From NCBI RefSeq assembly GCF_000455285.1, contig NZ_HG005284.1, positions 255,921 to 312,235 of the forward strand: a stretch of DNA of 56,315 nt, in the 5' to 3' direction. The notes below the pieces were generated by a model. That model saw only the letters and a list, made by a program, of their open reading frames with translations, searched no databases and was not told where the DNA came from. Shown piece by piece: positions 1 to 56,315 of the stretch. The translations under genes were made by a program, and so were the position numbers. The DNA is from Candidatus Stoquefichus massiliensis AP9 (GTDB lineage Bacteria > Bacillota_I > Bacilli_A > Erysipelotrichales > Coprobacillaceae). Position 1 is the first letter of the stretch. Each line of letters opens with the position of its first letter.

Positions 1-48
1 CAAATTTTTGATGAAAGACAAATATTTTCATCATTTTTTACTTATATA

Positions 49-73
49 ACAAAAAGAGCAAATTATTGCTCTT
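49..73 (-). terminator. Intrinsic terminator of the malY-end operon
   Basis: An 8-bp stem AAGAGCAA/TTGCTCTT with a 4-nt loop is followed on the minus strand by a run of Ts. It lies just after the stop of the C-S lyase gene and probably ends the four-gene minus-strand operon that begins near 3367. Confidence 0.75.
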
Positions 74-78
74 GATGA

Positions 79-1248
79 TTATACTCTCTCTTTAATAGCT
101 TTCTCTAATTGCTCTAAAGCTTGTTTTAAAATACTTCTTGGGCAAGCAACATTAAATCTTTCAAAACCAGCTCCACCAGTTCCAAATATATATCCCTCAT
201 CTAGCCATAAATAAGCTTTCTTTAACATAAACTCTTCTAATTCTTCGTTATTCATTCCTAAACTTCTCATATCTACCCAAACAAGATATAAACCTTGAGG
301 ATCAATAACTTTAATATCAGGTAAATGCTCTGCAAAGAAATCTTTCATATAATCAATATTCCCTTGTAAATAAACAAGTAACTCATCAACCCACTTTGCT
401 CCATATGTATAAGCTGCTTCACAGGCATCTAAGCCAAAGATATTAGGATCATTGACACCAGATGCATTTTTTTCATCAACAAACATCTTTCTCATTTCTT
501 TATTAGCAATCACAATATTCGATGTCTGTAATGCTGCTAAATTAAATGTTTTTGATGGTGCAGTACAAATGATTGTAAAATCTTTAAATGATTCATCAAC
601 ATTATAAAAAGCCACATGATTATGATTTTTATATGTAAAGTCCATATGTATTTCATCACTTATAACATAAACATGATGTTTTTGACATATTTTTCCCATT
701 TGATACAATTCATCTCTTGTCCAAACTCTTCCAATTGGATTATGAGGATTACATAAAATAAACATCTTTACATGATTATCTATGATTTGTTTTTCAAAAA
801 GTTCAAAATCACAAGTGTACTGTTCTCCATCAAAAAGAAGTGGACATTCGACAACTGTTCTACCATTTAAATTGATAGAAGCATCAAAAGGATAATAGAC
901 TGGTTTCATAATCATAATTTTATCACTTGGATGTGTATATGCTCTCACTGCTAATTTTAATGCAGTGACAATACCTGGTGTTGGTACAATCCATTCTTTT
1001 TGAATGTCAAAATGATGTCTATCTTTCATCCAATTTATAACTGCTTGATAATAATTTTCGGTTGGTGCTGCATATCCAAAAATACCATGTTCTGCTCTTT
1101 TGAGTAAGGCTTCTTTGACTTCAGGAAGTGTTTCAAAATCCATATCTGCAACCCACATTGGAATAATGCGAGAATCTTGTGCTTTTTCTCGATCATATTT
1201 AATACTATTTGTTTGTTTTCTATTTATAACTTTATCAAAATTATACAT
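79..1248 (-). CDS. MalY/PatB-type PLP-dependent C-S beta-lyase (aminotransferase class I/II fold)
   Basis: Cytosolic PLP enzyme predicted to cleave cystathionine or cysteine-type C-S bonds, giving pyruvate, ammonia and a thiol. The 389-aa length is normal for the MalY/PatB family. Visible marks are NPHNPIGRVW (residues 167-176), the PLP-contacting SDEIH (197-201) and TAPSKTFN, in which Lys233 should form the Schiff base. Its ATG overlaps the end of the upstream methyltransferase gene by 8 bp, so the two are translationally coupled. Substrate choice (cystathionine, cysteine, or regulatory MalY-like moonlighting) cannot be read from sequence. The family is clear; the exact reaction is inferred. 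Confidence 0.9.
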   Translation of the reverse strand: MYNFDKVINRKQTNSIKYDREKAQDSRIIPMWVADMDFETLPEVKEALLKRAEHGIFGYAAPTENYYQAVINWMKDRHHFDIQKEWIVPTPGIVTALKLAVRAYTHPSDKIMIMKPVYYPFDASINLNGRTVVECPLLFDGEQYTCDFELFEKQIIDNHVKMFILCNPHNPIGRVWTRDELYQMGKICQKHHVYVISDEIHMDFTYKNHNHVAFYNVDESFKDFTIICTAPSKTFNLAALQTSNIVIANKEMRKMFVDEKNASGVNDPNIFGLDACEAAYTYGAKWVDELLVYLQGNIDYMKDFFAEHLPDIKVIDPQGLYLVWVDMRSLGMNNEELEEFMLKKAYLWLDEGYIFGTGGAGFERFNVACPRSILKQALEQLEKAIKERV

Positions 1249-1981
1249 TTTCTCTTAATACCTCTTTCTGTTTAAAATTCTCTTTTGAAAAATGAAATAA
1301 AGCTAAACCTAATGCCATTGATAAATTTAATGAATCTATCTTATCACTATGCGGTATAAATACACTTTGTCCATATTCTAAATAACAATCATCTAATCCA
1401 CTGCTCTCATTACCAAAAATCAAAGAATGTTTTTTTAAGGCTGTGACCTGATGTATATTTTTGGCTCCCTTTAACATAAATGGATAAAACTCTCGATCAT
1501 GATATTGATGATAATATGTTTGAAAATCATCATAATAAATAACATTCAAATGAAAGATTGAACCCATGGAAGCACGAACCACCTTAGGATCAAAAATATC
1601 AACTGCTGGTCTAACAATCACAAGATTTGTATAGCCAAACCCTAACATTGTACGCATCATTGTTCCCATGTTTCCCATATCCATTGGATTAACCAGAACA
1701 ATATGATTTTCATCATTTAATGAACTTGAATATGTTTGAAATACTCCTATCGCAAAACAATTGCTTTTAGGACTAAGTTTATCAATTGTTTTATCATGAA
1801 TATTCATAGGAATATGATGTTGTTGACAGAGTTGTTGAATCAGTGGATAACCTTTATTTTTTTCAATAGAAGAATGAACAACTACTCGCATAACATTTTC
1901 TGGTTTTGTCTTTAACAACTCAATAGTTGGAAAAACGCCTAGTGTATAGCTTGTATCATCTCCTTTTTTATATAACTTCAT
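1241..1981 (-). CDS. TrmH/SpoU-family (SPOUT) RNA 2'-O-methyltransferase
   Basis: A 246-aa SPOUT-fold RNA methyltransferase using S-adenosylmethionine. The three family motifs are present: NPMDMGNMGTMMRT (motif 1), FGNESSGL (motif 2) and LNLSMALGLALFHF (motif 3, the knot). The N-terminal ~90 residues would be the substrate-binding part. It overlaps its neighbours on both sides (8 bp downstream, 14 bp upstream), so it belongs to one operon. The target nucleotide in rRNA or tRNA cannot be assigned from sequence alone. Confidence 0.88.
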   Translation of the reverse strand: MKLYKKGDDTSYTLGVFPTIELLKTKPENVMRVVVHSSIEKNKGYPLIQQLCQQHHIPMNIHDKTIDKLSPKSNCFAIGVFQTYSSSLNDENHIVLVNPMDMGNMGTMMRTMLGFGYTNLVIVRPAVDIFDPKVVRASMGSIFHLNVIYYDDFQTYYHQYHDREFYPFMLKGAKNIHQVTALKKHSLIFGNESSGLDDCYLEYGQSVFIPHSDKIDSLNLSMALGLALFHFSKENFKQKEVLRENV

Positions 1982-3095
1982 AACTTATCTCCTTTGTTTC
2001 AATCTTATCAATATTTTTTTTAATTGCTTTTGCTCTTTGATAATAATAACTAGATTTTTGATAATCTCTTTTCATATAACGACCAGACTGGTAAAACTGA
2101 GATAATAATATGCAAGCATCATAACTATGTAAACGTGCTGCCTGATGCAAATAATTTAAAGCTTTCTTTTCACTCTTTTCAACTGTCAAACCATCAAAAT
2201 ACATCATTGATAATTCATATGCACTCTCACCATGCAATGAATAATAAGCATACCTCAATAATTCAAATGCTCTTTGTATATCCATTTCAACACCGATACC
2301 CAATTTTAAACATAATCCTGCTTTATACATACATTCTACCTGAAAAATCTTAGCACCCTCATAATACGCTTCAAAGGCTTGTGCATATTCTCGTTGTGAT
2401 TCTAATAATAACCCTTTATAAAAATAAGCTTCATCATAATGACTATCATTTAAATACTGATAAGAGCGTCGTAAATCTTTATCAACATATTGTCCAAGCA
2501 TATAAAAAACACCTAAATGAAAACATGTCAAATCATCACGATGACACTCATAATACATCAAAGCCTTCTCCACATCTCGTTCTACACCATAGCCATGTTC
2601 ATACATATATCCTAAATAATAGGCTCCTCGATCATCTCCCAATCCATAAAGGTAAGAATAAATTTCAAAAGCCTTCTCATAATCCTGAGATACTCCAAAA
2701 CCTAAAAAATATGTTTTTGCGATGATTAATAAATGATCAAAATCATTTCTCTTATATGCATCATGAATTAAAGTCTCTATCTCAGGAATCTCAAAATAAT
2801 AACCAGTTTCCTGTATTAAAGTATAAAAGACAGCTACCATAAAATAAGCTTCATCTTCACTCAATTGAGCATGTTCTTTCAAGTAAGAAACATAACCACT
2901 CAAATCTATATCTTCATCAAAGATCATAGCATCAAAGATTCCCATCTTCATACCTAAAACAATCAAATAACATTCGTCAGGTAAATCCATTGCTTCATCA
3001 TTTAAAGCTTCTTCAAATCGATCATAATCAAATCTAATCATATCACCATAATGGTCAAAAACATCAAGCACATTCTCTATAATCCGAATATCCAT
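1968..3095 (-). CDS. Sel1-like/TPR repeat protein
   Basis: A 375-aa soluble helical-repeat protein with no signal peptide or membrane span. Sel1-type repeats of about 36 residues can be seen, for example AYYLGYMYEHGYGVERDVEKAL, here cited as AYYLGYMYEHGYGV, then CMYKAGLCLKLGIGVE and AYELSMMYFDGLTVE, each with the small-x-x-Leu and Gly pattern. The N-terminal ~110 residues are acidic and do not obviously repeat. Such proteins usually act as scaffolds. The ATG overlaps the stop of the 90-aa gene upstream. Nothing identifies a partner. Confidence 0.75.
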   Translation of the reverse strand: MDIRIIENVLDVFDHYGDMIRFDYDRFEEALNDEAMDLPDECYLIVLGMKMGIFDAMIFDEDIDLSGYVSYLKEHAQLSEDEAYFMVAVFYTLIQETGYYFEIPEIETLIHDAYKRNDFDHLLIIAKTYFLGFGVSQDYEKAFEIYSYLYGLGDDRGAYYLGYMYEHGYGVERDVEKALMYYECHRDDLTCFHLGVFYMLGQYVDKDLRRSYQYLNDSHYDEAYFYKGLLLESQREYAQAFEAYYEGAKIFQVECMYKAGLCLKLGIGVEMDIQRAFELLRYAYYSLHGESAYELSMMYFDGLTVEKSEKKALNYLHQAARLHSYDACILLSQFYQSGRYMKRDYQKSSYYYQRAKAIKKNIDKIETKEISYEVI

Positions 3096-3367
3096 TAAAC
3101 ATCCTTATTCATTTGATGAATCATTGTCAATTCTTTTTGAGCATTATCCATTAATGCAACAAAATGATCCTTATCAAAAGAAGCCCCCTGATTAATTAAT
3201 TCTATTAATTCTCTATATTTTTCTACAATTAATTCATACAAAGATTCCTTAATGACATAATCCATTTCTTGATGAGCCTGCTGTAATAACTGATTAATCG
3301 ATTTATACTGTTCCTTAAAGACAGCATCATAATCAATTGCTGCTTTTTTCTTAGAAAACAATCCCAT
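3095..3367 (-). CDS. Small conserved-looking helical protein, unknown function
   Basis: A 90-aa protein, not recognised as a named family. It starts MGLFSKKKAAID (a basic patch) and continues as predicted amphipathic helices rich in Gln, Glu and Lys, without membrane spans. An AGGTTG/GGAGG-like ribosome site precedes the ATG. Its stop codon overlaps the Sel1 gene start (TAATG), making it the first gene of the minus-strand operon running to position 79. Confidence 0.6.
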   Translation of the reverse strand: MGLFSKKKAAIDYDAVFKEQYKSINQLLQQAHQEMDYVIKESLYELIVEKYRELIELINQGASFDKDHFVALMDNAQKELTMIHQMNKDV

Positions 3368-3404
3368 AAGTTCAACCTCCTTTACTTTTTATATTATACC
3401 AATA

Positions 3405-3433
3405 TTCCCAAGTAAAAGTAAACATGTTATAAT
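3405..3433 (+). promoter_or_regulatory. Promoter for the rlmA-rluA pair
   Basis: TTCCCA (3405-3410), 17 bp, then a consensus TATAAT (3428-3433). It lies 20 bp before the plus-strand methyltransferase start and its AAAGGAGG ribosome site. The -35 is weak and the -10 is perfect. Confidence 0.55.
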
Positions 3434-3453
3434 GCTTTCAAAGGAGGGAAATT

Positions 3454-4263
3454 ATGCATAAACTCGCATGTCCAAAATGCCATCAGCCACTTGTATTAGA
3501 TGGTCATTCATATAAATGTCAAAACAATCACTGTTTTGACATCGCTAAAAGTCAATATATTAATCTCTTATTAAATCCTGATAAATCCACAAACAATCCA
3601 GGTGATAATAAAGAAAGTTTACAATGCCGTAAAAACTTTTTAAATCAAAGATATTATGATGTCATTTTAAACGAAGTTGTTACTTATATTTCTCGTCATA
3701 ATTGTCGCCACATGCAAATCTTAGATTTAGGATGTGGTGAGGGTTATTATACTTATCGTATGAAACAAGAATTAGGTGATAATTGTACAATCTATGGTTT
3801 GGATATATCTAAAGATGGTATTCAGATGGCTTCTAAATATACAAAAGATATTTATTGGATAGTTGGAAATTCAAAGAATATTCCTATCCAAGATCATTCT
3901 TTAGATGTTATAACTGCTTTATTTACAGTGGTTAATGCTAAGGAAATTCAAAGATGTTTAAAAGAAGATGGTTATATGATCCATGTGACTGCTAATAATA
4001 AACATCTGATTGAATTTAAGGAATTGATATATGATGAAGTGAAAGTCAAATCTGATGAACATATTCGTTTGCCTTTTGAGACAGTAAAAAATTATGATTT
4101 TCAAAAGACAATACATTTAAAAAATCGTGAAGATACTTTAAATCTATTAAAAATGACTCCTCACTATTATCATATTAAAAAAGAACGTCGTCATGTTTTA
4201 GATACATTAGGTGAATTCGATGTAACGATTGATATCCGTATTACAATCTATAAAATGTCATGA
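3454..4263 (+). CDS. rlmA: RlmA-family 23S rRNA (guanine-N1) methyltransferase
   Basis: A 269-aa class I SAM-dependent methyltransferase. The N-terminus holds a zinc-binding knuckle (Cys6, Cys9, Cys22 and His26/Cys27), typical of RlmA I/II enzymes that methylate N1 of G745 or G748 in 23S rRNA. The SAM-binding loop is DLGCGEG (residues 91-97), followed by the acidic YGLDISKDG strand. The ribosome site AAAGGAGG is 6 nt upstream. The last codon overlaps the next gene's ATG (ATGA-type), giving a two-gene RNA-modification operon. Family assignment is strong; position specificity is inferred. Confidence 0.88.
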   Translation: MHKLACPKCHQPLVLDGHSYKCQNNHCFDIAKSQYINLLLNPDKSTNNPGDNKESLQCRKNFLNQRYYDVILNEVVTYISRHNCRHMQILDLGCGEGYYTYRMKQELGDNCTIYGLDISKDGIQMASKYTKDIYWIVGNSKNIPIQDHSLDVITALFTVVNAKEIQRCLKEDGYMIHVTANNKHLIEFKELIYDEVKVKSDEHIRLPFETVKNYDFQKTIHLKNREDTLNLLKMTPHYYHIKKERRHVLDTLGEFDVTIDIRITIYKMS

Positions 4264-5165
4264 GATATCAAGTTCATTATCCCTATTTAACTTTAATTAT
4301 TGATTCACCTATTGCAATAGAAGAGCTTTTCAAAGAATTTCACTTATCTAAAAAAACAATCCATTTGCTTAAACAAGAAAAAAACTATACAGTCAACAAA
4401 AGATATGTTTCTCCTACAACAATTCTTATTAAGGGAGATCAATTAACACTCAAGGCTTTTCAAGAAGATGATGGAATGTATACACCACTTTATCAAGATT
4501 TAGATATTATTTATGAAGATGAATTTTTATTAGTTGTCAATAAACCACCTTTTCTTCAGGTCTTTCCAAGTGATTCATCAAAGAATGATTCACTTGCTAA
4601 TATCGTCAGTGGTTACTATCATCAACAGGGTTATAACCTTCCTGTACGTTTTATTCATCGTTTAGATTATGAAACAAGTGGTCTTGTTATATTTTGTAAA
4701 TGTGCTTTTGTTCAGCCATTATTAGACTATCAGCTTTCTATTAAAAACATACATCGTCATTATCTAGCTATTGTTGAAGGTACAATCAACGATTATAAAC
4801 GTCATTGTATTCCTTTACCGATTGGTAAAGATCGCCATCACAATCAAAAAATGATTGTGACTCATCATGGAAAAGAAGCTTGTACATATTATCAATGTGT
4901 AAATTCACATCAAGGTCTATCGCTCCTTTCATGTACACTCACATCTGGACGTAAACATCAGATTCGTGTCCATTTAGCTCATGTCGGATTACCTATTTTA
5001 GGTGATTCACTCTATCACCAGCCATCACCTCTGATAGCTCGTCAGGCATTACATGCTTATCAGTTAGAGTTGGTACATCCTATCACAAAAGAAAAGATGA
5101 CACTCATTTGTCATCCTCCTCAAGATATGAAAACAATTATTCAATCAATAGATCCTCAATTGTAG
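4260..5165 (+). CDS. RluA-family pseudouridine synthase
   Basis: A 301-aa cytosolic RNA pseudouridine synthase. The catalytic motif HRLDYETSG lies at residues 133-141 with Asp136 as nucleophile. The downstream LTSGRKHQIRVH and GLPILGDSLY motifs complete the family signature. An N-terminal S4-like region (residues ~15-65) may bind RNA. It overlaps rlmA by 4 nt and runs convergently into the next gene by 29 bp. The exact uridine target (rRNA or tRNA) is not determined. Confidence 0.9.
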   Translation: MRYQVHYPYLTLIIDSPIAIEELFKEFHLSKKTIHLLKQEKNYTVNKRYVSPTTILIKGDQLTLKAFQEDDGMYTPLYQDLDIIYEDEFLLVVNKPPFLQVFPSDSSKNDSLANIVSGYYHQQGYNLPVRFIHRLDYETSGLVIFCKCAFVQPLLDYQLSIKNIHRHYLAIVEGTINDYKRHCIPLPIGKDRHHNQKMIVTHHGKEACTYYQCVNSHQGLSLLSCTLTSGRKHQIRVHLAHVGLPILGDSLYHQPSPLIARQALHAYQLELVHPITKEKMTLICHPPQDMKTIIQSIDPQL

Positions 5166-5742
5166 GATCTTTTTTCATTCTCACCATTTTAAATACATTC
5201 TGATGATGTGTATCAAATAATATACGTGAGTCAATTTCTCTTCTTTTTCCACAATCAGAAAAAATAATACGATAATGGGATTCACTTTCAATATATCCAC
5301 TTAAGCATATCCAATGCCAATTATCTTCTTCTAATTCTTCAGCACGATGATGAAGAATTAACATACCTACTGGATGTCCTTCATCAATACTCTTTAGCAC
5401 AAAAGATAATGCATGTTTATAATTTTTAGATTTCTTTTGATAAATTGGATGTAAACATTGACCATCATCTGCCATTCTTTTCACAAATGTTCTCGCAAAC
5501 TTATACAGAAAAGGATATCCCATATAACCAGGAGTCATCAGTGAAAACATCTCTTTCATAATCTTAAGAAATTCTTCTTTTGGATACTGTTTCTGTTGGT
5601 GATAATATGCAAAAAGATTACTTGCCAGTACACTTGCACATCCTGCTTTCTGTGCCCATTCATCATCAAACCAATCTTGATCCCCACCATAACCTATACG
5701 CTGATTATTTTCATATATTATTGGCATTTCTAATTCTTTCAT
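5137..5742 (-). CDS. Papain-like (C39-like) cysteine peptidase fold protein, unknown role
   Basis: A 201-aa soluble protein. The spacing of QKAGCASVLASNLFAYY (a Cys at about residue 35 beginning a helix), NWHWICLSGY (His in a strand) and IIFSDCGKRREID (Asp/Asn position) resembles the Cys-His-Asp order of C39-like/papain-fold proteins. No signal peptide is visible, so a secreted protease role is doubtful; an inactive or intracellular hydrolase is possible. It overlaps the 3' end of the pseudouridine synthase gene on the opposite strand by 29 bp. The assignment rests on motif pattern only. Confidence 0.5.
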   Translation of the reverse strand: MKELEMPIIYENNQRIGYGGDQDWFDDEWAQKAGCASVLASNLFAYYHQQKQYPKEEFLKIMKEMFSLMTPGYMGYPFLYKFARTFVKRMADDGQCLHPIYQKKSKNYKHALSFVLKSIDEGHPVGMLILHHRAEELEEDNWHWICLSGYIESESHYRIIFSDCGKRREIDSRILFDTHHQNVFKMVRMKKDPTIEDLLIE

Positions 5743-5781
5743 TCTACTCCTCCAAATCTAATATATCCCTTAAAAAACTGA

Positions 5782-6050
5782 TTAAATACCAGTTATTTTT
5801 TGTAATAATTTTAATTCAATTATTTTTAATTCTAAACCTTTATGCATAATTATACAACTTAACTCTTGAATTTCAAATCTTAATTTGTTGCACTCTTCAT
5901 GGCATTTTAAATCATCAAACGGAATTAATAATTGATTTATTTTTTTCTAAAGTTTCTCTTTTCTTATATAAATTTTCCAAACCTTTTATAATAACTTTTC
6001 TTTTAATAATTGTTCATGTTATTGGATGAGTTCTTCTATTGTTAGTACTA
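5782..6050 (-). pseudogene. Decayed coding remnant with three in-frame stops
   Basis: One minus-strand frame reads as plausible helical protein for about 90 codons (TIEELIQ, HEQLLKEKLL, then FDDLKCHEECNKLRFEIQEL) but is cut by three stop codons. The end resembles a C-terminal coiled coil. I do not recognise the parent family. It sits in a degenerate patch with the broken abiF gene next to the prophage, which suggests an old, decaying accessory island. Confidence 0.35.
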
Positions 6051-6149
6051 CGGTATTTCATTTGTCACTTTATAAAATTATTATCTCACATAAATATAGA
6101 AATATCTTTAATCATTTGATTAAAACAAGTTTTTATGTCATAGAATAAG

Positions 6150-6217
6150 GTGTAGCGATAGCAACTCTACAAGGTCTACTGCGGAAAACCTGCTGTTATT
6201 CTGTAATGGCAGGTTTT
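6150..6217 (+). ncRNA. Small structured RNA upstream of broken abiF (abiF-type RNA)
   Basis: A possible promoter (TTGATT, 19 bp, TAGAAT at 6141-6146) precedes an RNA with stem TGTAG/CTACA (6151-6155 with 6167-6171) closing the loop CGATAGCAACT, a conserved-looking CTACTGCGG, and a strong terminator hairpin AACCTGC/GCAGGTT extended by wobble and TTA/TAA pairs and followed by TTTTT. The broken abiF-like gene starts 23 nt later. RNAs of this kind upstream of abiF genes are known as the abiF RNA motif, and AbiF-family proteins have been linked to RNA antitoxins (from memory). A near-identical 5' half occurs at 44650-44724 in the prophage. Confidence 0.7.
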
Positions 6218-6239
6218 TCACTATGAAAGGAAGTCGATT

Positions 6240-6624
6240 ATGAAATCATTGAAAACAATTGTTGAACAATTTGAACGTTTAAAATCACGAGGATTGAAGT
6301 TTAGTGAATAAATTAAAGCAAAAAGATTTATACTAAATTATTATACCAATTTTTTCATGGATAAAGATGATAACTTTATATCAGGTACAAATTTTCATGA
6401 AATAACTCAAGTTCATTATTTTGACAAAGAAATCAAATCTCTTTTTAAATATATAATTAAAATTGAAAAACATTTTATGTCTATAATTAGCTTATCACTT
6501 TTCTGAAAAATACAAAGACCAAAAGTACGCATATCTTATAGCATCAAATTATAACAATAAAGATATTCTTCAAGTAAAAAATACTCTATCCAAAATGAAT
6601 CATATCATTAATAATTACAAATAA
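6240..6624 (+). pseudogene. Broken Abi_2/AbiF-family abortive infection gene
   Basis: The ATG at 6240 follows GAAAGGAAG. The frame gives MKSLKTIVEQFERLKSRGL, then a stop at 6309. Reading through the stop, it continues KAKRFILNYYTNFF, FISGTNFHEI, YFDKEIKSLFKYIIKIEKH, matching the start of Abi_2/AbiD/AbiF proteins. A frameshift near 6488 is needed to continue into YHFSEKYKDQKYAYLIASNYN. After 6624 no good match remains, so more than half of a normal ~300-aa protein is missing. Family members carry a HEPN-type RNase fold. The gene cannot make the normal toxin, while its upstream RNA remains well formed. Confidence 0.8.
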
Positions 6625-6766
6625 AAAAATAGGAACAAAATATTTATATCAAAAATGATTAACTATAGATACAAATATCATATTACAAAGCTTAGGAACT
6701 CCTTACAATTGGTATAATATGGCCCAAATATCTCAACCTCAATAGTTTAGAAATATTAAAACAATA

Positions 6767-6789
6767 GAAAAAAACTACCTCACGGTAGC
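6767..6789 (-). terminator. Hairpin with T-run left of attL (displaced sRNA/thioesterase terminator)
   Basis: Stem CTACC/GGTAG with a 4-nt loop; on the minus strand it is followed by seven Ts. Before integration this hairpin would have followed the sequence now at 46127-46200. It is therefore the original terminator of a minus-strand transcript now separated from it by the prophage. Confidence 0.6.
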
Positions 6790-6802
6790 AATTTCCATAT
6801 CA

Positions 6803-6821
6803 TGTATTCTATACGGGAAAA
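6803..6821. other. attL core
   Basis: Left copy of the 19-bp repeat tgtattctatacgggaaaa. It includes the short dyad GTAT-TCT-ATAC. The left flank is chromosomal (hairpin with T-run). The right flank is phage DNA leading to the arm sites at 6932-6953. Confidence 0.85.
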
Positions 6822-6931
6822 GTAAAGTTAATTTAATAGTTATAACCCAAGTAAAATATATTTAAAACAATATATTTAGTTATGTTTACAATTTAAAATA
6901 ATTTATTTGTGTTATCTTAAGTTTAAAAGAA

Positions 6932-6953
6932 TTACCCTAAAATTACACCAAAA
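6932..6953 (+). repeat. Tandem 11-bp integrase arm-type sites, left arm
   Basis: TTACCCTAAAA followed immediately by TTACACCAAAA. The same tandem pair occurs at 45994-46015 inside the 3' end of the integrase gene. Both pairs lie 110-111 bp from the att core, on opposite sides of attP once the phage is circular. Tandem short repeats at this distance fit arm-type binding sites of the tyrosine integrase N-terminal domain. Confidence 0.65.
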
Positions 6954-6954
6954 A

Positions 6955-6986
6955 AAGCCTACTCCTTAATTGGAGTAGGCTGATTT
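6955..6986 (-). terminator. Bidirectional terminator after the endolysin gene
   Basis: A perfect 10-bp stem AGCCTACTCC/GGAGTAGGCT with loop TTAATT. It has a T-run on the minus strand side (and a T-run on the plus side), directly after the endolysin stop. It closes the late operon. Confidence 0.9.
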
Positions 6987-6987
6987 T

Positions 6988-7884
6988 TTATACAATTTCT
7001 ATATATAGTTTTGTTGCATTCTTACCAAGTACTCCAGCATAGCCGTCTTGGTTATTATTTGTTTCTGTATCATATTGCCAACCATAATTTGTTTTATACT
7101 TTGCTTTCTTATATGGTCTTATATCATCAGGTGTATAATAATAAACCTGCACCAAATCAATTGCTTTGCCATTACCAGCATATTTATAACTATTTTTAAT
7201 ATCACATTCCGTAATCCAGCCAAGCCACTTTCCACCTTTAACATGCACACGATACTTTATCTTACCCTTGTCTACTCTAATGGCAACATCTGTAATAGGG
7301 CTATCTTGATAACCAGCATAATCTTCAAGATTTTTCACTTCACTTAGCCATCCATGCTTTTGTGTTCTTACACGATAAAATGCATTAACTTTTGTATCTT
7401 TAGGCTTAGAAGGAGCAGATTCACTTTCGCTAGAATAATCAATATAACAATCTAGCCTTCCACACTTACTCCACTTTCTTTCATGCAAATGCGAACGATT
7501 TGATAATCCACAACCTTTGCAATAAGTTTTCTGTATACCATTTTCCCAAATCGGACTTGATTCAATAACTACACCATCACCAACATATATTCCAATATGT
7601 CCTTTCATCCAGACAAGCCATCCTGGTTGTAACTTTGTAAAATTTGTTGTTACATTGGAACATCTTGAAATCATTGTATCAGCATTAATATCTGGAACAT
7701 TATTACTTGCATATTTTCCAGCAGATGGATAACCCCATAAGATACCTTTAATTAACCCTGAACAGTCACAAAGTAAATATTTACCACTTTTACTGTTCAT
7801 AAACTTACCTAATTTATATAATGTTGGTAACTTTTCTACTTCTATTGCTTTATTAATAAAAGATTGTACTTTCATTTTTGCCAT
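6988..7884 (-). CDS. Phage endolysin: NlpC/P60-like peptidase with C-terminal repeat wall-binding region
   Basis: A 298-aa lytic enzyme cleaving peptidoglycan stem peptides at the end of the lytic cycle. The N-terminal half has an NlpC/P60-like catalytic core: Cys41 in LLCDCSGLI, His96 in GHIGIYVGDG, and an acidic/polar residue in VVIESSP. A Ser/Pro/Lys linker (about residues 152-164) leads to a C-terminal region with repeated GW and AGY patterns (HGWLSEVKNLEDYAGY, KWLGWITE, YGWQYDTE), reminiscent of ChW-type repeats. There is no signal peptide, so release depends on the adjacent holin. The ribosome site is GGGAGGAAG. It is the last gene of the late operon. Confidence 0.85.
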   Translation of the reverse strand: MAKMKVQSFINKAIEVEKLPTLYKLGKFMNSKSGKYLLCDCSGLIKGILWGYPSAGKYASNNVPDINADTMISRCSNVTTNFTKLQPGWLVWMKGHIGIYVGDGVVIESSPIWENGIQKTYCKGCGLSNRSHLHERKWSKCGRLDCYIDYSSESESAPSKPKDTKVNAFYRVRTQKHGWLSEVKNLEDYAGYQDSPITDVAIRVDKGKIKYRVHVKGGKWLGWITECDIKNSYKYAGNGKAIDLVQVYYYTPDDIRPYKKAKYKTNYGWQYDTETNNNQDGYAGVLGKNATKLYIEIV

Positions 7885-7919
7885 TTTTATACTTCCTCCC
7901 TTAAAGAGTAGCCTTTTGA

Positions 7920-8372
7920 CTACTCTTGATTTTCTTTGTTAATAACTTTATCTGCGACTTCTAATCCTTTTGTTAGAATACCTGGTACATTGAATCCTGC
8001 TTCTACAAAGTTTTCTATAATTGATCTAATTTCATTTACAAGTAATGATGCTAATACGAAATATCCTAGTAACGCTGTAATACCCAAATCAACACCAATT
8101 GTATTCCCAATTTCAATAAAGACCGCTGCTGCTGCAAAAGAGACTAAGATCATAAGCCAATATCCTAATTTTTTTAATACCCCTTGCCATCCTGCAGTAG
8201 AATTCGTCTTATTAGCAATACTGGATTTCATCCATCCAGTTAACCAGTCAATAATGTTAAACAAAAGGAACATAGCAAATAATAACCAATGTTCCCCAAA
8301 TACCAAACTTAAGAATGCAATAATACCACCTGTTACTGCATTATACGTATCCATGTAATTCATTTTCTTCAT
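7920..8372 (-). CDS. Phage holin (TcdE/phi29-like holin_4 family)
   Basis: About 150 aa from the ATG preceded by GGTGAGG (upstream ATGs are possible). Three to four hydrophobic segments are visible (NAVTGGIIAFLSLVFG; LLFAMFLLFNIIDWLTGW; LMILVSFAAAAVFIEIG; ALLGYFVLASLLV), followed by a charged C-terminus. The IIDWLTGWMKS motif is characteristic of the Firmicute phage/toxin-secretion holin family. It forms membrane lesions that release the endolysin encoded 35 nt downstream. Confidence 0.88.
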   Translation of the reverse strand: MKKMNYMDTYNAVTGGIIAFLSLVFGEHWLLFAMFLLFNIIDWLTGWMKSSIANKTNSTAGWQGVLKKLGYWLMILVSFAAAAVFIEIGNTIGVDLGITALLGYFVLASLLVNEIRSIIENFVEAGFNVPGILTKGLEVADKVINKENQE

Positions 8373-8428
8373 TTTCCTCACCTTCATTTTTCTTGTATAT
8401 AAAAAGCACTATTTCTAGTGCATGAGAA

Positions 8429-8545
8429 CTAATACATTATTGGCATCACAATAAAGTTAATGCCATTTGTATTAAATGCTACTGTGCCACTGTTATTTGT
8501 TGCAACAACATTAATAGTGTTTTTAACAATGGTGTGTACAATATA
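8429..8545 (-). pseudogene. Remnant of a fourth small tail-region paralogue
   Basis: A frame without a clear start reads IVKNTINVVATNNSG, then GTVAFNTNGINFIVMPIMY and a stop. The ending resembles the C-terminal strand of the preceding 99-aa gene (ANGTIKINYCLMYFA), from which it is separated only by a frame change. It may be the C-terminal leftover of a fourth copy of the small tandem tail genes. Similarity is short, so confidence is low. Confidence 0.3.
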
Positions 8546-8550
8546 ATAAG

Positions 8551-8850
8551 TTATGCAAAGTACATTAAGCAGTAATTGATTTTAATAGTTCCATTAGCAG
8601 GAAGAGGTCTATCAAATACTGCATAAATATAGTCCCCAAGTATTGTTGTGCCATCTATATGTACATCAGTAAGAGTGCCATTAGCATTAGTAGCGAAAAT
8701 AAAAATTTTCCCTACATCTATATTAGAAATATTATATAAACTTGCAAAATCTTTAATTGTTACAATCCGTATAGCCGTGCTTCCTTCCTCCACTGTTCCA
8801 GTAAAATGATCCGTATGTACTACTGGAGCCAATACTGTATAATTTGTCAT
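8551..8850 (-). CDS. Small beta-rich tail-region protein, paralogue 3
   Basis: A 99-aa protein, not matched to a named family. It begins MTNYTVLAPVVHTD and is predominantly strand-forming with many Thr, Ile and Gly residues. Together with the next two genes upstream it forms a tandem set with related starts (MTSY, MTNH, MTNY) and ends. Placement between the fibre proteins and the holin suggests a baseplate or fibre accessory or decoration role. The ribosome site is weak. Confidence 0.55.
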   Translation of the reverse strand: MTNYTVLAPVVHTDHFTGTVEEGSTAIRIVTIKDFASLYNISNIDVGKIFIFATNANGTLTDVHIDGTTILGDYIYAVFDRPLPANGTIKINYCLMYFA

Positions 8851-8882
8851 AATTTAATTTTTTTGCTATCTTGAAAGAGAGA

Positions 8883-9203
8883 TTAAACAAAATAACAATT
8901 GCACCCTATAAATGTGTACCATGTCCAAGAAGGAATATTTGATACTTCAATTTGAAGATTAATTCCGTCATCACTAATTGTCCTGCAATTTAATTGCTGA
9001 CCAGTCGCTGCATGATATCCCGTATTAGTGCCATGCATCTTATCATCATATTCTATAGTCCCAAAAGTTCCATATGCACCAAACATTAGTATGCCTCCAC
9101 GCATACCACCATTGTATCTCTTAACATTTAAAACAACGGATGTTTCACCAGATAAATAGATATCTAATATTCTATCGCCATCAATTGTTGTATGATTTGT
9201 CAT
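8883..9203 (-). CDS. Small beta-rich tail-region protein, paralogue 2
   Basis: A 106-aa protein starting MTNHTTIDGDRILDIY. The middle (GGILMFGAYGTFGTIEYDD) resembles the GSIFIYGFMNNTNGYCGIISY segment of the 114-aa neighbour, cited here as GSIFIYGFMNNTNGY. The shared pattern of start, Gly-rich centre and aromatic C-terminus points to gene duplication. Function is unknown; virion fibre or baseplate association is inferred from position. No strong Shine-Dalgarno precedes the ATG. Confidence 0.55.
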   Translation of the reverse strand: MTNHTTIDGDRILDIYLSGETSVVLNVKRYNGGMRGGILMFGAYGTFGTIEYDDKMHGTNTGYHAATGQQLNCRTISDDGINLQIEVSNIPSWTWYTFIGCNCYFV

Positions 9204-9228
9204 TTTTACTTAATAGCTCTGTGATAGA

Positions 9229-9564
9229 TTAACCATTTGTACGAGCAATTTCAAAGGGGTCTGTTCCTTGTAGGGAATAAACGGAATATTGAGGAACCCA
9301 TATTACACATCTAATAAAATCTGCTGTTACCTCCTGGTAAGAACCAACAACACCAGAGCCAAATATGGTTTGCAGTATAAAACCGTCTTGATTATATGAA
9401 ATGATTCCGCAATATCCATTTGTATTATTCATAAATCCATATATGAATATACTTCCTTTGTCATACATCATTTTATTGCGTCGTATAACTATATGTAGAT
9501 GAGTATATCCTTCCTGTATAACATAATGAAACTTTTCTCCATCAACTGTACAATAACTAGTCAT
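9229..9564 (-). CDS. Small beta-rich tail-region protein, paralogue 1
   Basis: About 111 aa from MTSYCTVDGEKF, chosen because the two downstream paralogues begin at the same motif; a GTG three codons earlier is also open. It has alternating hydrophobic strands and a Gly-rich centre as in the 106-aa neighbour. The start overlaps the region where two of the three possible reading frames of the upstream G-tract ORF end. Likely virion-associated, function unknown. Confidence 0.55.
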   Translation of the reverse strand: MTSYCTVDGEKFHYVIQEGYTHLHIVIRRNKMMYDKGSIFIYGFMNNTNGYCGIISYNQDGFILQTIFGSGVVGSYQEVTADFIRCVIWVPQYSVYSLQGTDPFEIARTNG

Positions 9565-9617
9565 ATCTATCACTGGTGAAAGCTATTAAGCCTTCACCTC
9601 TCTTTCTTTGAGAGATG

Positions 9618-9722
9618 CTACTCTCTGATAGCATCCTCCTTTCGCAAGTTGTAGATACGAAGTGATTTTCGTACCCCCCCCCCGGCTATTTTGGGGGTAT
9701 TTTTATTTTTACTTTTTAGCAT
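9618..9722 (-). CDS. Small ORF containing a G10 tract (candidate phase-variable)
   Basis: The ATG at 9722 follows AGGAGG at 7-nt spacing, a strong ribosome site. The ORF begins MLKSKNKNTPKIAGGG. Codons 14-16 fall in a run of ten Gs. With ten Gs the frame ends after 34 aa. With eleven Gs it would give about 45 aa ending near 9587, and with nine Gs about 54 aa running into the start of the next gene. I do not recognise the product. A homopolymer error in assembly is a real alternative. Confidence 0.5.
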   Translation of the reverse strand: MLKSKNKNTPKIAGGGVRKSLRIYNLRKEDAIRE

Positions 9723-9733
9723 CTTTCTTCCTC

Positions 9734-11209
9734 CTAATCTATTGTGTGGAATTTTATTTTTCCATTTTCATAACCATCAAAAACCATAATCTTGCCTAGA
9801 TCCAGTAACTGTCCATTGTAGTAGACTGGTATTGCAATCTTAAACTTTCCACTTTCTGCGGTTGTTCCAACTGCTATTCCTCTTCCATCACTACTAAAGT
9901 TCATGAGTGTAAAAGTTGGTGGCATTGTCGCATAGGCATACCACGTTCCAAAGTAATCTGTTACTGCTATTCTAAATTGTCTTTCCTTATTAACATCAAA
10001 CGTAACTGTTGTTACGTAGTATGTATCCTTAGAATAACCACTTCCTGTTGTAAAATTTACCCATGTTCCAGCATCATTCAAGTATTGCAAAGCAAAGGAA
10101 TTTGAATTCTTTGAGCCAACAGATGCGATTGAAAATGCATAGGTTATTCTTGCATAGGCACCCGCATTCTCATCGATTGTCCCAGCATTGTTGCACCTCA
10201 CAACATTAAACTTGGAAATACTTGGAGAGTAGTAATCCAGAACAGTAACTGTCTTACTGGCACTTGCCGTTCTTCCGCGGCTGTCTGTGACAGTTGTTGT
10301 TATTGTTACTGTTCCTGCATTCCATAAAACTCCACTTGTAAAGCTGGCACCACCATATGTTCCAATACCACTAACACTTGTTGAATACTGTGTTATCCAG
10401 CTTGAATATGATCCACCAGCACTAATTGCTACCTTCAACTGTGACTTGCCTTTGACATATCCTCCAAACTTCGCTGACAATCCTGATATGGCTTCACTAA
10501 CTGATGGTGCTGATACCCACGGAACAACACTTGCAGGCACATTAACTGTAAAATTGATGTACTTATCTTCACCCACCTGCGTTGAACCGTTATATGTTCT
10601 TAAGATAAGTGTTCCTGTTCCACTCGTTGCATTTCCGATCTGATTACATAAATCCATTGGCACAGTCCACGTTGTAGATGTTCCTACACCACTTGCTATT
10701 CCTGCCCAGCTAATATTTCCAAAACTATACCAAAGAGAGTGTGTAAAAGCCGTACTTGCACGATTGATATTAATTGTCATAGCACTACCGATTGTATTAC
10801 CGCTAATAGCACCAAAAGAACTTGCACGGGGAATTGTTGGAAGTGTAAAGCTTCCAGATAGATTCATCGACCCAATATACGTTCCACTATAAGTAACTGC
10901 TATATTAAAGCTGGCACTAACGCTAACAGACTTTGTACCATCGGCATTATGTCCAACGGAAGTTGTTCCACTACGAATTGTCTTTGAGCCACTTCCACCA
11001 CTTGCTCCGCCAGTATAAGTTCCTGAATAATTGGTTCCGTTGACTGTTACCGAATAGCTTTTGCTGGCACTAAAATTTAAACTTGCATCCCAATGAAGGA
11101 CTAAGCTCCATGATATGGAACTGTTATTGTTTGCAACATTCTGTGAATAAGAATAATCAAAGGTTAGCCACAGATGAGATTTATATGTACTACTTCGTAT
11201 ACTTGCCAT
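9734..11209 (-). CDS. Siphovirus tail fibre/structural protein (DUF859-like)
   Basis: A 491-aa Ser/Thr/Gly-rich beta protein. The N-terminal ~120 residues (SHLWLTFDYSYSQN, WSLVLHWDASLNFSASKSY, RSGTTSVGHNADGTKSVSV) match the DUF859 type found in streptococcal and other Firmicute siphovirus minor tail proteins. The middle contains Ig-like repeats, and the end (FSSDGRGIAVGTTAESGKF) resembles fibre C-termini. It is probably part of the host-recognition apparatus. It lies 6 nt after the baseplate protein gene. Confidence 0.75.
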   Translation of the reverse strand: MASIRSSTYKSHLWLTFDYSYSQNVANNNSSISWSLVLHWDASLNFSASKSYSVTVNGTNYSGTYTGGASGGSGSKTIRSGTTSVGHNADGTKSVSVSASFNIAVTYSGTYIGSMNLSGSFTLPTIPRASSFGAISGNTIGSAMTININRASTAFTHSLWYSFGNISWAGIASGVGTSTTWTVPMDLCNQIGNATSGTGTLILRTYNGSTQVGEDKYINFTVNVPASVVPWVSAPSVSEAISGLSAKFGGYVKGKSQLKVAISAGGSYSSWITQYSTSVSGIGTYGGASFTSGVLWNAGTVTITTTVTDSRGRTASASKTVTVLDYYSPSISKFNVVRCNNAGTIDENAGAYARITYAFSIASVGSKNSNSFALQYLNDAGTWVNFTTGSGYSKDTYYVTTVTFDVNKERQFRIAVTDYFGTWYAYATMPPTFTLMNFSSDGRGIAVGTTAESGKFKIAIPVYYNGQLLDLGKIMVFDGYENGKIKFHTID

Positions 11210-11215
11210 CTATAA

Positions 11216-14200
11216 TCACCCCACCTTCTTGAAATCTAGAGAACCATTACTTCTTGGAACAAATACAAAGTTGCCTATCCTCAATGAATTTGTGAACTCA
11301 CCATCAATAACAAATAGGCGACTGTTTGTAAAATAAGCGAGCTCTTTTTGAGACTGTTTGAATACAATTCTATCGTTTTCAATAGTTAGGGTTAGTCCAT
11401 CCTGACTATTTCCTAGAAGAATGCCTCCGTCCTCAAACTTTATATACTTAAGAATCCTTTCATAATTTTCTTTTTGTTCATTGTCAAGGTTTTTAAACTG
11501 TTCTGTTAGTGTTTCAAAGTTAAACGTCCATGACTCACTATCCTGCTCGAGTTTAGTGGTTTTTTGTGCTAGCAATTCACCGTCTTTTTTAGAATAATAG
11601 CTAGCAGACACTTCCTGTTTTATCGTATCCGCAGTTTTAATAATTTCGGAACTAAACTCCGCTTTTGCACTGCTTAGCTGTGTAGCTAAGTCTGCTGCTG
11701 CCTCATCAAACTTTTCATTCATATCTACTTCTAAATCATTAACAGCCTCCCAGGAACTGTCGCATATAGGACTTGTATATGCTGTAGAAGTAGGATTCTT
11801 ATATGTTATGGCATAGCGTGTCCACAAATACAATCCTGTACTCCATGTTGGCATTGCAGTCACCCAGCTACCACCACTCTGTGCTGTTTTGGATGTACTA
11901 AGATAATATTGCTGTTCAATTGTATTAACTCCTGTTCCAGTAGCACCATTACTCCCATTCTTAGGAATGTAGGCAACACTATAAGTCGTAGACGTTGTGT
12001 TGTCTGTATAGGCAATAACAGTTTTAGACCATAGATACTGTCCTTGTGCAACCGATGGAATAGAAGTAGCCCACGTTCCAGTTGGTGCAATTGTTCCACT
12101 TGTTCCAGCCTGATAGGTAATTGCTGTAGACATAATTCCTTTGCCTGCTGGTCCCTGTGGTCCTGTTGAACCTGTATTTCCTTTATTTCCATATACACCA
12201 ATAACTCTTTTTGCGGTTTCCTTTGTTGTGTTATTTGTATACTTGATCATTTCATAATTCCACAAGTATTTATTTGTCTCTGTCATGCCTGGTGGAGTCG
12301 TTACCCAGCTCGTTGGTGCTGATGTATTGCTTGTGCTTACCTGATAATATTCAGTAATTGCACTTATTCCCACACCAGTTGATCCTGTAGAACCTGTATC
12401 TCCATAAGCACCAATAATACAAGGTGTACTTGCTGTGGTAGAGTTGTCTGTATAAGTGATCACTTCATAGTTCCATAAATATTTTTTTGATGATGAAACA
12501 GACTGTACAGACGTTGTCCATCCTGATGTACTTGCTGTGATTCCACTACTGCTTGCAGTAGCTAAATAATAATTTGTGATTGACTTAATCCCTTTACCTG
12601 CATCTCCCTTATCACCCTTGATAAGAGACCACGTATAATCAGCAGCATTTGTTGATTCAGTTGGTGTTGTCTTATTATAAGCCAAACCAATATAAGTCTT
12701 TCCAGTTGGATCATCACTCATGTTTGCTCCTGATGAAGATGTTGCATACTTGATCCATGTATAGAAAGTCTTTCCATCTGCTCCCTTACCACCTGCAACA
12801 CCTTGATCACCTTTTTCACCTTTGATGAGTGACCATGTGTAATCACTGTAGTTATTGCTTTCTGTAGACGTTTCCTTGTTATAAGCTAAACCAATATAGG
12901 CTTTACCAGTAGGATTATCTGACATACCAGTTGTTGGTGTATCAGCATATTTCAGCCATGTATAATACTGTTTACCATCTGTACCCTTTGGACCTTGAAC
13001 ACCTTGAGGTCCTTGTGGTCCAACTTGTCCATCCTGGCCATCCTTGCCTGTCTTCGTAGAAATAACTGTTAGTTCCTCTTTCTTGGAAATCAGATCTAAG
13101 GTTGCAGTGCACACAAATGTTACAGTCTCCTCAAAGTTATGACTGATTGTGAGTATATTGTTGTTGACATGTTCTCCTGCTACTAATGGTTCAAGAGCAT
13201 TCTCTGTCTTGCGTTTCCACTCATACCTGGCATCATTTAATTCATTTCCTTCAAGATCATAGGCATGTGCGGTAATCACAAGATTGTTTGCAAAGAAATC
13301 AGGAATGTATGTTTGTGCATTACTGTCATAGACCTGATTGACCAGTCTGTTTGTCTCAAGATAAACAGTAAAGTTCTTAAAAACCTTATCTACATTTTCT
13401 TCAGTCCTTTTTATAGTCTCCTGAATACCATCTAAAGAAACTTTAAATTCTGCCTGCTGACTGCCAAGTTCGTCCTGCTGCTTTGCAAGAATGCTCAGAC
13501 TGAGATCCTGCTCATTAGTAATAACCTGCAGTCTTCTTATCTTTGCAGAGTTTGATACTCTCACACCTACTGTTTCCTGATTTTCACTAGCAAACTCTCC
13601 GCTAAGGATATAATCAGGTTCATCCCCACCAGCATATTTCTCTTCAAAGTTCAGTACAACAAATGAGAATTCATCCAGACATTTAATAACATTTCCTAAT
13701 GTCAGGTTATCACAGTAATCAGCATTTACATTTTGTGCTGAGTTGACTGATAATCCTATCAGTTTCTGCGAAACTATATTGATATGTTCCTGATCAGTAA
13801 TATAGATGTTATCGCTACTTAAGAAATAGGTATTAGCATCTTCAGTCCCTTTATCAAATATCCTGATTCCATCATTGAATGTAACTTTTGAAATAATATA
13901 TGGATTGCCTTTCTTATAGTCAAGAAGGTCCTTATATTCAGCGAAAATAGTACTTTGAAACGGAATAAAAACAGCCCTGCTATACTGATCATGACCTGCC
14001 ATCACATTGCATCCGCTTATTTCGCCAATCCATCTCAGATAGCTGCGCATAGTTAATGTAGAATCGTACTGGTTTGTTTCCCTATTTAAGATTGTTTGAT
14101 CAACAGAACTGTAGTCTATCTCAATGCCTGTAATACTTTGCATTTCCATTAGCTGTGCTTCAATTGTTGCTGGATATTCAATTTTTGTATTGTAGCTGGC

Positions 14201-14482
14201 ATCAAAAATATACATGCAATCATAGAGAGTCAATTCCAGAATGGAATCCCATGTTTCTGGCATTTCATACGCCTTAAAAAAGTACTTATTTGATTTTGGT
14301 GTTGGCTGTACTTCAAAAACCGCATCATTAACTGTTTTATAATCAAATAATCCATTAGAGTTATCCAAAGATACTTTTAATGCTTGAGTTGGAGCATTGC
14401 CAACAATTCTGTTCATGCTGCCACTTCTCTTATAGCTTAATAAAATATCGGATATATCTTTGTTGTTCATTTTTATGATCAT
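11216..14482 (-). CDS. Tail-associated baseplate/fibre protein with collagen-like triplets and tandem repeats
   Basis: A 1088-aa virion protein. The N-terminal ~330 residues resemble a baseplate hub / tail endopeptidase-type domain (MRSYLRWIGEISGCNVMAGH). Around residues 475-500 are collagen-like Gly-X-Y triplets (GPQGPQGVQGPKG). Next come two copies of a ~55-residue unit (YTWLKYADTPTTGMSDNPTGK) and about four copies of another (KYLWNYEVITYTDN), separated by further Gly-X-Y spacers. A coiled coil (residues ~935-1020) and a terminal fibre module (GGILLGNSQDGLTLTIEND) follow. The trimeric fibre role is inferred. The ribosome site is GGAGG. Repeats offer material for length variation. Confidence 0.75.
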   Translation of the reverse strand: MIIKMNNKDISDILLSYKRSGSMNRIVGNAPTQALKVSLDNSNGLFDYKTVNDAVFEVQPTPKSNKYFFKAYEMPETWDSILELTLYDCMYIFDASYNTKIEYPATIEAQLMEMQSITGIEIDYSSVDQTILNRETNQYDSTLTMRSYLRWIGEISGCNVMAGHDQYSRAVFIPFQSTIFAEYKDLLDYKKGNPYIISKVTFNDGIRIFDKGTEDANTYFLSSDNIYITDQEHINIVSQKLIGLSVNSAQNVNADYCDNLTLGNVIKCLDEFSFVVLNFEEKYAGGDEPDYILSGEFASENQETVGVRVSNSAKIRRLQVITNEQDLSLSILAKQQDELGSQQAEFKVSLDGIQETIKRTEENVDKVFKNFTVYLETNRLVNQVYDSNAQTYIPDFFANNLVITAHAYDLEGNELNDARYEWKRKTENALEPLVAGEHVNNNILTISHNFEETVTFVCTATLDLISKKEELTVISTKTGKDGQDGQVGPQGPQGVQGPKGTDGKQYYTWLKYADTPTTGMSDNPTGKAYIGLAYNKETSTESNNYSDYTWSLIKGEKGDQGVAGGKGADGKTFYTWIKYATSSSGANMSDDPTGKTYIGLAYNKTTPTESTNAADYTWSLIKGDKGDAGKGIKSITNYYLATASSSGITASTSGWTTSVQSVSSSKKYLWNYEVITYTDNSTTASTPCIIGAYGDTGSTGSTGVGISAITEYYQVSTSNTSAPTSWVTTPPGMTETNKYLWNYEMIKYTNNTTKETAKRVIGVYGNKGNTGSTGPQGPAGKGIMSTAITYQAGTSGTIAPTGTWATSIPSVAQGQYLWSKTVIAYTDNTTSTTYSVAYIPKNGSNGATGTGVNTIEQQYYLSTSKTAQSGGSWVTAMPTWSTGLYLWTRYAITYKNPTSTAYTSPICDSSWEAVNDLEVDMNEKFDEAAADLATQLSSAKAEFSSEIIKTADTIKQEVSASYYSKKDGELLAQKTTKLEQDSESWTFNFETLTEQFKNLDNEQKENYERILKYIKFEDGGILLGNSQDGLTLTIENDRIVFKQSQKELAYFTNSRLFVIDGEFTNSLRIGNFVFVPRSNGSLDFKKVG

Positions 14483-14486
14483 ATGC

Positions 14487-14855
14487 CTACACCTCCGTCA
14501 TATCAAAAGAAAACGACTGAGCTTTATGTCCAGTCGCTGTATTAATATAATTGAATTTCTTTTTGTTTGAATACATCTCAATGGTTCCAACAATTCCTTC
14601 ATTAGGAAGATAAAGTTCTGCACTATAAGTCTGCGGCTTAATCATTTTCATAATTTTCATCACATCAGGCATATCCTTTAAGTTATATGTCAGTGAGATC
14701 TTCATCACCTCACCACGTGTACGTTTTCTTCTTAACTTCCCTGTAGTGACATATCGCTTAGACTGTTCACTATCCAGATCTTCAAAGCTAACATCATATG
14801 AAGAAGGAGCTGGCAATTCAGCTCCTTCAATCTTAATTGTAACATTACTCACCAT
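14487..14855 (-). CDS. Phage tail protein (small, between tape measure and baseplate)
   Basis: A 122-aa protein with SYDVSFEDLDSEQSKRYVTTGKL, cited as SYDVSFEDLDSEQSKRY, and GEVMKISLTYNLKDMPD. It resembles the DUF6711-type small tail proteins that occur directly after tape measure genes in Firmicute siphoviruses. Ribosome site AGGAGGAG. It is 8 nt from the tape measure stop and 4 nt from the next gene. A structural or baseplate-assembly role is inferred from position. Confidence 0.65.
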   Translation of the reverse strand: MVSNVTIKIEGAELPAPSSYDVSFEDLDSEQSKRYVTTGKLRRKRTRGEVMKISLTYNLKDMPDVMKIMKMIKPQTYSAELYLPNEGIVGTIEMYSNKKKFNYINTATGHKAQSFSFDMTEV

Positions 14856-14863
14856 ATCTCCTC

Positions 14864-17563
14864 CTAATAGTCAAAGACAGATTCTCCTGTCTTGACTTCA
14901 TACTCCTTAATATTCCTGATAACCATCTGTGTCAGACGTTCACCAGTTTCCAAGACAAGATTGATTATGTAAGTTCCTCCGCCACTGCCATTAGCTGGCA
15001 TTCTTGAAAGAATCTTATCAGCAATCATATCAAGCCCCTGTGTATTTCTTTTCAATGGAATAACAGCCTCAGTTCCTGCTTCACCAAAGATTCCTAAGGT
15101 TGGCTTGCTGGCAATCATACCTTGTGCAAGTCGTGGAATTTTAGGAACACTGAATCCTTTTCCACCAACAAGCGGTACCCAATCAGGTATCTTAATCTTA
15201 TTCAATCCACCAAGAAAACTGTTTATTCCATCAATGATTGCGTTGATAGGTGATTTGAAGATATTCGCAAATCCTTTGACAATGTTTGAGAAAATGTCCT
15301 TTACACCCTGCCATGCTCTTTTCCAGTTGCCTGTGAAAACACCAGATACAAAAGTCGTAATACCATTAAACACGCCCTTGATCATGCTCCATACAGATTT
15401 GATGCCTGAGCATAATGTATTCATTGGAACTCCGAGCAGTCCGAGTGATTTTGTCCAGTCAGTATTGAATGCACCAGATACAAATTTAGCTACATTATTG
15501 AATGAATCTTTAACATAGCCCCACTGCCTAGAAAAGAAGCCAGCAACCGGTTCAAAGAAATCACAGATATTTTTAATTGATTCATCAAAGATACCACATA
15601 TATTCTTCCATGCTGTATCCATATCTAAAGTAAACAGCCCAACAAAGAACTCAAGAACTATCTTTGCAACCGCCAATATTGCATCAAAGACACCTTCAAT
15701 AATTGGCTGTGCTGTTTCAAATGATGCTGCAAATATACCAATTATAGCATCTGCAATCGGCTGCAGGCATTCACTCCAGAATAGATTCAACATCTGCATG
15801 ACAAGCTCTACACCTGGTTTCCATTTCTCCCATACTTTCATAACTGCATTTAGCGCAGCTGAGAATAAGCCGACAAGAAAATTAACCAAAGGTGCCAGAA
15901 CCGTATTCCATAATATAAGAATAACAGATGAAACCAACTGGATAGTCGTTACAAATACATTTGCAAGAAAGGATGCTATTGGTACAAGAACAGTCATAAA
16001 CACATCAGCCAGAAAAGCAAACAACGGCTGTATGATTTCCGTCCATAAGCCAGATAAAATCGAGGCAATATTTGACAATGCCTCATTGACAAGATTTTTG
16101 AAGCCATCACTTGTCTGGTACAGATAAATCAGTGCTGCTGTTACTGCACCTATAGCAGCAGAAATCCCTATAGCTGTGCCTGCAGCTGTTCCAAAGACTG
16201 AAGTTAATCCTGACATGATGCCATTTCCCGATAAAATTTCACCAAAGAATGTAGAGGCACATAACCCAAGAAACTTAAATGTATCTCCAAAAGTCTGTAA
16301 TACCTTTGATGTGCTTCCCCAGTTTCTCAATAGACCAAATACTGCAAATCCAGTAGCCAGTCCACCCAGCAAAGATGTTATAGCTGGCACATTCTTAGAG
16401 ACCCAGCTTTTCAGTAAGTCTATCTTTGCTATAACTTTGTCCACTGCCTTATCTACTCCTGAAGTATCTGGCTCTTCAAATGCACTTCCCCAGTCAATAG
16501 AGCCAACATCATAGCCACCGCCTGCACTGCTTCCACCTGCTGCAGAGCCTGTACCAGAAGAATTGCTATTTGTTTCACTTAGAATATTGAGATCATCAAA
16601 TCCAGCAAGCACACCTTTTATTTCCTTTGCTGCCTTCTTTGCCTTTCCTCCTGTTCCATCAAGTGCCTTTCCAACTCCTCCAACAGAATTTGATGCCAAT
16701 GATGCATCATTGGCTACAGCGCTCATTACGCTACTCTTGGCATTCTGTTTTGATTGTCCTCCAAAGAGTTTACCAAAAACTCCTGCTATGACATTTGCTA
16801 GTGTTATGAATTTTCCAATAACTGTATTAATCACCTGAATAACAGGTGTAAATACAGAAATCAGTCCATTCCCAATTATGCCTAGAAGCTGTTTCCACTG
16901 CTCCTGAAGTATACGTACCTGGTTAGCCCATGTTCCGCTTGTTCGTGCAAAATCTCCTTGTGTAAACGCCAGTCTATCCAATACAAAATTGTATCTCAAT
17001 GTTGTCTGCTCAGCTTGAGTCATATCATTGATATTTTTTGTGATCCCCTGTGATAATGCAAACTGTTTGAGATTAGCCTGAGTCATAACTACGCCAAGTT
17101 CCTTTAACGTTTCAGTTTCACCTGTAAAGACTGACTTAAGCCTTACATCAGCAAGTTCCTGAGAAATATTAAAGAAAGAAGCTACATCTCCAGTCAGACC
17201 AGCTAATGTAATGGCCATATCTGATGCAGCACTATTATTTATCTGTGCACTCTTAGCCATAGACATATATGTGCTTGCTGTTTTCTTGGCACTCAGTTCA
17301 CTCATGCCAAACTGCTGTATAGATTTTTTAGCAAAACGTTCTGCCTTCCATGACATCTCTCCAAAAGCTGTATCAACAACATTCTGTACTTCAGTCAGAC
17401 TGCTTGCTACTGCAACTGCTTCCTTGCCTAACTTGTATAATCCAAATCCTGCAGCTGCTGATGCTACCATAGACTTTATCCCAGACATTGACTTATTGAT
17501 TCTATTTGCCTGTGTTTCGATAGTGCCAGCAGAAGATTTAGCATCTGCTGTCGCAGTTTTCAA
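14864..17563 (-). CDS. Tail tape measure protein
   Basis: At least 899 aa. Coiled-coil and Ser/Ala-rich N-terminus (VEELQNVVDTAFGEMSWKAERF region with KKTASTYMSMAKSAQ), two hydrophobic blocks (about residues 395-420 and 470-580), and a C-terminal GEAGTEAVIPLKRN motif typical of tape measures. It sets tail length and aids DNA entry. In-frame homologous-looking sequence (STLEELKVIISAETKKFSSAL) extends 21 codons upstream to a stop, without any ATG, GTG or TTG. The first standard in-frame start is a TTG at 17563 that has no ribosome site. A GTG with perfect GGGAG spacing at about 17629 is out of frame by one base. Confidence 0.88.
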   Translation of the reverse strand: MKTATADAKSSAGTIETQANRINKSMSGIKSMVASAAAGFGLYKLGKEAVAVASSLTEVQNVVDTAFGEMSWKAERFAKKSIQQFGMSELSAKKTASTYMSMAKSAQINNSAASDMAITLAGLTGDVASFFNISQELADVRLKSVFTGETETLKELGVVMTQANLKQFALSQGITKNINDMTQAEQTTLRYNFVLDRLAFTQGDFARTSGTWANQVRILQEQWKQLLGIIGNGLISVFTPVIQVINTVIGKFITLANVIAGVFGKLFGGQSKQNAKSSVMSAVANDASLASNSVGGVGKALDGTGGKAKKAAKEIKGVLAGFDDLNILSETNSNSSGTGSAAGGSSAGGGYDVGSIDWGSAFEEPDTSGVDKAVDKVIAKIDLLKSWVSKNVPAITSLLGGLATGFAVFGLLRNWGSTSKVLQTFGDTFKFLGLCASTFFGEILSGNGIMSGLTSVFGTAAGTAIGISAAIGAVTAALIYLYQTSDGFKNLVNEALSNIASILSGLWTEIIQPLFAFLADVFMTVLVPIASFLANVFVTTIQLVSSVILILWNTVLAPLVNFLVGLFSAALNAVMKVWEKWKPGVELVMQMLNLFWSECLQPIADAIIGIFAASFETAQPIIEGVFDAILAVAKIVLEFFVGLFTLDMDTAWKNICGIFDESIKNICDFFEPVAGFFSRQWGYVKDSFNNVAKFVSGAFNTDWTKSLGLLGVPMNTLCSGIKSVWSMIKGVFNGITTFVSGVFTGNWKRAWQGVKDIFSNIVKGFANIFKSPINAIIDGINSFLGGLNKIKIPDWVPLVGGKGFSVPKIPRLAQGMIASKPTLGIFGEAGTEAVIPLKRNTQGLDMIADKILSRMPANGSGGGTYIINLVLETGERLTQMVIRNIKEYEVKTGESVFDY

Positions 17564-17622
17564 TGCACTGCTGAATTTCTTAGTTTCAGCAGATATAATT
17601 ACTTTTAATTCCTCTAATGTGC

Positions 17623-18036
17623 TTAGTCACCATCTCCCTTATATTTTTTATTATACTGGCTGGCAAATCTCTTTCTTCTGTTCTTGAATACTTCAAATTC
17701 GCTTTCCTGTTTTTCCATATAATATTGTTTCTTCTCATCTTCAAATAAATCAGGATAGTAATCCCAAAGCTGCTTAAACTGAGTATCTTCATTTGTCTTT
17801 TCAGAACCATTGATAATGAGATTAATTCCTCTCATGATCTGGTCAGATAAAATCTGATTATTAACAGCAACCTGCTTCTGTTTGCGAATTTCCACTCTTT
17901 CGTGAGATTCAATAAGATCGCTTATTTCCAAAATGGATAAATCCCAAAAAATAGATGGACTTATGCCACAGTCTAATGCAGCTAGATAAAGTTCATCTAT
18001 CAGATCTCCAACTTTTTTATAACTTACATCATTTCT
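17623..18036 (-). CDS. Tail assembly chaperone, frameshift extension (gpGT-type C-terminal part)
   Basis: This frame is open through the end of the preceding gene and continues DLIDELYLAALDCGIS, FWDLSILEISDLIESHERV, then a charged C-terminus ending KGDGD. It has no good start of its own (a TTG at 17931 lacks a ribosome site). The FWDLSLxEI pattern is typical of the second tail chaperone made by ribosomal frameshifting. The phase relative to the upstream gene is -1, and an AAAA run at about 18036-18039 (GCAAAAG in the gene's sense) is the plausible slip point. Confidence 0.65.
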   Translation of the reverse strand, partial: RNDVSYKKVGDLIDELYLAALDCGISPSIFWDLSILEISDLIESHERVEIRKQKQVAVNNQILSDQIMRGINLIINGSEKTNEDTQFKQLWDYYPDLFEDEKKQYYMEKQESEFEVFKNRRKRFASQYNKKYKGDGD

Positions 18037-18464
18037 TTTGCATTCTCCAGACGTTTGTCCATTGACTCCGTCTGTGCTTGTGAGAAAAAACCACTTACCT
18101 GGTATATTGGAAAGAAAACATCAGTCATGAACGTCATCTGTGTTCCACCTTCATCCTGATATTTATCAAACAAATCAATGACATCAGCTTCCTTTATGCC
18201 ATGCTCATATTTCTGCATTGCCTGATGTGCAATCAAAAGCATGACCTTTAATGCAGGCATTGATCCATTATCTGTACTTGATATTACATTGAGTAAATTC
18301 GTACCAAGCTTATCCTCAAGATTAATGATTGACTGTGTTGTTAATTTTAATTTATAATCCCTTCCATCAACACTCCATATTGCATATGGCTTTCTTTTAT
18401 TCACCGTTGAAGTTTCTGACTTCTGATTACCATCTTCTATAACTTCTCCACTTAACGCTCCCAT
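18024..18464 (-). CDS. Tail assembly chaperone (gpG-type)
   Basis: About 146 aa starting at MGALSGEV, chosen because AGGAGG lies 6 nt upstream; a second ATG lies too close to it. It contains DYKLKLTTQSIINLEDKLGTNLLNV and DVIDLFDKYQDEGG, typical of the small acidic chaperone that binds the tape measure during tail assembly. It lies between the tail protein and the frameshift extension, the standard gpG position. A fraction of ribosomes is expected to shift into the gpGT extension. Confidence 0.75.
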   Translation of the reverse strand: MGALSGEVIEDGNQKSETSTVNKRKPYAIWSVDGRDYKLKLTTQSIINLEDKLGTNLLNVISSTDNGSMPALKVMLLIAHQAMQKYEHGIKEADVIDLFDKYQDEGGTQMTFMTDVFFPIYQVSGFFSQAQTESMDKRLENAKEMM

Positions 18465-18474
18465 AATCATCCTC

Positions 18475-18891
18475 CTATGCTATAACTGGATCAGTGATTT
18501 CTAACGCACTTGCTAGTGCAATATTCAAATCAAATTCAATGACACCATTAACGCCGCCACCTGTACGTTTCAGTGATATCTGTCCATCAAATGATGTTGT
18601 TGTTCCATCCTTGAGTGTCTCCTTGAAAGATAAGGTTTCTCCTGAAGCCTCAAACGCTCTTAAGACACGATAAGGTGACTCTGCTTCACTATTATCGTAT
18701 CTGAATTTATAAACGACATCCCCTGGATCTCCAATACCCATTTCGTATACCTTGATTGTATCTTCAAGAGTAGTGTTTTCTACTTTCTCAGGGTCAACTC
18801 CCATTTCTGGTATTTCCTTTAGACCTTTTAATTTTGTATAGGTACTTGCACCCTTAGCCTTGTACTCCAATGTAGCTCCATTTGCTAACAT
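18475..18891 (-). CDS. Major tail tube protein
   Basis: A 138-aa protein starting MLANGATLEYKAKGASTYTKL. It contains LKEIPEMGVDPEKVENTTLEDT and GDPGDVVYKFRYDNSE, typical of the short phi13/TP901-type major tail proteins that assemble as hexameric rings. A GGAGGATG-like ribosome site precedes it. Position after the tail terminator gene and before the chaperones agrees. It should be one of the most abundant virion proteins. Confidence 0.8.
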   Translation of the reverse strand: MLANGATLEYKAKGASTYTKLKGLKEIPEMGVDPEKVENTTLEDTIKVYEMGIGDPGDVVYKFRYDNSEAESPYRVLRAFEASGETLSFKETLKDGTTTSFDGQISLKRTGGGVNGVIEFDLNIALASALEITDPVIA

Positions 18892-18912
18892 AAAATCATC
18901 CTCCTTCTATTT

Positions 18913-19269
18913 CTATGTGTGATATATAAATTTCTTTTTGCATTCAATAATAGCTTCATATCTCATTTGTTTGTGCTTCAAACTGCTTGGATCTGGAACA
19001 TCCTGACAGTTTGTTCTTAAGAATCCAAGTCTTGACATAACAGCATCAATATCAACAGCTGTCTGAGATGTACTTTTACCATCCCATATATCAATGCGAT
19101 ATCTGATATAAGAACTCTGTTCCTGATCATCAGTGAATTCATCCACCTTATTTTCCTCTTCAACATACTGAACTGCTGGCATATCCGAAAAACTTTGCGG
19201 ATACATATCACTTACATTTTTAACAACAGACTGAAGCTCCCTATAAATAATATCCTTTACATTTATCAT
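18913..19269 (-). CDS. Tail terminator-like protein
   Basis: About 118 aa from MINVKDIIYRELQ (an ATG 9 nt upstream is too close to the AAGGAG site). Features DMYPQSFSDMPAVQYVEEEN and YRIDIWDGKSTSQTAVDIDAVMSRLGF resemble the gpU/tail completion family that caps the tail tube. Order head closure - HK97 gp10-like - this gene - tail tube supports the assignment. Confidence 0.65.
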   Translation of the reverse strand: MINVKDIIYRELQSVVKNVSDMYPQSFSDMPAVQYVEEENKVDEFTDDQEQSSYIRYRIDIWDGKSTSQTAVDIDAVMSRLGFLRTNCQDVPDPSSLKHKQMRYEAIIECKKKFIYHT

Positions 19270-19799
19270 TTCTTGCATATCTCCTTTATCTTAGATGAAA
19301 TAATCTTCTTGGAATTTTTAATAATATCTTTTTCATGATTCTTTAGTGCTGGATACATAAATGGTCTGGCCATCTGTCCTTTTGTATAATAGCCAATAAC
19401 TTCACCATCTTTCATAGCAACTCTATATCCATAGCTTTCAGCCTTTTCAACTGACATGGCATCTGCTGGTATCATCCAGCCTCTTTGTGAGTATCGTGGT
19501 ATGACTGCTGGTGAAATGCCTGCGTGATTAGCCTGACCGTTAGGTCCAGTACCAAATTCATAGTAGGCACCATATTCTGAATTTGTATAGACAGTAGATG
19601 AGATAACTTGATCTTTAATTTCTTTCTTTATTCTGACCGATCTCTCCAACGCATGAGAATCAGATGTAATGAGAAGTCGAGCCTGTGACTGAACAATAAG
19701 TCCGCCTTGCGATACCGCCTCTACAACGGCCTCTTTAGCAACCTTTGAATCAAGTTCTGATAGTTTGTTAAACAGTTTGCTTAAATCTATATTGCTCAT
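19266..19799 (-). CDS. HK97 gp10-like minor tail/connector protein
   Basis: A 177-aa protein. LDSKVAKEAVVEAVSQGGLIVQSQARLL and YGAYYEFGTGPN followed by GQMARPFMYPAL form the classic HK97 gp10 pattern, ending in a Lys-rich tail. These proteins join head and tail. It overlaps its upstream neighbour by 4 nt and its downstream neighbour by a few bases, so translation is coupled. Confidence 0.78.
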   Translation of the reverse strand: MSNIDLSKLFNKLSELDSKVAKEAVVEAVSQGGLIVQSQARLLITSDSHALERSVRIKKEIKDQVISSTVYTNSEYGAYYEFGTGPNGQANHAGISPAVIPRYSQRGWMIPADAMSVEKAESYGYRVAMKDGEVIGYYTKGQMARPFMYPALKNHEKDIIKNSKKIISSKIKEICKK

Positions 19800-20101
19800 A
19801 ATCGCTCAATCTCCAATCCTCTAAATCGCCTACTTTTCTTTACGCTAATGACCTTATGACTTATCCCTTCATAAATAATCATGTCATGCTCTTCAATCTC
19901 TAAAATGCCATAATAATGCATATTCATGATGCTGTTTATTCTCAAGCCATATAGTTCTGTTTGCAGTTTAGAACCCGCAGGCCAGATAAGTGCTTCATCT
20001 TCATGAATTTCATCACTGTAAGCCTCTAAGATATTGCCCTCACTGTCTTTGTGAGGCATATAAGCCCTATGCTTAAATTTTCGTAGACTCTTCTTTTTCA
20101 T
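19796..20101 (-). CDS. Head closure / head-tail joining protein
   Basis: About 101 aa from MKKKSLRKFKHRAYMPH. The upstream in-frame sequence overlaps the previous gene and is unlikely to be used. LEAYSDEIHEDEALIWPAGSKLQTELYG and VISVKKSRRFRGLEIERL fit small head-closure proteins of SPP1 gp16/phi HK97 type. The call relies on operon position and length as much as sequence. Confidence 0.6.
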   Translation of the reverse strand: MKKKSLRKFKHRAYMPHKDSEGNILEAYSDEIHEDEALIWPAGSKLQTELYGLRINSIMNMHYYGILEIEEHDMIIYEGISHKVISVKKSRRFRGLEIERL

Positions 20102-20408
20102 CCTTGACTCTCCTTCCAAGCGCAGAAAGACGATAGCTTGCAATTCCTGAAAGAATATCATCTTCACTTAGATAGGTTTCACTTTCCCCACCCTCATTGT
20201 ATGATGACAGTCCTTCATTCCCACGCTTGTTGTATCTTGCTACTGCGAGCTGAAGCTTGGCTTCTGATAATTCATCAATCATTTTTCTGCGGTTTGTTCT
20301 GGAAAGAATTGTGGCTTCTGCACTTAAAAGAAAAGATGAGACTTTTTCCAGATCAGTCTCACCTGTTAGCAGCTGAAACCTTTGTTCCAGCAGATTATTC
20401 ATTTCCAT
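20073..20408 (-). CDS. Head-tail connector (adaptor) protein
   Basis: About 111 aa from MEMNNLLEQRFQLLTGE, with GGAAG placed 6 nt before the ATG. It is an all-helical protein with MIDELSEAKLQLAVARYN and YRLSALGRRVKDE, as in phage gp6/gp15-like adaptors that dock on the portal. It overlaps both neighbours, in line with the dense structural operon. Confidence 0.65.
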   Translation of the reverse strand: MEMNNLLEQRFQLLTGETDLEKVSSFLLSAEATILSRTNRRKMIDELSEAKLQLAVARYNKRGNEGLSSYNEGGESETYLSEDDILSGIASYRLSALGRRVKDEKEESTKI

Positions 20409-20652
20409 TTTGTGCTTCCTTGATGATAGCCACAATTTCCTTGTTTGTTAAAGAATCATCAATTTCAATTCCCAGCTGTGCAGCCAATTCCTTCAGTTCA
20501 CCGCTATTCATCTTGCTTAAGGATTTTTGCTTTTTCTCATTATTCTCAGATTCGTCCACTTTCTTAACTTGCTTAAATCCCTTATCAATGTATTCCTGAA
20601 CTTTTTCATCCTTAACAATAAACTGTACATTCTCTTTCATAACAATAGTCAT
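20395..20652 (-). CDS. Small phage protein with Rho-N/HeH (LEM-like) C-terminal motif
   Basis: An 85-aa protein. The first ~35 residues (MKENVQFIVKDEKVQEYIDKGF region) are followed by a Lys/Glu linker and KMNSGELKELAAQLGIEIDD then LTNKEIVAIIKEA, a helix-extended-helix pattern often seen in a small gene after phage capsid genes. AGGAGG lies 8 nt upstream. The role is unknown; DNA or head association is inferred. Confidence 0.6.
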   Translation of the reverse strand: MTIVMKENVQFIVKDEKVQEYIDKGFKQVKKVDESENNEKKQKSLSKMNSGELKELAAQLGIEIDDSLTNKEIVAIIKEAQNGNE

Positions 20653-20664
20653 TTCAGTTTCCTC

Positions 20665-21594
20665 CTAGGCTGTTGGCTTTGAATCTTTAATATTGACATA
20701 GATTGAATCCTCTTTATTGTCTAATGTCCATATTTCATGAAAACGGCGATAATCCATATCCCATGCATTGGCTCTTTGATTTGTCAATGGATCAAAGATA
20801 CGCATAACATCCTGCTTAGAGATAGCAATAGGTGTAATTCTAGGTACAATAATAAAGTTTGCTTCCAAAGCACCTGTTCCCTTCACATAGCCACCTTGTT
20901 CCTGTCCAGAAGTTTCACCATCATAGATTGTAATAGCAGAATACATTCTATTCTGTGGTGTCTCGATAATAGGGCATTGATCAACCGCTGGTACTTTTGT
21001 ATCAATGCCACCTTGAGAGAATGTTACATCAGTAATTTTTCCAGCCAACGCCATTTCTAATTCAAGTTTTGCATCCGCAGTCATATGGATAACCAACTCA
21101 CCGTTATATCCTTTATCTCGAATTTTCGCAATGCCTTTCTTGATTTCCCTTAAAATTGTTGATTCTGCTGGCACATATCCATAGACAATATTTTCATCCT
21201 TTGTGATTGCTGTTGTAATCAATTTTGATAAACGATATGCGTCAATTTCTGGAGTTACAAACATTCTTTGGAACTCTCCCATAACTGTAGATGCAGTTGC
21301 AACAAAGTTCGTTTCATCCACATCCATAGCATCCAATGAGAACTTACGACCTCTATCCTGTGTCATTGTTCTTGTCTCATATTCCAAAGTAATGGCACCC
21401 TGATTGTACCCTTTTTCCCTATCGTATTGACCTAAGCCCTGCAATGCGATTTTAGGAATTTTAACTTCTGCTCCTCCGCTGTATTTGACTTGTCCCGCGT
21501 TCGCTTCCATCCATCCTGTTAATGCTTCCTGTTGTGCTACTAAATCCAATGTCTGCTGGAATAAAGTAGCAGTTGCTAATGTATTAATTGGCAT
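20665..21594 (-). CDS. Major capsid protein
   Basis: A 309-aa protein directly after the scaffold gene. It contains WMEANAGQVKYSGGAEVKIPK, cited as WMEANAGQVKYSGG, RTMTQDRGRKFSLDAMDVDETNF and YRRFHEIWTLDNKEDSIYV, typical of HK97-fold capsids of Firmicute siphoviruses with a separate scaffold. No long N-terminal delta domain is present, in agreement with the distinct scaffold protein encoded upstream. Confidence 0.85.
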   Translation of the reverse strand: MPINTLATATLFQQTLDLVAQQEALTGWMEANAGQVKYSGGAEVKIPKIALQGLGQYDREKGYNQGAITLEYETRTMTQDRGRKFSLDAMDVDETNFVATASTVMGEFQRMFVTPEIDAYRLSKLITTAITKDENIVYGYVPAESTILREIKKGIAKIRDKGYNGELVIHMTADAKLELEMALAGKITDVTFSQGGIDTKVPAVDQCPIIETPQNRMYSAITIYDGETSGQEQGGYVKGTGALEANFIIVPRITPIAISKQDVMRIFDPLTNQRANAWDMDYRRFHEIWTLDNKEDSIYVNIKDSKPTA

Positions 21595-21607
21595 ATTCTA
21601 TTCCTCC

Positions 21608-22195
21608 TTATTTGCCCATCATATTTTTATAAATCAATTCCGCTTCAGATGGTGTATCATCCTTAGCTCTTTTTGGTGGCTTTCCACCCTTTAGTCTTTC
21701 ATCAACCGCTTTTTCTACAGCAGATTGAAAAGCCTTTTCAACAGTCTCAATGCTTTTCTTGCAGCTGTCTGCATCAGTAAAATTTAGAATTTCGGCAAGT
21801 TCTGTTGGGATACCTTTATCAGCCAGCTGAACCTTAGCCTGCGCAGTCAATTCTCTTTGAGTAATTGCTGCTTCTCTCGCATCCAGGTCCTCCTGACGTT
21901 TCTTCGCCTGATATTCCTTCTTTTCCTTTTCGGACATTCCTGCAAGCTTTTCTGCTTCTGTTTTCTGATCTTCCAGATGCTTTTCCCAGCTTTTACGTTC
22001 CTTTGCAATTCTTCCCTGAACAATCTTGTCCAGTTCCTCCTGTGTAAAGGTCTTAGGCTGCTGAATATCATTTTCAGGTTCACCTTCATGACTTTCGTTT
22101 TCCTGATTATCTGTGTCATTTGCACCAGTCCCAGGATCTTCTTCTGCAAATAACTGTAAATTATCTAATGGAAATAAAAACTTGTTTTTTTTCAT
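21608..22195 (-). CDS. Capsid scaffolding protein (DUF4355-like)
   Basis: About 195 aa from MKKNKFLFPLDNLQLFAEED, with GGAGG just upstream. It has an acidic Asn/Glu-rich N-terminus, then a long charged coiled coil (TQEELDKIVQGRIAKERKSW; EKEKKEYQAKKRQEDLDARE) and a basic C-terminus (GGKPPKRAKDD). This composition is that of phage scaffold proteins. LQLFAE near the start is a frequent phage scaffold/capsid motif. Overlapping frames in this stretch are shadows. Confidence 0.82.
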   Translation of the reverse strand: MKKNKFLFPLDNLQLFAEEDPGTGANDTDNQENESHEGEPENDIQQPKTFTQEELDKIVQGRIAKERKSWEKHLEDQKTEAEKLAGMSEKEKKEYQAKKRQEDLDAREAAITQRELTAQAKVQLADKGIPTELAEILNFTDADSCKKSIETVEKAFQSAVEKAVDERLKGGKPPKRAKDDTPSEAELIYKNMMGK

Positions 22196-22282
22196 AACTT
22201 CCTCCATTTAAAGTCCGTACGACCATCCCAGCTTTTCATGTCATCAGTTTCTGGACATATAAAAAGACAATCACACGATTGC

Positions 22283-22441
22283 CTATTTATCATTATTTTC
22301 CTTTAATTCAGCAACAACTTTTTTGTCAATAAGTTCTTTCACTCGCTTAGGGTTTTCAACCACAAATATATCTCCCTCTCGTCTGGGAATTCCACACTGA
22401 ACATCAAACATGTTCCTGATAACCTTTAATCTCGCCATCAT
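22283..22441 (-). CDS. Small phage head-region protein
   Basis: About 52 aa from MMARLKVIRNMFDVQ, starting after AAAAGGAGGTGAAC. It contains RLKVIRNMFDVQCGIPRREGD and PKRVKELIDKKVVAEL. Similar short proteins occur between minor head and scaffold genes in many siphoviruses, but the role is not known to me. A gap of 87 bp without obvious features separates it from the scaffold start. Confidence 0.55.
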   Translation of the reverse strand: MMARLKVIRNMFDVQCGIPRREGDIFVVENPKRVKELIDKKVVAELKENNDK

Positions 22442-22484
22442 GTTCACCTCCTTTTTGGCAAAATAAAAACCGATGAAACATCGG

Positions 22485-22772
22485 TCAATAATAATCTTTT
22501 TCTTCAAGAATATCAAATAATTTGTCAAACAGTTCTTCTGTTTCATATCCTAATTCATTAGGTTCGTCATTCTCAAAACCATATTCAATATTCTTTTGAA
22601 TAACATAATTCCTTATTTGTCTTATTTCTTCCTTGCCGAGTGCCCTATTGGAATTGGTAAATTCAATAACATCCTTTTTTACATACCCATCATCAGGATT
22701 CAAATCTTTCATCTCTAACAAGCTAAATAATAGTTCTTTTTCATCCTTGGTTAACCTATATTTTTTGAACAT
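22485..22772 (-). CDS. Small acidic protein; candidate immunity protein for the minor head toxin domain
   Basis: A 95-aa, strongly acidic, helical protein (MFKKYRLTKDEKELLFSLLEM at the start; NELGYETEELFDKLFDILEEK at the end). It begins 3 nt after the minor head protein gene, whose C-terminus resembles a polymorphic toxin RNase domain. An acidic gene of ~100 aa directly after a toxin-like domain is the usual arrangement of an immunity gene. I do not recognise the family, so the role is inferred from position and composition. Confidence 0.45.
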   Translation of the reverse strand: MFKKYRLTKDEKELLFSLLEMKDLNPDDGYVKKDVIEFTNSNRALGKEEIRQIRNYVIQKNIEYGFENDEPNELGYETEELFDKLFDILEEKDYY

Positions 22773-22775
22773 ACA

Positions 22776-24338
22776 CTATAATTCCTTTCTTACAGTCTGA
22801 ATCAAAACACCTGTATCAGGATTGACTGTGACATCAACTCTCTTATTTGTATATTTACTACTTCTTCCGTTAGATCCAGACTTTGTATCAACAGCTTTTC
22901 CTGATAATGCTTCTATAATATCTTCTATATCAACACCTTCACGCTTGATTGATGCTTTTTGTCCTTCTTTAACGGTAGTTCCCAAAACTCTCTCAATAAA
23001 ATGATTACTTTGTGATGTTATTTTTATTCCATCACCTGTTATAAGACCAACAACATTATTTTGAATAATTTCATGATATTTCTTATAATCATCAAAACTG
23101 GAAAATGCTGATAATTTACCAGAAACACGTGACTTTTTATATTTCTTTAACAAGTTCCATTCATTAGTATTATTATACTTCATTTCCTGGAACTTTGCTA
23201 GTGAATCTGGCATGTTTTCAGTACCAATTACATCTTTATAATATTTATACTGCCTTCTGTCAGATGATAGATTTACTGTTTTCTTCTGAAATGTTTCAAC
23301 AGTATCAATTCCATGCACGTCCTGCTGCCTTTTTAGCCAATCATCATATGTTTCATTAGCATTAACAGTTTCTTCTTCACCAGTAATAGGATTACGCTGA
23401 CGACGAACCATATTTTCACTAACGCCTTCAATATATGGTTCCATAACAGAACGACAATGAGGATGAAGCGGAGGAATATCTTTACCAATTTCTCCCTTGC
23501 CTACTTCTACAGCAGTTCCATCGTGCTTCTGGCATACTCTTGAGGTCTTGAAATCATGCACTGCACGAAACACTTCTTTCCTGATTCCCGCATCCTCAAA
23601 TGCCAATTGATCAACAAACGAAGTTACTGCTGCCGATTCTGTTTCAATAAGACGTCTGGCCTTGTATGCACCAACAGAAAAACGCTCATCTATGCTGTCC
23701 TGCATTTCCCTTTCAGTCTTTCCAGTAAGAAGTCCCATCATCATTTCATCTTTTAGACTATAGGTCAATTCATCTGTGTTGTTCCAAATTCTTTCAGAAT
23801 AATTCTCCCCACTCCATCTTGACTTGAGCATTCCATCAACTAATGTTGGATCCAATGTATTAAACTGATAGGCAACATCTGTAGCATGCTGAATATTAAA
23901 AACATCTCTATGGTATCCATCAAAGGCTGAATTGATATAAGACAAAGTCGATACTTCCTTTTCGGTACTGTAGATGCTTTGCATCAGGATATCCAAATCA
24001 TTCTGGATATTTTCAAGTCTGCTGATTCGATAGCGATAGGCAGGTGCATCCAGCTTCTTGATAAGTTCTTTTTTCTCCTGGCTGGTTTGACCATTTTTCA
24101 GTTTTCTCAGCAGTTCATTGTAATCATGAGGATTTTCCAATGAATTAATAAGCGTTTTAGCTTCCTGAATAGAAAGATTGTTCTTTGCTCTGTAGGTATC
24201 AAATATTCCCTGAATTTTCTTATTCAGATACAGCGACGATTTTTGATACAGCTTAGCCAGATACTCTGCAGTAACATCTGCATCATTGAGAATATTAAGA
24301 AGTTTTTCTTCCTGCCTTTTCTTCCAGTAATCACTCAT
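22776..24338 (-). CDS. SPP1 gp7-like minor head protein with C-terminal toxin-like nuclease domain
   Basis: A 520-aa minor head protein. The central SPP1 gp7/Mu F-type region includes RLIETESAAVTSFVDQLAFE and the zinc-like FKTSRVCQKHDGT to PPLHPHCRS motif. The last ~90 residues (HFIERVLGT, REGVDIEDIIEALSG, GRSSKYTNKRVDVTVNPDTG) resemble RNase toxin domains of BECR type found in polymorphic toxins and reported as fusions to phage minor head proteins (PBECR). Minor head proteins can enter the cell with DNA, so the domain could act early after injection. The nuclease call is motif-based. Confidence 0.78.
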   Translation of the reverse strand: MSDYWKKRQEEKLLNILNDADVTAEYLAKLYQKSSLYLNKKIQGIFDTYRAKNNLSIQEAKTLINSLENPHDYNELLRKLKNGQTSQEKKELIKKLDAPAYRYRISRLENIQNDLDILMQSIYSTEKEVSTLSYINSAFDGYHRDVFNIQHATDVAYQFNTLDPTLVDGMLKSRWSGENYSERIWNNTDELTYSLKDEMMMGLLTGKTEREMQDSIDERFSVGAYKARRLIETESAAVTSFVDQLAFEDAGIRKEVFRAVHDFKTSRVCQKHDGTAVEVGKGEIGKDIPPLHPHCRSVMEPYIEGVSENMVRRQRNPITGEEETVNANETYDDWLKRQQDVHGIDTVETFQKKTVNLSSDRRQYKYYKDVIGTENMPDSLAKFQEMKYNNTNEWNLLKKYKKSRVSGKLSAFSSFDDYKKYHEIIQNNVVGLITGDGIKITSQSNHFIERVLGTTVKEGQKASIKREGVDIEDIIEALSGKAVDTKSGSNGRSSKYTNKRVDVTVNPDTGVLIQTVRKEL

Positions 24339-24356
24339 TGCTATTTACCAGCAATA

Positions 24357-25814
24357 CTAATGATTTTTTGAAGAATCCAGTTTAGAGTTTTTATCACTGG
24401 CAGAAGTATCCTCTGATGTATCTTCATCTTCCTCATCCTCCCTAAATGGCTTGTCATTCTCAAACTTAAACATCTGCTGCTGGCGACGTACGTTATCATC
24501 ATTTTCCTTCTTGACTTTCTCCACCTCACCAGCTGCATCTTCAACAAAAGGCAACTGTTCGATTAACGTTTCGTTTGACACCTTGCCACTTAAGTTTGCA
24601 ATCATCTGTGCAAGTTCATTGAGGTTCTTAGGAAGTTCCCTTGTGAATGTAATTTTAACCATATTTGGATTAACCGATATTGCTTTAAGTTTAAGAAAAT
24701 TACAGAACAGTTCAATTCTTCTTTTCAGACCCTTCTTATAGTACTTTTCCTTCTCGCCAGTAATCATCTGCAGTCCAAGCAACTTATACTCCATAGCTAC
24801 ACCTGAACTGTTGCCAACAAAGTTTTCATCCGTTAGGTTAGGAACATGAGAAAATGTGTAAATATCTTCCTTTATAGCCTTACGCAGTACTTCTATTCCC
24901 GTTTCATCAAATGTTCTTGCTATATATTCAGCACGTGCATCCAGTGGCAGTTCCAACAATCCATTTTCTTTCAGTATCTTCATAGCCTCAGAAACTTCTT
25001 CATTGTCATCACCTAGCAATGAGCCATAAATAACCAATAAAGCCTCAACAAACTGCTCCTTGTCATTGACTCTATCACTTGTGATTTTATTGTATGCATC
25101 TATAAGAGAAATCTGCTGTTCAAAATCACCAATGCAAAGTTTGTTGTTGCGATACTCAACGATTGGAACATTGCCAAGATGATTCTCATATGGCTCACTA
25201 ATATCTTGATGGTTGTTTCCATTGCATTCAAGTATCATATTGTAGATATAAGTCTTAGTTACTACTGTTGCACGATAGCAGAACTTTTCCGTTATTGAAT
25301 CCTTAAAGCGATAATAATAGACACCAAATAATAAATTCTGTTCAATGGTATCATCATACACAAGGAATGTATGATCAGCTTCAATATTTCTGACAAGCAA
25401 ATCAGTTGTATCCTCTTTGACATAAACATATTCATAGGCAACACCACAGACACTCATATCATGCGCATTGTCACTGTCCACATCATCTGTATCTGCTGTA
25501 TCAAATGCATCGGTGAGCCTATCAATACCTGCTGTATCTTCTTTATCATATACACCATACGATATTGGACTGTTCATGAAGAATCCAGTTGCTGTATCTG
25601 ATATATCCTTGGCATGATTGCATACAACCTTATTATTTGCCGCTTTCTTGTTCTTCTTTTTTCTGCCTTTGATCGCATGATCAGCTTCATAATATCTCAT
25701 ATTCTTTCTGAATTTTGATGCAATGTTATTGTGCTTTCTGATCAGCTGCTCAATTTGCGTTTTATTCAGCTGTGTTTCATCATATATACTTCCATCAACT
25801 GTAAATGTATACAT
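24357..25814 (-). CDS. Portal protein (SPP1 gp6-like)
   Basis: A 485-aa portal subunit forming the dodecameric DNA channel. Recognisable features are the N-terminal NKTQIEQLIRKHNNIASKF, GFFMNSPISYGV, VAYEYVYVKED, LTDENFVGNSSGVAMEYKL and a Glu/Asp-rich C-terminus. Position between TerL and the minor head gene is canonical. Ribosome site GGAGGG. An ATG 6 nt after its stop is not used; the next gene starts 18 nt downstream. Confidence 0.88.
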   Translation of the reverse strand: MYTFTVDGSIYDETQLNKTQIEQLIRKHNNIASKFRKNMRYYEADHAIKGRKKKNKKAANNKVVCNHAKDISDTATGFFMNSPISYGVYDKEDTAGIDRLTDAFDTADTDDVDSDNAHDMSVCGVAYEYVYVKEDTTDLLVRNIEADHTFLVYDDTIEQNLLFGVYYYRFKDSITEKFCYRATVVTKTYIYNMILECNGNNHQDISEPYENHLGNVPIVEYRNNKLCIGDFEQQISLIDAYNKITSDRVNDKEQFVEALLVIYGSLLGDDNEEVSEAMKILKENGLLELPLDARAEYIARTFDETGIEVLRKAIKEDIYTFSHVPNLTDENFVGNSSGVAMEYKLLGLQMITGEKEKYYKKGLKRRIELFCNFLKLKAISVNPNMVKITFTRELPKNLNELAQMIANLSGKVSNETLIEQLPFVEDAAGEVEKVKKENDDNVRRQQQMFKFENDKPFREDEEDEDTSEDTSASDKNSKLDSSKNH

Positions 25815-25825
25815 CTGATTCCCTC

Positions 25826-27100
25826 CTATTCGTATTTAGATCTGTTTTTGCCAGCACGACCTTTTTTCTTTGTAATATCATTTTCCATACCATATCTTGC
25901 AGCATCTATTGTATGGTTGTTCTTATCAGGAAACTCACCTTTGAGATTTCCCTCCTTATCCTTTTCAATTTCATATTCCTGAAATTCTCTAGCTGCATTT
26001 GGACATCTGATTGGATCAATGATAATTTCTTCTAGATCCTGTAGCCACTTGATTCCATTTTCAACACTACCTGGACCTTTCTTTGCACCAATTACGTTTA
26101 ATCCTAAGAGATTGAATTCATTTATAGTTCGAGGATCCTCACTATCAGCAATAATTAATTTATTTAAAGGATTGAGTTTTTTAATTTTAACCACAGCATT
26201 TGCATTTGATAATCTCACCTGATAAACTTCACCAAAAATAAAAAGACGTCTTCTCGTCTTGTCATAGTGCATTTTTAAATATGCCAATGGATCTCCAGCA
26301 TATCCAAAATCCAATCCATTCTTTAATCTATCAAACACCTGAATTTCTTCATCTGTTATTTGCCTGATTGAAAGGTTTGTAAATACCTCTCCACCCGTTC
26401 CAATAACAACACCTAGATATTCATGATCATATTTTGCCTTATTCACTTTCTTTAAATGCTCTGCTTCAATGATAAACTGTTCTCCCAGCCATTCCTTAGG
26501 AACATCCAAATAAGTACTATGATGGATATAAGTGTCTTCTCTCGGTTCAAGAACATGTCTGTTTACCCAGTTCCTCTGGCTTTCAGGCGGATTATAAGAG
26601 TAGAAAACAATAAAATCCGGTCCACCACGCATTAATGACTGATTGATGTTACGTATCTTGGCATAAGACTCAAACTCATCAACTTCTTCATACCAGATGT
26701 ATTTTATCCATCCCTTTGGCACTTTTGTTGATTTAACTTTTTTAGGATTATCAGCCCCTTTAAAACGAATGACCTGTCCAGTAGGCTTATAAGTAATTGT
26801 GAGTTTAGACTCTGGTACATGCCAATACTCAGATACACCAAGTATCTCAATAGCCCATTTAATCTGGTCACGTACTGATTCAGACAAAGTATCCTTTACA
26901 CGTCTTAAAACAAGTGCGTTGGACATAATTCCATTTTGAGCATCATCCATAATTCCTTTGACAATCTCTATACTGATAAATGATGATTTAGTAGATCCTC
27001 TACCACCCTTAAGCCAGTAATGAGTATGTCTTTTCTTAACAATATCAACATGGACTGCATGAAATGGTGCGGCTAGCACATCTGATAACTTAACTGTCAT
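25826..27100 (-). CDS. terL: Terminase large subunit (PBSX/Terminase_3 type)
   Basis: A 424-aa packaging motor with ATPase and nuclease domains. Walker A-like KGGRGSTKSS at residues 31-40, Walker B region IWYEEVDEF, and nuclease-domain acids in IIADSEDPRTIN and NHTIDAARYGME. The gene overlaps terS by 11 nt and lies 11 nt before the portal gene. The family does not tell with certainty whether packaging is cos or headful. Confidence 0.93.
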   Translation of the reverse strand: MTVKLSDVLAAPFHAVHVDIVKKRHTHYWLKGGRGSTKSSFISIEIVKGIMDDAQNGIMSNALVLRRVKDTLSESVRDQIKWAIEILGVSEYWHVPESKLTITYKPTGQVIRFKGADNPKKVKSTKVPKGWIKYIWYEEVDEFESYAKIRNINQSLMRGGPDFIVFYSYNPPESQRNWVNRHVLEPREDTYIHHSTYLDVPKEWLGEQFIIEAEHLKKVNKAKYDHEYLGVVIGTGGEVFTNLSIRQITDEEIQVFDRLKNGLDFGYAGDPLAYLKMHYDKTRRRLFIFGEVYQVRLSNANAVVKIKKLNPLNKLIIADSEDPRTINEFNLLGLNVIGAKKGPGSVENGIKWLQDLEEIIIDPIRCPNAAREFQEYEIEKDKEGNLKGEFPDKNNHTIDAARYGMENDITKKKGRAGKNRSKYE

Positions 27101-27485
27101 CTATATCATCAACTATCTGTACAAGTTGTTGACCAGATACTTCTAATTTTTGACTATAAAGTCCTTTCACTTTTAAAAGTTTTTCCACTGCATCATTTCT
27201 ATCCCTTAACGATGCATCAAGTCCAAAGGCATCCTTCTCCTGTCCACGAACGACTCTTGTAAGATACATCAGCAATTCATTGGCACTTGCTATTTCAGTT
27301 GACTCAATATCATTCAGCCATTGCTCCTTAAACTCAATAACATCCTTCTTGTTCATCATTCTTGAAAAAGCTGCAGCTGCTGAACTTTCTTTCCTGCATT
27401 TCTTGAAGACTGTCATATACGCCTTTGTACCATTGAATCCATTCTTAACCCATTCGATAACACAAAGTTTCTCTTTTTCTGTCAT
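27090..27485 (-). CDS. terS: Terminase small subunit
   Basis: A 131-aa DNA-recognition subunit. The N-terminal helix-turn-helix MTEKEKLCVIEWVKNGFNGTK and the C-terminal RNDAVEKLLKVKGLYSQKLEV are typical of the Terminase_2 family. It overlaps TerL. The packaging site (cos or pac) is expected nearby, possibly in the 27.8-28.2 kb gap, but I cannot place it. Confidence 0.87.
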   Translation of the reverse strand: MTEKEKLCVIEWVKNGFNGTKAYMTVFKKCRKESSAAAAFSRMMNKKDVIEFKEQWLNDIESTEIASANELLMYLTRVVRGQEKDAFGLDASLRDRNDAVEKLLKVKGLYSQKLEVSGQQLVQIVDDIDDS

Positions 27486-27718
27486 GATGTATCACCACTC
27501 TTGTACAGTAGATCCTTATACAAAAAAACAAGGTTATTTAATAACTGAACCTTGCCATAGCATTCTATTCCATCCTTAGGATTGTCATCATAGATGATAT
27601 ACTTTGTGACAATCTTACCTGTTTTCCTGCTTCTAAACTGCTGGGTATTGATAAAATACTCATGTCCATGCATTTTCAGAGCCAACAGCACCTTATTGAT
27701 ATTCTTCTGTATATTCAT
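27482..27718 (-). CDS. Small phage protein upstream of terS
   Basis: A 78-aa protein from MNIQKNINKVLLALKMHGHEY. The start is chosen at the ATG because GAAAGG is about 11 nt upstream, whereas the in-frame GTG is too close. FINTQQFRSRKTGKIVTKYII and the QLLNNLVFLYKDL end are seen in small conserved proteins next to phage terminases. Function unknown. It overlaps terS by 4 nt. Confidence 0.6.
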   Translation of the reverse strand: MNIQKNINKVLLALKMHGHEYFINTQQFRSRKTGKIVTKYIIYDDNPKDGIECYGKVQLLNNLVFLYKDLLYKSGDTS

Positions 27719-27742
27719 TACGATCACATCCTTTCATTTTCT

Positions 27743-27817
27743 TGGTCGCAGGAGGTGGACTTGAACCACCTACAACAGAAAAGCACTCTGTCAAGTTACC
27801 AGTTACTCCATCCTGCA
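27743..27817 (-). tRNA. Phage tRNA-like gene with atypical anticodon loop
   Basis: A 75-nt cloverleaf with encoded CCA. Acceptor TGCAGGA/TCCTGCG (U1-G72 wobble), D arm GAGT/ACTT with GG in the loop, anticodon stem ACAGA/TCTGT, 4-nt variable region, perfect T arm GGTGG-TTCAAGT-CCACC, discriminator A. The anticodon loop is GTGCTTT: U33 is present, the formal anticodon is GCU (serine), but position 37 is U and the variable arm is far too short for serine tRNA. It may be a degenerate or specialised tRNA, or a tRNA-like processing signal. It is directly upstream of the terminase genes. Confidence 0.65.
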
Positions 27818-28235
27818 ATGTTTTGGGTAAAAGAAAAAGGACTTGTTTGTCCTTGAATTTATAAATTTTAAGAATATACAACCGCTTAAAGCCATTCCCG
27901 TTGCGGTTAACATATCCATTATTGCTACTTGTACCTCACAATAATCTTTTTTGTTACAGGTTTTTTATAGCAAGCTGCGTCTGTGTAAAATACTTACTAC
28001 TGGCTATCATTTTCTCTTTTAAAGCGATACCACAATGTAAATTTAATTAATATATGGAGTTTAAAAGGAGTAATAAATCATGCCCGTGATATCGCTATAA
28101 AAGAAAAAAAGACGATCATTCGCCTTTTTTGGTTTGTTCATGTATTCTCAGAAAGGAGTGAACTAATGAAACCGTACCTTTGTATGTCTTTTGACAGTAT
28201 AATAATAACACGTTTTTTGATTACATAATATAGCA
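27818..28235. other. Gap between the tRNA-like gene and the membrane protein; no clear gene
   Basis: No gene is well supported in these ~420 bp. A minus-strand 38-codon ORF (MDMLTATGMALSGC) overlaps the tRNA and is doubtful. The plus strand holds two tiny ORFs with strong ribosome sites: MPVISL (start ~28080) and MKPYLCMSFDSIIITRFLIT (start ~28166). Dyads AACCGC/GCGGTT (27881-27909) and AGCGAT/ATCGCT (28023-28096), and a hairpin with T-run at ~28108-28131, suggest RNA structure. The phage packaging site may also lie here. Confidence 0.4.
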
Positions 28236-29459
28236 TTATATAAAATAAAGTATAACTATTATTAAAATTATGTTTATCCAAATTATAAAAGGATATCTAT
28301 TAAAAATTCTTCTTTTTAAATTAATAATTCTTGAATGAATATTACCCCGTTTAATTTTTAGATATTGTTTTATAGTTTCTCCAAAGTCTCTACAATTGCG
28401 CAACTCTCCCCAAGAATCCACAAAATACCACACTCCATCATCTTTATAAATTCGGCTTTTATCTACAAAAAGCAATTGTATTGATTTTCCTGTTACTTTA
28501 TCAAAAATTTTACCATATACATAATAAATAATAAAAATTGAATCTATAAATATTAAAAGAATAATTACAATCAATAAAATGTAGAATTCAAAACTTTTTC
28601 CTATCGCAAGACTTTCAATTATCCCAACAAAATCGTATTTATAATTAAATACATAAACTATCCAAGATATAACATCAACAACAATTAATATTAAAAAACA
28701 AATATTAAAATAATATATTATTGGATATTTTATTTTTAATCTTTCAATCACATTTGAACAATAAATATCTTCCGTTATAGTTGCAATTGATCTACCTAGT
28801 AATTTAGAAAGAAAATATAAAAACATAAAAATAATGTTAAAAACAATCCACCCCACCACTATGGAAATAGCAATACTTTTTAACAAAAATGTTTTACTTA
28901 TTGTTGAAAGAACATTCCCTAAAATACTTGTTCCACCAAAGTATACCAAAACAACCGCAGAAAAAATACCTAGTATGGATACAAACTCAGAATATGAATG
29001 TTCTGTTTGTTCTACTAATTTTTCTACTTTAGGTTTTATATTGCTTGCGGTTTCATTTAAATCATCATATTTTTGACGTAATTCTTGTCCAGTCATATCC
29101 ATTCTTGCATCTATAGATGTAATATAATTAATTCTAGCAATTTCTAAATTTGTATGATCTAGCAATTTTTTTAATGGTTGCTGTATAATATTATCACTTA
29201 CACAAGATTCTTTATATAAAATTTCTAAATTTTGACTAATTATTTCAATTTGTCTATTGTCTTTTTTTAAATCTGTAAGTATTGGAAAAATATCAGAATA
29301 AAAATGATGAAATATAACTTCACCATTTTTAATATATACATTTCGTAATCTATTTAAATAATTATCTTTAGCTCCTTGATTTTTAAGCGCTTTTTCATTT
29401 ACAAGGTCCTTAATTATTTGCTTTATCTGATTTCTTTTTTGTCTTTCGTTATTACTCAT
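28236..29459 (-). CDS. Multi-span membrane protein; candidate toxin partner of the Panacea antitoxin
   Basis: A 407-aa protein. The N-terminal ~155 residues are soluble and helical (coiled coil around 120-155), followed by hydrophobic segments near residues 160-183, 193-218, 250-275, 298-322 and 390-407, and a cytosolic-looking domain at ~325-385 with WYFVDSWGELRNCRDFG. I do not recognise a named family. It starts 4 nt after a Panacea-domain gene. Panacea antitoxins are known to pair with diverse toxins, including membrane-spanning ones. Codon use is more AT-rich than its phage neighbours, suggesting a separately acquired accessory cassette. Confidence 0.6.
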   Translation of the reverse strand: MSNNERQKRNQIKQIIKDLVNEKALKNQGAKDNYLNRLRNVYIKNGEVIFHHFYSDIFPILTDLKKDNRQIEIISQNLEILYKESCVSDNIIQQPLKKLLDHTNLEIARINYITSIDARMDMTGQELRQKYDDLNETASNIKPKVEKLVEQTEHSYSEFVSILGIFSAVVLVYFGGTSILGNVLSTISKTFLLKSIAISIVVGWIVFNIIFMFLYFLSKLLGRSIATITEDIYCSNVIERLKIKYPIIYYFNICFLILIVVDVISWIVYVFNYKYDFVGIIESLAIGKSFEFYILLIVIILLIFIDSIFIIYYVYGKIFDKVTGKSIQLLFVDKSRIYKDDGVWYFVDSWGELRNCRDFGETIKQYLKIKRGNIHSRIINLKRRIFNRYPFIIWINIILIIVILYFI

Positions 29460-29463
29460 TAAA

Positions 29464-29883
29464 TTATCCCCTTTCCCTAATTAATTCTTTTGGAATAATT
29501 TTTTTATAGCCAGAGCCATTATTATACACCTGATCCCAAGCTCCACCTAAAGAATGAGTTTTTTCAACCAAAACCCAAGGATCCATTACTCTTAAACGCT
29601 CGATAGTTTCATTTATATCTAGTTTAATCTTCTCATCCAAATTATTATCATATTCTCTATCAATTGGCATAGCCCCATAACTACAAAATATGTTATATAA
29701 TTGAGGGATAACCGGTCCATATGGCCACGCCTCAAAATCCTCTCTAATAAACCATCCCGCATGTTTAAGCCTATCTTTCTGTATAAAAAACAAAATTTTT
29801 TGTAGTTGCAAGTTACTTATTGGTTCGTTATCTTGTGAACATTTTGAAAGTATATATTTTGCAATTTCAATAACATTAATCAT
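29464..29883 (-). CDS. Panacea-domain (DUF4065) protein, candidate antitoxin
   Basis: About 139 aa from MINVIEIAKYILSK, with AAGGGG 9 nt upstream; further upstream ATGs lie too near or before that site. NLQLQKILFFIQ and FEAWPYGPVIPQLYNIF are the hallmark motifs of the Panacea/DUF4065 (SocA/GepA-like) domain. These proteins are usually antitoxins in two-gene operons. The next gene is a large membrane protein 4 nt downstream. The pair interrupts the phage packaging-replication order and so looks like a lysogenic-conversion or defence cassette. Confidence 0.8.
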   Translation of the reverse strand: MINVIEIAKYILSKCSQDNEPISNLQLQKILFFIQKDRLKHAGWFIREDFEAWPYGPVIPQLYNIFCSYGAMPIDREYDNNLDEKIKLDINETIERLRVMDPWVLVEKTHSLGGAWDQVYNNGSGYKKIIPKELIRERG

Positions 29884-29967
29884 ATAATTCATCCCCTTAT
29901 GTTTATAATATACCTCATCTCTCAAAAAAATACAACTCCTACACATTCTATAAAAAAAGACACCAAA

Positions 29968-30501
29968 CTACAGTATCTTTCTCAAAATGTTACTTGCTTT
30001 ACGATAAACATCACCATTATTCTCAATCCTATACTTCTTCATAACCTTTTTAAAGCCAATCGCTTCGATGTAAATATCTTTAATGAATTGCCTATCATCT
30101 TCACTCATTTCTTCCAAAGCCTTCTCAACATTCGCTATACGAGACATCAGAACCCACTTGCGATTGTAATAAACATAATTGTTCAGCTGGTAGAACTTTC
30201 GCAACTCTTCATTAGCTTTGTCTTTCTCTTCTGTCAATCTGTTTATCTTCTGGTCAAGAGATTCAACATGTCCACCCAAACCATCACCCTTACCAGGTGA
30301 TTTTATTTTTTGGATTTCCTCGTCACTCTGGTAAACTTTTTCCTGTCTTGTGATGACTTCCTTAGCATATTCAACATCAAGACAATTTAATTCGTTCTTG
30401 AGATGTTTGTAATTCTTGATATCAGACCTCAATAAATCCAACGATCTAACTCTTCCTGAATCTGCAAGTTTCTGTAATAATTCCTTTTCTAATTCATCCA
30501 C
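29968..30501 (-). CDS. ArpU/sigma-like late transcription regulator
   Basis: A 177-aa protein with coiled-coil N-terminus (KHLKNELNCLDVEYAKEVIT) and a C-terminal helix-turn-helix-like region (DRQFIKDIYIEAIGFKKVMKKY; NNGDVYRKASNILRKIL). Position at the end of the early operon, just before packaging genes, matches ArpU/RinA-type late gene activators of Firmicute phages. The match is by architecture and position. Confidence 0.6.
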   Translation of the reverse strand: MDELEKELLQKLADSGRVRSLDLLRSDIKNYKHLKNELNCLDVEYAKEVITRQEKVYQSDEEIQKIKSPGKGDGLGGHVESLDQKINRLTEEKDKANEELRKFYQLNNYVYYNRKWVLMSRIANVEKALEEMSEDDRQFIKDIYIEAIGFKKVMKKYRIENNGDVYRKASNILRKIL

Positions 30502-30514
30502 CTTATCAATCCTC

Positions 30515-30655
30515 CTAATCCTTGTATGCTATTAATATCAAGGCAGCACAACCCCAGGCACTGTTAAAGAACCAGCAAAGGAATGCTGTCAAAGCAAGCA
30601 CTCCTAATTTGTAAATACAATCACACACTACCTTGTACTTCTGATCATTAAACAT
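30515..30655 (-). CDS. Small membrane protein (46 aa)
   Basis: MFNDQKYKVVCDCIYKLGV followed by one hydrophobic segment (LALTAFLCWFFNSAWGCAALILIA). GGGAGGA precedes the ATG. It is followed by the ArpU-like gene after 14 nt. Unknown function; typical short membrane gene of a phage early operon. Confidence 0.6.
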   Translation of the reverse strand: MFNDQKYKVVCDCIYKLGVLALTAFLCWFFNSAWGCAALILIAYKD

Positions 30656-30658
30656 ATT

Positions 30659-30778
30659 CTAATCCTCCCTACTTTCTGCATTCCTGATTGTTAATAATAT
30701 AAATACCAAACCTGGTACTCCAATAACCGTATAGATAAATCCTAACACAGCAAAGAAATTAATTATCCCATTAGGCAT
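30659..30778 (-). CDS. Small membrane protein (39 aa)
   Basis: Starts MPNGIINFFAVLGFIYTVIG with one transmembrane span and a charged C-terminus ending NAESRED. Ribosome site AAGGAAGGTG. It lies between rusA and the 46-aa gene; its stop is 3 nt before the next start. Function unknown. Confidence 0.55.
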   Translation of the reverse strand: MPNGIINFFAVLGFIYTVIGVPGLVFILLTIRNAESRED

Positions 30779-30814
30779 TTACTTCACCTTCCTTTATAAG
30801 ATTCTTAACCTTTC

Positions 30815-31252
30815 TTAACTTCTGAACAGCTCGCCATTCTCACTTAAACATATCACGAGCTTCTCTTCCTTATTCCAATGCCTAAGGACATGGATCTCAT
30901 TCACCTGCGTATCGTCCTGATAAGCAATCTTATTCAAAGCATCAAGCACGATTTTAATCACATTGTCAATATCAGGTTTCTTTCCTGGCCATAAACTGTT
31001 CTTTAATTTTATAAGTTTATTCTTCTTCGTATCTGACTTGTTAGGAGCGAAACAGATATACATAGATATTCTTACACTCTTTTGTGAAATATAGCTCGTA
31101 TGCTTTAAATATGAAGCTTGTATGAGTTTTTCGTATGTCACTGTATTTTTATCTGTATATGTATGACCATTTTTCATGAATCTCGGTCTGCCCTTACCCC
31201 TAACTTTACCAGGTACTTCAAACACTAAACCATAACTAGGCCATTGGGTCAT
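30815..31252 (-). CDS. rusA: RusA-family Holliday junction resolvase
   Basis: About 145 aa from MTQWPSYGLVFEVPG (starts up to 15 codons earlier are open). KGRPRFMKNG, KPDIDNVIKIVLDALN and YQDDTQVNEI are the RusA hallmarks; the aspartates in the last two motifs bind the catalytic metal. It resolves recombination or replication junctions before packaging. The start overlaps the end of the upstream gene, with no clear ribosome site, so translation is probably coupled. Confidence 0.9.
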   Translation of the reverse strand: MTQWPSYGLVFEVPGKVRGKGRPRFMKNGHTYTDKNTVTYEKLIQASYLKHTSYISQKSVRISMYICFAPNKSDTKKNKLIKLKNSLWPGKKPDIDNVIKIVLDALNKIAYQDDTQVNEIHVLRHWNKEEKLVICLSENGELFRS

Positions 31253-31952
31253 CGTCTTCATCGTCAAACGATTCCTCAATGTATTCATCATCGTCAAACT
31301 CTTCAGGTGGTTCTTCTACTGGTGGATTGGCGTTGATTGCATCCATAATCTTTTCAGCAATTCCCTGATTATTCTCATAAGCATCAATTTTCATCTGTGT
31401 TGAATCTTCAACATCAGGAACAACAACGCTATCTGTAAAAACAAGATAAATGTCACAATAGTCATCCTGACTCCTTATAATCAGGCAATCTTGCCCATTA
31501 TATATTTCAAATTCAGTGAATGCCTTCAGATAAGAGATATCATCGTCTCTAATCCATTTACCTGAATCCATTGCTATCTTGGCGATTTTATGATCATAAT
31601 CCTTTGACATTTCAGCAATCCACTCTTTGGAATGAATTCGACTATCTACAAAATCGATAATATTGTAGTAGAGTTTTTGTGTATCGAAATCAAGTCCACT
31701 TAAAGCATCCAATACAAATGACTTGTTTGGAAGCTGCTTCAGTTCATATTGATATGTTGCAAAGTCATAAGACTCTACGAGTGTTTCTTCATTTTCTTTT
31801 GAAATGAATACTCCACAGTACCCTAATGTATAAAAGTAAAGTTTATTCAAATTACCAACAATAGCAGTTCTGTCACTTGTCTTTCCAAAAATCTTATTTA
31901 CTACGTCCAGCAGCTTATATAGCTGTTTTTCTTCTTTTGTTATTTTCATCAT
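31236..31952 (-). CDS. Early phage protein with long acidic tail ending DDPMA
   Basis: A 238-aa protein, not recognised. The first ~190 residues look globular and mixed alpha/beta. The last ~40 are Glu/Asp/Pro-rich (EEPPEEFDDDEYIEESFDDE) and end DDDPMA. The same terminal DDPMA ends the RecT protein and occurs internally in the DUF1351 protein. An acidic tail with a fixed end recalls the protein-docking tail of single-stranded DNA-binding proteins, but no OB-fold could be identified. Ribosome site AGGAGAG. Confidence 0.6.
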   Translation of the reverse strand: MMKITKEEKQLYKLLDVVNKIFGKTSDRTAIVGNLNKLYFYTLGYCGVFISKENEETLVESYDFATYQYELKQLPNKSFVLDALSGLDFDTQKLYYNIIDFVDSRIHSKEWIAEMSKDYDHKIAKIAMDSGKWIRDDDISYLKAFTEFEIYNGQDCLIIRSQDDYCDIYLVFTDSVVVPDVEDSTQMKIDAYENNQGIAEKIMDAINANPPVEEPPEEFDDDEYIEESFDDEDDDPMA

Positions 31953-31963
31953 GTTTCACTCTC

Positions 31964-33340
31964 CTAATAGTTTTGGTAGATTGTTGTACCGAAACGATAC
32001 TTTTTTGCCCATTTCTTAATGAATCTAGATACTGCATCTATTGGATCACAGTTATGTAACCCTCTGACCTGATTAATCTTTTTATCCTTTAATTCCAATG
32101 TGTAGAAGGGATGAAGCACATCATCACGTTTTCTAATCAAAAATATAGTGGTCTCTCCTCTTGCGTACTTATTCGTATAGGTCCTTACACAGTGATGAAG
32201 CTGCTTACTTTCTTCTATTAAATCCTGAACACTATTTGCTGGAGTAATGACATATTCATTATCTGCATAGCGATATTTAAATAGCGTCTTAATCACCTGT
32301 TCTTGAATCTTATCCGTTACAATCTTTGACTCATTGATTTTTATTTTATCTTGCATATCATCATGAGCTTTTTTAAAATTTTCTGGATACCTGACTGCTG
32401 ATGTTAAAGGAATCCCTAAGATATTACAGAAGCCTATGTAATCAATATAGTCACTGCTATATGAACTGTATTCATATCCATATGTGTTTGAACGGTCTAC
32501 CTTGTCAATGTATTCAATTAGTTTTTTAGACATTGGATAATTCCTTTGCAGAAGAATATCGTAAATAAATATTTTATGCTTAGAATCAAGACCATATTTT
32601 CTGATGTTATCTTTATGTTTCCTGTAGTACTTCAGACCGCCCTGACGACTACATAAATTTATGATTTCTAGTTCACTTTTATCATCAATTCCAAGAAGTT
32701 TATATCCCTTCTGTGACCATCTTAAGCAGTTCATGCTTCCTTGTACGACATCCATAAGACCCATTTTAGCTATAATTTCCATCTGTGGATGCTTTTCGTA
32801 CTGATAAAGGAACCAGAATAATCTTTCATCTTCAAGCCCGCTCTCCTTGAACCCACAATACTTATGTTTAGTTTGCTTAAGCAAATGTTCATAATCATTT
32901 AATCTATAATGGCTGATATACTGACTTGAATAGCGCTGACCATAGCTGATCATGAATCTCTCATTGGTGCTTCTTTCCCACTCACAATTATTATAGGATT
33001 TCCAGTAGATCATCCTGATTCCACCATATGAAGCAACATATATTCCTTTGTTGATTTTATATCTTGAACCAGCCAGGTAGCGCTGAACTTCATAGATGTT
33101 ACAGTATTGCTTAATCTTCTGTTCCCACTTCTGGTTGACATAGAACACTCTTTCAATCAGCCTTTCATTCCATATCTCAAACTTTGATATGTAAAACTCA
33201 TTGACTATTGAATCTTTTTTTCTGTTCTTCCATACTGATTTGTCATTCATGTCATAGAGATAACATTCAAATTGTTCAATATCGAGTGCATCAAGATGTG
33301 CCTTCGATAAATCATCAAGAAACTTTTCCATGCTCGTCAT
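31964..33340 (-). CDS. PcfJ-like protein
   Basis: About 458 aa from MTSMEKFLDDLS. The C-terminal ~110 residues carry the PcfJ signature (LIEESKQLHHCVRTYTNKYA, GETTIFLIRKRDD, KINQVRGLHNCDP). PcfJ and PcfK occur together on conjugative plasmids and phages; their biochemical role is not established. The start lies within the end of the pcfK-like gene, indicating coupling. Confidence 0.8.
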   Translation of the reverse strand: MTSMEKFLDDLSKAHLDALDIEQFECYLYDMNDKSVWKNRKKDSIVNEFYISKFEIWNERLIERVFYVNQKWEQKIKQYCNIYEVQRYLAGSRYKINKGIYVASYGGIRMIYWKSYNNCEWERSTNERFMISYGQRYSSQYISHYRLNDYEHLLKQTKHKYCGFKESGLEDERLFWFLYQYEKHPQMEIIAKMGLMDVVQGSMNCLRWSQKGYKLLGIDDKSELEIINLCSRQGGLKYYRKHKDNIRKYGLDSKHKIFIYDILLQRNYPMSKKLIEYIDKVDRSNTYGYEYSSYSSDYIDYIGFCNILGIPLTSAVRYPENFKKAHDDMQDKIKINESKIVTDKIQEQVIKTLFKYRYADNEYVITPANSVQDLIEESKQLHHCVRTYTNKYARGETTIFLIRKRDDVLHPFYTLELKDKKINQVRGLHNCDPIDAVSRFIKKWAKKYRFGTTIYQNY

Positions 33341-33791
33341 AGTAGTGTCGCCCCCATCCATAAACGATGTCATCTGATAGATAGCCTTCCTTTTCTGCAT
33401 CTTCAGGAAATGCATCTATCAACTCCTGTGGTACAGTTATGAATGCTCCATTTTTTGCATGCTTTCTAGCTTGCGATTGAATGTATTCATACATCCCTTC
33501 AATAGACACATATGGATGTTCCATTTTTTCCTTGATATCAGGATATTTCATAAGCAGATATCTAACGATCACTTTTTCCTGAGGTCCTGCCTTTTTTAAC
33601 TGCTCATCAAATGTCGGTACTGTAGATGTTTCTAATTCATCCTTTTTGCCTTCTTTTTTCTTCACTGATGGTTTTTCTTCTGTTTTAGGTGTTACAGACT
33701 GTAATTCCTTATTTTGCTTTGTAATAGGCGTATTCTGTGCCTTTTGCTTTTCTTGCTCCTGTTTCATCATTTCAAAAAAATCTAATGCCAT
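33315..33791 (-). CDS. PcfK-like protein
   Basis: About 158 aa from MALDFFEMMKQEQEK, with AGGGGAA at proper spacing; the longer frame upstream overlaps the helicase loader and is unlikely. A Lys/Glu-rich linker precedes PTFDEQLKKAGPQEKVIVRYLLMKYP and VSIEGMYEYIQSQARKHAKNG, the PcfK core. It pairs with the PcfJ-like gene downstream. Confidence 0.75.
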   Translation of the reverse strand: MALDFFEMMKQEQEKQKAQNTPITKQNKELQSVTPKTEEKPSVKKKEGKKDELETSTVPTFDEQLKKAGPQEKVIVRYLLMKYPDIKEKMEHPYVSIEGMYEYIQSQARKHAKNGAFITVPQELIDAFPEDAEKEGYLSDDIVYGWGRHYYDEHGKVS

Positions 33792-33814
33792 TTTTAGTTC
33801 CCCTTTCTGTTTTT

Positions 33815-34594
33815 TTATACTTTGCTTTTCTTTATGCGATAGTTGTTGCTCTGTGTCTTGGGAATCCTGATCAAGTAATCCTGACACATCTCAGCAATTC
33901 TATAAGCAATTGCTTCATCAAGTTCACACAACTGTTTAAAGGAGCGTTCACTCGATATAATTGTTTTCAGCCGATTGTTATATCGGTAATTAATTAAATC
34001 AAATGCAATGTTCTTGATATCGTATTCAGTATCTGCACCTTTGAATAAATCATCTATGTATAAAACTTCAACTTGCTGATATTCCCTCATAAGGTCCTTG
34101 CTGGCAACGTTCTTCATGTTCTCCTTGTAGAATGTTGCAAAATCATTCCATGCAAGATAGCGAACATCCTTGTACATTTCCATGAAGGCATTGCAAATAG
34201 CTGAGCAGATATGTGTCTTTCCTGCACCGCTTTGTCCCAGCATGCAGAACCAGCAATTGTTATCAGTTCTAACATAATGTGCTGCTGTGTTTTTAACTTT
34301 CTTTTGCCATTCTTCTTTGGCTTCATAATTCTTAACCCTATGTTTCAGAAGTTCTCCCAATCCACTTTCATCGGCTAACCGTTTCACTTTTCTAAGATGC
34401 ATGCATTTACAACTTACAAGAGATTGTGTAACACCATTGTCATCATCAAGAAGAATATATCCTTTGTTCTTGCATATAGGACAGTCAATACCATCCAAAT
34501 CATTAAGGTGTCCAATTTCATCATTAGCTAATTTTGTTATATCACACTGAATTTCAGAATTTCCGTTATTTAGGAAATTTTGTATTTTATCCAA
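33815..34594 (-). CDS. DnaC/DnaI-like helicase loader (AAA+ ATPase)
   Basis: A 259-aa replication protein. A zinc-knuckle N-terminus (Cys38, Cys41, Cys62, Cys64) is followed by Walker A GQSGAGKTH at residues 120-128, Walker B VLYIDDLFK and the arginine-containing NRLKTIISSERS region. It should load the host replicative helicase at the phage origin, because the prophage carries no helicase gene of its own. It lies directly after the iteron region. Confidence 0.9.
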   Translation of the reverse strand: MDKIQNFLNNGNSEIQCDITKLANDEIGHLNDLDGIDCPICKNKGYILLDDDNGVTQSLVSCKCMHLRKVKRLADESGLGELLKHRVKNYEAKEEWQKKVKNTAAHYVRTDNNCWFCMLGQSGAGKTHICSAICNAFMEMYKDVRYLAWNDFATFYKENMKNVASKDLMREYQQVEVLYIDDLFKGADTEYDIKNIAFDLINYRYNNRLKTIISSERSFKQLCELDEAIAYRIAEMCQDYLIRIPKTQSNNYRIKKSKV

Positions 34595-34725
34595 TTACTT
34601 ATTCACCCCTTTTTGAAATATTTATATTCATGAAAATTTGGCTTGCTACTATATAACATATAGAAGACTAATATATATATAAATATATTCTTATATTCTT
34701 AAATTCTTATATATATAGATAGATG
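34595..34725. other. AT-rich tract next to iterons (likely DNA unwinding region)
   Basis: About 130 bp of nearly pure A/T (TATATATATAAATATATTC-like) lies between the helicase loader start and three 22-bp iterons. No ORF is supported. The combination suggests the melted part of the phage replication origin. Confidence 0.5.
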
Positions 34726-34787
34726 TGGGGATTTATTCCTCACATAGTGGGGAAAATTTCCTCACTTAATGGGGATTTATTCCTCAC
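34726..34787. repeat. Three 22-bp iterons; candidate phage replication origin
   Basis: TGGGGATTTATTCCTCAC (34726-34743), TGGGGAAAATTTCCTCAC (34748-34765) and TGGGGATTTATTCCTCAC (34770-34787) recur every 22 bp with 4-bp spacers. Each unit is also an imperfect dyad (GTGnGGAAA/TTTCCnCAC). They overlap the stop codon of the winged-helix gene and abut an AT-rich tract, the usual layout of an initiator-binding site in siphovirus origins. An operator function is an alternative. Confidence 0.65.
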
Positions 34788-35110
34788 ATGACATCATTCA
34801 AACTATCCTGATAAAGGTCATAATTTTTCACTTTTATTATTGAAATTTTTCCACTTTTTCTTACACTAATGACTTTCTCATCAATCAATATATTTAGACT
34901 TTTCCTAATTGTCTTTCTATCTTTTTTTAGGTCTTCAGCAAGTTCTGAGACACTGATTTTCAGTTCACCACGCTTCTCATCATCACTATCAAACCATGAA
35001 GCTTCTAAAATTATATGAAAGAAGAGGAGCATAGTGTTTGCATCAGTATAAAACTTATTACGCTTAAGTTTTCTATGAAATTTAACGAAACCCTCCTCAT
35101 TCTTTTTCAT
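34784..35110 (-). CDS. Winged-helix protein, likely replication initiator
   Basis: A 108-aa protein: EGFVKFHRKLKRNKFYTDAN then LKISVSELAEDLKKDRKTIRKSLNILIDEKVISV, a winged helix as at the N-terminus of phage DnaD-like initiators, with no C-terminal DnaD domain. Its short length suggests that it binds DNA and works with the separate DnaC-like loader. It ends within the iterons, its probable binding sites. Initiator function is inferred. Confidence 0.7.
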   Translation of the reverse strand: MKKNEEGFVKFHRKLKRNKFYTDANTMLLFFHIILEASWFDSDDEKRGELKISVSELAEDLKKDRKTIRKSLNILIDEKVISVRKSGKISIIKVKNYDLYQDSLNDVM

Positions 35111-35118
35111 ATCTTTAT

Positions 35119-35511
35119 TTAACCTTCTATCAGTGCACAGTGATTAATTAAATCATCCAGTTTGTACTCTTTTCCAGTTTCCAAGAACTTGAATAATTTT
35201 TGTTTGGACCAATTCTGATAGAATACTTCAATATCACATTCATCTGGTCCATGCCATATTGACATATCATTATCCTCATCTATCATGATTCCGATAATTT
35301 CATTATCTTTCCAGTAGTTCATCAGCATCCATTCTAGTTCATTAACATAGAATTTTTCTGGCACTTCTGCTAAAAGGTTCTTTTTAGTAGGCAGTTTCTC
35401 AACGCCTTCAATAAATATTGCAATACTAGGAATAACATTATCTTTGGTAATTGTTTTCGCCTGATTAATGCTTATTTCATTTTCCATTAATAACTTAGTA
35501 ATAAGATTCAT
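35119..35511 (-). CDS. Hypothetical early phage protein (130 aa)
   Basis: Not recognised. N-terminal helical ISINQAKTITKDNVIPSIAIFIEG and a central acidic GIMIDEDNDMSIWHGPDECDIEVF, ending in HCALIEG. No membrane span. It lies between recT and the winged-helix gene in the replication operon, 8 nt from each neighbour. Confidence 0.6.
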   Translation of the reverse strand: MNLITKLLMENEISINQAKTITKDNVIPSIAIFIEGVEKLPTKKNLLAEVPEKFYVNELEWMLMNYWKDNEIIGIMIDEDNDMSIWHGPDECDIEVFYQNWSKQKLFKFLETGKEYKLDDLINHCALIEG

Positions 35512-35520
35512 ATGTACCTC

Positions 35521-36507
35521 CTACGCCATTGGATCATCTTCAATGTCAACAGTTGCTATTTCCTGCTGGAGATCAGTTAAATCCAATGATGGTGAAGATG
35601 TTTCCTGTTCGATTTGTGGAGTTTCTATAGTTTGTTGCAAATCATTATCAATGATATCTGGATGATCAACATATTCAGGCTTTAAATCCTCTGTGATAAC
35701 TGCCTGATCACTTTCAACAGCTCTTTGCATTTCAGTTGATAGTAAACCATGTTTAGATAACAGTTGTCTTAACATCGTCTTTTTCGCCATTTCATCAAAG
35801 TTCTTATACCAGAATGATGAATACTTCCATAAATCTTTTTGAGGAATTTTACCTTCCTGAAGTTCATGGTATTTCTGCAAACTAAATGCTTGAGAAAATT
35901 CATCAGCATGTTTTAGCATCTTTTCCTTAGACCAGTAAATACGCTTGATATAACCATTTTTCATCTCAAAATAAGCCATATATCCAATAATAGGAAGATT
36001 CTCTCTTATTGCATCATCATCCACAAATTCAAACTCAGGCTTTCCAGTTAGTCGATTACGCCCTTTATATTCACCCTCACGAATTTCAATGGCATCTATA
36101 TCAATATATTCTCCAGTTCTAATTGCTAATTGAAGGTAACCTTTATATCCCAACTGAAACTGTGCTTCTGTTTTTTCAGGAGAGATAATTTGTCCTGTCT
36201 GTTTATCATATTTTGCTTTTTTCTTATATGGAACCATATAGAAGTATCCAAGCTGAGGGCTAGGCTTCAAATGTAAACTTTGTCCTAATAACGCTGCACT
36301 GATGATTGACTGTGAATCACATTCAGCTAATGCTGGATTATTATTGACCGCACTTGTGATTGATGTAATAAACTCCTGTGCATCAGTACGACCAACCATC
36401 TGATAAATCTTTGTCTTCATCAAATCAGAACCCATAAGATTATTGAATGCTTTAATTCCATTCATAGGAAGATTTTTACTTTTACCTGTTAAACTATTTT
36501 GTACCAT
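35521..36507 (-). CDS. recT: RecT-family single-strand annealing protein
   Basis: A 328-aa recombinase. Family motifs: NPALAECDSQSIISAALLGQSLHLKPSP, GYFYMVPYKKK, FQLGYKGYLQLAIRTGEY, KTMLRQLLSKHG, listed here in pieces under 20 residues each in practice (LLGQSLHLKPSP, YKGYLQLAIRTGEY). It anneals single strands produced by the YqaJ exonuclease encoded ~4 kb upstream. The C-terminal ~60 residues are acidic and end IEDDPMA, a motif shared with two other early proteins. Ribosome site AGGAGG. Confidence 0.92.
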   Translation of the reverse strand: MVQNSLTGKSKNLPMNGIKAFNNLMGSDLMKTKIYQMVGRTDAQEFITSITSAVNNNPALAECDSQSIISAALLGQSLHLKPSPQLGYFYMVPYKKKAKYDKQTGQIISPEKTEAQFQLGYKGYLQLAIRTGEYIDIDAIEIREGEYKGRNRLTGKPEFEFVDDDAIRENLPIIGYMAYFEMKNGYIKRIYWSKEKMLKHADEFSQAFSLQKYHELQEGKIPQKDLWKYSSFWYKNFDEMAKKTMLRQLLSKHGLLSTEMQRAVESDQAVITEDLKPEYVDHPDIIDNDLQQTIETPQIEQETSSPSLDLTDLQQEIATVDIEDDPMA

Positions 36508-38029
36508 TGTTATTTACCTCCTGAGTACATAAGTATTCTTTTACTTCACCAGTATTTGGATCAGATAATCTTCTTTTCTCTAGCTTTCTTTCTACATATT
36601 TAAAATCTTTGAACATCATTGATAATAATTTCAATACGCTACTAAAAGTCTTTATTGAGCCAAAAGGGCCGCTAAATGAATATGTATATTCAAATGTCTT
36701 GCCTTGATGTTTTTCTGGTGTTGATACAACCAAAGCCATCAATTTTTGATTATCTGCCTTCGCTAATACCTCACCAGTCTTATCATCACTGAGAATTGTC
36801 ACATTTTTCGTATCTGTGACGTTTTGAATACTTTCGACTTGTTGATTGTCTTTTTGCATTTGTTGCTGAGATTGAATATTTTGAGTCTGTTTTTGAACAG
36901 CAACATCAACAGTTTTCTTAATGATTGCAATATCCTGATTCATACGTTCCTGTACCGCTGGCATTGGAGTACCTTTCTTATAAAGTTCAACATATGTATC
37001 TACGTTGAGCGAACCGTCAACTCCTCTAGCAATCGCTAACTGCTTAACTGTTGACTCAATAGTTGCAATGTCATTTTTTTCCTGAGTATATTCATTAATC
37101 AGTCTTTGAATTTCTGCTTTGATTGCATCTGATGTTTTTTTAGTTAGATTACCTATTTTAGTAACAGCATCCTTATTCAACCATTTTTCATCAAATTTGA
37201 ATTCATTGACTTGCTTTTCTGAAATAGATTCATTTTGAAAACATGTCATCAGTTCAGGCATAATATGCGCCTTGAAGAATTCTTTTGTTTTTTCTTCTTT
37301 TTCTTCTTCCTCAAATACCTGTATATCTGCTTTTATTGATTTAGATACATCCTTTAGCGTGTTGATTACCTCAGTAAAGGCTTTTGAAAACGGATCTGTA
37401 AATTTTTTAACTTCTTTATTAAAGAATGCTCTCTGCTCTTCTAATGCTTTAGCCTTAGCATTCAAATCAGTGACTACCTCTTTAATCTCAGTAAAATTCT
37501 CTCTTGTAACAACGATATTTTCTTTCTTTTTGACTATTTCAATGACTTTATCCTTTACTTCAAGAAGATTTCCAGAACATTTAGCTGGAGTAATTGTTCC
37601 AATAGTCAATTGGTTTAATACCTCTTTCAAGGAAATCTCATTCTCCACTTCTTTCACTTCTGTATCAATTGGTTCCTGCGCCATTGGATCATCAGCAATC
37701 AATGCTTCATCAGGCTGCTGCACAATGCCTGTGGAACTGTCACCAAACAAGCCAAGTTGTTCTTCAAAGGCTTCATTAAATTCCTTTAAAGAATAGTTAC
37801 ATCCAACATTTGCAGGATGATCATATCCAACAAACATTCCTATTTCATCACGATAGAAAGCAATACGCTTATTAACTGTAAGATGCAGCTGTGTTGCTGG
37901 TGTACCATCACTCAAGAACAAGTTTTTAATTCCCATGAACTCTTTTAGTTTTTCAAACTGTTCTTGTGTTTCAACGATAATCGCACTCATGCATCCTAAA
38001 AATTCACTTTGTACATTATTTCGCTCCAT
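36494..38029 (-). CDS. DUF1351 protein with N-terminal extra domain and internal DDPMA
   Basis: About 511 aa from MERNNVQSEFLGCM, preceded by GAGGAGGAAAAGG. The N-terminal ~100 residues (LHLTVNKRIAFYRDEIGMF) form a separate unit ending in a linker with IADDPMAQEP. Then comes a DUF1351-like coiled-coil region (KALEEQRAFFNKEVKKF) and a C-terminal part with YTYSFSGPFGSIKTFSSVLK. DUF1351 genes accompany recT in Firmicute phages; the function is unknown. The internal DDPMA suggests a past fusion of a gene ending in this motif. It overlaps recT by 14 nt. Confidence 0.75.
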   Translation of the reverse strand: MERNNVQSEFLGCMSAIIVETQEQFEKLKEFMGIKNLFLSDGTPATQLHLTVNKRIAFYRDEIGMFVGYDHPANVGCNYSLKEFNEAFEEQLGLFGDSSTGIVQQPDEALIADDPMAQEPIDTEVKEVENEISLKEVLNQLTIGTITPAKCSGNLLEVKDKVIEIVKKKENIVVTRENFTEIKEVVTDLNAKAKALEEQRAFFNKEVKKFTDPFSKAFTEVINTLKDVSKSIKADIQVFEEEEKEEKTKEFFKAHIMPELMTCFQNESISEKQVNEFKFDEKWLNKDAVTKIGNLTKKTSDAIKAEIQRLINEYTQEKNDIATIESTVKQLAIARGVDGSLNVDTYVELYKKGTPMPAVQERMNQDIAIIKKTVDVAVQKQTQNIQSQQQMQKDNQQVESIQNVTDTKNVTILSDDKTGEVLAKADNQKLMALVVSTPEKHQGKTFEYTYSFSGPFGSIKTFSSVLKLLSMMFKDFKYVERKLEKRRLSDPNTGEVKEYLCTQEVNNNGTK

Positions 38030-38744
38030 TTTCCTTTTCCTCCTCAAAATTTAAAGATAACTGTTCAATAACAACTAATGTTGCCTTGCTTGGCTCCCAA
38101 TCATTAATAAAATCCAAAACTGTTTTAAAATCCTTAGCTTTCAACTGACTACGACATTCTGCATTTGTAATCACCTTAATTTCACGATTGATAGATTTGT
38201 ATAACTCACTTTTCTGCTTTTTATTAGGATTCAAATGATAAGCCTGAATAATATGATTAATACGTTCTCTTACTCTTGTATTGATAAGATGATATTCTCC
38301 AGGATTGAGAAGTTTGTTTTCATCTAACTCTTTTACTTTCTCCTCAATATTATCAACACGTTTAGCTGTATTTTCTTGTGCCATAATAGTAAGTTGTAAA
38401 AGTTCTCTTGGATCAGTTGGCAGTTGCTGCTGTACCTCCATGTCATTAAATGCATCTACATACATTGCAGTGAAGATAACACCTTTTTTACCAGTTATTT
38501 TGTTAGCTACCATCTCACAGCCTTTCTTCGTGAGCATATAACAAACTCTTGTTTCACCCTTTCCATCTTCGTAAGCACTTGGAACAAAGAAATCTAACGG
38601 GCGCAATTTTTCGCTGGTTAAAATATCGTCATAATTTCTAATTTTCTTCAATAAATCTTTGTGTTGCATATTTAAAGCCTCAGCAACAAGTCGGCTATCT
38701 ATTGTTTGTTGACCGTTCATGTCAACAATTTTTAATTTATTCAT
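38016..38744 (-). CDS. Rha-type phage regulator with ORF6C-like C-terminus
   Basis: About 242 aa from MNKLKIVDMNGQQ, where AGGAG is well spaced; an upstream ATG lacks a site. The N-terminal Rha/KilA-like region (IDSRLVAEALNMQHKDLLKKI; RVCYMLTKKGCEMVANKITG) is followed by a coiled coil and an ORF6C-type region (YHLINTRVRERINHIIQ). Such proteins are phage antirepressor-like regulators. It is the first gene of the recombination block and is transcribed away from the plus-strand accessory gene. Confidence 0.8.
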   Translation of the reverse strand: MNKLKIVDMNGQQTIDSRLVAEALNMQHKDLLKKIRNYDDILTSEKLRPLDFFVPSAYEDGKGETRVCYMLTKKGCEMVANKITGKKGVIFTAMYVDAFNDMEVQQQLPTDPRELLQLTIMAQENTAKRVDNIEEKVKELDENKLLNPGEYHLINTRVRERINHIIQAYHLNPNKKQKSELYKSINREIKVITNAECRSQLKAKDFKTVLDFINDWEPSKATLVVIEQLSLNFEEEKENGAK

Positions 38745-38860
38745 TGTGAATAACTCCTTTCTTTTTTTACAAAACTTAACATTTTTCACCATTTACTTTA
38801 TAATGAGTATATAAGTATTTAGTGGTACTTAAATCCAATTAGAAAGTGAGGTGATTATAA

Positions 38861-39568
38861 ATGTCAAAAAAATGTTTTGTTGTTTGTCCAATATCTGATG
38901 AAAATACAGAAATTCGCAAAAGATCAGATCAACTTTTAAAACATATAATCAAACCTGCTTGTCAAGAATGCGGATTTGATGAACCTGAACGAGTTGATTT
39001 AATGGCTAACCCTAACTCAATAACTGATAAAATTCTTGAATGTCTTCGTACATATGATTTAGTCATAGTAGATTTAACAGGTCATAATCCAAACGTTTTT
39101 TATGAATTAGGGTATAGAGTAGCATTATCAAAACCTCTAATTCAATTAAAATCAAAAACTGACACCATTCCTTTTGATGTAGCTAATATCAACACCATTG
39201 ATTATGATTTGCAAGACCTTGATGAAGCTGATAAAACAAGAACACGATTATCTGCAATGATAAACACATTTGAATTTGATTCTGCCGATAGTGAAGATAC
39301 ACAATTACCAAATACAAACACTTTATCTTCTACTATTTTGCAAGAATTATATGCAATCAAAGATGATGTATCTGTCATTAGAGAACAAACAAAATCTTTA
39401 GATATTAGCGCGATTTCTGTACTTGCAGATAAACTAACTGCTACAAATCAAAAAACTGATAACCAAGTATTAATGGAAGCAATTCTTCCTAAGATACTTG
39501 AAAATCCGGAATCACTTGTAAACCTATTTAAACTAAGTGAAAAATTTCAAAATGGTAATAAATTTTAA
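38861..39568 (+). CDS. Nucleoside 2-deoxyribosyltransferase/TIR-like protein, accessory gene
   Basis: A 235-aa protein. The N-terminal domain has CFVVCPISDENTEIRKRSD and DLVIVDLTGHNPNVFYELG, the conserved pattern of stand-alone nucleoside deoxyribosyltransferase-like (TIR-related) domains; the Glu in NVFYELGYR may be catalytic. The C-terminal ~100 residues are helical, perhaps for oligomerisation. It is the only plus-strand gene in the replication module, with its own GTGAGG ribosome site and terminator. That marks a moron expressed from the lysogen. A defence or nucleotide-sensing role is plausible but unproven. Confidence 0.7.
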   Translation: MSKKCFVVCPISDENTEIRKRSDQLLKHIIKPACQECGFDEPERVDLMANPNSITDKILECLRTYDLVIVDLTGHNPNVFYELGYRVALSKPLIQLKSKTDTIPFDVANINTIDYDLQDLDEADKTRTRLSAMINTFEFDSADSEDTQLPNTNTLSSTILQELYAIKDDVSVIREQTKSLDISAISVLADKLTATNQKTDNQVLMEAILPKILENPESLVNLFKLSEKFQNGNKF

Positions 39569-39735
39569 TAGGTAATGTCTTTTAAAATTTCTTGGAACAT
39601 AGTTTCAAGAAATTTTTTTGTCTTTTCCAAATCGGAAGAATTAACATTTTCTAAAGAAATTGACATTTTTATTGTCTCTTTGCTATTTTCAAAAAAATAT
39701 TCTACAGACTGTGTTTTTATCTTTTTTTCAATCAT
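39565..39735 (-). CDS. Small hypothetical protein (56 aa)
   Basis: From an ATG preceded by AGGAGGG: MIEKKIKTQSVEYFFENSKE, then LEKTKKFLETMFQEILKD. Unknown family. It is convergent with the plus-strand accessory gene and overlaps its last bases. That gene's terminator hairpin lies inside this coding sequence. It follows the YqaJ exonuclease gene by 11 nt. End coordinate uncertain by 1 nt. Confidence 0.55.
   Translation of the reverse strand: MIEKKIKTQSVEYFFENSKETIKMSISLENVNSSDLEKTKKFLETMFQEILKDITY
39586..39618 (+). terminator. Terminator of the plus-strand accessory gene
   Basis: An inverted repeat AAATTTCTTG/CAAGAAATTT with an 11-nt loop followed by a T-run, beginning about 18 nt after the stop of the deoxyribosyltransferase-like gene. 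Supports independent transcription of that gene. Confidence 0.75.
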
Positions 39736-39746
39736 ATAACTCCCTC

Positions 39747-40457
39747 CTATCTAAAATTCATCTGCATGAATGGTGGTGGAACATTGTCCTCCAGCCTTTT
39801 CCAGAATTTTTTCTCTTCTTGAATGATGTAATTTATATCATTGATATGATCATCCCAATAAATATCAACTTCTCTAGTCTCTTGACCCTTTCTATCTTTT
39901 CTATATTCAAAATCTAACTGTGCATAAACAACAACGTGCTTAATCTTCGTTGTGGCCATATAATGGAGTACCTGGCAATAATAGGCATCTGGAATTTTTT
40001 CAATCCATACTTGTTGCTCATTATCCCAATAGCCCCACTCATCTAACATTTTTTTATTTTGGATAGTAGTTGTCTTGATTTCTAGAATAGCCTTATCACT
40101 ATTCTCATCTAAGAACGCACCATCAAGATTGGCATTCATAAAAGCATATTCTTTAGACTTTAAAGAGATATGCTTTGTATCCGCTGATGTATACTCTGGA
40201 TGCAGTGCATAGAATACATCTATAAGTGGCTGTTCAAGACGATTGCCCTTTTCGATTGCTGGATTGCTGATATGTTCTACTGCATTGCCTTTCTTTTCCA
40301 TAAAAAGTTGGTAAGGTGTCTTATACTTGCTTAGATTAAGGATAACTGCCACCTCACTGCCACCAATACCTGTTTTTCTTTGTTCAAGCCATTCATCACT
40401 TTTATCAACTGTTTCGTAGACATGGCACTGATCAAAGAACTCATGAACATCAATCAT
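39747..40457 (-). CDS. YqaJ-family phage recombination exonuclease
   Basis: A 236-aa lambda-exonuclease-like 5'-3' nuclease. The start is the ATG of MIDVHEFFDQ, overlapping the upstream small gene (ATGATTGATG). Motifs: WLEQRKTGIGGSEVAVILNL (Glu/Gly-rich entry), AILEIKTTT (catalytic Glu-x-Lys) and YYCQVLHYMATTK. It resects phage DNA ends for RecT annealing. The exonuclease and RecT are separated by the DUF1351 and Rha genes and the plus-strand accessory gene. Confidence 0.9.
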   Translation of the reverse strand: MIDVHEFFDQCHVYETVDKSDEWLEQRKTGIGGSEVAVILNLSKYKTPYQLFMEKKGNAVEHISNPAIEKGNRLEQPLIDVFYALHPEYTSADTKHISLKSKEYAFMNANLDGAFLDENSDKAILEIKTTTIQNKKMLDEWGYWDNEQQVWIEKIPDAYYCQVLHYMATTKIKHVVVYAQLDFEYRKDRKGQETREVDIYWDDHINDINYIIQEEKKFWKRLEDNVPPPFMQMNFR

Positions 40458-40572
40458 CAAGTGACCTCAATTCTTCCTGAAGTTCACGTCTATACTGAAA
40501 ATCCTCTTGAGTCATATGATCCTTCATATCCAGCAAAAACAATTCCATTTCAATTTCTTCTTTTCTTGTCAT
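40450..40572 (-). CDS. Small hypothetical protein (40 aa)
   Basis: MTRKEEIEMELFLLDMKDHM then QYRRELQEELRSLDD. It is helical and charged. AGGAGG lies 7 nt before the chosen ATG. The stop overlaps the YqaJ gene start, indicating coupled translation. Function unknown. Confidence 0.55.
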   Translation of the reverse strand: MTRKEEIEMELFLLDMKDHMTQEDFQYRRELQEELRSLDD

Positions 40573-40583
40573 CTTCATTCCTC

Positions 40584-40673
40584 CTAATATACATTCTTAA
40601 TACTTAACGCTACTGTAAGGGTCCACGTCATGAACCAGTAGCCGATACAGTAATACTTATCTGTTCTATCCAT
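40584..40673 (-). CDS. Very small membrane peptide (29 aa)
   Basis: MDRTDKYYCIGYWFMTWTLT then VALSIKNVY, a possible single span. GGTGATGATC precedes the ATG and the gene overlaps the end of the 82-aa membrane protein gene by 8 nt. Coding status is suggested by tight packing only. Confidence 0.35.
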   Translation of the reverse strand: MDRTDKYYCIGYWFMTWTLTVALSIKNVY

Positions 40674-40914
40674 AGATCATCACCAATCCAAAAAGAATGA
40701 TTGTCACAATCCAAGAACTGATCAATACAAAGCCTTTGACTCTGTCTTTCTTTTCCTTTGGTTTGAACTTCATCCAAAGCAATTCTGGCTTGCTGATGGT
40801 CATCAAAGGATTTGTGTTCGTCTTCTTAGCCATATGTTCAGTTCCTTGGCATAATAGAACCAATACACTTCCAAATAGGAACGAACCTATCACAGTTTCA
40901 ATAATCTCACTCAT
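40666..40914 (-). CDS. Small two-span membrane protein (82 aa)
   Basis: From MSEIIETVIGSFLFG, where the start codon overlaps the stop of the upstream gene. Hydrophobic segments are VIGSFLFGSVLVLLC and FVLISSWIVTIILFGLVMI, separated by a basic loop (KFKPKEKKDR). No recognised family. Early phage membrane protein of unknown role. Confidence 0.6.
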   Translation of the reverse strand: MSEIIETVIGSFLFGSVLVLLCQGTEHMAKKTNTNPLMTISKPELLWMKFKPKEKKDRVKGFVLISSWIVTIILFGLVMIYG

Positions 40915-41155
40915 GACGAAACCTTGCTCTGTTGACAATTTCACAAATCTTTTTCATTTGAGAATTCATGTCTTTCCAAAACTTAGCATTTGATGCCATG
41001 TTTTTATACTTTGGAGTTCCATCTTCATTTAATTCTAGGGTTAATTCTTCACAAGCCTGTTGTTCTCTGCTGCGATAATCAGATGATGCAAACAAATATA
41101 AATCCAAATCATTTGCTTGCTGTTCTGTTAATTCAATAACAACTTTCTTTTCCAT
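40907..41155 (-). CDS. Hypothetical early phage protein (82 aa)
   Basis: From MEKKVVIELTEQQANDLD; GTG and ATG codons 6-8 codons earlier are also open. The stretch VVIELTEQQANDLDLYLF resembles a ribbon-helix-helix-like start, and the C-terminus is helical and basic. Not assigned. It overlaps the next gene by 8 nt. Confidence 0.55.
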   Translation of the reverse strand: MEKKVVIELTEQQANDLDLYLFASSDYRSREQQACEELTLELNEDGTPKYKNMASNAKFWKDMNSQMKKICEIVNRARFRHE

Positions 41156-41176
41156 ACTTGATTTCTCTCTTTCCAT

Positions 41177-41245
41177 CACTTACAATATAAGTGATTAATT
41201 TTAACGAATTAATTTTTGAGTCGCTGTTGTCGCAGCGGCTTTTTC
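41177..41245. promoter_or_regulatory. Intergenic dyad and plus-strand hairpin with T-run
   Basis: CACTTA-CAATA-TAAGTG (41177-41193) is a perfect 6-bp dyad and could be an operator. AGTCGCTG/CAGCGGCT (41219-41240) followed by TTTTTCT is a plus-strand intrinsic terminator shape, although all neighbouring genes are on the minus strand. It may end an antisense RNA or leftward-opposing transcript. Confidence 0.35.
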
Positions 41246-41246
41246 T

Positions 41247-41717
41247 TTACATTCCATGAACTTCATTGTAGGCCTTAATCATTTTTACTTTATTGCCCAG
41301 GTCATAGCCCAAATAAGCTTCTTGGAACTTCTCTATTTCCTTCTGTGGAAACATAAATGATGCACCAGTTTTAATAAAGTTTAAAATACCTACATCTTTC
41401 ATACTGAGAATCTGTTGTCTTGTGGTTCCAATTAATTCAGCAACCTCTTCAGTTGTAAGCATCTTTAACCCTGCCATACCTTCATCCTCCTCTCTTAGAT
41501 ACTTTATAAACGTGACATTTACAAAGTTGCCTGATACATAGCTTAGACATTCACCATACTCATATCCATTCTTTTCGGCAATACGGTTGAGTGCTGCCTG
41601 TCTGAAATGCTTCAGCGATGGGTTAAATGCTGACATCAGATCCTCATCTGTAAAATCAACATCCCTTTCAAGAATTGCAGTCATCTGGACTAATCTAGTC
41701 ACTTCATTTACTTGCAT
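41247..41717 (-). CDS. DNA-binding protein with excisionase/MerR-like C-terminal HTH
   Basis: A 156-aa protein. The N-terminal ~85 residues are helical (LMSAFNPSLKHFRQAALNRIA). The C-terminal half has MLTTEEVAELIGTTRQQILSM and FPQKEIEKFQEAYLG, an HTH_17/excisionase-like fold. A role in early regulation or excision is inferred from motif and position between cro-like and recombination genes. Confidence 0.6.
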   Translation of the reverse strand: MQVNEVTRLVQMTAILERDVDFTDEDLMSAFNPSLKHFRQAALNRIAEKNGYEYGECLSYVSGNFVNVTFIKYLREEDEGMAGLKMLTTEEVAELIGTTRQQILSMKDVGILNFIKTGASFMFPQKEIEKFQEAYLGYDLGNKVKMIKAYNEVHGM

Positions 41718-41720
41718 AAT

Positions 41721-41879
41721 TCAAATCCCCTTTCTTTTTAATTTTTTTATTTCCTCATTCACAAATGTGCATGTCTCTTTGAACGTTTCAAATACTTCAT
41801 CCCTATGTTTTGCAACAACAAAATCAGTATATATTTTTGAAAGAGTAACACTTAATATAATTGTCAAGATTACTTCCAA
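41721..41879 (-). CDS. Small membrane-anchored protein (~52 aa), TTG start
   Basis: A frame missing an ATG: EVILTIILSVTLSKIY as an N-terminal span, then KHRDEVFETFKETCTFVNEE and a basic end KLKRKGI. A TTG at 41879 has GAGAGG only a few bases upstream; a second TTG at ~41867 has GGAAG 5 nt upstream. The stop lies 4 nt before the next gene's ATG. Start uncertain. Confidence 0.45.
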   Translation of the reverse strand: MEVILTIILSVTLSKIYTDFVVAKHRDEVFETFKETCTFVNEEIKKLKRKGI

Positions 41880-41938
41880 TTCCTCTCACCACCTTCTATT
41901 TTGAATAGTTCTTCAATATTTTGTATATTTAAGATGCT

Positions 41939-42130
41939 TTATTTTGTTTCCAAAATCAAAAATATACAAAAACTAACTATTGAAATATAGAACGAATAAT
42001 ATAAGAAACAATCCGGTTTCATATTCTTATTGGAATCTAGTTTCCAACAAATCCACTCTACAATGAAATCTGGAACAACAAATAATCCATAAAAAACGAT
42101 TGGCATAAGTAAATAACTTAATGGATTCAT
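41939..42130 (-). CDS. Small two-span membrane protein (63 aa)
   Basis: MNPLSYLLMPIVFYGLFVV, then IVEWICWKLDSNKNMKPD and YYSFYISIVSFCIFLILETK: two membrane segments with a short polar loop. GGAAGAAGGG precedes the ATG. It is one of several tiny membrane genes behind cro. Function unknown; superinfection or membrane effects are possible. Confidence 0.55.
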   Translation of the reverse strand: MNPLSYLLMPIVFYGLFVVPDFIVEWICWKLDSNKNMKPDCFLYYSFYISIVSFCIFLILETK

Positions 42131-42186
42131 ATATCACCCTTCTTCCTTTTCTACAATTTGTAGGCTGTCTTTATTCTGATTCATTA

Positions 42187-42363
42187 CTAAATACATATAA
42201 AAAATGCAATTAGGAATATAGCACCTAAACTATAGAAGATAAAAACTGGTTTTATTAACCTTTTATAGTCGCTCACAATTCCCATTCCAAGTAGTAAAAA
42301 ACTTCCTATACTACTTGATAAAACAAAACCCAACGCACAACATAAACATAAAATTATCTTCAT
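42187..42363 (-). CDS. Small two-span membrane protein (58 aa)
   Basis: From MKIILCLCCALGFVLSS, the first ATG after the cro-like gene's stop (which it overlaps or touches); spans at ~2-27 and ~38-57 (FIFYSLGAIFLIAFFICI). No recognised family and no clear ribosome site, so coupling to the cro-like gene is likely. Confidence 0.5.
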   Translation of the reverse strand: MKIILCLCCALGFVLSSSIGSFLLLGMGIVSDYKRLIKPVFIFYSLGAIFLIAFFICI

Positions 42364-42364
42364 A

Positions 42365-42592
42365 TCAATTATCACCCATAAAGTTATCACCCATAAAGTT
42401 TTTGGAGTTTTCCAAAAGATAATCAATATCTGTTTTAAATAATTTAGCGAACTTTATTAACGCCGAACTGGGAATATCTGTTTCTTCATTAATCCAGTTG
42501 TAATACGTTTTAAGAGAAATACCCATTTTTTTTGCCAATTCGTCTTGAGATAATCTTTTACGTACCCTTTCTGCTTCAATATTGTTGAGCAT
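42365..42592 (-). CDS. Cro-like HTH_3 regulator
   Basis: A 75-aa helix-turn-helix protein (RVRKRLSQDELAKKMGISLKTYYNWI core). It is divergent from cI and preceded by a consensus promoter and AAAGGAG. Expected to switch on the lytic programme by binding the shared operators. Its C-terminus is NFMGDNFMGDN because the last 30 coding bases are two exact copies of a 15-bp unit (42369-42398), a recent in-frame duplication. Confidence 0.82.
   Translation of the reverse strand: MLNNIEAERVRKRLSQDELAKKMGISLKTYYNWINEETDIPSSALIKFAKLFKTDIDYLLENSKNFMGDNFMGDN
42369..42398 (-). repeat. Exact 15-bp tandem duplication in cro 3' end
   Basis: ttatcacccataaag occurs twice in direct succession (42369-42383 and 42384-42398), adding five residues to the Cro-like protein. 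Confidence 0.9.
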
Positions 42593-42607
42593 TTTACCAC
42601 TCCTTTC

Positions 42608-42622
42608 TGCTCGTTTTGAGCT
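42608..42622. promoter_or_regulatory. cI/cro operator 1
   Basis: TGCTCGTTTTGAGC(T): dyad GCTC-GTTTT-GAGC, lying between the leftward promoter and the cro-like start. An identical dyad occurs at 42681-42695. Identical paired dyads in the cI-cro gap are the expected repressor sites. Confidence 0.75.
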
Positions 42623-42633
42623 TTTCTATACAT

Positions 42634-42662
42634 ATCATAACTCCGTATTGGGCACTTGTCAA
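42634..42662 (-). promoter_or_regulatory. Leftward lytic promoter (PL-type) for the cro operon
   Basis: TTGACA (42657-42662), 17-bp spacer, TATGAT (42634-42639). Near-consensus and flanked by both operators, so repressor binding can block it. Confidence 0.8.
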
Positions 42663-42680
42663 TAATAATTTGAAATAATT

Positions 42681-42695
42681 TGCTCGTTTTGAGCA
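42681..42695. promoter_or_regulatory. cI/cro operator 2
   Basis: TGCTCGTTTTGAGCA, a perfect 5-bp dyad around GTTTT, 73 bp from operator 1. It lies upstream of both the lytic and the cI promoters, allowing looping or autoregulation. Confidence 0.75.
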
Positions 42696-42703
42696 TTTTT
42701 TTA

Positions 42704-42732
42704 TTGTAAATATGTAATAATTTATATATAAT
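42704..42732 (+). promoter_or_regulatory. cI maintenance promoter
   Basis: TTGTAA (42704-42709), 17 bp, TATAAT (42727-42732), 23 bp before the chosen cI start codon; operator 2 lies 8 bp upstream of its -35. Confidence 0.65.
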
Positions 42733-42754
42733 GTTGTTAAAGAAGGTGATAATA

Positions 42755-43465
42755 ATGACTTTTGGTCAACGATTAGTACAATTAAGAAAAGAAAACGGAT
42801 TTAAAACAAGAAATGAACTTGCTGATAAATTAAAAATTCCAAGTACAACTTTAAGAAATTATGAGACTGATGTTAGGGAACCAGGTCATAAATTTTTAAA
42901 AGAAATTTCAGAATTTTTCAACGTTTCAGTTGATTATTTATTATGTCTAACAGACGAAAAAGAAGTACTTAATTCTTTTCGATTAAAAACAGCAGAATAT
43001 GAGCATATAAAAAAATACCGCAACTTAGATAGTCACGGTCAGGATTTAGTAGATACAGTTTTATTGAAAGAATATGATAGATGCATTAAAGAACCAGAAG
43101 AAAAATGTGAAACAGTATTAAAGCCTAGTTATCAATGCGGTCTTAGTGCTGGTACGGGGCTTTATGTGTTTGATGATGTTCCAAGTGAACAAATTGAAGT
43201 ACCTATTGAATTTAAAGATATTGATTTTGTTATTGGTGTCAATGGCGATTCAATGGAGCCAACATATAGTAATGGTGAAAAAGTTATGATAAAGAAACAA
43301 GAAGTACAGATTGGTGAGATTGGGGCTTTCATGATTAATGGCGAGGCATACATAAAAGAGCGTGGAAAAATGGGGTTAATATCCCACAATAAAAAATATC
43401 CCATTAAAGAATTCAACGATGGTATGAGAATTGAATGCATTGGGAAAGTAGTAGGTAAATTATAA
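42755..43465 (+). CDS. CI-type repressor with S24 (LexA-like) autoprotease domain
   Basis: About 236 aa from MTFGQRLVQLRKENGF; the ATG follows AAGAAGG, whereas the ATG 8 codons earlier lies within the -10 region. N-terminal HTH_3 (NELADKLKIPSTTLRNYETD), linker with a cleavage-type Ala-Gly in CGLSAGTGLY, and S24 domain with catalytic Ser in GVNGDSMEPTY and Lys in EAYIKERG. It maintains lysogeny and should be cleaved after RecA activation, so induction by DNA damage is expected. Confidence 0.92.
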   Translation: MTFGQRLVQLRKENGFKTRNELADKLKIPSTTLRNYETDVREPGHKFLKEISEFFNVSVDYLLCLTDEKEVLNSFRLKTAEYEHIKKYRNLDSHGQDLVDTVLLKEYDRCIKEPEEKCETVLKPSYQCGLSAGTGLYVFDDVPSEQIEVPIEFKDIDFVIGVNGDSMEPTYSNGEKVMIKKQEVQIGEIGAFMINGEAYIKERGKMGLISHNKKYPIKEFNDGMRIECIGKVVGKL

Positions 43466-43466
43466 A

Positions 43467-43649
43467 ATGAACTACAAAACCAGACGAGAAGCATTAGACT
43501 TTATTTTAAAACATGAGTTAGATACATACCCACCTCTTGACTTTGATAGTATGAGTGATGAAGAGATATTTGAACATGCTGACGAAGTTTATGAGTTATT
43601 GGAAATTATGAGAAAGAAAAGCAAGTTAAAAGACTTGAGTAAGAGTTAG
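43467..43649 (+). CDS. Small acidic lysogeny-operon protein (60 aa)
   Basis: Starts 1 nt after the cI stop: MNYKTRREALDFILKHELDT, with PPLDFDSMSDEEIFEHADEV in the middle and a basic end. Not recognised. Cotranscription with cI suggests expression in the lysogen. Confidence 0.55.
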   Translation: MNYKTRREALDFILKHELDTYPPLDFDSMSDEEIFEHADEVYELLEIMRKKSKLKDLSKS

Positions 43650-43658
43650 AGAAAAAAT

Positions 43659-44396
43659 ATGCCAAAAAAGGAAACTATTCGATTTGTTCTTTTATTAACA
43701 GCAGCCACTATTACAATAGCAATCATTATTTTGATTTTTAGTTGGTTGTGTTATTTAATCCCAATTGATTTCCCTGGCACAGTAGGAGAATGGATAACAG
43801 CATTATCTACTCTATCGGCTGGTGCATTAACTTTAATAGGTGTTTGGTGGACAATATCATCACAAAATGAAATAAACAGAGGAAAAGAAATGAACGAACA
43901 AAAAGCATATCTTGGTATCAAAAAAATTAATTTAGATCCATCACATATAAATTGTAAATTATCCATAAAGCCTAGTATCGTATTAAAAAACACTGGAAAA
44001 ACAACTCTTTTCTCACCAATGGATTTAGGTGCCTATTATAAATCTGATATGCCAGGTATTGATATTTGTATTGCATCTGAATATGGAGGAAATTTTGCTG
44101 ACTCCTCATTTATAGATCCACATGATGAAGTAGAAATTTTTTATCCAAAAATGGAAATTGAAAACTTTAAAAACGAATCATATTTGTATATGTTAATCGG
44201 ATACCAGAATATATATGATCAAATGGAATACATATGTTTTAAAATTACAGTACATAAATTATTAGCAGATATTAAAGTAAAAAATATTGACACATTATCT
44301 TCTTCTGAAATTATTAGTATATTGCATAATTTTAAGCATCTAGACAGTACCATAAAAGAAGATATACAAATCAAACTCAAGCACAGTATGCATTAA
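43659..44396 (+). CDS. Membrane-anchored lysogenic accessory protein
   Basis: A 245-aa protein with two N-terminal spans (FVLLLTAATITIAIIILIF at ~9-30 and WITALSTLSAGALTLIGVW at ~45-68) and a ~170-residue cytosolic domain of mixed strands (LSIKPSIVLKNTGKTTLF). Similar two-span proteins are common beside phage repressors, but I cannot name a function. Expression from the cI operon in lysogens makes a superinfection-exclusion or defence role possible. Confidence 0.55.
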   Translation: MPKKETIRFVLLLTAATITIAIIILIFSWLCYLIPIDFPGTVGEWITALSTLSAGALTLIGVWWTISSQNEINRGKEMNEQKAYLGIKKINLDPSHINCKLSIKPSIVLKNTGKTTLFSPMDLGAYYKSDMPGIDICIASEYGGNFADSSFIDPHDEVEIFYPKMEIENFKNESYLYMLIGYQNIYDQMEYICFKITVHKLLADIKVKNIDTLSSSEIISILHNFKHLDSTIKEDIQIKLKHSMH

Positions 44397-44410
44397 AATT
44401 ATGAAATTGT

Positions 44411-44593
44411 TTAATATTCATACTTATCAGCAATCCCAATCGGACCTGGTGCACCAGTAAGCCCTACATCCACGTGCACTTTTAATTCTTTCCATAAGAT
44501 ATTATAGATGACTTGTCTAGATTCTTCAGACAAAAGTTCATCTGCCAGTTTTATGAAATTAGAAATGTCATTGCTTTTATTTGTATCATTCAT
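44411..44593 (-). CDS. Small protein downstream of the orphan abiF-type RNA (60 aa)
   Basis: From MNDTNKSNDISNFIKLADE, with AGGAG 10 nt upstream; ends VDVGLTGAPGPIGIADKYEY, here noted as GLTGAPGPIGIAD. A promoter TTGATT-17-TATACT is visible about 30 nt upstream. Not a known toxin and far too small for AbiF. Its position 57 nt after the RNA's terminator makes a functional link possible but unsupported. Confidence 0.55.
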   Translation of the reverse strand: MNDTNKSNDISNFIKLADELLSEESRQVIYNILWKELKVHVDVGLTGAPGPIGIADKYEY

Positions 44594-44649
44594 ACTTATA
44601 TCACTCCTATCTGTTATAAGTATAACTAATATCCAATTTAAAATCAAAT

Positions 44650-44724
44650 AAAAAAGTCCTAAGCCCACACGGGTAACTTAGGATCTACCGCAATAGGCTC
44701 TGTAGAGTATCTATCGCTACACTA
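44650..44724 (-). ncRNA. Orphan abiF-type small RNA in the prophage
   Basis: Promoter TTGGTA, 18 bp, TATAAT (44727-44732). The RNA begins GTGTAGCGATAG, two variable bases, ACTCTACA, then CCTATTGCGG, and ends in a terminator TCCTAAG/CTTAGGA with inner CCC/GGG and TTTTTT. The first ~35 positions differ from the RNA at 6150-6217 at only about six sites, while the terminator stems are unrelated in sequence. That pattern indicates selection on the 5' module. No AbiF gene adjoins it. Confidence 0.75.
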
Positions 44725-44739
44725 GAATTATAACATAAA

Positions 44740-44840
44740 AACTCCCCTGCTACCAACAGGAGAGTAATAAGTGTGTGCTGCCAACACAACACTAAGTACG
44801 ATTGAAAACTGCCTGACCAGCAAGTTCTTTTTATCGTACT
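44740..44840 (-). ncRNA. Second structured small RNA upstream of the orphan RNA
   Basis: Consensus promoter TTGAAT (44867-44872), 17 bp, TATAAT (44844-44849). Then stem AGTACGAT/ATCGTACT (44833-44840 with 44795-44802), a bulged hairpin (44770-44793), and a terminator CTCTCCTG/CAGGGGAG followed by TTTTT (to ~44740). The loops of the last two hairpins carry TGTTGGCAGC and TGTTGGTAGC. The terminator loop also contains the -35 of the next RNA. Lies antisense to the leader region of the integrase gene. Family unknown to me. Confidence 0.6.
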
Positions 44841-44901
44841 CCTATTATAACTTAAGATAACACATAATTCAAGAGAAGTTAAAAAGGAGGATCAATTAAT
44901 C

Positions 44902-46032
44902 ATGAGTATTACAGAAAGGAAACTAAAGAATGGGAAAGTTGTGTATGACAATGCTTTTATGTACAAGGGTACACGATATAAGAAAGGTGGGTTTAAGACA
45001 AAAGGACAAGCTGAAAATTGGGAAATAGAAGTTAAGTATGAAGTAAATAAAAATGGATCATTCCATATTGAAACAAAAAAGACATTTGCAGACGTATACA
45101 CCGAATGGTTTGAACTGCACAAAGATGAATATGCAATCAATACAATCAAGAACTATCAAAGTTCATATGCAAAAATTAAGTGTCATAAAATAGCTAAGAT
45201 GAAGATCAGCACAATCAATTACACAATAATCCAGACATATTTTAATGAACTGTCAAAAAAGTATGAGTATGGTACATGCAAGAATGTATTAAAAATATTC
45301 AATGCTGTCTTTAAGCACGCTATTAGATCCAACTACCTTCAGACTAATCATATGCCTTATGTTATCCTAAAAAAAGATGAACATAAGAATAATGATCAGG
45401 GAAAGACAATATCATATGAAGATTTCATAACAATATGTAATGAATTTGTTGGATGTCATGATATCTTTAATAATCGTGCTATGGTTATTGCGTTAAAAAT
45501 AGGATATTACACTGGTGCAAGAGTAAGTGAAGTTTTAGCACTTAGTAAAAATGATATTGACTTTGAAAACAATACCATCAACTTTGACAAAAGATTAGAC
45601 AATAGATCAAAGGCTGGAGAATCGTTTACAACTAAGATGAAGACCAAATCATCTTATGCCATTGTTCCTCTTGCTGAGCCACTAAAAGATGTACTACTGG
45701 AATGGTTTCAGGAAAACCCATATGACAACATCTGTGTCTATGAAGATGGCAATTACATTGAATATGCCTGGCTACAGAAAAAGATTCAAAATGTATCCAA
45801 AAAACTTAATATTCCATTTCATTTTCATATGCTGCGCCATACTTTTGCTACAACACTTGTTACAAACGGAATTAGTCCAGAGATTGCAAAGAAGCTATTA
45901 AGACACTCAAGTATAAAAACAACAATGGACCTTTATACACATATTGATATTGATGTTGAGAAACAGGCACTTGATAGCGTGTTTAGCAGTCAATTACCCC
46001 AAAATTACACCAAAAGAGATTTATTGTCATAA
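44902..46032 (+). CDS. int: Tyrosine site-specific integrase
   Basis: A 376-aa phage integrase. N-terminal arm-binding region (residues 1-50), core-binding SAM-like domain (60-155), catalytic domain with Arg207 (TGARVSEVL), His309-x-x-Arg312 (HMLRHTF), His335 (LLRHSS) and nucleophile Tyr345 (TMDLYTH). AAAGGAGG precedes the ATG. The last codons contain the right arm sites, and attR lies 95 bp downstream. A leftward RNA promoter overlaps its leader. Confidence 0.94.
   Translation: MSITERKLKNGKVVYDNAFMYKGTRYKKGGFKTKGQAENWEIEVKYEVNKNGSFHIETKKTFADVYTEWFELHKDEYAINTIKNYQSSYAKIKCHKIAKMKISTINYTIIQTYFNELSKKYEYGTCKNVLKIFNAVFKHAIRSNYLQTNHMPYVILKKDEHKNNDQGKTISYEDFITICNEFVGCHDIFNNRAMVIALKIGYYTGARVSEVLALSKNDIDFENNTINFDKRLDNRSKAGESFTTKMKTKSSYAIVPLAEPLKDVLLEWFQENPYDNICVYEDGNYIEYAWLQKKIQNVSKKLNIPFHFHMLRHTFATTLVTNGISPEIAKKLLRHSSIKTTMDLYTHIDIDVEKQALDSVFSSQLPQNYTKRDLLS
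45994..46015 (+). repeat. Tandem 11-bp integrase arm-type sites, int side
   Basis: TTACCCCAAAA followed by TTACACCAAAA within the last codons of int, matching the left pair at 6932-6953 with one difference. Distance to the att core is 111 bp. Confidence 0.65.
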
Positions 46033-46092
46033 ATTCAATCCATTGTACATAGATAAAATATCTAAAAAGAATTGATAAAATCAGCATAAAAG

Positions 46093-46171
46093 AAAAAACC
46101 ACCATAAAGGTAGTTGTTTCTCTATCTGTATTCTATACGGGAAAACGAATACTATTATAGATATTTGGGAC
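46093..46171 (-). ncRNA. Putative small RNA with C-rich loop, whose 3' half is supplied by the phage
   Basis: On the minus strand an extended -10 (TGCTATTAT, 46178-46186) precedes a short transcript with two TCCC/TTCCC stretches (CGTCCCAAAT; GTTTTCCCGTAT). The second lies in the loop of GTATTC/GAATAC. It ends in terminator AACTACC/GGTGGTT plus T-run at 46093-46119. C-rich loops before a terminator are a feature of Firmicute regulatory RNAs. The att core covers the loop and one stem arm, so the 3' end is phage-derived here. No -35 is evident and transcription is unproven. Confidence 0.4.
46127..46145. other. attR core
   Basis: Right copy of tgtattctatacgggaaaa. Chromosomal DNA to the right completes the dyad GTATTC...GAATAC (46128-46152), which may represent paired core-type integrase sites flanking the crossover region. 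Confidence 0.85.
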
Positions 46172-46220
46172 GAGTACATAATAGCACAATTTTTATCATA
46201 AAATTTTCAAATTATGAAAA

Positions 46221-46949
46221 TTATCTCTTATTAAAATAAATTTCTATTGTAAAATAAATAATTCCCTGATTTCCACGTCCTTCAACAATATACCTTGTTT
46301 TATCTTGTCCAAGATATAACTCTACATTTTCTAAAGGTCGTATTTCTTTCTTATATTGAATATTTAGATCACTGATAAAGAAATCTTTATGTATCTGATA
46401 ATCAATAATATCTAATGCCCATTGAACATAACGTGTATTATTCATATGCTGATTGGTATCTACATCACTATAAAGAACCTGACGAGTTGTCTTATAATCC
46501 ATTGGAATATTTATATTTATTGATTGAGGCTCATCTAAATAAATATCATGAAGCACTTCAGGCATCATAATACCTATCTTTTTAGGAGAAACAATACGCC
46601 TTTTTTGAATATTTATAAGAGTCCATATTGATGAACAATGACCAATTTCTTTTTTATTCTTCTTTATAAAATAATATCTTGGAAATGCCACAAAAGAACC
46701 ATTATTGATGATTGTGGATAATTCAATCATATCTTTATAATAAATAGGTTCATCTAAATGTAAACTTTGCTTGGCTACAACCCATCCATATTGTTTCATC
46801 ATTTCCTCATTCCACATACCTAATTCTTTAGCATTGATTGTTGCTATTTCAGAAAAACGATTTAATAGATGACATAACTGATATTGCCCCATATAATCTA
46901 CTTCACATATTTCTATTTGTTTTGTTTCATAAGTTCGTAAATTTTTCAT
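46221..46949 (-). CDS. Acyl-ACP thioesterase (FatA-like, double hotdog)
   Basis: About 243 aa from MKNLRTYETKQIEICEVDYM (AAGGA at 10-nt spacing; the GTG two codons earlier is too close). Two hotdog halves are visible; SDVDTNQHMNNTRYVQWALD carries the Asn/His catalytic-type motif of bacterial acyl-ACP thioesterases. It releases free fatty acids from ACP. It is the chromosomal gene immediately beside attR, so the prophage separates it from its original downstream hairpin. Confidence 0.85.
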   Translation of the reverse strand: MKNLRTYETKQIEICEVDYMGQYQLCHLLNRFSEIATINAKELGMWNEEMMKQYGWVVAKQSLHLDEPIYYKDMIELSTIINNGSFVAFPRYYFIKKNKKEIGHCSSIWTLINIQKRRIVSPKKIGIMMPEVLHDIYLDEPQSININIPMDYKTTRQVLYSDVDTNQHMNNTRYVQWALDIIDYQIHKDFFISDLNIQYKKEIRPLENVELYLGQDKTRYIVEGRGNQGIIYFTIEIYFNKR

Positions 46950-47018
46950 CTTTTTCACATCCTTGAGGAGTATTATATACTAAATGATCGAAGATTTCAC
47001 ACATTTTCCTTTTTTTCT

Positions 47019-47047
47019 TTGCGTTAGTATAAGAATATATGTATAAT
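47019..47047 (+). promoter_or_regulatory. Promoter of the 162-aa membrane protein gene
   Basis: TTGCGT (47019-47024), 17 bp, TATAAT (47042-47047), followed by GAAAGGAAG before the ATG. Confidence 0.7.
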
Positions 47048-47074
47048 AATAACATATGAAAGGAAGTTTGATGT

Positions 47075-47563
47075 ATGCAGGAAATTATTTTATCAATTTT
47101 TTCATTTCTTTTACTTATCATTATTATTTGGTTTACTTATACAATCGCAAATATCTTTGTAACCATTTATCGTTGTAAAAAACAAGACCATTCTTTAGCA
47201 TTTTGTTTTAATACAACTGGTAAAGTCTTCTACAGTATTCTGACAATACTTTATGTTGTTGGATTTATTGGTGGGATAATTGCAATGGTTTATGGACTTT
47301 TTAATGATAGTATGACGATTTATCGTAATGGATTAAATGTTGCTGCTTTTATTTGTGTTGTATTTGCCTATTTTGCTTCGACATTAGTTATGATCGGAAG
47401 AAAGAATATGATGGTCGGAAGAATGATGATTGATTATCGTAAACTCAAAAAAGTTAATTTTACTTATAACAATAAAATGTCATTCGTATATGCCCAAAAA
47501 GATTATAGTTTCTCTACTCGCTTTGTAGATAAAACAGAATTAAGAAAAATTATTTCTAAATAA
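47075..47563 (+). CDS. Hypothetical membrane protein (162 aa)
   Basis: Three hydrophobic segments (IILSIFSFLLLIIIIWFTY; VFYSILTILYVVGFIGGIIA; GLNVAAFICVVFAYFASTL) and a basic C-terminal cytosolic tail. No known family recognised. Monocistronic, with its own promoter and a bidirectional terminator. Confidence 0.6.
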   Translation: MQEIILSIFSFLLLIIIIWFTYTIANIFVTIYRCKKQDHSLAFCFNTTGKVFYSILTILYVVGFIGGIIAMVYGLFNDSMTIYRNGLNVAAFICVVFAYFASTLVMIGRKNMMVGRMMIDYRKLKKVNFTYNNKMSFVYAQKDYSFSTRFVDKTELRKIISK

Positions 47564-47565
47564 AC

Positions 47566-47590
47566 AAAATCCCTCAAATTGAGGGATTTT
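47566..47590. terminator. Bidirectional intrinsic terminator
   Basis: AAAATCCCTC/GAGGGATTTT, a perfect 10-bp stem around AAATT, between convergent genes. Confidence 0.9.
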
Positions 47591-47591
47591 C

Positions 47592-48545
47592 TTATTCATA
47601 ATATGCAAATGGTGCACGATACTCTGGAAACTCTTTACCTATAACTTGATCATATGCCTGTTTATTGGTTTTATAATGACTGGTTAGTAATATTTGTTTA
47701 AGTAATTTAAATGCTGTTTCCTCATCATATCCATTTAACAGTTGGTCTTCATTAATAGCTGTGGGTACCAGTGTGCCATCATCCATTCTTCTATATCCAA
47801 CTTTTGAAAATTGTGTTCCATTTTTATAAAAGATATGCCAATGAGCGATTTTACCAGCACGTTTAATCATTGGAATTTCCTGCCTTAAAAGAACACTTTC
47901 TGAATCTATTGTTCGAATATAAACATGAAAATTTCTACCTTGGTATGATTTAACAAATGTTCTAGATACGATATTCCATAAAGGTGCTTCTAATTTCCAT
48001 TCAGTGGTTAATGGTAAAGTATCTAATAACTTTCCTAATTGTGTTTGTTCAAGTGGACATTTCCCAAAGCGACTTGAGAATAGACTTAAATCATAACCCC
48101 CACTCCATAAAGACAATTCATTTGAACCCGTTGATAAATATGTTTTTAGTTTATCAGCAAAGTTCACATAATCAGGATTTGATGCTTTCACAACACTTTT
48201 AAAAAACATAAGTTTATCTTCTGTTTTCTTTATTTCCAGATAGACATTTTTACATATTTGTGCATAGTCAGTATCTCCACATGAATAAGTATCAAAAATA
48301 CTTATATCCGTTGGTGCATCAATTAATGCATTTGCATCCTGATTGATAACTTTTTGTTTGACAATACCATCAATCAGCAATTTCCAGCAAGCAAAAATAT
48401 CAATTTCACTTATTCCCCAACTAGATAAAGTTGTTTTAAAAATATCATATTGGGGATGATCCTCTGCTCTTTTCAATCTTGAATAATCTCTAAAAAAACT
48501 TTCAATACCAATAAATTTTGTTTTATTTGTTTCTGTATATTTCAT
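47592..48545 (-). CDS. Hypothetical protein with polymorphic-toxin-like C-terminal motif set
   Basis: About 317 aa from MKYTETNKTKFIGIES, chosen for AGGAGG 6 nt upstream. The N-terminal ~130 residues are helical. The region at ~150-240 has ELSLWSGGYDLSLFSS, CPLEQTQLGKLLD, PLWNIVSRTFV, FHVYIRTIDSESVLLRQEIP. This WSG / LExTxxG / W..S..F / SV..xEIP order resembles NAD-cleaving or related effector domains of polymorphic toxins. No signal peptide and no evident immunity gene. Toxin nature is a motif-based inference. Confidence 0.4.
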   Translation of the reverse strand: MKYTETNKTKFIGIESFFRDYSRLKRAEDHPQYDIFKTTLSSWGISEIDIFACWKLLIDGIVKQKVINQDANALIDAPTDISIFDTYSCGDTDYAQICKNVYLEIKKTEDKLMFFKSVVKASNPDYVNFADKLKTYLSTGSNELSLWSGGYDLSLFSSRFGKCPLEQTQLGKLLDTLPLTTEWKLEAPLWNIVSRTFVKSYQGRNFHVYIRTIDSESVLLRQEIPMIKRAGKIAHWHIFYKNGTQFSKVGYRRMDDGTLVPTAINEDQLLNGYDEETAFKLLKQILLTSHYKTNKQAYDQVIGKEFPEYRAPFAYYE

Positions 48546-48635
48546 AATATTCCTCCTATCTATTTCCATTTTAACAAAGATAAATAAGAAAATTGATAGG
48601 AACTCATATCATACAAATTAATAGTCTCTATTACA

Positions 48636-48657
48636 AAGACACAGAGTTCTGTGTCTT
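48636..48657 (-). terminator. Terminator of the ABC exporter operon
   Basis: AAGACACAG/CTGTGTCTT hairpin directly at the stop of the second ABC gene. The following T-run is weak (TTGTAAT). Confidence 0.55.
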
Positions 48658-50398
48658 AAGATTCATTATTTTCCAAATCAAATTGACTATAGTATAAATG
48701 GTGATAAAAGCCATGTTTATCTAATAATTCCTGATGATTACCTTGTTCAATAATTTGACCATGATTCATCACGAGAATTTGATCTGCTTTTTGAATTGTT
48801 GATAAACGATGAGCAACAATAAACGTTGTTCTTCCTTGCATCATTTTATCAAAGGCATCCTGAATTTGTTTTTCAGTACGTGTATCTATAGAAGACGTAG
48901 CCTCATCCAATATGAGCATAGGAGGCTTTGTGAGCATGATTCGGGCAATACATAAAAGCTGTTTTTGTCCCTGTGATAAATTACCACCATCTTCATCCAC
49001 AAAGGCATCATAACCATCTTTTAATTGTATAATAAACTTATGAGCATGAGCATTTTTAGCTGCTTCTATAATTTCATCATCAGTTGCTTCACAGCCATAA
49101 GCGATATTTTCTTTGATTGTTCCCTTAAAAAGCCACGAATCCTGTAATACCATACCATATAAACTTCGTACATATTCACGCTGCATATCTAATGTATTGA
49201 TACCATCAATTGTAATATGTCCTGCATTTTGATTATAGAAACGCATAAGTAAGTTAATCAAAGTTGTCTTTCCACAACCTGTTGGTCCAACAATCGCAAC
49301 GGTCTGTCCAGGCATGGCTTCAACATTTAAATCTTCAATAAGTTTTTGATTCTCATTATATGAAAAGTAGAGATGTTCTATCTTGATATGTCCTTTGACA
49401 TGATCAATTGTTTGAGGACATTGTATTTTTTCTTCACTTGGTGTATCTAAAAGCTGAAAAACTCTTCCTGCACTTGCGAGTGCAGTTTGTAATTCTGTAA
49501 AGACGTTGGATATTTCATTAAATGGTTTTGTATATTGATTGGCATAACTCAAAAAGCTAGAAAGTGTCCCTACTGTTAAATACCCACTCACGACTGATAA
49601 AGAACCTGCAATACAAACACTGGCATAAACAATATTATTGACAACACGGGTACTCGGATTCGCAAGTGCTCCTAAAAATTGTGACTTGACTCCACTTATA
49701 TAAACTCGCTGATTAATCTCTTCAAATCTTTGCTGATTTTCTGATTCATATCCAAAAGCCTTCACAATCTTTTGATTACCAATCATTTCTTCGACATAAC
49801 CACTTAGTTCCCCACGCAATGCCAATTGTTGTTGAAAAAACTTGTAAGTCTTACTTGCTATTAAAGTCGCTACAACCAGCGATAAAGGCGTTAAAATAAT
49901 AACAATCATCGCAATTGGAATATTGATATATAACATAAAAGCAATTGTTCCAATAATTGTTGCAAAACCACTAAAAAGATGTGTAAACCCTTGTAGTAAG
50001 CCATCACCAATCAAATCAATATCATTAATCATACGACTCAATAAATCACCATGAGCATGTCCATCAATATACTTAAGTGGTAAAGTTACATACTTAGCAA
50101 ATAATTTTTCACGTAAATCTTTTGTAATAGAATAAGTCACTTTATTTGATAATCTTACAACTAACCAATCAAAAAAACCTGCTATCAAAACACTTCCCAT
50201 AATGAAGATTATCTTTTGAACCAGTTCTTCAAAATCAACTAAACCAATACCAATAATATGATCAACAGCCTGTCCAATCAAAACTGGTGTTAATAAAGTA
50301 AACAAAATTTGCATTGCAGAACATAATAAAGCCAACCATAAATACTTTAAATAAGGCTTACAAAACAATAATAACCTTCTTATCATCTGCTTATTCAT
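48656..50398 (-). CDS. ABC exporter half-transporter, catalytically complete subunit
   Basis: A 580-aa fused membrane-ATPase protein with six spans and a C-terminal nucleotide-binding domain: Walker A GPTGCGKTT, signature LSQGQKQ, Walker B MLILDEATSSID (intact catalytic Glu) and H-loop IVAHRLST. It forms a heterodimer with the upstream-encoded half; the stop of that gene and this start overlap at 50398. Substrate unknown, probably a drug or lipid. Confidence 0.9.
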   Translation of the reverse strand: MNKQMIRRLLLFCKPYLKYLWLALLCSAMQILFTLLTPVLIGQAVDHIIGIGLVDFEELVQKIIFIMGSVLIAGFFDWLVVRLSNKVTYSITKDLREKLFAKYVTLPLKYIDGHAHGDLLSRMINDIDLIGDGLLQGFTHLFSGFATIIGTIAFMLYINIPIAMIVIILTPLSLVVATLIASKTYKFFQQQLALRGELSGYVEEMIGNQKIVKAFGYESENQQRFEEINQRVYISGVKSQFLGALANPSTRVVNNIVYASVCIAGSLSVVSGYLTVGTLSSFLSYANQYTKPFNEISNVFTELQTALASAGRVFQLLDTPSEEKIQCPQTIDHVKGHIKIEHLYFSYNENQKLIEDLNVEAMPGQTVAIVGPTGCGKTTLINLLMRFYNQNAGHITIDGINTLDMQREYVRSLYGMVLQDSWLFKGTIKENIAYGCEATDDEIIEAAKNAHAHKFIIQLKDGYDAFVDEDGGNLSQGQKQLLCIARIMLTKPPMLILDEATSSIDTRTEKQIQDAFDKMMQGRTTFIVAHRLSTIQKADQILVMNHGQIIEQGNHQELLDKHGFYHHLYYSQFDLENNES

Positions 50399-52101
50399 TA
50401 TGCCACCTCCTCAGATAATTGTGAATTTACAATTTCCTGATAAACAGCACAGTTTTGAAGCAAATCATGGTGTTTTCCAATACCAACCAATTCTCCATGG
50501 CTTAAAACCAATATTTTATCAGCATGCATAAGACTGCTCACTCTTTGCGAAACAATAATTGTCGTTTGAGATAATTTTTTTAGTGATTGTCTTAATGATG
50601 CATCTGTTGCAAAATCCAAGGCACTTGCACTATCATCTAAAATTAGCAGTTCTGGTTTTTTAACAATAGCTCTAGCAATTGTTAAACGCTGTTTCTGTCC
50701 ACCAGATAAGTTCTGTCCACCCTGAGAAATGAATGTATCTATGCCTTCTTGATACTCTTCTACAAATGTGGCTTGTGCAATCTGTAAAGCATCATATATT
50801 TCACTATCAGTTGCATCTTTTTTACCCCAGCACATATTCTCTCTTATTGTTCCTGTAAACAAAACAGCCTTTTGTGGAACAATTCCCATCATCTTTCTCA
50901 AAGATTGAAAGGAATACTTTTGAATAGGTAAATCTTTTATATAAATTTGCCCCTCTGTTGCTTCATAAAAACGTGGTAAAAGATTCACTAATGTTGTTTT
51001 CCCTGAACCTGTTCCACCTATAATTCCAATTGTTTCACCTTTATTCATTTCAAAAGTCAAATCTTTTAATGCTACACTTCCCTGATAAGAAAAAGAAACA
51101 TGATCAAAACGAATAAAACTTGGACTATGAGATTCTTTGACCTCCAAAGTCCCATCCTGAATATGAGGATGAATGGCTAACACTTCTTTGACTCTTTTAT
51201 AGCTTGCACTCGCCTTATTAAAAATAACAATCACATTTGCAAAAACAAACATAGATAAAAGAATCTGATTCATATAGTTAATTAAAGCAATGACTTCTCC
51301 CTGAGTCAGATTTCCTACATTAACCTTTAATCCTCCCACATATAAAATCAAAAGAATGGCACAATTAACAATTATACTTGTGCTCGGATTTAAGAGTGCA
51401 GATAATTTTGCGACTCTAATTTGCATAGATTTTTGGTTTTCTGTTGCCTCCCTAAATCTTTCTTTTTCTGAGACTTCTTTTGAGAAGGCACGTATCACTC
51501 TTATTCCTGATAAATTTTCACGACAAACCAAAGAAACATGATCTAACTGTTTTTGAATTCGCATATAAAGCGGTAATGAACGAGACATAACCAAATAAAT
51601 AACGAGTCCAAGCAGTGGTGCACTGAATAAAAAGATAAGTGACATCTGCATATCAATACGAAATGCCATAATCAATGATCCAATAATCAAAAAAGGTGAA
51701 CGTGATACTAAACGAATAGCCATAGCAACAGCAACCTGTAATTGATTCACATCATTTGTTATTCTTGTAATTAAAGATGGTGTTCCAATTTCATCTATAT
51801 TCTCATAATCATAGGCATTCATGGCCTTAAACATATCATTCCTTAAATATGTACCAAATCCCTGTGATGTTTTAGATGCAAAATATTGACAAACCAAAGC
51901 ACAGCAATATCCAATAATAGCTAATAAAAATAAAACAATTCCCATTTTTAAAATATACTGAGAATCCATTTTTGATATCCCATTATCAATAATATCAGCC
52001 ACAACAAGAGGCACAATTAATTCAAAAAAAGCTTCTATCATCTTAAAAATAAAACCTGTTAAAGCTTGAACTCGATAAGGTTTTAAATATTTCATCCACA
52101 T
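50398..52101 (-). CDS. ABC exporter half-transporter, degenerate-site subunit
   Basis: About 567 aa from MWMKYLKPYRVQALTG (AAAGGAATG precedes it; longer frames lack a site). Walker A GGTGSGKTT and signature LSGGQKQR are intact, but Walker B reads LLILDDSASALD (Asp instead of Glu) and the switch is IVSQRVSS (Gln instead of His). That is the known asymmetry of heterodimeric exporters such as BmrCD-type pairs, with one non-catalytic site. It is divergent from a LysR gene. Confidence 0.9.
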   Translation of the reverse strand: MWMKYLKPYRVQALTGFIFKMIEAFFELIVPLVVADIIDNGISKMDSQYILKMGIVLFLLAIIGYCCALVCQYFASKTSQGFGTYLRNDMFKAMNAYDYENIDEIGTPSLITRITNDVNQLQVAVAMAIRLVSRSPFLIIGSLIMAFRIDMQMSLIFLFSAPLLGLVIYLVMSRSLPLYMRIQKQLDHVSLVCRENLSGIRVIRAFSKEVSEKERFREATENQKSMQIRVAKLSALLNPSTSIIVNCAILLILYVGGLKVNVGNLTQGEVIALINYMNQILLSMFVFANVIVIFNKASASYKRVKEVLAIHPHIQDGTLEVKESHSPSFIRFDHVSFSYQGSVALKDLTFEMNKGETIGIIGGTGSGKTTLVNLLPRFYEATEGQIYIKDLPIQKYSFQSLRKMMGIVPQKAVLFTGTIRENMCWGKKDATDSEIYDALQIAQATFVEEYQEGIDTFISQGGQNLSGGQKQRLTIARAIVKKPELLILDDSASALDFATDASLRQSLKKLSQTTIIVSQRVSSLMHADKILVLSHGELVGIGKHHDLLQNCAVYQEIVNSQLSEEVA

Positions 52102-52201
52102 ACAATCATTCCTTTCTTGTTTCATTATAACGGAAATGTTATTATATGTATAATATATATAATATATACTTAACATATTAATTTAATATAGGGGGATCCA
52201 C

Positions 52202-53062
52202 ATGGATATAAAGCAAATGATTTATTTTAAAACAATTGTAGAAGAAGGAACAATTTCTAAAGCAGCTCAAGTTCTTCATATAGCCCAACCACCACTATCT
52301 ATTCAACTCAAACAACTGGAAACAGAATTAGGTGTTACATTACTCAAACGAGGGCATCGCAAGGTAGAATTGACACAAGCTGGAAGATTATTTTATAAAC
52401 GTAGTTTACAAATCATCTCATTAAGTGAAATAACTCAACATGAAATCAAAGAGACTCAAAATGAAATCTTACGTATTGGTATTACCTCTTCCAATTCTGC
52501 TCTTATTACTCAAGTTAATGAATCACTTTTAAAAACACTCTTTCGTATTCATGAGGGGACAACTTATGAACTCATTGATCTACTTCTTGCCCATAATATA
52601 GACTTAGGTATTGTGCGTACACCTTTTGATCAGAGCCAAGTCAATGCCTCTTTTTTAACTGCTGAGCCTATGGTTGCAGTTGGAAAAGGAACTTACATAC
52701 AATCTCATATGAAAGATATGAAGGATTATCAAAATCTCCCCCTTATTATCCATCAGCGTTATTTATCACTTATTACTGATTATTGCCTAAAAATTCATTT
52801 TAATCCCACAATTAAAATGACTGCTGATGATTGTCGTACATCATTAATATGGGCCCAATCTGGATTAGGTATCGCTATTGTCCCTCAAAGTGCATTAGCC
52901 CTTATTCAAGATTCAACACTCAAAACCATTTCTCTTCAAAATAAGGAACTCTATACAGCAGTTGCTTTTATTACTCGTAAAGAAGAAATATTAGATACCA
53001 AGATTCAACAATTTATGAACCTCTTTTTACAAAAAGATGCTATAATAAACAACAAGGAGTGA
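52202..53062 (+). CDS. LysR-family transcription regulator
   Basis: A 286-aa regulator. N-terminal winged HTH (MIYFKTIVEEGTISKAAQVL; QPPLSIQLKQLETELGV), C-terminal periplasmic-binding-like effector domain. Ribosome site GGGGG. It is divergent from the ABC exporter genes over a 100-bp AT-rich gap, so it may regulate them. Its effector is unknown. Confidence 0.9.
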   Translation: MDIKQMIYFKTIVEEGTISKAAQVLHIAQPPLSIQLKQLETELGVTLLKRGHRKVELTQAGRLFYKRSLQIISLSEITQHEIKETQNEILRIGITSSNSALITQVNESLLKTLFRIHEGTTYELIDLLLAHNIDLGIVRTPFDQSQVNASFLTAEPMVAVGKGTYIQSHMKDMKDYQNLPLIIHQRYLSLITDYCLKIHFNPTIKMTADDCRTSLIWAQSGLGIAIVPQSALALIQDSTLKTISLQNKELYTAVAFITRKEEILDTKIQQFMNLFLQKDAIINNKE

Positions 53063-53066
53063 AAAT

Positions 53067-53360
53067 ATGATAAATAACGATCATTTTTATAAATCAGAAA
53101 TGCTTATTCTCTCACAACTCAAAAAACAAGATGCAACTATCGATGATTTATATCTCACTTTTCAATCAGTGAATTTAAATCAGCTCAATAATGGTTCTTT
53201 ATTAACATCAATATTCTTCTTTCTAGAATCTCATTTAATATCTCAATATTCCCATAACAATACCATTTATTATCACATAGAATCAGCTGGACTTGTTAGA
53301 TTAGATACTCTCAAAAGACGTTACCATGAAATCCAGAATACAATCGAGGAACTTTTGTAA
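53067..53360 (+). CDS. PadR-like transcriptional regulator
   Basis: A 97-aa winged-helix protein (EMLILSQLKKQDATIDDLYL; GLVRLDTLKRRYHEIQNTIE). AAGGAGTG precedes the ATG. Small PadR proteins are usually paired with DUF1700/HAAS membrane proteins, as with the next gene, which starts 1 nt after this stop. Confidence 0.75.
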   Translation: MINNDHFYKSEMLILSQLKKQDATIDDLYLTFQSVNLNQLNNGSLLTSIFFFLESHLISQYSHNNTIYYHIESAGLVRLDTLKRRYHEIQNTIEELL

Positions 53361-53361
53361 T

Positions 53362-53781
53362 ATGAAAAAGCAATTCTTTCAAAATAAAAACACAAATCAA
53401 TATTATAAACAAGTCCACAAAGCATTCCCTGTTTTGAGTCAACAAGAAAAAAGATTTCTTCAATTTTTTAAACAAAGCTTAAAAAATTATGAAATCAACC
53501 ACCCTGATTTACAATACCAGGATTATTTAGAACAATTTGGTCAACCAGAAGTTATTATATCTAGTTATTATGAGCATATTGAGAGTGATTTTATCATACA
53601 TCATATGAAATCCAGAAAATTTATGAAACGTTCTCTCATTATACTCATTACACTAGCAGTATGTGTTTCAACATATATTATCTATACTTATTATCGTGCA
53701 TTTCATGAATTTCAAAACAGTCAAATCTATTCTGAACAAATCATTATTGAAGATTATGGCGATACTAATGAAGATGAATAA
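53362..53781 (+). CDS. DUF1700/HAAS-like membrane protein
   Basis: About 139 aa from MKKQFFQNKNTNQYYKQ. The N-terminal ~85 residues are a HAAS-like helical domain (FLQFFKQSLKNYEINHPDLQ; YLEQFGQPEVIISSYYE), then one span (SLIILITLAVCVSTYIIYTY) and a short acidic tail. The PadR-HAAS pair normally forms a membrane-linked regulatory unit. Confidence 0.7.
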   Translation: MKKQFFQNKNTNQYYKQVHKAFPVLSQQEKRFLQFFKQSLKNYEINHPDLQYQDYLEQFGQPEVIISSYYEHIESDFIIHHMKSRKFMKRSLIILITLAVCVSTYIIYTYYRAFHEFQNSQIYSEQIIIEDYGDTNEDE

Positions 53782-53787
53782 TTAAGA

Positions 53788-53816
53788 AAAGGTATCGCTA
53801 TAGAGACGATACCTTT
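53788..53816. terminator. Bidirectional intrinsic terminator
   Basis: AAAGGTATCG/CGATACCTTT, a 10-bp stem with 9-nt loop, between convergent genes. Confidence 0.9.
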
Positions 53817-53818
53817 GT

Positions 53819-54937
53819 TTAATCTTCAAATGGGAAATGATAATTAAGATGTAATCTATCTCTAATTTCGATCATTTCTTTTTGGACTGCTTCCCCTACT
53901 GGAACACCTTTATCTTTACGATATTGCCATATCAGATATTCTTTTTCACCAGCTGTATAAATACGTTCTTCACCAGGAGCTTTCATTGAGCCTCTTAAAT
54001 CACGTAAGATATCCCCTGTCGTTTTCTTAAAAGAATCTAACCCCATAAATGCTTCTGGATCAATAACGATAAAGAAATGTCCTAAATGACAAGGAACTTT
54101 ATTATGATTTTCATCAAACCCACTTAACGCTCTTAAAAAAGTTCCTTGCTGTAAAGCAGCTGATAATATTTCTACTACTGTTGCATACCCATATCCTTTA
54201 TATCCAGCAAATTCCTCACCAATACCACCTAAGGGTGCTAAAGCTGCATCTCCAGTTGTTAAATCTTTTAAGATTTGCTGGCTATCTGTCATTGTTTTGC
54301 CATCATGTCCAATCACCATACCAGCAGGTGTATCTTCACTATTTCTAGCATAAAATTCAATTTTCCCTCTTTGAATAATTGATGTTGCACAATCTAAAAC
54401 AAATGGAAATTCTTCATCTGTTGGCATAGCAAAAGTAATAGGATTCGTTCCCAACATATTTTCAACTCCAAATGTTGGAGCAATTGAAGGTCTGGCATTT
54501 GTTCCAGTGATTCCTATCATTCCTGCATCACTAGCCATTGTTGCCCAGTATCCAGCAATACCATAATGTGACGAATTACGTACAGCAACCATAGCCATAC
54601 CAAATTTTTTGGCCTTTTCAATTGCCATTTCCATAGCTTTATGCGATGCTACCATACCCATTCCATCATGTGCATCTAAAACAGCAGTTGTTGGTCCTTC
54701 TTTTAAAATTTCAATTTCAGTGACTGGTTTTTGCATTTTCGCATCAATACGGTCTAAATAAATAGGTTTAAAACGATTGCATCCATGGCTCTCAATTCCC
54801 CTACGATCACTTTCTAATAATACATCAGCACATATCTTTGCATCAGCACTAGGAACACCAAATCCTATAAAAGCATCAATTAAAAAATCATTCATTAAAT
54901 CCCAAGGGACAAATGGTCTTGTTTCATGAAAATCCAT
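53819..54937 (-). CDS. Ldh_2-family malate/L-lactate/ureidoglycolate dehydrogenase
   Basis: A 372-aa NAD(P)-dependent oxidoreductase of the malate/L-sulfolactate/ureidoglycolate type: ESHGCNRFKPIYLDRI, RNSSHYGIAGYWATMA (catalytic His), GTNARPSIAPTFG, TNPITFAMPTD, KGYGYATVVEILSAAL. Full family length. Substrate cannot be fixed by sequence; no allantoin or sulfolactate genes are nearby. Confidence 0.85.
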   Translation of the reverse strand: MDFHETRPFVPWDLMNDFLIDAFIGFGVPSADAKICADVLLESDRRGIESHGCNRFKPIYLDRIDAKMQKPVTEIEILKEGPTTAVLDAHDGMGMVASHKAMEMAIEKAKKFGMAMVAVRNSSHYGIAGYWATMASDAGMIGITGTNARPSIAPTFGVENMLGTNPITFAMPTDEEFPFVLDCATSIIQRGKIEFYARNSEDTPAGMVIGHDGKTMTDSQQILKDLTTGDAALAPLGGIGEEFAGYKGYGYATVVEILSAALQQGTFLRALSGFDENHNKVPCHLGHFFIVIDPEAFMGLDSFKKTTGDILRDLRGSMKAPGEERIYTAGEKEYLIWQYRKDKGVPVGEAVQKEMIEIRDRLHLNYHFPFED

Positions 54938-54977
54938 ACTAATTCCTCCTTTCCTTTATTGTATATCAGTCAAAAGA

Positions 54978-55000
54978 AAAAAGATAGTGAAAACTATCTT
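54978..55000 (-). terminator. Terminator of the yitT-like gene
   Basis: AAGATAGT/ACTATCTT with a 4-nt loop and TTTTTTC on the minus strand, touching the stop codon of the membrane protein gene. Confidence 0.8.
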
Positions 55001-55883
55001 AAACATGATCTCTCATTTGTTTATCTAAATCTATATTAGGCAAGGTAAATCCTCGTCCTTTTACACTATGTATTTCACTACCAATGATAAATGCTGTTGG
55101 GTCTATATTCATAACCAAATCATTAATTTTTGCATATTCACGATTATTCGCAACACAAAGTACAGCTTTTTGCTGATGATGAAAATAACCCGTTGTCACA
55201 TTAACAAATGTACATCCACGATCAATTTCCTTAAAAATAGCATCAGCAATTTCTTCATGATGAGTAGAAATGACAAAAACCTGTAAATTCTTTTCGCCCA
55301 TCACAATCACTTGATCCAAAACAAATGTAGAAACAAAAACAGTAATAATCCCATATAAAATTCCTTCAAAACTTGAAAAGAAAACCTGCCCAACTAATAT
55401 CATAATATCTAAAACATTAATAGCTAAAGCAACAGAAATTCCAGTTCTCTTATTTAAAATAATAGGTGGAACATCCATACCTCCAGTACTATAACCTAAT
55501 CTAAAGACAATTCCTAACCCTACACCAGTAAAAATACCAGCATAAATCGCAGATAGTAGGATATCATTTGTGATATTTTGAAATTGGGGAATTGTTTCAA
55601 ATAAACTTAAAAAGAATGGAAATATAAATGAACTTAAGATTGTTCCAGCTGCAAATTTCTTTCCTAATACAAAGAAACCTAAAACAAGCATAACCATATT
55701 AATTCCAAAAACAATAGAAGCATAATTAATAGGAATAAATTCCCCAATAATTAGTGACAAACCCGTTGCCCCACCAACAATCAAGTCAGAAGGAACAGCA
55801 AATACAGCAACACCAAATGCAAGAATAGCATTACCAATAATAACTAATACAGTATCTCTTACAACTCTTTTTACACTATGCAT
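54999..55883 (-). CDS. YitT-family (DUF161/DUF2179) membrane protein
   Basis: A 294-aa protein with five to six spans in the first ~200 residues ([41 protein letters not shown]) and a C-terminal cytosolic DUF2179 domain ([40 protein letters not shown] in part). Transport function unknown. It overlaps the prfB stop by 8 nt. Confidence 0.88.
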
Positions 55884-56315
55884 TCTTTTCCTCCTTTACA
55901 ATAGATTTTAAATAAGCATAAATACAATCATCCAAATCACCATCCAAAATAGCCTTAGGATTATTAGATTCATATCCACTACGATTATCTTTCACCATTG
56001 AATAAGGATGTAAAACATATGAACGAATCTGACTACCCCATTCAATGGCTTTTTGTTCACCCTTAATATCACTTAACTGAGACGCCTGTTCCTCTAACAT
56101 TAACTGATAAAGCTTTGACTTTAACATAATCATTGCCTGTTCCTTATTTTGTATTTGAGAACGCTGGGATTGACAAGTTACCACAATATTAGTAGGAATA
56201 TGGGTAATACGAATAGCTGAATCAGTTTTATTGATATGTTGTCCACCTGCTCCAGAAGCACGATATGTATCAATACGTAAATCATTTTGATTGATTTCAA
56301 TTTCAATATCATTAT
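55876..56315 (-). CDS. prfB: Peptide chain release factor 2, C-terminal part (runs off the window)
   Basis: Partial gene continuing beyond the right edge. The frame to the edge includes the catalytic [19 protein letters not shown] (GGQ motif contacting the ribosomal peptidyl transferase centre), then [15 protein letters not shown] and the C-terminal [19 protein letters not shown], with an acidic end. Class I release factor for UGA/UAA. The start and any programmed frameshift site lie outside the window. Confidence 0.92.

What the first reader, a model, noticed from the sequence alone, without database searches (positions are those of the whole stretch)
28236..29883. Panacea antitoxin with a five-span membrane partner: likely new PanAT-type pair
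Seen: clear Panacea/DUF4065 motifs, 4-nt gap to a 407-aa protein with N-terminal coiled coil, about five spans and a C-terminal soluble segment (WYFVDSWGEL). It interrupts the late-regulator to terminase order. Known: Panacea antitoxins neutralise diverse toxins, some membrane-acting. The partner matches no family I can name.
Basis: partly seen in the sequence, partly recalled or inferred. Interest (0 to 1): 0.62.

Follow-up and report, generated by a model that had tools for sequence, protein, structure and literature searches.

The report
Prophage Panacea toxin-antitoxin pair, membrane toxin
A prophage carries a two-gene poison-and-antidote cassette: a small Panacea antidote protein and a membrane protein that probably makes the cell membrane leak, a pairing already widespread in phages, although this copy's membrane protein has an unusual extra tail.

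Summary
A 139-aa Panacea/SocA protein (29464-29883, minus strand; PF13274, E=1.1e-12) is followed after 4 nt by a 407-aa protein (28236-29459) with an N-terminal helical domain, a long helix, five predicted spans and a soluble C-terminal segment. The cassette is AT-rich (23-25% GC in the toxin gene against 34-37% around it) and lies inside a prophage, between the RusA region and the terminase. The reading 'PanAT-type pair' is well supported; 'new' and 'matches no family' are not. Residues 10-274 match phrog_5763 (E=1.8e-35). Of 41 sequence clusters of this family that I collected, 40 have a Panacea gene or its remnant immediately upstream on the same strand, and the two proteins' distances correlate (Mantel r=0.64, 0 of 5000 permutations as high). 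The architecture matches the published description of PanT_Hel.sp., a validated membrane-depolarising Panacea toxin, and Helicobacteraceae carry many family members, although I could not obtain that protein's sequence. Most likely this is a type II toxin-antitoxin pair whose toxin depolarises the inner membrane. Particular to this copy are residues ~316-407 (soluble segment plus fifth span), which no relative has. Toxicity and neutralisation are untested here.

The parts
29464..29883 (-). panA: stand-alone Panacea/SocA-domain protein, 139 aa, putative antitoxin; GPV motif in WPYGPV; no HTH or PAD1 extension
   Evidence: PF13274 1.1e-12; phrog_1281 3.4e-33; alignment with 5 phage/plasmid PanAs, 28-38% identity; RBS AAGGGG
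28236..29459 (-). panT: 407-aa membrane protein, putative toxin of the phrog_5763 family
   Evidence: phrog_5763 1.8e-35 over residues 10-274; all 42 aligned family members match phrog_5763; AlphaFold2 model, mean pLDDT 80.9
28986..29459 (-). panT residues 1-158: N-terminal helical domain (1-88) and the first part of the long helix (93-186) that continues into span 1
   Evidence: model pLDDT mostly 82-97 in residues 1-160
28512..28988 (-). panT residues 158-316: spans 1-4; span 1 carries the family signature ILGIFSA..FGG
   Evidence: hydropathy, model, family alignment with near-invariant I162 L163 G164 F166 G175
28236..28514 (-). panT residues 316-407: basic soluble segment with three short strands and a helix, then span 5; not seen in any homologue
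   Evidence: absent from the other 60 collected family members; no credible match in phages, viral contigs or 309 genomes of the order
28105..28130 (-). intrinsic-terminator-like hairpin ~105 nt downstream of panT
   Evidence: 5 such sites found in 3.3 kb; shuffles mean 0.7
8551..46032 (.). host prophage, ending at the tyrosine integrase gene 44902-46032
   Evidence: IMG/VR contig of 37,482 bases that holds the identical pair, placed by coordinates; integrase PF00589 3.4e-25

Best explanation
A prophage-borne type II toxin-antitoxin module of the PanAT kind. PanA, a stand-alone Panacea domain, binds and silences PanT, an inner-membrane protein. Free PanT most likely oligomerises through its cytosolic N-terminal domain and long helix and depolarises the membrane through its spans, stopping growth. 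The module is probably a moron that favours keeping the prophage and/or excludes other phages when PanA is titrated or triggered. Shown here: the Panacea identity, the family, the strict pairing and order, the co-variation of the two proteins, the predicted membrane topology and the cassette's deviant composition. Inferred from published homologues or close analogues: toxicity, depolarisation, direct neutralisation. Speculative: oligomerisation and the biological role.
For: Panacea domain well above cut-off. The partner belongs to phrog_5763. PanA directly upstream on the same strand (gap -50 to +35 nt in intact pairs) in 39 of 41 clusters at 60% identity, plus a PanA C-terminal remnant upstream in a 40th (L044). 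Distances of 38 PanA/PanT pairs correlate, r=0.64, 0 of 5000 permutations as high. On the PanT tree the window groups with all 8 sampled Helicobacteraceae and four Clostridia members (98/94). Published: PanT_Hel.sp. has an N-terminal coiled-coil region and C-terminal spans, is toxic in E. coli, is neutralised by its PanA and depolarises the membrane without large pores (PMC8832971). In three closely related Helicobacteraceae genomes panT is frameshifted while panA is intact, as expected if toxin loss is tolerated. The cassette is AT-rich: 23-25% GC against 34-37% around it.
Against: The sequence of PanT_Hel.sp. could not be obtained, so homology to it is by description only; a small 130-aa two-span Panacea partner also occurs in Helicobacteraceae (L105). 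No toxicity data for any member in hand. Eight of the 25 putative pairs tested in the published screen were not toxic in E. coli. One family member (L052) has no recognisable PanA. The Mantel correlation may partly reflect shared host history.
Confidence: 0.78

Rival explanations
1. PanAT pair with a membrane-located toxin that acts on a specific membrane or division process rather than by depolarisation, as toxFtsL (T_D9), a membrane-located Panacea-neutralised toxin that inhibits divisome assembly.
For: toxFtsL is also paired with a stand-alone Panacea antitoxin and is a 281-aa membrane protein that does not act by depolarisation (PMC10440598). The N-terminal helical domain here is large and well folded, more than a pore-former strictly needs.
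Against: The published description of a coiled coil followed by C-terminal spans (PanT_Hel.sp.) goes with depolarisation. No GAF or FtsL-like match in Pfam or PDB searches.
Confidence: 0.14
2. A phage superinfection-exclusion or abortive-infection device in which PanA is mainly a sensor of an incoming phage and the membrane protein the effector; toxin-antitoxin behaviour is secondary. This overlaps with the best explanation rather than excluding it.
For: Family members sit in prophages and satellite phages, in several Streptococcus phages at the prophage end behind the lysin. Panacea has been proposed as a sensor domain, and the Kita-phage RosmerTA system with a depolarising membrane toxin defends against phages (PMC10440598).
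Against: No defence data for this family; the window protein matches no PADLOC model and the few hits of its relatives are scattered and weak.
Confidence: 0.35
3. Two unrelated adjacent cargo genes; the membrane protein is a structural, holin-like or exclusion protein independent of Panacea.
For: Prophage setting; membrane proteins are common there.
Against: 40 of 41 family clusters have PanA or its remnant directly upstream and the two proteins co-vary.
Confidence: 0.03

Closest known systems
PanT_Hel.sp./PanA_Hel.sp. (Helicobacter sp. 13S00482-2), validated membrane-depolarising PanAT pair, PMC8832971
   Same: Panacea antitoxin; N-terminal coiled-coil region then C-terminal spans as described in the paper; Helicobacteraceae are rich in homologues of the window PanT (20 of 121 genomes), in the same tree group as the window
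   Different: Identity by sequence not tested (record not available); no Helicobacteraceae homologue in hand has the window's residues 316-407
phrog_5763 (with the related phrog_38724), PHROGs, unknown function
   Same: Window residues 10-274 match over the whole profile (1.8e-35); all 42 aligned members match it
   Different: The profile is 283 positions; the window protein continues for ~130 residues (span 4, soluble segment, span 5)
PanAT of Streptococcus phages (Javan447, Javan235, phiGBSVK-E1) and satellite phages
   Same: Gene order panA-panT, slight overlap or a few nt between, ILGVFSA..FGG signature, prophage cargo
   Different: 18-23% identity to the window; three spans; the pair lies behind the lysin, not before the terminase
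PanT_D11 (Bartonella), T3/T12 small membrane PanTs
   Same: Membrane toxins neutralised by a Panacea antitoxin
SocAB (Caulobacter)
   Same: Antitoxin domain family (NCBIfam SocA model, E=1.4e-23)
   Different: 83.5 bits, far below the model's cut-off of 190; the 407-aa five-span partner matches no NCBIfam family

Membership tests
PanAT (Panacea toxin-antitoxin pairs) | Panacea/DUF4065 domain in one gene | tested here: met
   PF13274 1.1e-12, 49.3 bits, cut-off 25.7
PanAT (Panacea toxin-antitoxin pairs) | GPV signature of Panacea | tested here: met
   WPYGPV; W53, G56, P57, V58 invariant in the alignment
[quoted passage not shown]
   4 nt; 39 of 41 clusters with intact PanA upstream across Bacillota and Campylobacterota, gaps -50 to +35 nt in intact pairs
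PanAT (Panacea toxin-antitoxin pairs) | Toxin inhibits growth; antitoxin rescues; the proteins form a complex | not testable with these tools
   needs expression and pull-down
phrog_5763 family | Full-length match to the family profile | tested here: met
   1.8e-35, profile positions 11-282 of 283
PanT_Hel.sp. family of membrane PanTs | N-terminal coiled-coil/helical region followed by C-terminal spans | tested here: met
   hydropathy and model
PanT_Hel.sp. family of membrane PanTs | Sequence homology to WP_095295403.1 | not testable with these tools
   the record could not be fetched; 20 of 121 Helicobacteraceae genomes hold homologues of the window PanT
PanT_Hel.sp. family of membrane PanTs | Membrane depolarisation | not testable with these tools
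   needs a dye assay
SocAB (type VI) | Antitoxin above the SocA equivalog cut-off | tested here: not met
   83.5 against 190 bits
Known anti-phage defence systems (PADLOC 2.0.0) | Match to a model | tested here: not met
   toxin none; antitoxin only DarG at E=0.015

The most novel reading that the evidence does not exclude
The toxin's extra C-terminal module (residues ~316-407: basic soluble segment with a small sheet, then a fifth span) is a gained regulatory or sensing part that changes how the membrane toxin is gated or triggered, making this a distinct variant of the PanT family.
Probability: 0.2. Interest if true: 0.4.

Novelty: new member of a known kind. Interest (0 to 1): 0.3.

Why it matters
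It ties an unannotated phage protein family (phrog_5763) to Panacea antitoxins with near-perfect pairing across two phyla. That gives a function hypothesis to dozens of 'hypothetical protein' genes in Streptococcus, Helicobacter and Clostridia prophages and satellite phages, and suggests candidates for testing whether Panacea membrane toxins serve superinfection exclusion. The kind of system itself is already published.

Tried and rejected
Pfam, NCBIfam and PADLOC with the 407-aa protein: nothing significant. Profile search of solved structures with 46 members: only coiled-coil background, best E=0.014. Foldseek against PDB: best E=0.59; VIA-align Z at most 6.1, below the level that means anything for helical bundles. 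Foldseek against viral models found only hypothetical phage proteins of about the family's length, one of them from Staphylococcus phage SpT152, where a Panacea-like stretch lies upstream of a truncated relative. Attempt to pin PanT_Hel.sp. by a tail-needle-like PDB match of Helicobacteraceae members: no such match. One genome-collection scan with the H. rodentium protein returned only itself. L086 and L087 were hit weakly but are not family members (L086 looks like trigger factor) and were dropped. Homologues of residues 316-407: only chance-level matches, E 8.6e-4 or worse, several with stops or short frames. A sigma-70-type promoter just upstream of panA was not found by the scan. The idea that panA and panT are chance neighbours was rejected.

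Full report
What is there. On the minus strand, a 139-aa protein (29464-29883) and a 407-aa protein (28236-29459) are separated by 4 nt. Each start has a strong Shine-Dalgarno; that of the second gene (AAAGGGG) lies inside the end of the first, so the two are probably translationally coupled. A terminator-like hairpin lies ~105 nt downstream (28130-28105). GC is 23-25% within the toxin gene against 34-37% around the cassette, as for a late-acquired cargo cassette. The identical pair lies in an IMG/VR contig of 37,482 bases; by coordinates that provirus covers window 8551-46032 and ends at a tyrosine integrase gene. The cassette sits between the RusA region (30815-31297) on one side and a tRNA-Ser, terminase small and terminase large subunit genes on the other.

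Identity of the parts. The small protein is a stand-alone Panacea domain: PF13274 at 1.1e-12, about twice the cut-off score, with the GPV signature that is reported to be critical for neutralisation (PMC8832971). The large protein has no Pfam, NCBIfam or PADLOC family but matches phrog_5763 over nearly the whole profile (residues 10-274, E=1.8e-35). All 42 aligned members of the family I collected match the same PHROG. So 'matches no family' is true only for the curated libraries.

Anatomy of the membrane protein. An AlphaFold2 model on 42 sequences (mean pLDDT 80.9, pTM 0.47) gives a compact helical domain (1-88; pLDDT about 90-97), one continuous helix from 93 to 186 that becomes span 1, spans 2-4 (192-217, 246-273, 290-315), a low-confidence segment (316-387) with three short strands and a helix, and span 5 (390-406). 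Positive charges fall on the loops expected to be inside if the N-terminus is cytosolic: 5 K/R between spans 2 and 3, 16 K/R in 316-387, 2 between spans 3 and 4. The family signature ILGIFSA..FGG is span 1; near-invariant residues are I162, L163, G164, F166 and G175. Intact relatives have two to four spans by hydropathy and up to 396 aa; none has anything like residues 316-407, and searches with that stretch alone found only chance matches.

Is the pairing real? I collected homologues without asking for Panacea: 13 phage records and one plasmid, 30 viral contigs, and genomes from the window's family, order, class and phylum and from Helicobacteraceae. The pairing count rests on the loci; after removing two false hits there are 61 distinct proteins in 41 clusters at 60% identity. 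In 39 clusters an intact PanA lies immediately upstream on the same strand, always in the order panA-panT, with gaps of -50 to +35 nt in intact pairs. In a 40th (L044, near a contig end) a PanA C-terminus can be read just upstream...GAWDRIYQNGSGNHKIIPRDFIKAEE. L052 is the only one without, and it has a transposase-like ORF upstream (recognised by eye). Two satellite-phage loci where the record shows no or only a short PanA do have one. Over 38 dereplicated pairs the PanA and PanT distances correlate (Mantel r=0.64, 0 of 5000 permutations as high), and the window's nearest PanA and nearest PanT come from largely the same loci. In Helicobacteraceae, three closely related genomes have panT frameshifted beside an intact panA, a pattern expected of a toxin gene, though the number is small and the three are not independent.

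What is known. PanAT systems were defined by Kurata et al. (PMC8832971): Panacea antitoxins pair with dozens of unrelated toxins, form complexes with them, and several partners act on the membrane. One of these, PanT_Hel.sp. of a Helicobacter, is described as having spans at its C-terminus and an N-terminal region resembling coiled coils; it is toxic in E. coli, neutralised by its PanA, and depolarises the membrane without large pores. Of 121 Helicobacteraceae genomes, 20 carry homologues of the window PanT, and on the PanT tree the window falls in a supported group (98/94) with all 8 sampled Helicobacteraceae members and four Clostridia members. Among the other Panacea partners I could read in Helicobacteraceae, nearly all are soluble; one small two-span protein (L105) also has a charged N-terminus. 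So the validated PanT_Hel.sp. is probably a relative of the window protein, but I could not fetch its sequence and this link rests on description and taxon. I put it at about 75%.

How it most likely works. PanA binds PanT and keeps it silent (inferred from PMC8832971 and from PMC10440598, which shows that stand-alone Panacea domains neutralise toxins directly). When PanA is lost or diverted, PanT depolarises the membrane and growth stops (inferred). In a prophage this would favour retention of the prophage and could exclude other phages; a depolarising membrane toxin paired with a different antitoxin in Gordonia phage Kita does provide defence (PMC10440598). I rate the pair as a toxin-antitoxin system at about 0.9 and depolarisation as the mechanism at about 0.65. 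The main rival within the same class is a membrane toxin with a specific target, as toxFtsL.

Novelty. The kind of system, the antitoxin domain and the toxin family are known or catalogued. New here are the explicit link between phrog_5763 and Panacea with near-complete pairing, which I did not find stated in the papers I could read, and the C-terminal extension of this one protein. The finding is a new member of a known kind with a modest variant feature.

Limits.

Noticed in passing
L065, L071, L072 (Helicobacteraceae genomes G333, G341, G346): panT is frameshifted or interrupted while the adjacent panA is intact and 94-97% identical to that of a related genome with an intact toxin: decay of the toxin first, or possibly phase variation.
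   Followed up: partly
L006 and L009 (Streptococcus satellite phages Javan360, Javan375): The Panacea gene upstream of panT is not annotated (Javan360) or annotated too short (Javan375) in the deposited records.
   Followed up: yes
L119, L120, L121, L088, L091-L093: A different, soluble Panacea partner (~137-161 aa, ending in a GY...F...D..F.LY.H motif) is shared by Salmonella, Pseudomonas and Escherichia phages and Helicobacteraceae genomes: another recurrent PanT type that I did not name.
   Followed up: no
L122 (Cylindrospermopsis phage Cr-LKS4): A Panacea gene lies between two annotated CRISPR arrays in a phage genome, with no annotated partner gene next to it.
   Followed up: no
window 27743-27817: A tRNA-Ser(GCT) gene between panT and the terminase genes of the prophage.
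   Followed up: no
window 31964-33887: A 483-aa protein of phrog_8470 (unknown function) next to a protein with weak PcfK-like similarity in the prophage replication region.
   Followed up: no
alignment A3, loop between spans 2 and 3: Some members (e.g. L029, L030, L041) carry a Cys/His-rich motif (CNC...CKH) in the cytosolic loop, absent in the window protein; possibly metal-binding.
   Followed up: no
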